From the IMG/VR virus record IMGVR_UViG_3300042516_001797, positions 1 through 41,063 of that record: a stretch of 41,063 nucleotides of DNA. One strand, 5' to 3'. This DNA comes from a virus. Position numbers and translations under genes: made by a program. Under the pieces are notes generated by a model that was not told the origin of the DNA, ran no database searches, and saw nothing but the letters and a program-made list of their open reading frames with translations. This document shows, piece by piece, positions 1 to 41,063 of the stretch. The stretch's first letter is position 1. Every line of letters begins with the position of its first letter.

Positions 1-3000
1 CATTGATCAAATCTAATATCACCGGATTTTATAGAACTAACATACGATGATGTTGTTGCAAATGATGCAGAACCGTTTAATGATCCCGTGAATGATCCTG
101 TATATGAACCAGTGTATGAACCAGTGAAAGAACCAGTGAAAGAACCAGTGAAAGAACCAGTGTATGAACCAGTGAAAGAACCAGTGAAAGAACCAGATGT
201 TCCGTTTAAATCCAACCAATTAGAACCGTTCCAAACATACATAGATCCAGATGTGGTGTTGTAGTACATAGAACCTGTGGATAAACCTACACTTCCACTT
301 ATACTAGCAGTTGGTGCATTTGCAGATGGAAATGTACCAACTGAATAAGCAAATGTATTCATAGAAGATTCACATGGATTAGGTCCATATCCACCATTCA
401 TTGTCCACATGGTGTATTGTGATATTACCTCTGCACAGTCACAGCAATCCAAAGGAGTTGGTGTTATCCCAGAGGTTCCATTTGTTCCAGATGTCCCATT
501 AACACCATTAGTTCCAGATGTTCCATTAGCACCATTAGTTCCAGAAGTTCCACTTGCACCAGATGCCCCATTTGTTCCAGATGTTCCGTTTGTTCCAGAT
601 GTTCCATCAGTTCCACTGGTTCCACTTGCACCAGATGCCCCATTGGTTCCAGAGGTTCCATTAGTTCCAGATGTTCCATTTGTCCCATTGGTTCCAGATG
701 TTCCATTGGTTCCAGATGTTCCATCAGTTCCATCAGTTCCATTTGTCCCATTGGTTCCAGATGTTCCATTAGTTCCATTGGTTCCAGATGTTCCATTTGT
801 CCCATTGGTTCCAGATGTTCCATTTGTCCCATTGGTTCCAGATGTTCCATTTGTCCCATTGGTTCCAGATGTTCCATTTGTCCCATTGGTTCCAGATGTT
901 CCGCTTGTTCCCGATGTTCCAGCTCCTGTTGTTGATGCTGTTAATACAAAACCATTAGAATCAAATGCCAGATAACCAACTACTGTTCCTGAAAATTTTC
1001 CAGATGAATTATAGTTTGGAATTTGTAATTGTCCATTTGAATGATTTATAGCAAAATCAAAAGCAGTCGATGTAGTGTTATTTCCTTTTAAAATTCTGAA
1101 TTGGTCTTGGTAGTTATCTATCATAGATGCGGTATTATATCCTGTTCCGGATTGTAATACTAACTGCCCACCTTCAGTTGTTCCTCTTGATCCTAAAAAT
1201 AAATTTGCCTCATTGGATGTAGATGTTGTGCCAATGCCAACTGCAATAGCAACTGAATCATTAGATTGTGATACTGTTAGATATGTGGATGCAGTTGCAG
1301 CGTTTGTTGTGCCATCACTAAATAATACCCTTAAATTTCCAGGATTATTTATTGTATTGAATCCAATTCCAGAAGTTCCACTTGTCCCATTAGTTCCGTT
1401 AGTACCGGATGTACCATTAACACCATTAGTGCCAGAAGTTCCGTTTGTGCCGGATGTCCCATTTGTTCCATTAGTGCCGGATGTCCCATTAACACCATTA
1501 GTTCCAGATGTTCCATTTGTTCCAGAAGTACCAGATGTTCCATTTGTTCCAGAAGTACCAGAAGTACCAGATGTTCCACTTGCTCCATTAGTACCAGAAG
1601 TTCCGCTTGTACCAGAAGTACCTAACCCACCACCTCCGGTTCCAGATGTTCCACTTGTACCGGATGTTCCACCACCACCTGTTCCAGATGTTCCGCCATT
1701 TATTATAGCATTTTGAATTACTATTTGACACCCATCCCATTTGATATAAGACTCGCCACAAGTACCGGCATCACATCCAGCTCCCCCACTACCTCCACTG
1801 CCAAATGTAGGATTGTATGAACCGCTATATCCTAATAAAAATGATGAAGAAGGACCAATTAAATTTAAACTAAAATTAGGTGGTGTAGTTCCAAAATTTA
1901 ATAAAGATCCACACTCATTTATCATATTGACATTTGTTTGTGAATATGTACCACTTGCCAGATTATATGGATTTCCTGTATTCAGTCCCCATCCAAAATT
2001 TGTAGAAGTATTTGGATTATTTATTGCATTTTGAATACCTTGATACAGATATGATTGTATTGCAGATCCAGATGTAAGTAGACCCGATGAAGTCATCTGC
2101 ATATTAGCATATAACTGAACACCACTTGATGTATATGTTGATAGAAATGTTGAACCAGTTATTATATTGTTGCTACCAAAAATGTATTGATTACCACCTT
2201 CAAAAAATACATTATTTACAGTAGAATCCACATTCGATTGTTTTAAAGAATTATTAAAGAACTGTAATTTGAACTCTAAGAACTCATTTCTATGTTCATT
2301 TTTTATAGGAACATATAACTTTGTTCTATCAAAAGTATATCCAAATTGTTTATCACTTTCTATTCTTATATTTGATACAGCACAATCAGACCTCATTAAG
2401 AATCGCAGTACACCTGTACCATTCTTTGTAACAGGAATTGATAGAGTGTAGTCCTTTTCAACTATTTGTCTATCAGTTCCGACTGGAACGGATCCCAAAT
2501 ACTTTCCGTAATCACTATTATTTACAAATGATGATCCAGAAATGTACACATCTATCTTTTTACCTCTTAAATCTGATTTTGGGTTTTGTAAAAAGTAGTC
2601 AAATTTTAATACATATTCAGTATCTTTGTAAAATTTAGTAGCAACACTTGATGTCTGTTCTAAAACTATTTCTTGTGATCCAGACATTGTTGCCGATGGT
2701 ATATGTTGAATACCTGTTCCAATGTTACTGTATGAACTTGTGATTAGAAGGGTTGATGGTGCGCCATTGTATTGAATTGCCTTCCAATAATCTAATGAAT
2801 TTAATGATGAAGTATATGAAACACCTGCACTATTTACTGTTATATTTTTATCAAAAACACCGAATGGGTGATCTAAAAATTTTGAACCAGTATCAGCCAA
2901 ATAATTTGTATTTACAATATTTCCATCATATAGTAATTCATAGGATGAACTTGGTTTTAATGCACTCCTTGCAAATACTTTAACTCTCGAAGCATTTCCA

Positions 3001-3896
3001 ACAGATGGATCTAAATCTGTTATTTCTATTTCTGCATAAGTTTTAATATTTTGTGTAATCAAACTCTTTTTGGGTTTTTCGTAGTAATTAAGAATATATG
3101 GTTGATTATAGACATATCTTAATCTACGAGCAACATCATCAGATCCAGTGACATACAATGCCTCTGATAAGATTATTTCAGTTGGTTTTTCTACACCAAC
3201 TATACTTGCAGTATATGAAAATGATTTATATGGTAGGTCAGGAGTTCTATTAGATGAAATACTTGGAAATGTTATTATTCCGTCTAATTGATCATTTGTA
3301 AATGTAGTTGATGTTGATATAAGTCTCGGTATTCTATCTGGACGATAAACATATATTCCAGTTCCCGCTGTTGTGCGTTGTTTTGAAATATCAAATTTTT
3401 CTTCTATAATAGAAAATTTACGCTCTTTAACTGTAAACGATGGTGGTTTTGTATAAATTATTTCAGTATCATTCTGTTTTGTTGGATCAACTTTTATAGA
3501 ATGTGTATACTTGTAATTGTGTTCTTTTACCTTCGATGGTAGTATTAGATTATTATTTTTATCTCTTTTTATAGTACAAAGTATTGTTAGTGTACAATTA
3601 CCAGGTTTTGTATTTTGATAAACATAAACTGCAATTACCTTTGTCCCATCCCCTTCCTCATAATCAAGTAGTTCGTGATAAATTGGATTTCCAGTAGAAT
3701 CTAATATCTCAATATCGATTGGATAATCTTTTGATACAGCATTTTTATTCGGAGTAATCTTAAAATAATTTTTACCGGATGTAAATAAATTTGGTATAAA
3801 ACTTACATTCAACAAATCAACAGAATTGTTATTAACATCCGTATAATTTGTTTGTACTAAATTGTAATTTCGTTTAAGTCTTTTTTTTTCTACCAT
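1..3896 (-). CDS. Giant collagen-like tail fibre protein (3' end outside window)
   Basis: An open reading frame runs from an ATG at 3896 to the window edge (about 1298 codons, no stop), so the C-terminus is missing. The first ~700 residues are a non-repetitive, Thr/Ile-rich, probably beta-rich region. Gly-X-Y collagen-like tracts (GTSGTNGTS type) follow at about residues 730-845 and 985-1145, separated by a globular segment. Near the window edge are GS(F/Y)T tetrapeptide repeats at about residues 1235-1270. Collagen-like tracts and GSFT-type repeats are known in trimeric tail fibres of tailed phages, so a host-binding fibre is inferred; no receptor-binding domain is visible. The ATG lies one base after the stop of the Mre11-Rad50 gene, suggesting coupled translation. 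The plus-strand reading frames full of VPxVP are shadows of the Gly repeats. Confidence 0.85.
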   Translation of the reverse strand, partial: MVEKKRLKRNYNLVQTNYTDVNNNSVDLLNVSFIPNLFTSGKNYFKITPNKNAVSKDYPIDIEILDSTGNPIYHELLDYEEGDGTKVIAVYVYQNTKPGNCTLTILCTIKRDKNNNLILPSKVKEHNYKYTHSIKVDPTKQNDTEIIYTKPPSFTVKERKFSIIEEKFDISKQRTTAGTGIYVYRPDRIPRLISTSTTFTNDQLDGIITFPSISSNRTPDLPYKSFSYTASIVGVEKPTEIILSEALYVTGSDDVARRLRYVYNQPYILNYYEKPKKSLITQNIKTYAEIEITDLDPSVGNASRVKVFARSALKPSSSYELLYDGNIVNTNYLADTGSKFLDHPFGVFDKNITVNSAGVSYTSSLNSLDYWKAIQYNGAPSTLLITSSYSNIGTGIQHIPSATMSGSQEIVLEQTSSVATKFYKDTEYVLKFDYFLQNPKSDLRGKKIDVYISGSSFVNNSDYGKYLGSVPVGTDRQIVEKDYTLSIPVTKNGTGVLRFLMRSDCAVSNIRIESDKQFGYTFDRTKLYVPIKNEHRNEFLEFKLQFFNNSLKQSNVDSTVNNVFFEGGNQYIFGSNNIITGSTFLSTYTSSGVQLYANMQMTSSGLLTSGSAIQSYLYQGIQNAINNPNTSTNFGWGLNTGNPYNLASGTYSQTNVNMINECGSLLNFGTTPPNFSLNLIGPSSSFLLGYSGSYNPTFGSGGSGGAGCDAGTCGESYIKWDGCQIVIQNAIINGGTSGTGGGGTSGTSGTSGTGGGGLGTSGTSGTSGTNGASGTSGTSGTSGTNGTSGTSGTNGTSGTNGVNGTSGTNGTNGTSGTNGTSGTNGVNGTSGTNGTNGTSGTSGIGFNTINNPGNLRVLFSDGTTNAATASTYLTVSQSNDSVAIAVGIGTTSTSNEANLFLGSRGTTEGGQLVLQSGTGYNTASMIDNYQDQFRILKGNNTTSTAFDFAINHSNGQLQIPNYNSSGKFSGTVVGYLAFDSNGFVLTASTTGAGTSGTSGTSGTNGTNGTSGTNGTNGTSGTNGTNGTSGTNGTNGTSGTNGTNGTSGTNGTNGTDGTDGTSGTNGTSGTNGTNGTSGTNGTSGTNGASGASGTSGTDGTSGTNGTSGTNGASGASGTSGTNGANGTSGTNGVNGTSGTNGTSGITPTPLDCCDCAEVISQYTMWTMNGGYGPNPCESSMNTFAYSVGTFPSANAPTASISGSVGLSTGSMYYNTTSGSMYVWNGSNWLDLNGTSGSFTGSFTGSYTGSFTGSFTGSFTGSYTGSYTGSFTGSLNGSASFATTSSYVSSIKSGDIRFDQ
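106..189 (-). repeat. 12-bp tandem repeat encoding GS(F/Y)T
   Basis: Seven consecutive 12-bp units alternate between gaaccagtgaaa and gaaccagtgtat, encoding SFTG or SYTG on the minus strand. Less regular copies continue to about position 70 (GSFTGSLNGSA). The tetrapeptide period matches repeats known from phage fibre-like proteins. Confidence 0.85.
781..888 (-). repeat. 27-bp perfect tandem repeat, 4 copies
   Basis: Four identical 27-bp units start at 781, 808, 835 and 862. Each encodes NGTNGTSGT on the minus strand, inside the longer degenerate Gly-X-Y tract (about 465-930). Because the unit is a multiple of 3, changes in copy number keep the frame and only change fibre length. Confidence 0.9.
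1362..1700 (-). repeat. Second collagen-like Gly-X-Y tract
   Basis: This is a degenerate 9-bp-periodic tract encoding GTSGTNGTS-type triplets in the fibre frame, upstream of the globular segment at about 935-1360. It also contains Gly-rich stretches (GTSGGGG-like) near 1625-1690. Triplets are less uniform at DNA level than in the 781-888 tract, which suggests an older expansion. Confidence 0.8.
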
Positions 3897-3897
3897 C

Positions 3898-6800
3898 CTA
3901 ATTCTCTATTTTAGAAAATCCGTTTTCTTTTTTAATTTCAATATGATTATCGACCATATCACGAACACTATCTATATGTGATATGAGTATAACAAACTCA
4001 AATTGTGTTTTCAAATAATCCATGAACAGAGAGAAGTTTGCCATAATTGTTGGATCAAGAACACCCAATCCTTCATCTATCGCAATAAAGTTTGGTCTTG
4101 GTAGAGACGAAACTTGTATCAATGCTGTTCTTATCGCAAGTGAAGAAATAAATTTCTCCATACCACTTGACAATTCTAAATTCCAAAAACGGTCATTATC
4201 ATATACAATATAAGTATTGATACTCTTACCATCTGTGTCAAAAAGAACTTGGAAATCAACAATGTTTGCCAATATATTATTTGTTTCTTCTTGAATACTT
4301 GGCAAAGCATTACTAATCAATTCATATGGAACACCGTTTCTATTTACTGCCTTCAAATAATAATCGTATGCTTCATATTCGTTTTCGAGGTCTTTCAACT
4401 TTTGTATCGAAACTTCACATTCGTTTATTATTTTCTCACTAACCTTTACATTTCCACTATATTCCAAAATACTTTCATCAATCTTTTTAAGTTCAATCTT
4501 CAATGAATTATTTTTTTCATTTTCTAATTCATCAATCTCTGATTGTATTTTATTATTTTGATTGATTATATCTTCATTTTCTTTTAACTTTTCAATCTGA
4601 CTATCAATTAGAGATAGTTCTTCACTAATTTTTGTAATATCTTCCTTTACCGAAAATACATTTTTTTCTATCGAATAAATCTGTTTTTCATATTTGAAAG
4701 CACTATTTTCAAGACTATGTAATTTTTCCAATTCAGAATATACTGACGAATTATCTGAAAATTCTTTTTCAAGTGATTTTATTTCAAAAATCAATTCATC
4801 CCTATCTTGTTCATAACCCCAAATAAGAGATTTTGCCTTTTCTGCATCTTTAACAAACACATTATTGACACAGAATTGACAGTTTGGATCATACTCGTGG
4901 TCTTTCAAATTATCAATTTTATCTTGACAATGTTGGACTTTTAACTTTACACTTCTTAAATCAGCTTCAAATTGTGTAAGTTTGTTTCGGACATCATCAA
5001 CTCGTTCTTTATCCTTAACAAGTTTTTCTCTATCAAATTCCTTTGCCAATTCATTATATTTGTTGTATGATGATTTGGCGTCCGATAATTCATCTTCAAA
5101 TGATAACAATTCATTCGTTAAATCATTAAGTTTCCTATCTAATAAATATCTCTTATCTAATAATGATTGAACAGATTTTGAAGAAAAATTGTCATCAATA
5201 GGTATAAGTTTCTTATTTAGTTCCGATATTTCATCCGTTAATTTCTCTATTTTCTTTTCAATATATCCTTTCTGATCTGTTGTTTCTTCTAACAAAAGAG
5301 TATTTGTCCTATGAATACCATTTGCATCGGAAAGTTTAGTGGAATAATCTTGTTTCTTAAACTCCTTGACCAATGCTTGTAACCCCTTTACTTCATCAGT
5401 TGCAATAGTATTCAATTCCTCAAATAGATTTAGGTCAAAGAATTGTGCCAATAAATCCTTTCTATCCTTTTGTGCCTTATCAACAAAGTTTGTATTATTA
5501 CCTTGTAATGACATTGCAGTTAAAACAAAGTCATCGTAAGTTCCAATATATTTACGAATTGCATAATTTGTTGTGTCTCTATCTTCACCATTTAGAGAAA
5601 CCAAATCACCGTTTTCTTCGTACCAAAAATCTACATTAACTTTTACATTTCCTTTCTTTTCTTTTGTTGCAACTCTTTTAATGTAATAATTTTTATCACC
5701 AATCATAAAGTGTAGTTTACATTGGAAGTTTTCTTTCTTATTATTTAGAACTTGTGCCGCCTTAAATGTTCTTGAACACTTATCGAATAGACAGAACATA
5801 ATAGCATCAAGTAGTGATGACTTACCACTTGCATTTGGTGCAAACAATCCATATATCCCATTCATATTTGAAAAATCAATACGATTTCCTTTACCATAGG
5901 AAAACATATTATCAAATTCAAATGATATTGGTGTCCATACAAGATTACGAACAACATCACTTTCTGATAGTTTTGTATTTACATTACGATTTATATTTCG
6001 TATCTTTTCAAGTATTTCATCTGATACTGAAAACTTGTCACTTACATAATCGGTTATCAATTTGTTTTGATATTCAACATCACGAATTTTACCGATTGGA
6101 TTTACTTTTGTTTGAACATTTCCATTGCTAGAACCAACAAGATGTTGTGTTCTAATATCTATAACATTTGCCATAGATTTCAAATCGGTCATTATCTGAT
6201 TGACTTCGGAATGTGGTGTGTTTGTTATTCTCAAACGAATCGAATTGTATTTTGTAAATTTTGTTGGTAGTTTTTTTATCTTTCCGTTTTCAACATCAAT
6301 CGTATGATATGACCAATCATTTTCAATTTCAATGAATTTTGATTTCTTATTTTTAATATCCCACTCAATTATACCGTGAGTTAATCCCTCACCGTAGTTT
6401 TGTTGAATCAGAGAACCTGCATAAGCAAACTTTCCATCTACATCAAGATATTGAAACTTGTGTATATCACCGAATAAACCATAATCAAAACCATCAAACA
6501 TTTCAACCTTCACTTGATTATGTTTCATAAGAACACCAGCATCGGTTGCCGCTCTATCAACAGGACCATGATATAAAACTATTTTTGTTTTATTACCACT
6601 ATTAACATCTTTTGCCAAAATGAAATTTTCAGGATTCTCATAAACAGAGTTTACAACGAAATCAACATTTTCAAGTTCATATACACCAGTTTCTTTCAAA
6701 TAAAAAAGATTATTGAAATCATCATTGATAAGAGAAACTATCGGTGAAAGTGCATCCATTCTACTCATGTTGTTAAGGTTACAATCGTGATTACCTGCAA

Positions 6801-7080
6801 TCAAAATCGTTGGAGCAATTCTTGAAAGTGTATCTAAAAATTCAGTTACCATTGCAACTAATTCTGGCGTCATATCTGTTTTTGCGTGAACAATATCACC
6901 TGCAAGATATATTATTGTATTTTTATTTTCTTCAACTTTTTTTCTACAAACATCATATACTTTTTGGAATACACTACGGTATTCTTCATGTCTTTTAAGA
7001 TTACGAATATGAACATCAGCAATATGAATAATTGTATCTACTTTAGCAAGTGATCCAACCCACAATGTTTCTTTACGCAT
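3898..7080 (-). CDS. Single-chain Mre11-Rad50 (gp47-gp46 / SbcD-SbcC) nuclease-ATPase
   Basis: A 1060-aa protein joins an Mre11/SbcD phosphodiesterase to a Rad50/SbcC ATPase. The N-terminal half has the metal-binding motifs D22-x-H24, G61-D62, G96-N-H98-D99, then YHGPVD and GDIHK near residue 200. Rad50 features follow: Walker A APNASGKSS with K420, long heptad-rich coiled coils at about 565-900 interrupted by a CxxC zinc hook (C734, C737), a signature-like ELSSGME near 970, and Walker B FIAIDEG with D1002 and E1003. In T4 these are two genes (47 and 46); here one frame with no internal stop encodes both. The likely role is end resection in recombination-dependent replication and host DNA degradation. 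It overlaps the primase gene by 8 bp, with an AAGGAT site upstream of the ATG. Confidence 0.95.
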   Translation of the reverse strand: MRKETLWVGSLAKVDTIIHIADVHIRNLKRHEEYRSVFQKVYDVCRKKVEENKNTIIYLAGDIVHAKTDMTPELVAMVTEFLDTLSRIAPTILIAGNHDCNLNNMSRMDALSPIVSLINDDFNNLFYLKETGVYELENVDFVVNSVYENPENFILAKDVNSGNKTKIVLYHGPVDRAATDAGVLMKHNQVKVEMFDGFDYGLFGDIHKFQYLDVDGKFAYAGSLIQQNYGEGLTHGIIEWDIKNKKSKFIEIENDWSYHTIDVENGKIKKLPTKFTKYNSIRLRITNTPHSEVNQIMTDLKSMANVIDIRTQHLVGSSNGNVQTKVNPIGKIRDVEYQNKLITDYVSDKFSVSDEILEKIRNINRNVNTKLSESDVVRNLVWTPISFEFDNMFSYGKGNRIDFSNMNGIYGLFAPNASGKSSLLDAIMFCLFDKCSRTFKAAQVLNNKKENFQCKLHFMIGDKNYYIKRVATKEKKGNVKVNVDFWYEENGDLVSLNGEDRDTTNYAIRKYIGTYDDFVLTAMSLQGNNTNFVDKAQKDRKDLLAQFFDLNLFEELNTIATDEVKGLQALVKEFKKQDYSTKLSDANGIHRTNTLLLEETTDQKGYIEKKIEKLTDEISELNKKLIPIDDNFSSKSVQSLLDKRYLLDRKLNDLTNELLSFEDELSDAKSSYNKYNELAKEFDREKLVKDKERVDDVRNKLTQFEADLRSVKLKVQHCQDKIDNLKDHEYDPNCQFCVNNVFVKDAEKAKSLIWGYEQDRDELIFEIKSLEKEFSDNSSVYSELEKLHSLENSAFKYEKQIYSIEKNVFSVKEDITKISEELSLIDSQIEKLKENEDIINQNNKIQSEIDELENEKNNSLKIELKKIDESILEYSGNVKVSEKIINECEVSIQKLKDLENEYEAYDYYLKAVNRNGVPYELISNALPSIQEETNNILANIVDFQVLFDTDGKSINTYIVYDNDRFWNLELSSGMEKFISSLAIRTALIQVSSLPRPNFIAIDEGLGVLDPTIMANFSLFMDYLKTQFEFVILISHIDSVRDMVDNHIEIKKENGFSKIEN

Positions 7081-8032
7081 ACATTATCCTTTGTTTAATA
7101 ATATCATAACTGTCTGTGGATTTCGTTTCTTGTTTAACACCAACAAAATCCTTAAAACCCATTTCATTTATATCTTTCTGTTCCATTTTAACCATTGATA
7201 CTTCAATACCTTCACATATTAGTTTAGATGAAATTTTTATTGCATCATTTATTGCATCATTATCAAGTGCAACAATTACTTTTGGTGGTTTACGCAACAA
7301 TATCTTTTCCATAAGTCTTGGTTGAATTATTTTGCCGAATAATGGAATAGCATTGTATCGTGCAGTAATTGCATCAAATACACCTTCAACAAGTGTAACC
7401 GGTTCTTCCCAATTTATGAAACTCTCAAACCCGATAACATCTTTACTCCATTTTGGGTTTTTGTATTTCAACACATCTTCTTCAAAAATAGAACGAGAAA
7501 CAAAAAAATTTATATTGAAATTATCATCATATGATGGAACGATAATTCTGCCAGAATAATTTCCACTCGGACAATAACCAATACCATATCTTAAAATATC
7601 CGTTCTACCAATTCCTCTTGATTTCAAATAATTCAATGCCTGTTTCATTTGCATCTTTATTTGAATATCTTTTATCTTTGGAAACTGATATAGACTAATA
7701 AATTCTTTTGGTAAAACTAATTCTTCTTTTGTTTCTTTTTTATTCTGAATGTATAGGTTTTTTGTTTTGAGGATTTTGTCAAGGTCTTCTTGATATTGTC
7801 TACCAACTTTCAATTTCTTGAAAAGTGAAACTATACTTCTACCCTTGGCATTACTAACCCAACAATGCCATGGATTTTCTGAATTGTTGTTTACTGATAG
7901 GTCTATTTCAAGTTTTGGTTTGTAATGACTAATGAATGGCGAGAAGAACGAATAATTGTTGCCAGATGTTCTTCTACCTTTACCGAGAACTTTTTCTACA
8001 AGTGATAACAAATCGTAGTTAATCATAAACAC
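7073..8032 (-). CDS. DnaG-type TOPRIM DNA primase
   Basis: A protein of about 318 aa with a TOPRIM catalytic core: TLVEGVFDA holds the acidic E216 and VALDND holds D257 and D259 (numbered from a GTG at 8032; the ATG two codons later, at 8026, is the likelier start). The segment LNYLKSRGIGRTDILRYGIGY is typical of the primase RNA-polymerase domain N-terminal to TOPRIM. Residues ~26-75 resemble the CHC2 zinc-binding domain (a WHCW segment, then a Gly-Arg turn and SLFKKL), but most of the usual Cys/His ligands are absent. The product would make RNA primers for lagging-strand synthesis, like T4 gp61. No Shine-Dalgarno is seen; a palindrome and promoter-like sequence lie directly upstream. It is followed by Mre11-Rad50 with an 8-bp overlap. 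Confidence 0.88.
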   Translation of the reverse strand: MFMINYDLLSLVEKVLGKGRRTSGNNYSFFSPFISHYKPKLEIDLSVNNNSENPWHCWVSNAKGRSIVSLFKKLKVGRQYQEDLDKILKTKNLYIQNKKETKEELVLPKEFISLYQFPKIKDIQIKMQMKQALNYLKSRGIGRTDILRYGIGYCPSGNYSGRIIVPSYDDNFNINFFVSRSIFEEDVLKYKNPKWSKDVIGFESFINWEEPVTLVEGVFDAITARYNAIPLFGKIIQPRLMEKILLRKPPKVIVALDNDAINDAIKISSKLICEGIEVSMVKMEQKDINEMGFKDFVGVKQETKSTDSYDIIKQRIMYA

Positions 8033-8051
8033 ACTTTATGTAAAATAATAC

Positions 8052-8082
8052 TTGTCACAAATATAGTAAAAATTTGTGACAA
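8052..8082 (-). promoter_or_regulatory. Perfect 11-bp palindrome upstream of primase
   Basis: The arms ttgtcacaaat (8052-8062) and atttgtgacaa (8072-8082) are perfect inverted repeats around a 9-nt spacer. They fill most of the 50-bp gap between the endonuclease stop (8083) and the primase start. It could be an operator for a dimeric regulator or an RNA hairpin that ends upstream transcripts. The downstream sequence is only moderately U-rich, so an operator seems at least as likely. Confidence 0.6.
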
Positions 8083-8089
8083 TTACAAG
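8058..8089 (-). promoter_or_regulatory. Bacteroidota-like promoter candidate for primase operon
   Basis: On the minus strand TATATTTG (8065-8058) fits the Bacteroidota -7 consensus TAnnTTTG. A CTTG (8089-8086), one mismatch from the -33 TTTG, sits 20 bases upstream. The -7 box overlaps the left palindrome arm, so binding there could block transcription. This is motif matching only. Confidence 0.35.
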
Positions 8090-8490
8090 CACTCTTTTAA
8101 CCAATCTTCCGGTATTTCTTTTTTTGCCCACATCCAACCCTTTTTATCACAATATTGGGCATAAGTTGTTTTACTTCCTTTGTATAATTTTGCATTTGGA
8201 TTTTGGAATACAAAACGAATATCTATTCCAGGATATTGTTCAAATATAAGGTCAAACTTAGACCTATCAACCTTTACCCATCTACCCTTTGTTTCAATAT
8301 ACATTTTTTCACCAGATGTTTTTGTTAGAACAAAATCTGGCGTATAATTGTGTTTGGTTTCAGGTTGTATGTAGGATATTTTTTCGGTTTCATAACCAAA
8401 TGATTTATTTGCTTCTTTTAGAAGATTATTCATATCATCTTCTAACCCACTACGAAAACCATGCTTTATTGCAACTTGATTTCTTTTCAT
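8083..8490 (-). CDS. T7 gp3-like endonuclease I (Holliday junction resolvase)
   Basis: This 135-aa protein resembles phage T7 endonuclease I over nearly its full length: FRSGLED near the N-terminus, YTPDF, IETKGRW, a D-I-R-F-V-F strand, and YKGSKTTYAQYCDKKGW followed by a C-terminal P-x-x-W-L-K. The catalytic set known for this PD-(D/E)xK family is present: E17, D52, E66 and K68. The enzyme resolves four-way and branched DNA before packaging. In T4 that role belongs to the unrelated endonuclease VII (gp49), so this is a non-orthologous replacement in a T4-like background. The start codon overlaps the upstream stop (TAATG), with an AAGG 11 bases upstream, and the gene leads into the primase/Mre11-Rad50 block. 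Confidence 0.93.
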   Translation of the reverse strand: MKRNQVAIKHGFRSGLEDDMNNLLKEANKSFGYETEKISYIQPETKHNYTPDFVLTKTSGEKMYIETKGRWVKVDRSKFDLIFEQYPGIDIRFVFQNPNAKLYKGSKTTYAQYCDKKGWMWAKKEIPEDWLKECL

Positions 8491-10226
8491 TACATATCAA
8501 ACCTTACAATGACATTCATATCAACATCGTCTCTTTTTTCCAAAGGATTTGCCAATTTAGCAACTGCCAATAACTCTCTGTCATCATTGTATAATCCAAT
8601 AGTAGTCATATATGGATTGAAATAAGAACTTGTAACATAATCTTCCAACATAAAACTACCTTTATCTTTATCCTTTAATACGGAAGGATTTTGTGTAAAA
8701 TTAAATTCATTTTTACGAATTTTACAAATAATTTCATGTTCGTGAATAGTCGTTGTTCCCCTAAACTTTCCGTAGAATCCATCTGTTAATTCATTATAGT
8801 CAAAACTTCCGGTTCTACCCAATAATGAATTTTCATACTTTGGTCTTGGATCAGAAACTACAACCATGCCTGTTTTATAGAAAACATTTCCAACTCTTGA
8901 AGTTTGATATGCATATCCATTTTGTAAACTATTATTTCTCAAATAAGATATTTCACTTGAAGTTAGTCCCTTATTGTATATTCTAATTTCATCTAATGAA
9001 CCAGAGAAACATTTAGTATTAGTTCCATCATCTGCAATAAAAAATTTATTATCATTCATTACATTTTGAACTATTAGTTTATTTGTAGATGAATTAAGAG
9101 TACCATCCACCCAAATTTGATAAACACTTCCTGTTTTTTGACAAACAATATGATGCCATGATTCAGTTGTTAATTGACTCGATGTTACTTCAGCAACTTC
9201 AAGTTCAGAACTTTGTTTAAACATTATAGTATTTGGGTTTGCTGATGTTTGATTTGTTACACAAATGTCAAACGGATATTGTTCTTGTCTTCTTATCGCC
9301 TCTACTATATTTCCCAATTCTAATGAATCTTCCGTTTTATAGTATACATCTTGAATAGTTTTTTTAGAGAATAAACTATTGTTAGATGAAGATACAAATG
9401 ATTGCGATGTTGGTAAATTTATCCAAAAACTAAATGCAAAATTTTTCGATTTATTAAAATTAAACAACTCACTATTTCTAACAGATAAGTAAGAACCATC
9501 AAAACCTGCACAAACACCAGATGATTGACTTGTATCGGTAGTTGGTATTCCAGGATAGTAAGTTATCTTCTTATGATTCTTTATATCAACTAAATTCTTA
9601 TATGCAGATGTATCTAACACATAGTTTAATTTTTTATTTCTATAATTGTATTCTCTATACTTTTCGTTAAATCCCAAATACATCATTAAGTAACCATCAC
9701 CAACAAATTTACTTTCATCGAATGAGGTATCTATCAAATTACCATAACCATCATCCTTCATGGTGTAATTGTAGGATGCAGTTGGACTAACATTGTTTAT
9801 TTCAAATGTTTTTTTACGAATACCCTCACCAAATAAATTCATTGGTATAACAAACATAGAACTTGATTGCCAAAGATATGTTACATTACTATCATCGGTA
9901 ATAGTTCCTGGTATTTTTTCTTTGTTGTATTCTGTGTAATAGTTGTGGTCTAAATAGTACCACAAAAGTTTTGGATCTAAACTTTGTGTTGTAAATACTC
10001 TTTCATATAAAGATGAAGATAGATTTGCAACATTTCCTATGTATTTATGATTTTCTGCATACAATGCACGATAAGTATTCAGTCCATAATTTTTGTAAAA
10101 AAAATAAACGGAAGAATCGGTTGTAAATTCCCAAAGTTTATTTGCTTCAAATGATTTAACTGTATATTCACCAGCCTTTAATCGTTTCCATGCAAGACTT
10201 ATATTATTTCTGAATTGGAATGACAT
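8490..10226 (-). CDS. LamG-like virion protein with the shared array C-terminus
   Basis: A 578-aa structural-type protein. Residues ~240-435 look like a LamG/concanavalin-like jelly roll: FAFSFWINLPTS, ESWHHIVCQKTGSVYQIWVDG and FSGSLDEIRIYNKGLTSSEI are the characteristic strands. The last ~85 residues carry the ending shared by five genes here: KIRKNEFNFTQNPS, then YMTTIGLYNDDRELLAVAKLANPLEK and a final basic/hydrophobic strand. The middle part of the array module is missing, so this member is a chimera that keeps only the tail. LamG folds often bind carbohydrate, so a surface-binding or decoration role is inferred. The gene starts one base after the preceding stop. Confidence 0.75.
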   Translation of the reverse strand: MSFQFRNNISLAWKRLKAGEYTVKSFEANKLWEFTTDSSVYFFYKNYGLNTYRALYAENHKYIGNVANLSSSLYERVFTTQSLDPKLLWYYLDHNYYTEYNKEKIPGTITDDSNVTYLWQSSSMFVIPMNLFGEGIRKKTFEINNVSPTASYNYTMKDDGYGNLIDTSFDESKFVGDGYLMMYLGFNEKYREYNYRNKKLNYVLDTSAYKNLVDIKNHKKITYYPGIPTTDTSQSSGVCAGFDGSYLSVRNSELFNFNKSKNFAFSFWINLPTSQSFVSSSNNSLFSKKTIQDVYYKTEDSLELGNIVEAIRRQEQYPFDICVTNQTSANPNTIMFKQSSELEVAEVTSSQLTTESWHHIVCQKTGSVYQIWVDGTLNSSTNKLIVQNVMNDNKFFIADDGTNTKCFSGSLDEIRIYNKGLTSSEISYLRNNSLQNGYAYQTSRVGNVFYKTGMVVVSDPRPKYENSLLGRTGSFDYNELTDGFYGKFRGTTTIHEHEIICKIRKNEFNFTQNPSVLKDKDKGSFMLEDYVTSSYFNPYMTTIGLYNDDRELLAVAKLANPLEKRDDVDMNVIVRFDM

Positions 10227-10227
10227 T

Positions 10228-11511
10228 TTAATTTAACCTCACTCTAACTTGAAAGATTACTTCATCGCCTGATGTTTTTAGTATAGGATTTTTTAATTTA
10301 CCAACCGCAATAAGTTGTCTCTTTTTGTTGTATAACCCTATGGTCGTTATGTATGACTTTGGATTATCTACCATAGAAATATACTTTAACTTTCCGTAAC
10401 TTCCAGATGTATATGTTATATTTGAACTATAATTGAAATTATTGGGTGAAACTCTACAAAAATATGTTTCATAAACTTTTCGTTCAGTTGATCTACCAAA
10501 CCAAGATCCAGTAGATGTTCTTAACGAATGTGTTGCATAAGTTAATGGGGAACATGAAGAACTTATTGATAAAAATAAACGATAAGCATTGTAACTTTCA
10601 GTCGGAGCAGTTGATGTTTGTAATGAACAAGATTGATCCATAACAGCACCATCTAAAACAACAAGGCCTTTTTTTGGAAAAATTACTCCCCAAGCATCAT
10701 CAGTATATTCACCATAAATTCCGTCTTGTAAAGATCCAGAAACCAAGTAATAGTAATCTTTTAGTTCTTCTGTTTGTTTTACACTTTCATTTATATCTTG
10801 ACTTTCATCTATAAGTGTGTAATACTTTCCAAAATTTTGTATTTGTTCCGGTGTTAGTATAGTTCCACTTGATGTTAGAAAACTTGAATAAGGTGCAAGA
10901 GTCATTTGGAAGTTACCAGCATCTATTGCATCCTTGAATATATCTCTATCAAACTGTATAGTGTAGAAATAATCACCGTTTTTATCATTTTTAAATTTGA
11001 ATTTTCCATCTGTTGTATCGAAACATTCAAGCATATATTTTCTATACATAGATTTTGCAGGAAGAAATTGTGTTTTTCCTTCAATATATGATGAACCAGA
11101 ACCACTTATATGTGCATAAGCTATATCAAATTGACGATATGAATTGTGAGAATCCTCTTCTTTATCGAAAACCGGTAGGTAATAACTTTTATGTTGTATT
11201 TCTACTGAACCAGTGTGAAATGTTTTTAACTTTTCGCTCGTGTTACAACTAAACAACCCATTGGTTATATGTTTACGGTATGGACCAATGTAATCTGTTT
11301 CTGTTTGTATTTTTTTGTAAATAAAACTTGGTAAATCTTCTAAACTCCAACCATCATTTATGAAAGTTATCAATGGTCTTGGGGATTTTGGAGTAGTTTC
11401 GTTTACTATTATTATTTTATCAGTTGGCGGAAATTGTTCATCTATTTGAAACTGCACATATTGTTTTAGCAATTCCAATACAAACTTATTTATTTGTAAA
11501 GATCCTATCAT
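10228..11511 (-). CDS. Paralogous tail/virion protein, array member (427 aa)
   Basis: This protein has the full ~350-residue module of the array. The block order is a Tyr-rich YYLPVF segment, FDIAYAHISGSGSSY, a YRKYML helix, an FYTIQFDRDIFKDAIDAGNFQ strand pair, TLIDESQD, YYLVSGSLQDGIY, GVIFPKKGLVVLDG, YFCRVSPNNFNYSSN, and the ending YITTIGLYNKKRQLIAVGKLKNP. The first ~100 residues are specific to this member. No enzymatic motif is visible and the function is not established. It lies between a LamG-containing relative and a small unknown gene. A structural role in the baseplate, neck or fibre attachment is inferred from the neighbours and the beta-rich Ser/Tyr/Gly composition. Confidence 0.75.
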   Translation of the reverse strand: MIGSLQINKFVLELLKQYVQFQIDEQFPPTDKIIIVNETTPKSPRPLITFINDGWSLEDLPSFIYKKIQTETDYIGPYRKHITNGLFSCNTSEKLKTFHTGSVEIQHKSYYLPVFDKEEDSHNSYRQFDIAYAHISGSGSSYIEGKTQFLPAKSMYRKYMLECFDTTDGKFKFKNDKNGDYFYTIQFDRDIFKDAIDAGNFQMTLAPYSSFLTSSGTILTPEQIQNFGKYYTLIDESQDINESVKQTEELKDYYYLVSGSLQDGIYGEYTDDAWGVIFPKKGLVVLDGAVMDQSCSLQTSTAPTESYNAYRLFLSISSSCSPLTYATHSLRTSTGSWFGRSTERKVYETYFCRVSPNNFNYSSNITYTSGSYGKLKYISMVDNPKSYITTIGLYNKKRQLIAVGKLKNPILKTSGDEVIFQVRVRLN

Positions 11512-11523
11512 TTAAAACCAACC

Positions 11524-11910
11524 TTAAATGTTATTAACAAAATTTTTATCAAAAAAACTATCTGGAACATCCTTCAAAGTTCTTCTGATTTCAGCAACAA
11601 TGTCCGTATTAGTTTTATCCAGTGATATTAACGCATCATCTAATGCCTTTAACAACAATTCACCATCTATTTCACTTGCAACACGAAATTTATTATCTCG
11701 TATTGTGTCTAAGAATATCTGTGCAGAATTTGTCACTACTATCGAAAATATTGCATTCGTAACATTTGGATCTGGATCATTTATTAGAAAAAAATCTTCT
11801 TCTGTCAATGTTCCAGGATCTAATGTTTGTTGTAAATATGCCGGAAATGTTGGAACTCTTGATACTACTTTTGTTGCTAGTGTTGATATTATCTGTTCTC
11901 TTGTATACAT
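11524..11910 (-). CDS. Small acidic protein of unknown function in the array
   Basis: This 128-aa protein is not recognised. It is soluble, mostly helical by composition and mildly acidic, with no signal peptide or membrane segment. It starts MYTREQIISTLATKVV and ends in DVPDSFFDKNFVNNI. It begins one base after the stop of the 1194-aa array protein and ends 12 bp before the 427-aa member, so it is co-transcribed with both. A small helical partner between large structural paralogues could be a chaperone, adaptor or minor virion component; the sequence does not decide. Confidence 0.7.
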   Translation of the reverse strand: MYTREQIISTLATKVVSRVPTFPAYLQQTLDPGTLTEEDFFLINDPDPNVTNAIFSIVVTNSAQIFLDTIRDNKFRVASEIDGELLLKALDDALISLDKTNTDIVAEIRRTLKDVPDSFFDKNFVNNI

Positions 11911-11911
11911 A

Positions 11912-14900
11912 TTACCAACTCAATCTTATTTTGATTAGAACATCATTTTGTGGTGATTTCTGTATTGGTTTACTTAACTTAGCAACAGCAAGTAATTCTT
12001 TTTTCTCGTTATACAAACCAACACTTGTTATGTAAGTAATTGGATTTTGTATAAAACACTCATATTTGAGATAACCCTTTTTGTCTCCACTATCAATAAC
12101 AAAAGTTGGATTTGTTGTATAGTTTGCCTCGGTAGTCGGAACACGAACAAAGTAATGATTTGTTGTTTTTCTTCTAACATTTCTGGCTTTCATAGGATAA
12201 CCAAGAGCAGCCGCACCACTTATAGATGTATGTAACTTCCAAGCATTATCACCAGCAATATTACTGCCGCTAACACTATTGAAATTCAAATAATCATTCA
12301 ATCGTGCACCATTCAGAACAATAACGCCTAAGTTTGGATATACTTTACCATAAACTTCATATTGAGATCCTGTTTGAGCAGGATATATTCCTTCCGAAAG
12401 ACTACCACTTACTATCTCATAATAACTATATGGATCCTCAACACAGAACGATGTTTGGTTAGCATCGCCTGAATTATCTATCAATGAAAGTATTTTAGCA
12501 CTTGTACCCGCAACTTTTACATTACTACCAGTATGAACATTATTTGCATAGTGACTACCACTTAATTGAGCAAGATTTATTTGGAAATTACCTAAATCAA
12601 GTTTATCGCTCAATCCATCTCTATAAAAGTTTATTACATAAATATCCTTTGGATTCCACAAAGAAGATGTTTCTTGTGCCTCTTGAATCAAAGGAACATT
12701 ATAGAATGTAAAATACTTATCAGGCGCTTCAAGTGCCAGCAATCTATATTGTGAATATATTGCCCTTGCAGGACTATCAGCTGCATCATATCCAGATGCA
12801 AGTGAACCAGAACCTTCTTGATGTCCATAAGCAACTGCATAGTATGATTTTTTACCACAACCTTCACAATCTGTTATATCATAATAATATGATTTAGATG
12901 CAGTTGGTTGAGTTGAACTTGTCAAATAACAATCTAATGATTGTGATGTATTGAATAAACCACGAATCAAATCTGTTTTTACACCAGTTAATACATCTGC
13001 ACCAAAAAGGAATGGGTGGTGTATTCTCACCGGTCTGTTTTCACAATCTTCCTTTGGTCTTGTTTCACCAACACTCTGTCCTTCTGCAATTCCATAAGGA
13101 TTTGGATTAGGAACTGGATAAAATTTCTTATTTAATTTTTTAGTAGCTGGAATTTCAGTTACTTTACCAGTAACAGGATTCTTATATGTTATCGATGGGT
13201 AATTTAGATAATGTGTTAATATCTGTATTTCAATACAACCACATGGATTCGTTGGATCAACTATCCACTCTTCTTCTTGACTTTCAGTTGCACAACCTAC
13301 ACGCTCTTCATCTAACTGAATTGAATCAAGCGAAGTAATTTGTCCTACGCCAAAATTATCAATATATGGGGCTTCAACTAAATTCCAATAATAAAATTGA
13401 CCATAATTTGGCGAATTAGGATTTGTTTCTAATTGTATATTAGAACGAGAAGTTATTCCACCAAATTGTATAGACCTTAGTATCAAATCTAAGGCATAAG
13501 GTCCTCTTAATTCTGCACGCTCTTGTTCGGATGCATTTGCGGGATATTCTAATTTATCACCATTGTTTATATTTTTGGTAGTTACCAAATCTTTTGCAAT
13601 ATAAATTATTCTCTTTCCGGCACATAATACATCGAAGAATATTTTCTTTCTTCTTTTTAAGAATGTTTTGAATACTGTTTCTGTTCCAGTAAAACATGGA
13701 TCATTATCCAACGGAACTCTGTTTACATTTATAGGTCCAATATTTCTTGTTACAAAATTTGGACTATTTCTATTAAATTTAGCAGCACCAACCACCTCAA
13801 TTACTTCACCATTTGATGTAGTATTTACAGTTGATGTTAAATTTAAAAATGTTTGAGATTGTTGATCAAATGGATTCAAGTCATCTGCAATATCTTGCCA
13901 ATCAACTCCATCCCTTAAACCCATTAGCCAGTTAAATGATGGAAATGTTTCTCCTGTATTTGGATTAACAAAGTTTTGATATGGTAGTTCACAGTCTGCA
14001 ACAAAATTTCCATTGAAATCCACATTACCACATCCAGTCTGTCCACCACAACCAGCTTCAACAGCAGCAATAAATCTTCCTTGTGGTAATTTACTTATAT
14101 CAAATGGATAATTTGTTGTCTCAAATCCGTTAAATGCTGAAATATTGGTTATTAAATCAGCAGCACCTTTTATGTATTTTTTTTCTTGTGTCTGTTGATT
14201 ATATGCACCGACTATTATCGCCTCTAATTTTCCAAGCCAATTACCATTAGTATTTGTTAATAAGATTGTTTCAGAAGTTGTATAGAATCCATTAGGACCC
14301 CTTTCTTGCAACAAACCATTAAGAGTAAAACCAACAGCACCAGGTTGAATTATATTAGCAGGTGGTTCTTGGCCGAAAGTAGGACATATTGAATTTATAT
14401 CCTTTACAAGTGTTGCTTTCTTACCGACCTTTGAATTATATCCACTTTCAGCTTCTATTCTATCATTTATATGATCCAATAGATTTCTATTTACAACATT
14501 TCCATTTTCTAAAACAGGAATTTGTGAAAATCTTAAAATAGAGTTTACTTGTTCTACCATTCCTGGAACATCATAGTAATATTTGTATATTAACTTATCA
14601 TTTCCATTTGAACATTTTTCAACTTTATATGCAACTTCAGCAGTTGTTAATTTCTTCCAACCACCTGTTACAGAGTATCTTTGATTCGCAGTTATGTATG
14701 GTGCAATGTTAGTATTACAACATCTATAAACATTTAACCACAATTCACATGGTGGTTCTATTAGATAATCCTTTCCCTTTACTTTTACTTGTATTTTATT
14801 ACCAAGTGATTGATTTCCAGGAACAGATCTTTCTTGAACATCAAAATAAAAATAACATTCTGGTTGAAATGTAAGTCCACCTACTCCAGAAGTAGAACCA

Positions 14901-15496
14901 GTTGATAAATTTCCTGTTAATGAACTTGAACTAACACCACCTGCACCACCTTGACCACCATTCATTTGTGGAACAGCTGGAACTAATATAGATTGTTGAA
15001 CAGTTTGTTGTCTTCCAACACTAACTAATGAACGAAGTCTTCTATAAATTATCGCAGAGTTTGTTGATGCAGATGACCAATTTCCTAAATTATTGGAAGA
15101 ATCTATGGAACCATCGTTATCAGTATCGATATAGTTATACCAATTAGGATTTCTATTAGATATTAAATCAGCAGGTGTTCCACCTAAAATATTATTAAAT
15201 TCTTCTATCCAATCAGAATATTGTTTTGTTGCACCACCATTTGTATCACGAAGATATTGTGCAAATATGTTGTATATTATTCTAAACTCATTTAAGGTAT
15301 TTCTTTGTAGTTGAAGATTATCAGCAATAGTATCATTTCCACTTGATCTCCAATCTGCAATTTGAGCATCTAATGAATCTATCTCCGCATCGATAGCAGA
15401 AACTTGTAATTCTAATGTAGATAATTGTCTATTTTGAACAGCAGTATTTGCCGCATTCAATACGCTTAAAATTATATCGCTAAATAAATCTTCCAT
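11912..15496 (-). CDS. Large multidomain virion protein ending in the array module (1194 aa)
   Basis: Residues ~1-90 form a helical, heptad-like N-terminus (LSTLELQVSAIDAEIDSLDAQIADW). A DTDNDGSID loop at 124-132 matches the DxDxDGxxD calcium-binding loop of EF-hand and dockerin-type sites. A Gly/Ser-rich linker follows (~175-205), then a long Cys-containing region (~205-840) with no recognised fold. Residues ~840-1194 are the complete shared module: YYYDITDCEGCG, YYAVAYGHQEGSGS, YVINFYRDGLSDKLDLGNFQ, ILSLIDNSGD, YYEIVSGSLSEGIY, HYFVRVP and YITSVGLYNEKKELLAVAKL. A structural tail role is inferred from context and size. Its last coding bases share a 23-nt identical stretch with the 372-aa paralogue. 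An AAGG site precedes the ATG. Confidence 0.75.
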   Translation of the reverse strand: MEDLFSDIILSVLNAANTAVQNRQLSTLELQVSAIDAEIDSLDAQIADWRSSGNDTIADNLQLQRNTLNEFRIIYNIFAQYLRDTNGGATKQYSDWIEEFNNILGGTPADLISNRNPNWYNYIDTDNDGSIDSSNNLGNWSSASTNSAIIYRRLRSLVSVGRQQTVQQSILVPAVPQMNGGQGGAGGVSSSSLTGNLSTGSTSGVGGLTFQPECYFYFDVQERSVPGNQSLGNKIQVKVKGKDYLIEPPCELWLNVYRCCNTNIAPYITANQRYSVTGGWKKLTTAEVAYKVEKCSNGNDKLIYKYYYDVPGMVEQVNSILRFSQIPVLENGNVVNRNLLDHINDRIEAESGYNSKVGKKATLVKDINSICPTFGQEPPANIIQPGAVGFTLNGLLQERGPNGFYTTSETILLTNTNGNWLGKLEAIIVGAYNQQTQEKKYIKGAADLITNISAFNGFETTNYPFDISKLPQGRFIAAVEAGCGGQTGCGNVDFNGNFVADCELPYQNFVNPNTGETFPSFNWLMGLRDGVDWQDIADDLNPFDQQSQTFLNLTSTVNTTSNGEVIEVVGAAKFNRNSPNFVTRNIGPINVNRVPLDNDPCFTGTETVFKTFLKRRKKIFFDVLCAGKRIIYIAKDLVTTKNINNGDKLEYPANASEQERAELRGPYALDLILRSIQFGGITSRSNIQLETNPNSPNYGQFYYWNLVEAPYIDNFGVGQITSLDSIQLDEERVGCATESQEEEWIVDPTNPCGCIEIQILTHYLNYPSITYKNPVTGKVTEIPATKKLNKKFYPVPNPNPYGIAEGQSVGETRPKEDCENRPVRIHHPFLFGADVLTGVKTDLIRGLFNTSQSLDCYLTSSTQPTASKSYYYDITDCEGCGKKSYYAVAYGHQEGSGSLASGYDAADSPARAIYSQYRLLALEAPDKYFTFYNVPLIQEAQETSSLWNPKDIYVINFYRDGLSDKLDLGNFQINLAQLSGSHYANNVHTGSNVKVAGTSAKILSLIDNSGDANQTSFCVEDPYSYYEIVSGSLSEGIYPAQTGSQYEVYGKVYPNLGVIVLNGARLNDYLNFNSVSGSNIAGDNAWKLHTSISGAAALGYPMKARNVRRKTTNHYFVRVPTTEANYTTNPTFVIDSGDKKGYLKYECFIQNPITYITSVGLYNEKKELLAVAKLSKPIQKSPQNDVLIKIRLSW

Positions 15497-15504
15497 GTAT
15501 TACC

Positions 15505-16557
15505 TTAATAATCGAGTTTAACTTTAATAACAACTTCTCTATCAAATGATTTTTCTATCGGCTGACTTAATTTTGCAACAGCCAATAAGTTTTGAAAATC
15601 ATCATATAAACCAACGGTAGTAACATACACCTTTGGATCATCATACATTCTTGTGTGTTTCAACTGATTTGATCCTGTAAAGAAACTTGGATTGTTTGTA
15701 AAGTTAAACTCATTATTAAGTAATCTTACAAAATAATAAGAAGATGCAACAACTTCACTTGTTGAACCTTGGAATGAATGAGATACTGGATTTAATGACA
15801 TTGCACCACTTATCGATGTTACCAATTTGAATGCAGAATTGTCACCACTACCAGTTGCAGGACTACGCTTAGTTGCAAATGAAGCAGATGCATCTAATGC
15901 CCTACCATTCAGAACAATAACACCAAAATCAGGATAATATAATCCCCAAGGAGTAGTATCTGCTGTATAGATTCCATTATTTATACTTCCACTTCTAATA
16001 TAATACACTCTACCGCCTTGCGTTGCAAGTTCAGTAGTAGGTGCACCTGAATCGTCAATCAATGTAAATACTTTATTTGAGGAGGATATTGCAACACCAG
16101 ACGAAGACATTTCAGCTAATGTTAATTGCCATGTATTGGTGTTCATTCTATCTTTAAATCTTGCACGGTTTACATTTACTACATAGATGTATTCTGATGT
16201 TTCATCATTTGAAAACTTGAATAAATTTTGACCTGCATTCAAAAGTAATTGTTTATATTGTGCATATACTGCCTTTGTTGGATAATCATATATGTTCATA
16301 CCAAATGAACCGGTAGAAGATCCACTACCAGCCGCATCACCATAAGCAATAGCAAACTGTGATTCTGCACCTTGTAAATTTGATTGACTATTAAATATTT
16401 CATAATAGTATCTTTTTTCATTATCAGATTGTGCAGAACTAGAATGCATTTGAGATAGTGCCGCCTGTTGTTTTGACCATAACGGAGCAGTTATTACTTC
16501 TCTTTGTGAGGTTTGAACTGAATCTGATGTAAACTTTTTAAAAGAAAAAACACTCAT
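15505..16557 (-). CDS. Paralogous tail/virion protein, array member (350 aa)
   Basis: This member is almost only the shared module. A ~35-residue N-terminus (ending TAPLWSKQQAALSQMH) leads into RYYYEIFNSQSNLQGAESQ, FAIAYGDAAGSGS, YIYVVNVNRARFKDRMNTNTWQ, TLIDDSGAP, VYYIRSGSINNGIY, GVIVLNGRALD, SYYFVRLLNNEFNFTNNPS and the ending YVTTVGLYDDFQNLLAVAKLSQPIEK. It has no signal peptide, membrane segment or catalytic motif. Of all members it best defines the domain boundaries. The ATG lies four bases after the preceding stop with only a weak GAG upstream, suggesting translational coupling. The function is unknown; a virion structural role is inferred. Confidence 0.78.
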   Translation of the reverse strand: MSVFSFKKFTSDSVQTSQREVITAPLWSKQQAALSQMHSSSAQSDNEKRYYYEIFNSQSNLQGAESQFAIAYGDAAGSGSSTGSFGMNIYDYPTKAVYAQYKQLLLNAGQNLFKFSNDETSEYIYVVNVNRARFKDRMNTNTWQLTLAEMSSSGVAISSSNKVFTLIDDSGAPTTELATQGGRVYYIRSGSINNGIYTADTTPWGLYYPDFGVIVLNGRALDASASFATKRSPATGSGDNSAFKLVTSISGAMSLNPVSHSFQGSTSEVVASSYYFVRLLNNEFNFTNNPSFFTGSNQLKHTRMYDDPKVYVTTVGLYDDFQNLLAVAKLSQPIEKSFDREVVIKVKLDY

Positions 16558-16561
16558 AATT

Positions 16562-17680
16562 TTAATACTCTAGGGTTACACTAATTGTTAATTCACTATT
16601 TAAGGTTTTTTTGATTGGTTTACTTAACTTAGCAACCGCCATCAAATCTCCAGAACTGTTGTATAGTCCAACAGATGTAATATAAACAACTGGTTGTGAT
16701 TCCCAAGTTGTATTTATCACTCTTCCAGATATATCATTACCATTTGCATCGGATGTTCCCTTTGAATATGCCCATGTTGGATTATTTGATGCCATTGGAC
16801 CATAAGGGACTCTTACGAAATAGAATGATTCATTCTTTATTGAAACAGACCTTGCAGTAAATCCTTTACTTGCAGTAGCGGCAGCACCACTAATAGCAGT
16901 AAATAATTTGAAAGCATTATCACCATCAATATTACTTCCAGTAACAGTATTAAATGATGCAGATAAATTTAATTTATCGGCTGATAATAGGATTGCACCC
17001 TGACTTGGGAATACGATACCGTAGCAATGTGGTGCACTTGGATTGTAGATACCACCTTCGAGTGTTCCACTAACAACATATCTTGGTTTTGCAGATACCG
17101 TATCTAATTCCAATCTATTATTGCCGTCACCGGAATCATCTATCAATGATATTATAGTTGCACCTGGTTTTACTTTAACATTACTTCCAGTATGAACATT
17201 ATTTACAACAGAACTACCACTCAATTCTGCGATGTTTATTTGGAAGTTGCCTGGATCGAGTTTATCACCAAATTTATTACGATTTATATTGATTACATAA
17301 AAATCTGTCATAGGAGTATTTGAACCAGATAATTTTAATCCCCCTTCGTCTCCATCCAAACACATCAATTTGTATTGTGAATATATTGAAGTTGAAGGTG
17401 TATCGCTTTTGTTGGCGTCACTTCCACCTGCCCATGTTGAACCTGAACCGCTTATATGTCCGTATGCAACAGAAAACATTCTTTCATCATCACATGACAA
17501 AGAAGCGGATCCCCAAACTTCATAATAATAATCTTGTGATGAAGTTGTCTGTGTAGAACTTGTAAAAAATGTCAGTAACTCGGAAGTTCCTGTGCCCCAT
17601 AACGGAGTAATAAAAGATGATGATGCAATTATAGGTTGTATTCCAAGTGGTTCTATTGCACGAAAAATTCTGTCAGCCAT
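16562..17680 (-). CDS. Paralogous tail/virion protein, array member (372 aa)
   Basis: This is the first member of the array in transcription order. A ~30-residue N-terminus with TPLWGTG, similar to the TAPLWSK of the 350-aa member, precedes the full module: DYYYEVWGS, FSVAYGHISGSGS, FYVININRNKFGDKLDPGNFQ, IISLIDDSGD, YVVSGTLEGGIY, GIVFPSQGAILL, SFYFVRVPYGPM and YITSVGLYNSSGDLMAVAKLSKPIKK. It is particularly close to the module of the 1194-aa protein (both have NVHTGSNVKV and GSNI-GDNA-KL). An AGGATATAAAATG start context gives a good ribosome site. A structural role is inferred from neighbours. Confidence 0.78.
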   Translation of the reverse strand: MADRIFRAIEPLGIQPIIASSSFITPLWGTGTSELLTFFTSSTQTTSSQDYYYEVWGSASLSCDDERMFSVAYGHISGSGSTWAGGSDANKSDTPSTSIYSQYKLMCLDGDEGGLKLSGSNTPMTDFYVININRNKFGDKLDPGNFQINIAELSGSSVVNNVHTGSNVKVKPGATIISLIDDSGDGNNRLELDTVSAKPRYVVSGTLEGGIYNPSAPHCYGIVFPSQGAILLSADKLNLSASFNTVTGSNIDGDNAFKLFTAISGAAATASKGFTARSVSIKNESFYFVRVPYGPMASNNPTWAYSKGTSDANGNDISGRVINTTWESQPVVYITSVGLYNSSGDLMAVAKLSKPIKKTLNSELTISVTLEY

Positions 17681-17711
17681 TTTATATCCTATATTTTAAT
17701 GCAAAAAAACA

Positions 17712-18392
17712 TTATCTAGTATATGTTACAGGAAGCACAAATCGTGAACCATATAACTCATTTGTAATAATAACTTTTGTAGATTTAGATGATCCATTGA
17801 TGATGTCTTGTATTGGTTTACCCAATAATGCAAGTCTAACAACATTTGTTTGAGCATCTACTGATGATAATCCAGAAATAGTTTTTGAATTACCAGAAAT
17901 ACTTGTTCTAACACCTGAACCTGCACCAACTGGTTGTAAATCAATATAAGTAGTATCTAAAATTGTAGCAGAGTATGTTTGACTCTGTAATTGAGTACCA
18001 CCAATTTGACCAGTATATTGAAGTGTTTCAAATTCAATAGTTGTTCCAGTTGTAGGTTGTGTTGTATAGTTTATTGTTATAGAAGTTCCACCTGGTTTAA
18101 CAAAATTGATATAAGGGATTGCTACTGTACTCTTTTCGAGTGTAATCAATTTGTATTTCATTGATTGTGTTTCGTCAGGAATTGCCTCTGTAATTGGCAT
18201 ATTTTCTATAACTGAACCGAAATAGTCACTTCCCTCTGGATGTGAAGGATTCCATAAATCGTAATCAACTTCATCATCAGACAAAGCAAATTGTGTAATA
18301 TTAAAATTACCACGGCCTTGTGCTAAAAGTTCTCGACCTTTTTTTGTAAGAATTGCGTCTACGGTAATAACGCTGTTGTTTAAATAACCCAT
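17712..18392 (-). CDS. Probable small virion structural protein (226 aa)
   Basis: The N-terminus MGYLNNSVITVDAILTKKG, followed by RELLAQGRGNFNITQFALSDDEVDY, resembles a conserved but uncharacterised phage protein found beside tail genes; this is from memory and not checked. The rest is beta-rich with Thr/Ile repeats and a C-terminal segment, VVRLALLGKPIQDIIN, that vaguely recalls the LAVAKL-KPI ending of the array proteins. It sits just before the array, after a 58-bp gap, and has a strong AGGAG site six bases before its ATG. A tail or baseplate component is inferred; no specific function is claimed. Confidence 0.7.
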   Translation of the reverse strand: MGYLNNSVITVDAILTKKGRELLAQGRGNFNITQFALSDDEVDYDLWNPSHPEGSDYFGSVIENMPITEAIPDETQSMKYKLITLEKSTVAIPYINFVKPGGTSITINYTTQPTTGTTIEFETLQYTGQIGGTQLQSQTYSATILDTTYIDLQPVGAGSGVRTSISGNSKTISGLSSVDAQTNVVRLALLGKPIQDIINGSSKSTKVIITNELYGSRFVLPVTYTR

Positions 18393-18450
18393 ATTATACT
18401 CCTATGAAAAAAATTATTTACTATAATAAATATATCATTCCAATATTTTA
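18393..18450 (-). promoter_or_regulatory. 58-bp AT-rich gap with ATATTTAT motif
   Basis: The gap between the 1344-aa gene and the 226-aa gene holds ATATTTAT (minus strand, 18433-18426) about 33 bases upstream of the start. The same core recurs in the gaps before the genes starting at 35706, 38633 and 40895. A short aaatat/atattt inverted repeat is also present but weak. A promoter at the head of the array operon is plausible, not shown. Confidence 0.4.
18399..18403 (-). promoter_or_regulatory. Strong Shine-Dalgarno for the 226-aa virion protein
   Basis: On the minus strand AGGAG sits six bases before the ATG at 18392, among the clearest ribosome sites in the window. It fixes the start and suggests high expression of this small structural protein. 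Confidence 0.7.
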
Positions 18451-21400
18451 TCAATCTTTTTTGACTAAACTGGAATATTTCTTTATTCCTATTAGTTGAT
18501 TTGGTGAACCAGTTAAAACATTTACTTCAACTATTGGTCCACCGTCAGGTGTTACAGATGGTATAGGTATATCATTTATACCTTCTAAATTTTTACCAAT
18601 AAGTTTTGAACCTGCAAATCTATGATTTTGTATACCTAATGGTAAATTATCAGAGTTTATGTGTTCAGCATCAGATAGGGATGACGAACTATAAATATTT
18701 GAATTGTAATTGGCTGCACTACTGTAAAAGAAGTTATATTTTTTATAGTAACCGTCACTTCTACTTGTTCCAACTTGATTGAAAACCGCAGTATATTTGG
18801 ATTTATCATTTAATTGAATATCCCATCCTGGACCATATCCATTATCTACTGTTCCAGTAACTTTAACAATATTGTCTCTTCTATATGTAGTTGTTGGTGT
18901 TATAGGAATTGGTATTATCGAAACATTTGATGTTCCATCACTTAACGATGCCCTTGCTCTTATAGATACAGATGTCAATAGTGAAGTTGTATAGGAAAGT
19001 ATACCTGTATTTATTGCACTAATTTTTGCAGATAAATTTGTTTTATATTCCTTGAAACTAGCAACCAAATCTTTATTAAAAACATTTATCTTTGTTTTTG
19101 TTTGATTGTAATTACCGATTGTTTTGTAAACAATATTTCTTTCACCTTCAATATCTTGAATTTCAGCAACTACATCATCTACAACTTCATATTCACCCGA
19201 AATATCTTCAATATTACTTCCAAAATTTTCGTCAAATCCAACTAATACAGTTCCTCGATTTGAACGATATGATGCCTTTGGTTTTGGTAATTTTGATATG
19301 TCATTGGTATCAACAACTACTTCTTTTTCTGCAGAAAATTCTCTGTTTACTTTTACTTTTGATCTTTCTAAAATATTCGGTTCTACTACCAAACCAACTA
19401 TTTCATTTGTTCTGAGTGGTAATGTTTGGCGTATTTGATCAAATATACCAAAATCATATTGTGCAATCAAACGAATATAAGCAGTAAAATCATTTTTGTT
19501 AGGATATTTTTTCCAATATTCTCTAGCAAACCACTTTAATCTTGGGTATTCATCAGAATTAACAGATGAATATTCACCGAAGAAATCATCAATAGCAACA
19601 TTACCTATCGACTCATAAATATCTTCGTTAATAATATGTTGTGGAGAAAAAGCAACCATCAATTTATTTGAATCAATAGAGTATCTATCAAATGATGTTA
19701 CAGCAAATGATTCATCAACTTTTAATCCAGAAATCAATGATGCAGAATCTATCCTAACCTTTTCACTAAATGGTGTATTATTTGCAACAGTTGCAATTTC
19801 CATATTGTATGTTTCTACAATAGACTCAAATGCACCAGAATTAAAATTGGAAAAATAAGCATTTTTTGAAGAACTATAAAATGTCTTTTTATTTTGGTCT
19901 GGATGAGAACTTGCTAAACTTGTTGTAACTGCAATATCAAACGGTTGCCAAAACTTCCATTGTGTCTGTAAATCATAGAAAGATGATGTTGATGTATTAC
20001 CGTTATATGCACGAGCGGCAAGAACATGATTATCAAATGATGATGTATTTAATATTCTTGACCAATATCTCATTTCATATATTGAACCAGACAAAATTTT
20101 ATTTGTCTGTGGATTTGATCCCGAACCTATGTATAGAATACCATCAGATGACCAAGAACGATTGTAACTACCACTTAAACTTCCAGTAACAACAATACTT
20201 GCAGATTTTTCTATTGCAAGTTTACCATATTTTGCAGTCTTTACAATCAAATCATATATTTGATTAGATGCAGTATCATCAGTAGAATACCTTCTACCGA
20301 AATAAAGATTCAATGGAATATCATCATAAAAATATTCATCTGTTATAGAAGCTGTAGCATAAGTTGTACCATTACCCAAATATAAAGTCAATGTTCCCTT
20401 TTCTACATCAGTTCCATTTTTATTCATGGTTACATACCAATCAAGTCTACTGCCTGACATTTTCTGTAACAATGTTTGTTCCGGATCCTTAGAATAATCA
20501 TACAATTTATTTGGTTCCATCTTCCAACGGAAAGTCATTGTATCTGGATATTGCCAACTACCTTGTTCATTATTTACTCGTTCCCAAGGAACACTTACAT
20601 AATGTTGTCTTGTTGGTAGTGGATAACTTCCAGAAAAATTCAAATAATATGTATGTTTTTCCCATTCTGTTCTTGGAACTACGCCCAAATCTGCATTATC
20701 TGGTCCACCATATTCTCTTATTGAAAGAATAGTTTGTGGTATACCATATGCAGATAACAACGCCTTTATTCCTCTTGCAGTTCCTTTTGATTTGTAAATA
20801 TAAGGAAGATTGTTTAATATTCTTCTCCAAACTTCTTTTGTTCTTTCTTCTTCTGATTTAGCAAGATATTTACCAACCGTATTTTTTCCAGTCCAAATTG
20901 GTGAACCGCTGCCACTCACACCAAGAGCATATTCCCAAAGGTCTTTTGCTTGTGTTCCATGTGATAAAGTCCAACCTAAATTTTTTGTTGTTTCAAATAT
21001 TAAATCTTGTGAAAGCCCGTCTTTTGGGTGTTCTTCTCTTAAATTCTTTTTTAAAATATGATCGGTATAAAGATATAAAATATCAAAATGTTGTCCAACC
21101 ATATTAACAAATGTTGTGAATTGTTCGTTATCACCAGAATCTCTTAGATGTTCTGGAATTGCATAACTTAATCCACTATGATTGTGCATATCATAGTCTG
21201 TTGCAAGATCCATTAAGTTTGAATACCAATCTAATGCATCACTTGAAGAAACAGAATATAGTTTATATGCACCTTCTTTTGTTGATATACTATAATTGGA
21301 AGATGTTACTTCGTATTTTGGATATGGAGTTATTGATGCAGTCGCCTGTGAAGTATAGTAATTACTTCCAGTTGTTTCATAATACAACCATTTTTCAAAA

Positions 21401-22485
21401 TCATCAAAACCACCAATTACTTTATCACGCAAATTTGTTACATTTATTTTATTAGTTGATACTGAACCGGTGTATGAATTTAATAAATCAAGTTCACCAT
21501 TATAGTGTTCAATCAATTCAACTTTGTAAAAGAAATTTGCCAATCTTTCTTCTGCGGAAGAATATACAATAAAGTTTTGAAATTCTCTAAAATCAACATT
21601 TAGTTTAACGGAACTTCCACTATTAGTAATATATCGGTTTAATATTTCTTGTGATGTTTGAAGATTTGATGATAATATATCATTCCAAGATTTATACTGA
21701 GTTTCAGTTGTAACCCAATAATCATAATCAACTTCAAAATTTGGTCCTTTTACAAATGGTATTTTCTTTACTTCATCTTCTCTTAATATTAAAACATTGT
21801 CAATCCAAGGTTTCAATATTTGACTACCAACCCAACATTCATAATATAAGTCTAAATCTGCTGGCAGTTCTTCATACAACTTAACATAAAAATGTGTAGA
21901 GTTACCATCTGAAGCAACATTTACAACATCTACAATTTTGTTTTCACCAAAGTTTAATACAATAGGTGGTTGATGAACCATTGAAGAAAAATATGCCAAT
22001 ACAAATTGTCTTAAATCCTGTAAGGATTGTTCATTCTCTGGATTCTTTAATGATAATCTTAATTCTTTTCTATCCGCAGAAATATCAGATATGAACATTC
22101 TATTTGGATTGGATGCACCACCTATAATGTCTCTAAAAAAGTTGTAAACAACTTTATATGATCCAGGTGGTAAATTTAAGTCTTGTTGTAAATGTTTATG
22201 AACATCAACTAAAACATAACTTCTTTCTACTTGAGCACCTTCCACTATTTCATTTCTTTTTTCTATTTGAAATGGAATATCGTATAAAGTTGCACCATCG
22301 ATATATGCAGTATTTGGTAAGAATGCATGAAGCTCTAATCGTGTTGGATTACCAATATCATCTGCTGGATATAGTGCAGGAATAACCAATCGTCTGTTTA
22401 TATCTGGAACATAAAATCTTGTTCCTCGTATTGGATCTTTTGCCGATAGAATTTCTTCTAAATTTTTATATTCAAAATTTGCCAT
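18451..22485 (-). CDS. Large baseplate wedge-like protein (1344 aa, gp7-position)
   Basis: The order gp25-like, gp6-like, two intervening genes, then this very large protein mirrors the T4 order 25-6-7-8. Residues ~455-585 include FTTFVNMVGQHFDILYLYTDH and, near 555-580, NLPYIYKSKGTARGIKALL, a motif seen in tail protein I/wedge-type proteins. A LamG-like stretch occupies about 690-860 (ILYIGSGSNPQ, SGSIYEMRYWSRILNT), suggesting an inserted carbohydrate-binding jelly roll. A late segment (YWKKYPNKNDFTAYIRLIAQYDFGIFDQIRQTLPLR) looks like a conserved wedge helix region. It is inferred to link wedges to the tail periphery. Assignment to gp7 is positional and should be treated as tentative. Confidence 0.7.
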   Translation of the reverse strand: MANFEYKNLEEILSAKDPIRGTRFYVPDINRRLVIPALYPADDIGNPTRLELHAFLPNTAYIDGATLYDIPFQIEKRNEIVEGAQVERSYVLVDVHKHLQQDLNLPPGSYKVVYNFFRDIIGGASNPNRMFISDISADRKELRLSLKNPENEQSLQDLRQFVLAYFSSMVHQPPIVLNFGENKIVDVVNVASDGNSTHFYVKLYEELPADLDLYYECWVGSQILKPWIDNVLILREDEVKKIPFVKGPNFEVDYDYWVTTETQYKSWNDILSSNLQTSQEILNRYITNSGSSVKLNVDFREFQNFIVYSSAEERLANFFYKVELIEHYNGELDLLNSYTGSVSTNKINVTNLRDKVIGGFDDFEKWLYYETTGSNYYTSQATASITPYPKYEVTSSNYSISTKEGAYKLYSVSSSDALDWYSNLMDLATDYDMHNHSGLSYAIPEHLRDSGDNEQFTTFVNMVGQHFDILYLYTDHILKKNLREEHPKDGLSQDLIFETTKNLGWTLSHGTQAKDLWEYALGVSGSGSPIWTGKNTVGKYLAKSEEERTKEVWRRILNNLPYIYKSKGTARGIKALLSAYGIPQTILSIREYGGPDNADLGVVPRTEWEKHTYYLNFSGSYPLPTRQHYVSVPWERVNNEQGSWQYPDTMTFRWKMEPNKLYDYSKDPEQTLLQKMSGSRLDWYVTMNKNGTDVEKGTLTLYLGNGTTYATASITDEYFYDDIPLNLYFGRRYSTDDTASNQIYDLIVKTAKYGKLAIEKSASIVVTGSLSGSYNRSWSSDGILYIGSGSNPQTNKILSGSIYEMRYWSRILNTSSFDNHVLAARAYNGNTSTSSFYDLQTQWKFWQPFDIAVTTSLASSHPDQNKKTFYSSSKNAYFSNFNSGAFESIVETYNMEIATVANNTPFSEKVRIDSASLISGLKVDESFAVTSFDRYSIDSNKLMVAFSPQHIINEDIYESIGNVAIDDFFGEYSSVNSDEYPRLKWFAREYWKKYPNKNDFTAYIRLIAQYDFGIFDQIRQTLPLRTNEIVGLVVEPNILERSKVKVNREFSAEKEVVVDTNDISKLPKPKASYRSNRGTVLVGFDENFGSNIEDISGEYEVVDDVVAEIQDIEGERNIVYKTIGNYNQTKTKINVFNKDLVASFKEYKTNLSAKISAINTGILSYTTSLLTSVSIRARASLSDGTSNVSIIPIPITPTTTYRRDNIVKVTGTVDNGYGPGWDIQLNDKSKYTAVFNQVGTSRSDGYYKKYNFFYSSAANYNSNIYSSSSLSDAEHINSDNLPLGIQNHRFAGSKLIGKNLEGINDIPIPSVTPDGGPIVEVNVLTGSPNQLIGIKKYSSLVKKD

Positions 22486-22505
22486 TAAAAACCCTAACCA
22501 GATTA

Positions 22506-23411
22506 TTATATTGGGAATATCTTATCAATAGCCTGTTTAGAACTATCGGTATCTTTTACATTTCTAACTCTTGTATTTGCTTCGTTAATCTTAACGGCAC
22601 TTATATTCGCCTGTTGTCTTGCATCACCTGCAACAGTTGTTGCTTGCTGTATTTCACCATCTTGTCTTTGATTATCAACATTTATATTATTTACAGCAGA
22701 AGAAAGCTGTGTTGTCTGTGCCTGTAAATTATTTATTTGTGTATCTTGTTTTCTATTTTGTGAACTTATATTATCAACAAGTGCTGTTTTAAGATCAGTT
22801 GCCGCTTTAGCAGATTCTTTTCTTTGTCTTTCAACTTCAATTTCCATTTTAAATAATTTTTCATCATTCTGTTTTTGCATAGCAATAGTTGCATCCCTTT
22901 GTGAATCAGCTCGTGAGGATGCCTGTGCTCTTTCCGATGAAACAGCTGATATTACTGTATCAAACTTAGATATAGTTTGTAATTGATCATCTATTATAGA
23001 ATCTTTTCTACTAATTTCATCTTTGAGAGTTTCTATTTTTGCCTGCATTGCAATAGTTGAATTTGAATCTTCATTTACTAAATTACCCAAATCTTTCAAA
23101 AATTGTTGTTTAGCAAGTTCTTTTTTCTGGTCAGGTGTTAATGAATCTAACCCAACCGAACTACCTACCATAGCAGATAATCCACCTGGTGTTAATGCCT
23201 GTCTTTCTATTTCTTTTATTTTTCTGAATAAATTTGATTCGGATGAAATTGCATCTGGAAGTGACTTAAATCTATTATCAACTATGTAAGTAAATTCACC
23301 TCTTAGGTATCTACCGTCAATTACAGGAACTTCAATAAATCCTTCATTTTTATTTATACTATCTTCCGTATAAGATATTATTTGATGTGTCATTTCATCT
23401 CTTTTAATCAT
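22506..23411 (-). CDS. Coiled-coil protein of the baseplate cluster (301 aa)
   Basis: After an N-terminal ~60 residues with DGRYLRGEFTYIVDN, the protein is largely helical with long heptad patterns from about residue 115 to 290 (AKIETLKDEISRKDSIIDD, ERQRKESAKAATDLKTAL, TQINNLQAQTTQLSSAV). It is rich in Gln, Ala and Asp, without membrane or signal segments. It lies between the DNRLRE-like and 1344-aa proteins with short gaps. A trimeric fibre shaft, connector or scaffolding-like component is possible; no family was recognised. A GAGATAAT site precedes the ATG. Confidence 0.7.
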   Translation of the reverse strand: MIKRDEMTHQIISYTEDSINKNEGFIEVPVIDGRYLRGEFTYIVDNRFKSLPDAISSESNLFRKIKEIERQALTPGGLSAMVGSSVGLDSLTPDQKKELAKQQFLKDLGNLVNEDSNSTIAMQAKIETLKDEISRKDSIIDDQLQTISKFDTVISAVSSERAQASSRADSQRDATIAMQKQNDEKLFKMEIEVERQRKESAKAATDLKTALVDNISSQNRKQDTQINNLQAQTTQLSSAVNNINVDNQRQDGEIQQATTVAGDARQQANISAVKINEANTRVRNVKDTDSSKQAIDKIFPI

Positions 23412-23413
23412 AA

Positions 23414-24583
23414 TTATCTCGTAACCTTAAAGTAGTAATTATTATCAAATATCTGAACAGTATCTCCACCATCTGTTTCCACTTTCAATGCAATTCTGTA
23501 AAATCTTTCTGGTTGAAAAGAGTTCATCCAAACATTAAAATAACTACCTGTTCCATCACAACTAATTTTTGTACCGACTGTATCAAATGGTATTATCACT
23601 TCGTCTGTATGTGCATCTAAAATTTGATAATATGACGAAGATGGTAAATAATAATTTATAGTTTGATACGATTGTGTTGTATAGTTTTTCTGTGGATATT
23701 TTTTGTTAGCGTAAATTCTTATTCTTGCCTTTTCATCTTGTGAATAGAATTTTTTTAATTTAAGGTTTATGTTTAAATTATCAACAGATATTTGTGATAA
23801 ACTTCCTGTTACAAAAGTAGAATCATCCCATATTACATGAATTCTTGGAACATAAATTGTATTACTATCTGTTCCAAAAAATCGTAGACTGTTTAATGTT
23901 TGAGTTGAACCCTCAATTTCATCACCAAACTTTAATATAAGACCATCGTTCTCAAATCTTCCAGATCCAGTTACCCATTTTTTAGCAATTTGAGTAATAT
24001 CCATGTACAAATCGGAAGATTCAAATGAAAATGATTGTGTACATTCAAGATTATCATAATCCCACCAAGTTCCACCACCTTCTTTTGACCAATATGATGA
24101 TGTTACATTTGCCGAAAGATTTACGCCAAATAGAATATTTGCATCAACCCATGTTTGTGATAGGGTGTCCCATTCATAATTTGAAATAGTAGGTGGTATA
24201 TCCCATTCAGTTCCAACACTTTTTGCTGTTCTATATCTCCAAGATACACCGTCTGTTGTAACTGGTGTATTGAAAAATCTACCGGTTCCGTTTGTCCATG
24301 AAGAACTTAATGGATAAGCATAAACAGTATATTCTTGTGGAATTTCAGCAACATATGCGGATTTCATTGATAGATAGTATTTAGCATTTTGTGAAATTTT
24401 ATTAGCATTGATTCTTTCTTGAACTTCTGTAAAATCAAATTTCATCAATATTCTACTATTATACTTTGAAGAACTACCAACTAATTCGTGAGATAGTTCT
24501 AACAAAGAATCCAATCCGGTATTTTTAGTTTCAGTTCTTTCGTATATTGTTGCATCTTTCTGTGCATAAAGAGCGTAAATCAT
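23414..24583 (-). CDS. DNRLRE-like baseplate or tail protein (389 aa)
   Basis: The first ~230 residues match the plan of DNRLRE-type beta-sandwich domains: an opening KDATIYERTETKNTG, an SRILMKFDFTEV strand, WTNGTGR-type Trp/Gly segments, and the closing LYMDITQIAKKWVTGSGRFENDGLILKFG. The C-terminal part is another beta-rich domain (RIRIYANKKYP, FYRIALKVETDGGD). DNRLRE domains occur in secreted and surface proteins of bacteria and are thought to mediate binding. The gene overlaps the gp6-like gene by four bases (ATGA), placing it in the wedge operon near the position of T4 gp7/gp8. Peripheral binding or structural function is inferred. Confidence 0.7.
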   Translation of the reverse strand: MIYALYAQKDATIYERTETKNTGLDSLLELSHELVGSSSKYNSRILMKFDFTEVQERINANKISQNAKYYLSMKSAYVAEIPQEYTVYAYPLSSSWTNGTGRFFNTPVTTDGVSWRYRTAKSVGTEWDIPPTISNYEWDTLSQTWVDANILFGVNLSANVTSSYWSKEGGGTWWDYDNLECTQSFSFESSDLYMDITQIAKKWVTGSGRFENDGLILKFGDEIEGSTQTLNSLRFFGTDSNTIYVPRIHVIWDDSTFVTGSLSQISVDNLNINLKLKKFYSQDEKARIRIYANKKYPQKNYTTQSYQTINYYLPSSSYYQILDAHTDEVIIPFDTVGTKISCDGTGSYFNVWMNSFQPERFYRIALKVETDGGDTVQIFDNNYYFKVTR

Positions 24584-26469
24584 CCAAATGCCCTCACTCT
24601 ACCAATAATATCGTTATCGGGATATTTTATTTCAAAAATAGAAGGATCAAGTGATGGAAAAATTATACCATCTTTTGTTGCTTCTTGTATATTATATGCA
24701 TGTTTTGAATATCCAAGTGTTTGATCATATAGTGAATTTATTTTAACATCAACTACTGTTTGAACACCTTCAACTTTATCTAATTCTGTGAATACATTAC
24801 TCAATACTATTGGTTGATTTATTTGCCATTTTTTTATGTCAAAATATTGTTTTAGTTTATCGATACATCTTAGAATTACTTGATTTCCATTTTGATCAGG
24901 AAATGTTATTATATCAAATTCCAAACCAATATTTAAAATGTAAGCATCTCTAATGTTTATAGCATCCGTTAATATTCTATGATAATTTAGGTATGTTTTC
25001 AAATTTTCTTTTGTTGCATCATTTACCGTTGTTAGTTTTTGATTACCGTCATATCCTAGTACATAAAAATTTAATGCCAAATCATTTTGTATTCTGTCAC
25101 TATTGAATATGGATTCAGTAGTTAATTGCGTATCTTTTGTTATGTATGCCTTAGCAATAGAACCATACTTTGATGGAAGACTATATGCACGAATTATGTA
25201 ATCTTCTTTTGTTACTGCACGATTCTGTGAAGCAAAATATGCAAGTGCATTTTGACGAATTTCATTTATATCTTCACCAGTTTTGCCGCCACTTGATGGA
25301 TTTGGATTAGTTACTGCAAGACTTGATATTGCCTGTTGATACAATATAGAATCTAAACCAGTTTCATCTAGTAATATTGTTCTTGATTGTATTTTTGTTA
25401 AAACATCACTTGTGACATTATCTTGAACACCACTACCGATAGTATAATACATTTTTAATGTTGTATTATTTGGTGCAAGACCGTAAGTTTTTGTATACAA
25501 GAAATTTGATGGATCAATATCGACTGATGTTGATGTTTCAATTCCAGAAAGTGAATTACCAACTAAATCTGGATTTGGTATTAACAGTTCATCGTCTAAA
25601 TCAGAAACACCTGCACCAAATTGTATTTCAAATTTTTGATCATTTATTTGTCTTGAAACAAATCTTCTTGAAACTTTTCTCAATTTCAATAGATAGGGTG
25701 TTTCTTCTCTATATTTACTTAAAAATTTATCATTTCTCGATATGTTTATTGTTGGCTCAAATATAGTATCTTGTGCCAAAAACGGAACATGATACCACTT
25801 GTTACCATCCGAATCTATTGCATACAAAATATCTATCAAATTTGCTTCATCTAAAACAACTTTATCATAAGGTTTTGGATCATTAAATTCATAATCAACA
25901 GTTTTAATAACACCAGAAACTGCATTTACTGATTTTTTCAATAACCAAAATAAAACTTCACCATTAACATCAACTTCAAAAGGTGTTACTTCTGTTGGAT
26001 CTATTAAACTACTAAACTTAAAATCAACATAGTCTGTTGTTCTAAATTCAACTGCATTTCCATTATTTGCACCAACAACCATTCCAGGTTCTATTGAAAA
26101 TGCATAAGAATAATCCGGAACTATTTGACCATCAACCGTTTTTGCAGGAACTATTTGAAAAATATCCAATTTTACATTAGATGCAATCTTATTTTTTGGT
26201 TTATATCCAAGTGATTGTGCAAGATTTAATATGTTTGTTTTTTCAGAAGAATGTAATATCAAAGACTCTTGTAATGTAACATCCGTATAATAAGAAAGAA
26301 CATCGCCAACATATGCTGCCATCTCTAAAAACATCATACCAGGAGATGTTTCATTAAAGTCTTGATATGTATTTGGAAAATAATTTTTTGTAAAATCAAT
26401 AAGATTTTGCTTTAATGATGCAAAATCTCTTGATAAGTAACGAATATCCTTTTTTATTAAATCAGCCAT
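24580..26469 (-). CDS. Baseplate wedge protein, gp6/gpJ-like
   Basis: This 629-aa protein has the hallmarks of the gp6/baseplate J family. The N-terminal block is IRYLSRDFASLKQNLIDFTK, then YQDFNETSPGMMFLEMAAYVGDVLSYYTD and LNLAQSLGYKPK. A central region follows with GEDINEIRQNALAYFASQNRAVTKEDY, the conserved segment before the C-terminal domains. The length is close to T4 gp6 (660 aa). The protein is expected to form the ring that joins baseplate wedges around the hub. It overlaps gp25-like upstream by 8 bp and the DNRLRE gene downstream by 4 bp, so translation is tightly coupled. Confidence 0.93.
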   Translation of the reverse strand: MADLIKKDIRYLSRDFASLKQNLIDFTKNYFPNTYQDFNETSPGMMFLEMAAYVGDVLSYYTDVTLQESLILHSSEKTNILNLAQSLGYKPKNKIASNVKLDIFQIVPAKTVDGQIVPDYSYAFSIEPGMVVGANNGNAVEFRTTDYVDFKFSSLIDPTEVTPFEVDVNGEVLFWLLKKSVNAVSGVIKTVDYEFNDPKPYDKVVLDEANLIDILYAIDSDGNKWYHVPFLAQDTIFEPTINISRNDKFLSKYREETPYLLKLRKVSRRFVSRQINDQKFEIQFGAGVSDLDDELLIPNPDLVGNSLSGIETSTSVDIDPSNFLYTKTYGLAPNNTTLKMYYTIGSGVQDNVTSDVLTKIQSRTILLDETGLDSILYQQAISSLAVTNPNPSSGGKTGEDINEIRQNALAYFASQNRAVTKEDYIIRAYSLPSKYGSIAKAYITKDTQLTTESIFNSDRIQNDLALNFYVLGYDGNQKLTTVNDATKENLKTYLNYHRILTDAINIRDAYILNIGLEFDIITFPDQNGNQVILRCIDKLKQYFDIKKWQINQPIVLSNVFTELDKVEGVQTVVDVKINSLYDQTLGYSKHAYNIQEATKDGIIFPSLDPSIFEIKYPDNDIIGRVRAFG

Positions 26470-26965
26470 TATACAACGCCTCTTCTATTTGTAAATTTCC
26501 GGTAGTAGATATAAATATCTGTATTGGCAAATATATGTTTGTACCAGATATTTTTACAGATAATGATATTCCTATAGCATGGTCAGGTTCGTCTACCCTA
26601 CCATCCTCACTTAGATTTAATTTAACCTCTAAGTTTTCTATTAAAATATAAGGCATCCATGTACTTATTGCATCCCGTATTGTACCGTCTATTCTATCCA
26701 AAAAATCTTCCTCAGTTGTTATATTTTCAAACAGAATAAATTTTAATTCTGTTCCAAAATCAGGAAGCATATATCGTTCACCTTTTGCAGTCATTAACAA
26801 ATTTTTTAAATTTGAAAACACTTGTATTCTATTTGTATAACTTTGAAAAAATATTCCAGATGGATTATTAAATGGTATAGTTACACCAATAGGTTTTGCA
26901 TTTTTTATATTTGCATCACCTTCATTTAATAATACAGTTCTTTTTCTTCTAAATGTTGCTGCCAA
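26462..26965 (-). CDS. Baseplate wedge protein, gp25/gpW-like (TTG start)
   Basis: A 167-aa protein of the T4 gp25/P2 gpW lysozyme-like wedge family. The core FSNLKNLLMTAKGERYMLPDFGTELKFILFEN is the diagnostic segment, followed by an acidic helix and an IENLEVKLN strand. T4 gp25 is 132 aa; the extra length is an N-terminal basic extension and a longer C-terminal strand region. In T4 gp25 bridges the wedge and the sheath start point. The start codon is TTG, chosen because GGGAG lies six bases upstream and the conserved region begins well inside. It is followed by the gp6-like gene with an 8-bp overlap. Confidence 0.92.
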   Translation of the reverse strand: MAATFRRKRTVLLNEGDANIKNAKPIGVTIPFNNPSGIFFQSYTNRIQVFSNLKNLLMTAKGERYMLPDFGTELKFILFENITTEEDFLDRIDGTIRDAISTWMPYILIENLEVKLNLSEDGRVDEPDHAIGISLSVKISGTNIYLPIQIFISTTGNLQIEEALYNG

Positions 26966-26967
26966 AG

Positions 26968-27399
26968 TTATCTCCCTTTCTTTTCATCAATTTTTTTCAT
27001 AAGAGCAGAATAGTCTTTTGTTAATGCAGACATTACTTCTGTTGGAATTTCCGATTGTGAATAACCTTGTGGTATCGGTGTATTTCCTCTTTGATAACCA
27101 AATCCTTCAGCCATATCAGCAGTAAAACTAAATTCTTGTTCCATGTCTGAACTTTCTTGTAGTGTTCTGCGGGTTTCTTCAAGAATATCATTTATAGAGT
27201 TAAAATTTGAATTTAATGGTTTCTTTTTGGGTGTAGTATTTTCTGAAACTTTTTTATTTGTTTCTTTGTATAATGACATACCATGTGATATTGTATCAAC
27301 ATCACTTTTTTTACCATTCTTTATTTTCTTGTCCAATGCATACTCTATTTCTTCTCGTATTATTGAACGAATTTGTGAAAAAAACTTTTTGCTATCCAT
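26968..27399 (-). CDS. Small charged protein of unknown function (143 aa)
   Basis: The N-terminus FFSQIRSIIREEIEYALDKKI is an amphipathic helix, followed by a Lys/Asn/Ser-rich low-complexity segment and a second helical region (NSINDILEETRRTLQES). The C-terminal half contains Pro/Gly/Gln (TPIPQGYSQSEIP) and ends in a Lys-rich helix. No family was recognised. It lies immediately upstream of gp25-like in the same transcript, after a 68-bp gap. It could be a baseplate assembly factor or minor virion protein. The ATG has a weak AGGT site. Confidence 0.65.
   Translation of the reverse strand: MDSKKFFSQIRSIIREEIEYALDKKIKNGKKSDVDTISHGMSLYKETNKKVSENTTPKKKPLNSNFNSINDILEETRRTLQESSDMEQEFSFTADMAEGFGYQRGNTPIPQGYSQSEIPTEVMSALTKDYSALMKKIDEKKGR
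26972..26976 (-). promoter_or_regulatory. Shine-Dalgarno fixing the TTG start of the gp25-like gene
   Basis: GGGAG on the minus strand lies six bases upstream of TTG at 26965. The preceding stop (26968-26970) falls between the ribosome site and the start, so termination and reinitiation are coupled. Confidence 0.65.
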
Positions 27400-27467
27400 T
27401 GTTTAATTACCTATAATTGTTTCTAATAATTATCAAAATGAAAAAATATCGTTAAATTATACAAAAC
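27400..27467 (-). promoter_or_regulatory. 68-bp AT-rich intergenic gap
   Basis: This is the gap between the stop of the 1251-aa tail peptidase gene and the 143-aa gene. It is almost all A/T with only a weak six-base inverted repeat (ATAATT/AATTAT). It could hold a promoter for the wedge genes, but no motif is convincing and no clear terminator is seen. Confidence 0.3.
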
Positions 27468-30400
27468 TCATATGTTACAATTTTTTGAATTAGTCTTATC
27501 TGTTCCAGTTCCTACACTTTTATCTGATGAACCATATTTACCATTCCAATTTTGGTTTGTTTTTGGTCTTCTACAACCACTACGAAACTGACTAAATCCT
27601 TGTGTCCATGCAAGATAATTTGCCTCTGGACCTAAACCATATTCATAAATTTCAACTATATCTTTTGGATTTTGAAGAGTTGTATAATCTTTATTATATT
27701 TTGTTTTTAGAGAATTTCTATATGGTGCAAAAAATCTTTTAGTATCTGCACCTTTCACTTCCAAGTGATGTACTTCACTTGAATCTGTAGCAATCACTTT
27801 ACCTTTTGCATCTTTAATGCCAGTCAAATCAATACCCCAAGGTTGAGTTGCAAGAGCAGCAGTTTGATTGCCCCAGCTCCCACCCCATCCTAACCCTTTA
27901 CTACTTGCAAAAGAGTTCATTATTTTCATAAAGGTTGAACTTTTCAGAAGATTAGGATTTTCACCTGTTCCGGCTCCAGTTGCTGCTTTTGGAAACAATT
28001 TGCTTATTTTAAATCGATAATCATTTGCCAAACCTGCACTATGTTTTGATCCACAAGCTCTTGTTGGACCCATCGTGTATGTACCTCTCCAAGCAGTTGT
28101 CATTCCTCCTCCGGATATTATTTCTGCTCCAGAAAGTTCAGCTTGACCAGATCCTCTCATAAAATCTTTTAATTGATCTCCGACTGGATCCCATATTCCA
28201 GCTTCAGCTCCGGTATCAGGAAATGAACCACCTATTGTATAAATACCTTGTCCGGTAAATACAGATGTTGCAGCACCACCAATATCGTTACTTGTGCATG
28301 GCTGACATTTTTTATAGGCATTACCACCTCTTAATGTAAATGGTAAATTACCATCAGCAGCATCTTTTGATTGATTACCAGTTACTACTGGATCTGGTTG
28401 TGGTGGTGGATCTGGTTCTACTGCCAAAATGTCTTTTACTATATCATACAGAATAGAATTTAATTGTTCATTTGTTTTTCCTATTCTCTCCTTATACGAG
28501 GTCAATATTTCAGATTCGTAAAGTTTTGACTCTAAATTTTCACCTTCTCTAAAATCACTTTTTGGTAATTTTTTCATATTTGTAATAAATATTGCACCAT
28601 TTACCCAACTATCACCATTTATTTTTGCAATATCATATAGTGATTGTTTTTTAACAGATATTGTTGCATTTTGTGCCATAGATGGATCCGGTTTATTTGA
28701 ATTTATTTGTCCACCTATTGTTATTAAATTACCAGACGAATCCATATATGGTAAAACATCAACTCTAAAAATATTATCAGTCATATTATGGTAACTAACA
28801 GTTGATATTGTTGCCATTTTCCATTTTAATTTATTTAATATATGTGAAACTAATTTTTTACCAGCTTCTGTTAGTGAACCGTTTTTATTTATATGATAAT
28901 CTACTACAAAAATTGCACAATCGGCTTTATCTTTTAACAGTTCTTCTTCATTTAAGTGATTAAACCATAATTTACTTGGTTTTATTACAGAATTTTGTGA
29001 TAATTCTGCTAACATTTCATCCGGTTTCCATTGTTTATTTCCTGGATAATTTGCCAATTTTCCAGCTTTTATTAAATTTTCATGGTATTTGTTTACATTT
29101 TCAATATCAGGATGTGTATTGAATCCATTTATATCAAGACAATGTTTTGTAAAATATCCATCCCATCTCGACCAAGCACCCCAATTTGCATCAGGTTTAT
29201 TTTCAATGTTTGTATTCTTTGCAATTCCTATACCAACACCCTTTCCTCTATTGTGTATAATTTGTGATGAAGGAATTGTCATGTGAAGTTCATTTCCTTG
29301 TTCAAACAAATATCCAATTTTACTATTAAATAAACCTACATCTGGAGAATTTAGTATTATTGGTATATCAAATACCGATGTTATTTTTTTGTAAGCACTG
29401 CTTAAATTTTTCCACTCTCCAGAAACAGTTGGTTTTGGTTTAAAAAGTTGTTTAGATGTATCAGGAATTCCATCATTTTCTGGTGGTGGCCAATATGGTA
29501 TTAACGATGTAACCAATGGAGTGCCATCTGGAGCAGATAATAAAGATTCATTCTCTGGTAAACCATAGCCAGGAGAATCTGAAGATCTCCATGCCCAATA
29601 TCTTTTGTACCAAGGTTTTTTTGGATCCAACATTTCTTGTAATGTTGCTGGTTTAGTATTATTTTCTATCGGATATTGATAGAATCTGTGATTTAATTTT
29701 CCACTATAAACAGGTTCAACATTTTTATTTGGTGCCTTTGGATCAGCCTCCTTCTGCTGTCCATCTGATGTTTCTCTTTGTTCTGTTACATTTTCTGCTC
29801 CACCTTGTGGACCCTCATTGGCCTTTTTCTTTGCATCCAATTTAGTTAAATCGTCACAAATTGGTTGAGTCTTAACAGGTTCAGTAACAATAACTTCTGC
29901 CTTTGTTCCCTGTTCAACTGACACAAGTTTTTTTATTCCTTGTGATACATCTTCAATTTGTTGATAATGATTGTCTACTTGTGTATTCACATTACTTGCA
30001 GGTAATGAATCAATAATCTTTTTTTTCCAATCTGTTCTTGCAGCACCTTCTTTATTTCCTGTTCCAACACACCAATAATATACTTTATCTTTTCCTGCCT
30101 TTTCAATAGTTTTCAAATAGCTATTAAATTTCTTTTCATCAACACCAAAATCACCCAATGGTGGTCCAGAAATATGTATTTGATCCCATTTATCTGCTGT
30201 TTTTACTGTTAAAACTCCACTATGTCCACCGGCAACTCCTGCAGAATATATTACTAAAATATATTTTGATGGTTTTATTTTTTGTTCATTCAATATCTTT
30301 TCACATTCAGACCAACCACTTTTACTGGTTTGTGAAGTCATACAATTATAGATATTAAAATCTTGTAAGTCATTATATCCAGTTTTAGCAGTTCCGAATC

Positions 30401-31223
30401 CTGTCCACATATATCCTTCCTTTTTATCCGGATTTTGTGGATTATCGCCAGGTGATGTTCCTGGACTTGAATTTGGAGGTAAAGAAACACCACCAACAAC
30501 AAAAATAAGTGGTGCATTTTTATTTTTTGTGGATGACTTAAATGTTCCATATTTTCCTTTTTTTACAACTCTCGGTGCAATAGGTGTTGTATCATCGGTG
30601 CCCCCACCAGCACCTCCAGTAGATCCAGCACCTCCAGTAGATCCAGCACCTCCAGTAGCACCGGATCCACTAGTATCTCCTTTTTCAATACAAGGTTCAA
30701 CAACTTCTACTTTTTTATTTTCTTGTGGATTTGGATTATTTTTATCATATTTTTCACCCGTACTTCCATCAGCAGAACCATCATTCAAAAGTGTTTGGTT
30801 CCTTGCCTCTTCTTCTTTTCTTTGAATATAATCATTTGCACTATATGTAACACCATCTATAATAATACTATCATCTGATCCAGTTTCCGTTCCTTGTGTG
30901 TATACCGTATATGTAACGCCATTTACAGTTACATTTTTTGTTTCTGGAATTTCATTGTTATTACCAGTTCCGCCAGTAGCACCAGTTCCACCAGTAGTAC
31001 CAGTTCCACCAGTAGTACCAGTTCCACCAGTAGTACCGGTAACTCCAGAAGTACCACCTGTTGATGCTCTTGGTGATGTTCTGTCTGAATTATCATAGGC
31101 TGATGTATCGTATAATATGTTTGCAACTTCTTCATCTGTTGGTGTATATTCTACTAATACCAAACGAGAACCTGAATTAACGGTGTTTGCTGGGACTTCT
31201 TGTATAACATCATATACTAACAT
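27468..31223 (-). CDS. Tail hub-associated protein with M15 peptidase and hydrolase-like domains (1251 aa)
   Basis: The C-terminal domain has the M15/LAS zinc peptidase pattern: SKHSAGLAND (SxHxxGxAxD, zinc ligands H1061 and D1068) and E1150-V-H-H1153 (ExxH). This family includes VanY/VanX-type carboxypeptidases and phage L-Ala-D-Glu endopeptidases, so peptidoglycan cleavage during DNA entry is inferred. N-terminal residues ~50-90 and ~185-205 are collagen-like GTTGGT/GSTGGA linkers. Residues ~235-425 look alpha/beta-hydrolase-like: IFVVGGV strand, nucleophile-elbow-like VIYSAGVAGG with S327, IHISGPP, and a late D-N-H419. The first Gly of GxSxG is Ile, so this call is weaker. A middle region (~590-940) is unrecognised, and a Pro-rich linker precedes the peptidase. 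GAGATAACT precedes the ATG. Confidence 0.85.
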   Translation of the reverse strand: MLVYDVIQEVPANTVNSGSRLVLVEYTPTDEEVANILYDTSAYDNSDRTSPRASTGGTSGVTGTTGGTGTTGGTGTTGGTGATGGTGNNNEIPETKNVTVNGVTYTVYTQGTETGSDDSIIIDGVTYSANDYIQRKEEEARNQTLLNDGSADGSTGEKYDKNNPNPQENKKVEVVEPCIEKGDTSGSGATGGAGSTGGAGSTGGAGGGTDDTTPIAPRVVKKGKYGTFKSSTKNKNAPLIFVVGGVSLPPNSSPGTSPGDNPQNPDKKEGYMWTGFGTAKTGYNDLQDFNIYNCMTSQTSKSGWSECEKILNEQKIKPSKYILVIYSAGVAGGHSGVLTVKTADKWDQIHISGPPLGDFGVDEKKFNSYLKTIEKAGKDKVYYWCVGTGNKEGAARTDWKKKIIDSLPASNVNTQVDNHYQQIEDVSQGIKKLVSVEQGTKAEVIVTEPVKTQPICDDLTKLDAKKKANEGPQGGAENVTEQRETSDGQQKEADPKAPNKNVEPVYSGKLNHRFYQYPIENNTKPATLQEMLDPKKPWYKRYWAWRSSDSPGYGLPENESLLSAPDGTPLVTSLIPYWPPPENDGIPDTSKQLFKPKPTVSGEWKNLSSAYKKITSVFDIPIILNSPDVGLFNSKIGYLFEQGNELHMTIPSSQIIHNRGKGVGIGIAKNTNIENKPDANWGAWSRWDGYFTKHCLDINGFNTHPDIENVNKYHENLIKAGKLANYPGNKQWKPDEMLAELSQNSVIKPSKLWFNHLNEEELLKDKADCAIFVVDYHINKNGSLTEAGKKLVSHILNKLKWKMATISTVSYHNMTDNIFRVDVLPYMDSSGNLITIGGQINSNKPDPSMAQNATISVKKQSLYDIAKINGDSWVNGAIFITNMKKLPKSDFREGENLESKLYESEILTSYKERIGKTNEQLNSILYDIVKDILAVEPDPPPQPDPVVTGNQSKDAADGNLPFTLRGGNAYKKCQPCTSNDIGGAATSVFTGQGIYTIGGSFPDTGAEAGIWDPVGDQLKDFMRGSGQAELSGAEIISGGGMTTAWRGTYTMGPTRACGSKHSAGLANDYRFKISKLFPKAATGAGTGENPNLLKSSTFMKIMNSFASSKGLGWGGSWGNQTAALATQPWGIDLTGIKDAKGKVIATDSSEVHHLEVKGADTKRFFAPYRNSLKTKYNKDYTTLQNPKDIVEIYEYGLGPEANYLAWTQGFSQFRSGCRRPKTNQNWNGKYGSSDKSVGTGTDKTNSKNCNI
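30610..30660 (-). repeat. 18-bp tandem repeat encoding GSTGGA
   Basis: Two full identical units of gcacctccagtagatcca (30610-30645) plus a diverged partial copy encode GSTGGA-type Gly-rich sequence in the tail peptidase gene. The tract links the N-terminal region to the hydrolase-like domain. Confidence 0.75.
30967..31038 (-). repeat. 18-bp tandem repeat encoding GTTGGT, 4 units
   Basis: One unit gttccgccagtagcacca is followed by three close copies gttccaccagtagtacc(a/g). The first unit is identical to the repeat at 33751-33876 in the hub gene, so two genes share the same repeat seed. Confidence 0.85.
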
Positions 31224-31241
31224 AGTTATCTCTTATACTCA

Positions 31242-33062
31242 TTAAATAAAAACATTTTTAGCTCTTGTTTTTTCTTTTATTAAATTAACATCCAATTTTG
31301 TATCGGAGAATTGTTCGCTTAACAATATATCGCCTTTAACTATTAAACTTCCTCCGCCAAATAAATCTTGACTATCACCTATTTTATTTCTTCTACAATC
31401 AAGATTACCCCATATTTCTGGACCATTTTTAAAAGATTCTATAAAATTATCTGTACATATCATATCACCCAAAATTGATGTTGGTGATCCTGTAAAACCG
31501 TCTTCGTCTAAAAGGTTTTTATTACAAATAAAATTACCAGTAACAGATTTTGGAGATCCTTCCAAAGAAGTTAATTTATTATTAGAACAATTAAATGTTC
31601 CATTACAACTTTCTGGAGAATTTGTAAGTGATGTTATAGTATTGTTACTAATGTCTATTGATCCACCAACTGATTTTGGAAAATTTTCCAATGTAGTTAA
31701 TTTATTATCCGAAACACTAAAATTGCCAGTTATTATACTTGGCATATTTTTTAAACTTGTAAGTCCATTTTTATTTATTATCACATTTCCATTTACCTTT
31801 CTAAATTTTATAGGAAATTCTGTTACAGCAAATGAGTTAAAAAATCCATCTTGAATTATTAAATCACCATTGTAATCCCATTCATTAGTAGATTCTATTT
31901 TTAAGCACAATGCCAAATCAAGACCAATAATATTTATCGGAAGGCTTTCAACATCAGTCGGTGGTTGATCAACATTTAGGTGTAAAACATGAGTATCTGC
32001 TGTTGTATCAAGTTCATTTTCTTCACCATTGTAAAAATCGTCTTCTATTTCAGAATCTAAATCTGGTGCAGTATTTATTATATCACTAACAGCATCGCTA
32101 CTTACACCTGCTTGTTTAGAATATTCTTCCAAATATTCAGGATTATCACTTGAAATAGCTCTGAGTTGAACTGAATGATTAACTAAGTCAGACTTTAATG
32201 CCTTTTCTTGTTTTTCCAATTCAATAAATTTTTTTATTTTTTTTATGTCTTCTGACATTTTTTTTACAGAATCCTCACTATTACCGTAACCCAGTGCAAT
32301 AGCAGAAATTTTTTGAACACGATAATCTATTCTATCAAAATCATTTAAAAATTTTGTTGAATTTTTTTCTTCATCGTTTGCAGGATTTTTTTGTATACTA
32401 TCTGGTTCAAAAAAAACTTCAAAGGATGTTTTTAAGGTTAATGCAAAATTTTCACCTTCTTTTTGGTCTGATTCTTGTTTTGAATATAATTTTGTTGAAC
32501 AAAAAACTACACCATCTAATAATTTTACATCTATACCATTGTCAGCTGCTAATTTTTCTTTGAAAACATCATCTAGTATCTTGTATATTTCCATATTCTT
32601 AATATCAGAAACAGTTTTTATTTCTATCGAAGACTTAAATAAATTACCTAAATCTGGCATAGATAATCCAAATGTTTCGGATAACATTTTTTTAACAATA
32701 TCTGATTGAGCTACTTTAAATAAATTTCCAATTTCTAATTGTTTCAATAGATATTTTTTAATTGCATTTTTATCACCACTTAATATACCACTACTTGCAA
32801 TTTCACCTGTGATATTTATGATGGATTTAAAATCAACTGGATTTATTCCGAAAGATTTAGATAATACTTGTAAATTTGATGTTGATAAATTTTTCAAGTT
32901 TGAAACATCACCAATATTTTTTAAAAGACTTCCTTTTAAATTCTCTATATTACCAACGGAAAGACTATCAAGTGCAGATGGTTTTGCAACATCATTCTTT
33001 AATTGATCTGTTGTTTTACCGCTGTATTTTGACAATAAATTTTTTGAAGCATCATCACTCAT
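31242..33062 (-). CDS. Baseplate-region protein with C-terminal leucine-rich repeats (606 aa)
   Basis: The N-terminal ~330 residues are helical and charged, with internal LSxxNLxxL-like segments (ENLKGSLLKNIGDVSNLKNL) and a Lys/Glu coiled-coil-like stretch. After an acidic linker (~330-375) and a beta segment (DYNGDLIIQDGFFNSF), about residues 410-590 form ~20-residue repeats of the pattern G-x-F-x-C/V-x-x-N-x-L-T-S-L-x-G/N-x-P-x-x-V, for example GTFNCSNNKLTSLEGSPKSV. This LRR type occurs in large phages and in bacterial surface proteins. The same module ends the upstream hub protein. A peripheral or binding role is inferred. The gene has a GGAG site and 18-bp gaps on both sides. Confidence 0.75.
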   Translation of the reverse strand: MSDDASKNLLSKYSGKTTDQLKNDVAKPSALDSLSVGNIENLKGSLLKNIGDVSNLKNLSTSNLQVLSKSFGINPVDFKSIINITGEIASSGILSGDKNAIKKYLLKQLEIGNLFKVAQSDIVKKMLSETFGLSMPDLGNLFKSSIEIKTVSDIKNMEIYKILDDVFKEKLAADNGIDVKLLDGVVFCSTKLYSKQESDQKEGENFALTLKTSFEVFFEPDSIQKNPANDEEKNSTKFLNDFDRIDYRVQKISAIALGYGNSEDSVKKMSEDIKKIKKFIELEKQEKALKSDLVNHSVQLRAISSDNPEYLEEYSKQAGVSSDAVSDIINTAPDLDSEIEDDFYNGEENELDTTADTHVLHLNVDQPPTDVESLPINIIGLDLALCLKIESTNEWDYNGDLIIQDGFFNSFAVTEFPIKFRKVNGNVIINKNGLTSLKNMPSIITGNFSVSDNKLTTLENFPKSVGGSIDISNNTITSLTNSPESCNGTFNCSNNKLTSLEGSPKSVTGNFICNKNLLDEDGFTGSPTSILGDMICTDNFIESFKNGPEIWGNLDCRRNKIGDSQDLFGGGSLIVKGDILLSEQFSDTKLDVNLIKEKTRAKNVFI

Positions 33063-33080
33063 TTAAAATCTCCATAAAAA

Positions 33081-35363
<2,283 letters not shown>

Positions 35364-35372
35364 TGTTATTAT

Positions 35373-35376
35373 CCTC
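35373..35376 (-). promoter_or_regulatory. Shine-Dalgarno for the TTG start of the hub gene
   Basis: GAGG (within AAGAGGAT) lies nine bases upstream of the TTG at 35363, inside the coding region of the preceding 139-aa gene. It supports a TTG start and an out-of-frame overlap of 77 bp. Confidence 0.6.
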
Positions 35377-35706
35377 TTGTTCTTCTTGAATTTCCTGAAT
35401 ACCTTTTAATAAGGCTTCTTTTTCTTCATCAGTCAAGAACGAAGAGGTTTCTTCACCCTTATTACTCATAGCACGCTGTATAACCGCTGCCAATTTAACT
35501 AAATGCTCATCATTCTTAACTGACACTTCTATAAAATCTTTGATTGCTGGAACTAATATAGCAGCATCACTTATGTTATTCAACATAGGTTTCAAATCTG
35601 CTATTAAAAGGTTTATTTGACGGTCTTTTTTCTTCTGATTATCGTAAATATCTTTCAATAAATCAGAGAATTTTTTACTACCGAATATTTCATCATCAAA
35701 GTTCAT

Positions 35707-35735
35707 GTCTATAAATATGTTTATTGTTAAAATAC
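35707..35735 (-). promoter_or_regulatory. CATATTTATAG motif directly before the 139-aa gene
   Basis: CATATTTATAG (minus strand 35719-35709) ends two bases before the ATG at 35706, in the gap between the sigma gene and the baseplate cluster. If it were a -10 element, transcription would begin inside the gene. It may instead be an operator or processing site, or a plus-strand TATAAATA. Confidence 0.35.
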
Positions 35736-35767
35736 AGATATTATTAGTTTAATTTTCAATAATATCT
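35736..35767 (-). terminator. AT-rich stem-loop after the sigma gene (weak terminator candidate)
   Basis: Arms agatattatt (35736-35745) and aataatatct (35758-35767) form a perfect 10-bp inverted repeat spanning the end of the sigma factor gene. The stem is almost entirely A-T and the trailing tract (TGTATTTTAAC) is only partly U-rich, so termination would be weak. Confidence 0.35.
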
Positions 35768-36483
35768 TCTAATTGATACCAAGTTAAATTTTCTATATTA
35801 TGACCATTTCTATAATGTTTGTATAGTTTTGAGTATATGAATTTAATCTTAGTTATTACATTAGTTATGTATTGTGAACTTATACCAGTTCTTTCTCTAA
35901 TCAATATGTATATTGCCTTTTTATTGTAATTTTCTATGTTTTCTCTTGTCTTAAATAGATACAATATGGTATCTGCCACTTGTATATCTCTTTTCTTTGA
36001 AAATAATAATGGTAGATATTTTTCAACAACAACTACGAATAAGTCTATAAAATCCCTTCTCTCCTCAATCAAATCCATTCTAACTTTTTCATTTACAATA
36101 TTTCTTTCCATATCTATTGCGTCAATATCTTGACTACGCTTGAAATGATAGTAGTTTTTATTATTTTCAGCAATCAGATAATTTTTAGCAACGATTGAAA
36201 AATAAGAGAATGCTTTACCATTTTCTTCTTTGTATTTATGAATTTTTTCGTGGAGAAAAGCAACAACTTCATGTTTAACATCTTCGTGTGAAACATCAAA
36301 ATTGTAAAACTTAAATCTATGAATCATTATTTCTGCAAGTTTGTAGAATGCAGGATGAATTTTTTTAGTGTATATGATATTTCTTTGTATATCGTCATCA
36401 CTTGTATTGTATTGAACAATAGCATCTTCTGTTTCTTGTGTAAAGTAAACATTAGGTTTTTTAGGACTTCGTTTCTGTTTCAT
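35749..36483 (-). CDS. Late sigma factor, T4 gp55-like
   Basis: This 244-aa protein resembles gp55-type sigma factors of T4-like phages and cyanophages. Diagnostic segments are NVYFTQETEDAIVQYNTSDD, IYTKKIHPAFYKLAEIMIHRFKF, VKHEVVAFLHEKIHKYKEENGKAFSYFSIVAKNYLIAENNKNY, and a C-terminal helical part that includes ISSQYITNVITKIKFIYSKLYKHY. These correspond to the sigma-70 region 2 core-binding and -10-recognition area; region 4 is reduced, as in gp55. It should bind host RNA polymerase core and direct transcription of virion genes, in T4 with gp33 and the gp45 clamp (not seen here). It overlaps the one-TM gene by 4 bp (ATGA) with AAGGA upstream. Confidence 0.9.
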   Translation of the reverse strand: MKQKRSPKKPNVYFTQETEDAIVQYNTSDDDIQRNIIYTKKIHPAFYKLAEIMIHRFKFYNFDVSHEDVKHEVVAFLHEKIHKYKEENGKAFSYFSIVAKNYLIAENNKNYYHFKRSQDIDAIDMERNIVNEKVRMDLIEERRDFIDLFVVVVEKYLPLLFSKKRDIQVADTILYLFKTRENIENYNKKAIYILIRERTGISSQYITNVITKIKFIYSKLYKHYRNGHNIENLTWYQLEDIIEN

Positions 36484-36848
36484 AAATAATAGTCCTTTTC
36501 AAATGTTGCATCAAATTTTGGTCTTTCGAGAATACTCTTCTTTTCATCGTCTATTGGATTTTCACCAAAGTAAACTGCAATATCATTCATAATATCTTTC
36601 ATTTCTTTGAAGAAATATCCTGTTTCATCGTCTGACTCAAATGAACCAATCCTATCTAATTGTCTTAAATATGATTGTTGTGACCGTACTCTATTTCTTA
36701 ATTCGGTTAAAAACTTTTCATTTTCTAATAGTGTATCAACACTTTCTTGTGCCATTTGGTCCAACTGTTCAAACTTTCTTGTTAAATTAACATTAACAAA
36801 AATAGATATACCCAAACATATTGATAATAAAATTATTGTTAATACCAT
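36480..36848 (-). CDS. Small single-pass membrane protein (122 aa)
   Basis: An N-terminal hydrophobic segment (residues ~2-21, VLTIILLSICLGISIFVNVN) is followed by a helical coiled-coil-like region (LTRKFEQLDQMAQESVDTLLENEKFL) and an acidic segment, FESDDETGYFFKEMKDI. The topology is probably one TM helix with a cytoplasmic C-terminus. No enzymatic motif is visible. It lies between the ClpP-like and sigma genes, with a 1-bp gap before and a 4-bp overlap after, and an AGAGG site covering the ClpP stop region. It may act at the membrane during late infection; the function is unknown. Confidence 0.75.
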   Translation of the reverse strand: MVLTIILLSICLGISIFVNVNLTRKFEQLDQMAQESVDTLLENEKFLTELRNRVRSQQSYLRQLDRIGSFESDDETGYFFKEMKDIMNDIAVYFGENPIDDEKKSILERPKFDATFEKDYYL

Positions 36849-36849
36849 A

Positions 36850-37509
36850 TCAACCTCTCTTGTGTTTTGGAGGAATTATTGCATCTATAACTCCAAGATT
36901 CAATGCATCGGTTGGTGTGATATAATAGTCTTTTATTGTAACATTTTTCCAAAACTCTATGTCTTTGTTTGAATTTGATTTCAATATTTCTAAAAGTATT
37001 TCTTCCAATTTTTCCATGTGTTGAACATTCGCCTTCATGTCCGATGATTTACCGTAAATATCTGAACTAATTTCATGGAACATTATTGTTGAGAATTGAG
37101 AAGCTGCACGAATACCAGTTCCTGCACAAAGAATTAGAGCAGCAGCAGACATTGCTCTGCCTCTACAAATAGTATTTACCTTAACATCAAGACTTTGAAT
37201 ATAGTCAATAATACCAAGTGCTTCATATACAGAACCACCATCTGAATTTATGATAAGGTTAATTGGATCATTTTTATGATCATCCTTTCTCATGTGTAGT
37301 ATTGCACGAATACGAGTAATAATATCATACAAGGAACCATCCATTATCTCACCGAATAACAAAACGGAAGATGCTTGAACATCAATTCCATAATCCATCT
37401 GTGTAGTTGCTTCTTTCCATCTAACAGGAATATCACTTTCACTTTCTTTTGATTTATTGTTTACTACCTTTTCTTCGGTAACATCATCACCATCGTAAAA
37501 TTCGTTCAT
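36850..37509 (-). CDS. ClpP-like serine protease (S14)
   Basis: This 219-aa protein has the ClpP fold pattern: INLIINSDGGSVYEALGIIDYIQ (oxyanion Gly segment), TICRGRAMSAAALILCAG with the catalytic Ser at S121, and STIMFHEISS with the catalytic His at H145. The C-terminal DYYITPTDALNLGVIDAII aligns with the ClpP end region. At the position of the catalytic Asp the sequence reads FWKNVTIKD, so the usual Asp is apparently replaced. The first ~35 residues are an acidic extension unlike the ClpP propeptide. It might act in capsid or tail protein processing or with host Clp ATPases. No prohead scaffold gene is nearby, so either is inference. An AAGGAG site precedes the ATG. Confidence 0.9.
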   Translation of the reverse strand: MNEFYDGDDVTEEKVVNNKSKESESDIPVRWKEATTQMDYGIDVQASSVLLFGEIMDGSLYDIITRIRAILHMRKDDHKNDPINLIINSDGGSVYEALGIIDYIQSLDVKVNTICRGRAMSAAALILCAGTGIRAASQFSTIMFHEISSDIYGKSSDMKANVQHMEKLEEILLEILKSNSNKDIEFWKNVTIKDYYITPTDALNLGVIDAIIPPKHKRG

Positions 37510-37544
37510 ATCGGAACTCCTTGTTAAAATATAATAATGGCATA

Positions 37545-38633
37545 TTACAAAGATATACCTCGTCTATATCCCAAATCGGGTTTAGGTTGTTCTTCGTAAA
37601 ATGCCCTTTGAATTTCTTCTTCATCAAATATAACATTTTCTTCCGTAACTGCCAAAGGTTTTTTTTCTTTTTTATTTTTTTGTTTTTTATTTATCGTAAC
37701 TGCATCAGTTATTTGTGTTTCTACCGTTGATTTTATTTCTTGGGGTGGTATCGAAACTTCTATAACATCTTCCGTAATTTCTTCTTTTTTAGATGGTGGT
37801 GGAGAATTATCATCTTCTGGTGGAATTTGTTTTTCTAATTCCTTGTGTCTCAAATGATTTGCTGCAATAACCAAACTAACTGCAAGTGGATCAAATACTG
37901 AAACTAATACTAATATGAACCAGTTTACAATGATGTCCATAGGAGCACCTGTCAATCTACTCAAATAAAGTAATGGTCCTATTTCAGATGTAAATGTTGA
38001 ATTTTCAAGAACTAATTTTTCTTGTTCTAATTTAGCAACACTATCAGATAAACCAATAGATTTTTGATTTAGTTCCGATATTTCTTTGTTTAATGTTTGA
38101 GTTGAATTGTCAACAGATTGGATATTTTTTTGTAGACCCTTTGTACCCTTCTTCTGTGTTAATTGATTATTCAGAGAATTTTCTTGTGATAATCTTAATT
38201 GATCATAAGATGATATTCTCTCTCCCTTTTGTTTTACAAGAGTATCTATTTGTGATTTTTGTTCAAGGAAGATTTCTTTCTTTTTATCAATCAACACAAT
38301 CTTATTTTGTGTTTCGTATATTTCTTTTGCGGTTTCTTGATAAGAATTGGTAAGATACCCATAAACACCAACCGATGTTAATATCATAAGAATAACAGCG
38401 GAAGACATTAGATATACTTTAAAAGCGGTTTTGAGAGTTTTATAGTGGTCATGTAGGAATGTGATAACCACTAATTTTGAAAATTCTAACATTCCGGCCA
38501 TCCCCACGATTGACCAAGAACCACCAGAAAATAATTTAGATATACCGTAAACAGAGTAGTAACCTGAAAATACTGCTAATCCGATAGCACAAAACCAGAT
38601 TAGATTTTTCAGAGAGAATAATTTGTATGACAT
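37545..38633 (-). CDS. Four-TM membrane protein with long coiled coil (362 aa)
   Basis: Three hydrophobic segments lie at about 10-30, 38-60 and 69-92. A long heptad-rich stretch (~98-215, including QNKIVLIDKKKEIFLEQKSQ and EISELNQKSIGLSDSVAKL) follows. A fourth segment (~233-258, IVNWFILVLVSVFDPLAVSLVI) precedes a charged Pro/Lys/Glu-rich tail ending in Arg-Gly. VFDPLAV-type TM segments recur in phage membrane proteins of similar layout, by recall. With four TMs the coiled coil lies between TM3 and TM4 on the same side as the N-terminus or periplasm, depending on topology. It could be a membrane-remodelling, superinfection-exclusion or lysis-related factor; none is shown. It has a GGGA site inside a stem-loop. 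Confidence 0.8.
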   Translation of the reverse strand: MSYKLFSLKNLIWFCAIGLAVFSGYYSVYGISKLFSGGSWSIVGMAGMLEFSKLVVITFLHDHYKTLKTAFKVYLMSSAVILMILTSVGVYGYLTNSYQETAKEIYETQNKIVLIDKKKEIFLEQKSQIDTLVKQKGERISSYDQLRLSQENSLNNQLTQKKGTKGLQKNIQSVDNSTQTLNKEISELNQKSIGLSDSVAKLEQEKLVLENSTFTSEIGPLLYLSRLTGAPMDIIVNWFILVLVSVFDPLAVSLVIAANHLRHKELEKQIPPEDDNSPPPSKKEEITEDVIEVSIPPQEIKSTVETQITDAVTINKKQKNKKEKKPLAVTEENVIFDEEEIQRAFYEEQPKPDLGYRRGISL

Positions 38634-38637
38634 TTAT

Positions 38638-38688
38638 ATCCCAATCATTGTTCATAAATACATACAGATAAATATGAACTTTTGGGAT
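38638..38688 (-). promoter_or_regulatory. Nested inverted repeat over the ribosome site of the membrane gene
   Basis: Outer arms atcccaa (38638-38644) and ttgggat (38682-38688) flank inner arms gttcata (38650-38656) and tatgaac (38673-38679). In the minus-strand RNA this makes one long two-part hairpin that ends four bases before the start codon and includes the GGGA likely to serve as the ribosome site. Translational control or an operator are both possible; the U-tract expected of a terminator is absent. Confidence 0.55.
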
Positions 38689-38695
38689 TTTGGGG

Positions 38696-39601
38696 TTAAA
38701 TACCGTATTCTGTAAGGTATTGTTTGAGGGCTAATTCTTTTGCTTTACATTCTAACATAATATCAACATCATGTCCGTATGTGTTGATTTTTTCTAATAT
38801 GTAATCAGCGTGTGATTGAGGTTTTTCTTTGGGATTATTTGTTTCTTTCAGTCTTGATGAAGAATAATGAACGGCAGGTGTAATACCGTCTGACCATGTT
38901 GAAATTGCAAGTTCAAGTGCTTGTTGTTCAGATAAATCTCCGGTACAAAATTGGTGGTGATGATAGTCAAAGACGATAGGAATACCAACACATTCATGTA
39001 CTTTAATGAGGTCTTTTACAGAGTACATACTTGCCTTGTCATCATTCTCGATAGTCAAACGAGATTTTACACTATCAGATAGAAGTTGGAAGTTTTGACA
39101 CCAACGATTAAGAGAAGCGATTTTGTCACCATAAACACCGTTACAATGTATATTGATTTTGTTGTAAGGGGTATGAGACAAACCCATCATATCAAATACT
39201 TTACCATGTAATTCTAAATCAACGATTGTATTCTTAACAACATTAGGATTGGGTGAACATAGAACATTGAAGGGTCCAGGATGACAAGTCAGACGGACAC
39301 CGTGTTCGTTTGCATAATCACCAATTCGTTTGAGAACAATTTTAATTTTGTCAATATCTGGTAGTGTTTCCAAGTCATATTCGGAACCCCAAGGAAATAC
39401 ATTAGACGATGTGCGGAAGAAGTAAATACCAGTTTGGACATTCCACTTGATAATTCGTTCCATATCAACAACATTCAGATATGCAAGTTCAGAACAATAG
39501 TCCAAACCTTTTTGTAGAAATGTTTTTTTAATCATGGAACGGTTAGTAGTGATTTTATCTTTTGATAAAGTCATGTTAATACAGGCATATCCGAGTTTCA
39601 T
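38696..39601 (-). CDS. uvdE: UV damage endonuclease, UvdE family
   Basis: A 301-aa TIM-barrel protein of the UvdE/UVDE family. The opening MKLGYACINMTLS is characteristic, followed by WNVQTGIYFFRTSSNVFPWGS, LTCHPGPFNVLCSP (H107), KINIHCNGVYGDK, LTIENDD (E185), IPIVFDYHHHQFC and a late ECKAKELAL. These supply the His/Glu/Asp ligands of the metal cluster used by this family to nick DNA 5' of UV photoproducts. The expected role is repair of phage or host DNA during infection. No Shine-Dalgarno is seen; the Met is chosen because the family motif starts at residue 2. It follows an intrinsic terminator, so it probably has its own promoter. Confidence 0.93.
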   Translation of the reverse strand: MKLGYACINMTLSKDKITTNRSMIKKTFLQKGLDYCSELAYLNVVDMERIIKWNVQTGIYFFRTSSNVFPWGSEYDLETLPDIDKIKIVLKRIGDYANEHGVRLTCHPGPFNVLCSPNPNVVKNTIVDLELHGKVFDMMGLSHTPYNKINIHCNGVYGDKIASLNRWCQNFQLLSDSVKSRLTIENDDKASMYSVKDLIKVHECVGIPIVFDYHHHQFCTGDLSEQQALELAISTWSDGITPAVHYSSSRLKETNNPKEKPQSHADYILEKINTYGHDVDIMLECKAKELALKQYLTEYGI

Positions 39602-39634
39602 AGGTTGGCGTTAATGTTTAATGAATAATATACC

Positions 39635-39662
39635 AATATACAAAATTTATGAATGTGATCAA
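39635..39662 (-). promoter_or_regulatory. Candidate promoter for uvdE
   Basis: On the minus strand TTGATC (39662-39657) and TATATT (39640-39635) are spaced 16 bases and resemble -35 and -10 boxes. The site lies just after the terminator and about 33 bases upstream of the uvdE start. Position makes sense, but in such AT-rich DNA the motif alone is weak evidence. Confidence 0.35.
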
Positions 39663-39667
39663 AGCAA

Positions 39668-39695
39668 AATAAAAAACCCCTACAATTTGTAGGGG
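39668..39695 (-). terminator. Intrinsic terminator after the lipoprotein gene
   Basis: Arms cccctaca (39677-39684) and tgtagggg (39688-39695) form a perfect 8-bp GC-containing hairpin with a 3-nt loop. On the minus strand it is followed directly by TTTTTTATTTT, the classical rho-independent layout. It closes the Fib_succ-lipoprotein unit before uvdE. Confidence 0.93.
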
Positions 39696-39731
39696 TCATT
39701 AGGGGTTTACCCTTTCCATTCCGAACATGGA

Positions 39732-40262
39732 TTAAGGTTTAACTCTATCACATGGAACTTTACCAGTTGCCTTCCAAAGATTCCAAAGTGTGAGTTGGTC
39801 TTTTCTTAATAAAGTCTCGATGTAAGTATGTGTATTTTTTACACATTCTGCCATTTTTAATTTATATTCTTTTTCCAAATCTCTTTGTGTTTGACGAAAT
39901 TCAAAAGTAATTATTTCAATTTCTTTTTTTATTTCATCTGTTTTTTCAACACCGCGATATTTTTGTAATTTAGATTGATAATCTTCACGAAGTATTTTAA
40001 TTGATTCTTGAAATTCTTTTTTACATTCAATTTCACAAACCTTTGATTCTTTGAGAATCAATCTTATTACACTATCTTGTTCTCGTGTCAATCCCAAACA
40101 TGGCAATACTTGTTCAATAGGAATGCGTCTTTTTACAGTATCTTTTTGAACAGGTGTTCTCTTTTCAAAAATTGTTGTATCTGATGTTGGTAATGGATTT
40201 TCATTACATCCAATTACTACCATCGATACACTTGCAATTACTAACAATAAAAACTTTTTCAT
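39732..40262 (-). CDS. Small LTxxQ-like lipoprotein (176 aa)
   Basis: A signal peptide (MKKFLLLVIASVSMVVIGC) ends in a lipobox with Cys19 as the lipidation site. After a Thr/Pro-rich linker the mature part is almost all helical. LTREQ at 58-62 and a late LRKDQLTLW recall the LTxxQ motifs of Spy/CpxP-type periplasmic helical proteins, and a long charged helix (FQESIKILREDYQSKLQKYR) lies between them. Five Cys after the signal suggest disulfides in an oxidising compartment. It could act in the host envelope, for example as a superinfection or stress factor; this is inference. It starts 12 bp after the Fib_succ-like gene, with GGAG five bases before the ATG, and is closed by a terminator. Confidence 0.82.
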   Translation of the reverse strand: MKKFLLLVIASVSMVVIGCNENPLPTSDTTIFEKRTPVQKDTVKRRIPIEQVLPCLGLTREQDSVIRLILKESKVCEIECKKEFQESIKILREDYQSKLQKYRGVEKTDEIKKEIEIITFEFRQTQRDLEKEYKLKMAECVKNTHTYIETLLRKDQLTLWNLWKATGKVPCDRVKP

Positions 40263-40274
40263 AAAAACTCCAAA

Positions 40275-40895
40275 TTAAAAATCTTGTGTTGGGTTATAGT
40301 CTGAATCACCTTCATAAGTACCACTTACTATCAATCTTATTGATAATCCCATTGACTTTGGTGTATCTAATTTTATAGCATTTTTATTAGACCAATACAA
40401 TCTAACAGATTTAGCAGTAGTTAAACTTGATGTAGTGGCTGACCAATAATTTGCACTCCAACCATAATCAAATTGTTCACCATTCTCTTTAATATATCCA
40501 CCTGGATTACCTGTGAATTGACTTTGATTTGTACCATTTCCTGGTGTTCTATTTAATGTCAACCAGTTTTTAGTATTTTTCATGGAATGACCACCTAACT
40601 TTTCACCACCAGCGTATGCAATTAGTGAATTCCAATCAGTTTCGGTAGGTACTCTATATCCAGTTGGTGCAATACTTTTGGATGAAGATACTACATAATA
40701 ATTGTATAGTTTACCATATTCTTCTTCATTGCTTTCATCAAAATTGTAATAACACCATCCTGGTGTTCCAGACTGTCCATATTCTTCCCATTGTTCAGAA
40801 GAAGATATTTCTGCAATAGGTGTTCCGTCTTGAAATGATTCTGCGGCTAAATTTTCTTTTACCCAATATTGTGAACCGATTTGAACAATAGCCAT
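40275..40895 (-). CDS. Fib_succ_major-type (C-type-lectin-like) protein (206 aa)
   Basis: The whole protein follows the Fibrobacter succinogenes major paralogous domain plan. In order: IGSQYWVKENLAAE, WCYYNFDESNEEEYGKLYNYY, IAPTGYRVPTETDWNSLIAYAGG, a KNTKNW segment, TGNPGGYIKENGEQFDYGWSANYWSATTSS, and the closing SMGLSIRLI, where the family usually has G-x-S-V-R-C. This domain is usually found in secreted proteins of Bacteroidota and Fibrobacterota. No signal peptide is present, so a virion-associated or cytoplasmic product is more likely. It could be a carbohydrate-binding tip or a fibre accessory. An AGGAG site six bases before ATG suggests good expression. Confidence 0.87.
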   Translation of the reverse strand: MAIVQIGSQYWVKENLAAESFQDGTPIAEISSSEQWEEYGQSGTPGWCYYNFDESNEEEYGKLYNYYVVSSSKSIAPTGYRVPTETDWNSLIAYAGGEKLGGHSMKNTKNWLTLNRTPGNGTNQSQFTGNPGGYIKENGEQFDYGWSANYWSATTSSLTTAKSVRLYWSNKNAIKLDTPKSMGLSIRLIVSGTYEGDSDYNPTQDF

Positions 40896-40957
40896 TAAAT
40901 TCTCCTATGTTTTATCAAAGTGAAAGATAATCTTCCTATAAATATGACAAAACATCA
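40896..40957 (-). promoter_or_regulatory. 62-bp gap with CATATTTATAG motif
   Basis: The gap between the Lys-rich gene and the Fib_succ-like gene holds CATATTTATAG on the minus strand (40946-40936), about 42 bases upstream of the start. The identical 11-mer recurs just upstream of the gene starting at 35706. On the plus strand it reads TATAAATA, the T4 late promoter core, but in the wrong orientation for the genes. Confidence 0.4.
40902..40906 (-). promoter_or_regulatory. Strong Shine-Dalgarno for the Fib_succ-like gene
   Basis: AGGAG on the minus strand lies six bases before the ATG at 40895 and fixes this start. Together with the downstream terminator it marks 40906-39677 as a compact two-gene expression unit. 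Confidence 0.65.
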
Positions 40958-41063
40958 TTAAATACTTTGTTTTTTATATTTTCTTTTTGGTTTCTCAACA
41001 GTTTTTTCTTTCTTTGTTGCTTTAGAAACTTTTGCATTATGTTCCTTTGTAACCTTCTTAACA
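40958..41063 (-). CDS. C-terminal end of a Lys-rich protein (5' part outside window)
   Basis: An open frame enters from the window edge and ends at TAA (40958-40960). The last ~35 residues are very basic (VKKVTKEHNAKVSKATKKEK, then TVEKPKRKYKKQSI). Such tails occur on DNA- or RNA-binding proteins, but nothing of the main domain is visible and no function is assigned. Confidence 0.5.
   Translation of the reverse strand, partial: VKKVTKEHNAKVSKATKKEKTVEKPKRKYKKQSI

Follow-up and report, generated by a model that had tools for sequence, protein, structure and literature searches.

Five neighbouring genes on the minus strand of an IMG/VR virus fragment, from an environmental phage with a contractile tail, encode proteins, here called A to E, that by sequence comparison arose through ancient duplication of a single, previously undescribed structural protein. 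They are probably paralogous proteins of the baseplate periphery, in which a common module would act as a slot-specific, virion-facing mount while the attached heads project toward the cell. The window, that is, the whole 41,063-nucleotide stretch analysed (GC content 31.6%), contains one long structural operon on the minus strand, in which the five reading frames reported in the earlier note were confirmed. A (372 aa, 16562-17680) and B (350 aa, 15505-16557) have essentially no head, with the module at residues ~19-372 (16565-17626) and 7-350 (15508-16539), respectively. C (1,194 aa, 11912-15496) consists of a head (residues 1-832) and a C-terminal module (833-1194), D (427 aa, 10228-11511) of a 70-aa leader and a module at residues 71-425 (10237-11301), and E (578 aa, 8490-10226) of a divergent full module with a LamG domain inside.

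A to D share a C-terminal module of about 350 residues, with pairwise blastp E values between 1e-41 and 1e-72: A and C match at 42% over 372 columns (5e-72), and other pairs lie at 5e-49 (A-B), 6e-43 (A-D), 2e-50 (B-D) and 2e-45 (C-D). E matches B, along its last ~150 residues, at 1e-13 over 173 columns and A at 2e-6 over the last 39. An HMM of the GLY end, built from the last 48 residues of A to D, scored E at 45.9 bits, compared with 0.9 bits for the next window protein and 7.9 bits for the best of 100 shuffled window proteomes. These results bear out two earlier claims, that the same block closes all five proteins and that four of them share a further module. The GLY block lies on the minus strand at 16565-16852 in A (about 96 aa, with predicted strands E277-291, E332-340, E346-358 and E364-371), 15508-15795 in B, 11915-12202 in C, 10231-10521 in D and 8493-8780 in E (hhalign P 3e-19). 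Across 100 diverse modules seven columns are invariant (G80, S81, Y128, G205, G221, N300 and G338, A numbering), and a profile search of the whole 41-kb record returned the five module proteins and no others.

Protein E had been read as an N-terminal LamG head followed by the C-terminal block. Alignments with its relatives lead to a different description: E is a complete divergent module into which LamG has been inserted at the junction 172|445. Its N-part (residues 1-172; 9711-10226, minus strand), which ends ...DDGYGNLIDTSF, has its homologue in the N-part of E proteins that lack an interruption. The insert (residues 173-444; 8895-9710, minus) holds a LamG/concanavalin-like domain, matched by Pfam at residues 245-427 (8946-9494, minus; Laminin_G_3, PF13385, E 1.7e-14, 54.7 bits against a gathering cut-off of 27.6), and the C-part (residues 445-578; 8493-8894, minus), which starts VGNVFYKTGMVVVSD, matches gp105 of Flavobacterium phage immuto at 7e-22. 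This gp105 is one uninterrupted chain of 357 aa, and the same chain also matches the N-terminal half of L033-type E-like proteins (3e-10). Removal of residues 173-444 in silico extended the hhalign alignment to the A-D profile collinearly, to 176 columns (P 8.5e-20); the C-part alone gave 88 columns (P 3.1e-19) and the N-part alone aligned at the corresponding place, weakly (P 0.026), so that the case for homology between E and A-D is carried chiefly by the C-part, to which the N-part contributes a weak collinear match.

Insert boundaries and classes were defined with separate N-part and C-part profiles. Uninterrupted E relatives number 69 distinct proteins of 279-357 aa, which include, besides gp105, LR756508 (304 aa) and, on MAG contigs, proteins from Flavobacteriales (332 aa) and Winogradskyella (316 aa). 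Another 49 distinct relatives carry an insert of 265-347 aa at the exact 172|445-type junction, a count that excludes the cross-matching A-type sequences L246_4254, L061_2579, L095_2788 and L067_2788 and also L204, L258 and L289. A LamG-size insert occupies this one E junction throughout the five-gene relatives, and Pfam recognised LamG in every protein tested, namely the window E and nine relatives, one of which, L206, belongs to a two-gene array. Seven E genes are split, with about 1,000 aa of N-part and head followed in the next reading frame by a C-part of 101-110 aa. Mapped on A, the breakpoint immediately precedes strand E277-291, where the C-terminal unit of four strands begins, and in L032-L041-type phages the C-terminal GLY unit is a free-standing gene of that size. 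One split gene (L033, 11009-14095) has an E-type head with a SprB-like repeat, by a weak Pfam match; the SprB repeat family takes its name from a Bacteroidota adhesin. An alignment of the E LamG region to the module (hmm 32-357), produced by the first iterative profile, was rejected as alignment drift, and E-type rows were left out of module alignment A1.

Slot C displays, at the level of sequence, the pattern expected of a mount with variable heads: between the window and 17 relatives the module is 99-100% covered and 45-65% identical, whereas 0-75% of the head can be aligned, mostly with 22-32% identity. The C head (13001-15496, minus strand) is indeed large, though of about 830 rather than the 1,000 residues initially proposed, and comprises a helical N-terminus (residues 7-115, low-confidence model), a variable middle and a Cys-containing region at about 550-830; its structure model (pLDDT 53, pTM 0.31) is reliable for secondary structure at most. 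Nor is this head completely different from one relative to the next: some 290 module-proximal residues are conserved, with invariant Cys and Gly columns, among the 19 aligned C heads (window and 18 relatives). The N-terminal ~190 residues of C are recognisable in many relatives. Because the module-proximal residues are conserved, C is better described as a conserved stalk with a variable region than as a wholly exchangeable head. The D leader, described as short, has 70 aa in the window but its counterpart reaches 227-654 aa in several relatives. Both the partial conservation of the C head and the D heads of 69-94 aa in most relatives examined count against our preferred reading of the module as a mount for projecting heads.

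Between C and D lies a gene for a 128-aa protein (11524-11910, minus strand), with homologues in few relatives and none within the long D proteins of relatives. Its identification as a detached D head was rejected, as it has no similarity to long D heads. The gap that holds it is absent from phages with a long D head. In the 484-kb uncultured phage, an A-type gene (L225, 6151-7599) has an insertion of about 75 aa between module positions 225 and 236.

At least 594 confirmed IMG/VR loci carry the family, according to a scan that used E-type sequences. Phage records with relatives are those of Microcystis phage Mel-JY01, Flavobacterium phage immuto, Rhodothermus phage RM378 and the 484-kb uncultured phage; full-length profile matches reached 4e-46 for RM378 gp128 and 1e-82 for LR756508 and were also significant for immuto and Mel-JY01. 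The relatives may hint at Bacteroidota hosts, but Mel-JY01 is recorded from a cyanobacterium. The module was also found in four bacterial assemblies (Winogradskyella, Flavobacteriales, a Roseiflexaceae MAG and an uncultured bacterium), at least some of which are probably misbinned phage contigs. Complete distinct arrays, defined as loci that also hold a homologue of the upstream 226-aa protein and the downstream primase, contain two (n = 37), three (n = 3) or five (n = 19) module genes. RM378 has one bare module, immuto has two (gp106 and gp105) and Mel-JY01 has a five-gene set (WWT39513-39517), and gene order is the same in immuto and Mel-JY01.

In a maximum-likelihood tree of 95 modules, built with no outgroup root, each slot of the five-gene arrays forms a single clade (17/17 for each of A to D and 16/16 for E, support 98-100), and the seven labels need six changes, the minimum. 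Heads therefore vary inside slots C and D and do not move from one slot to another, which upholds the earlier idea of a common module with added domains and removes its corollary of free head exchange across the array. One clade per slot further indicates that the duplication predates this phage clade and that the slots have since shown no detectable exchange. From its wider spread and simpler proteins we infer that the two-gene form (A-type plus E-type) is ancestral, the direction of gene-number change being read from an unrooted tree. The ancestral set would have consisted of one A-type and one E-type gene, both bare modules of about 280-360 aa; in this lineage tandem duplication of the A-type gene would have produced A-B-C-D, with E carrying LamG.

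The array lies behind gp25 and gp6-like wedge genes. In transcription order, and all on the minus strand, gp25/gpW (26462-26965; PF04965, 4e-10) comes first, followed by a gp6/gpJ-like baseplate wedge gene (24580-26469; phrog_219, 5e-21), three long proteins without credible family matches, the 226-aa protein directly upstream of the array (17712-18392), the five module genes, a T7-type endonuclease I, a primase and an SbcD-SbcC fusion (3898-7080). The N-terminus of the 226-aa protein, whose homologue is one of the two markers of array completeness, has a weak P2 gpH (PF12571)-like motif in profile comparison (P 7e-5, 27 columns). The fusion, a single 1,060-aa reading frame with SbcD-like phrog_100 and SbcC-like phrog_77 matches, is predicted to be a fused palindrome-specific nuclease; Mel-JY01 has an AAA-domain gene of similar size at the corresponding position. 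The array adjoins the 226-aa tail protein, primase and SbcCD genes in immuto, Mel-JY01 and IMG/VR contigs, and primase and SbcD-like genes also lie downstream of the module genes in the 484-kb phage.

Other minus-strand genes of the window deserve mention. The reading frame at 3-3896, which runs off the left end (at least 1,298 aa), has long collagen-like GTSGTNGTSG and TGSFTGS repeats and, by these repeats, likely encodes a fibre; plus-strand 'ORFs' at 409-975 and 1213-1716 (VPDVPLVP repeats) are its antisense shadows. Neighbouring proteins of 606 and 760 aa (31242-35363) have similar leucine-rich repeats at their ends, and the second also has a GATGGTGATGG collagen-like run. A 1,251-aa tail protein (27468-31223) has glycine-rich repeats and a weak M15 peptidase match near its C-terminus. 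A UV-endonuclease UvdE gene (38696-39601; PF03851, 3e-60) sits within the structural operon, and the product of 40275-40895, judged by eye, resembles a 'major paralogous domain' (FISUMP) protein from the corresponding region of Mel-JY01.

The AlphaFold2 model of A, computed from a 100-sequence alignment (pLDDT 87.6, pTM 0.79), is a compact alpha/beta unit with a confident fold. Foldseek found no PDB match to it at E <= 0.001; the matches of notable probability, 9mt4_K (probability 0.75, E 0.62) and 9c39_K (probability 0.47, E 1.7), cover about 95 columns. By sequence 9c39_K is a Felix O1-type protein of 110 aa, and by gene order it is the neck whisker gp31 of Sf14, related to the PF23140 Gp80 fibre. 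As these Felix O1-like whisker proteins are the sole plausible PDB neighbours, A to E could be whisker-like appendages of the neck or collar, with the baseplate genes merely adjacent, and a similar motif, LWDANDKCVATGALSKP, accompanies the partial fold match. This location is nonetheless very improbable: the fold matches are not significant, profile comparison with the PF23140 Gp80/whisker family is weak (hhalign P 0.0076), and the module genes lie downstream of those for gp25, the gp6-like wedge and a 1,344-aa protein. Among predicted viral structures, the 11 significant matches to the A model are uncharacterised phage proteins, some of which carry LamG/ConA-like domains. No credible match to the module came from sequence searches of Pfam, PHROG and the PDB, whether the query was a single protein or a set of 100 members. 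The earlier note's impression of an uncharacterised family is thus correct with respect to curated families, PHROG and solved structures, and the profile search of phages and structure databases that it had put forward as a check found relatives in RM378, immuto and Mel-JY01 and no significant PDB match.

We return to the baseplate periphery as the preferred setting. There the ~350-residue module would fit every protein into the virion at a fixed position specific to its slot, and outward-reaching domains would be grafted onto it N-terminally in C and D and, in the case of LamG, into a surface loop in E; A and B, without grafts, may be spacers or partners. The grafted domains would most likely serve to contact or bind glycans or the cell surface, or to support additional fibres. 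A mount is favoured by the conservation of the module, the lack of heads in A and B, the C-terminal units that stand alone and the synteny with baseplate genes. Conservation pattern and gene context suggest that the module has an attachment role, presumably as an inward-facing anchor in mixed or homo-oligomers; A to E would reside in the virion, at the tail tip.

Against this reading, typical tail fibres attach by their N-terminus, and the end conserved here is the C-terminal one, so that the case for the proposed polarity is built on conservation alone. If the polarity were reversed, the N-terminal regions and inserts would dock to the baseplate and the C-terminal module would be an outward, fibre-like receptor-contacting or trimerising tip. 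The baseplate-attachment domain PF12571, which P2 gpH matches at 3e-57, is N-terminal in that protein, and the N-terminal ~190 residues of C and its module-proximal region could dock. Such an arrangement seems unlikely, because it would leave the module-only A and B without an anchor, conservation is far higher in the module than in the heads, and the motif GLYx(5)LxAVAKL in the C-terminal block looks like the gpH attachment domain rather than a tip (P 2.8e-6, in the GLY hairpin only, 17 columns; best P 0.023 for column-shuffled control profiles with filtered columns). Both gpH and the module have a GLYD-x-x-G-x-LxAV motif, and both are encoded after wedge genes in the operon, whereas PF12571 was not among the Pfam families of 100 module members. 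Having motif-level support only, P2 gpH and the Felix O1 whisker were not adopted as true relatives.

A to E might also be tail- or baseplate-assembly factors, or a dispensable adhesin layer, that are not permanent parts of the virion, with the heads acting during assembly. We found no proteomics in the literature on virion proteins of Mel-JY01, immuto and RM378, and no virion structure or proteomics for any family member, and the homologues of the module (RM378 gp128, immuto gp106/gp105 and Mel-JY01 WWT39513-39517) are all annotated as hypothetical, which would be compatible with such a role. The fixed slots in complete arrays, the position in the structural operon, the large beta-rich heads and the LamG and SprB-like domains, all typical of exposed virion parts, render it distinctly improbable.

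In T4, the baseplate-pin and short-tail-fibre proteins gp10, gp11 and gp12 are products of consecutive genes, share one primordial fold with loop insertions of varied size and are located at the baseplate periphery (PMC3004832). Here, too, consecutive paralogous genes lie at the baseplate operon and a core is decorated by insertions. By contrast, the module has no detectable sequence similarity to the T4 trio (no significant match to gp10, gp11 or gp12 in phmmer/hmmsearch or Foldseek against the PDB; the A model's top 50 PDB fold matches include none of the T4 baseplate proteins), occurs in up to five copies that are still recognisable by sequence and receives heads N-terminally, internally or by gene splitting. 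As no solved structure matches significantly, the T4 comparison is one of functional analogy only. The family is new, analogous to known baseplate-periphery systems and not demonstrably part of them.

The observation is stronger than the earlier note stated and its interpretation right in outline. A structural family that occurs across IMG/VR viral loci and in the cultured RM378, immuto and Mel-JY01 now has a name, boundaries and a history; in it, one mount would be arranged in two-, three- or five-copy arrays and fitted with different heads. From the insertion junctions, annotators and structural biologists can read off where the mount stops and candidate receptor-contacting domains start, and these junctions make host contact testable in phages without other tail-fibre annotation at this position. 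That domains were added in front, in a middle loop or by gene split suggests that the tail tip has a mount which can be reused for parts in contact with the cell surface. More tentatively, the family may represent an undescribed contractile-tail scaffold, with a fold unrelated to the T4 gp10 and P2 types, which is present in two to five non-interchangeable copies and accepts domains N-terminally, at an internal loop or across a gene split; if so, its five-copy form would be a composite tail tip built from one fold.
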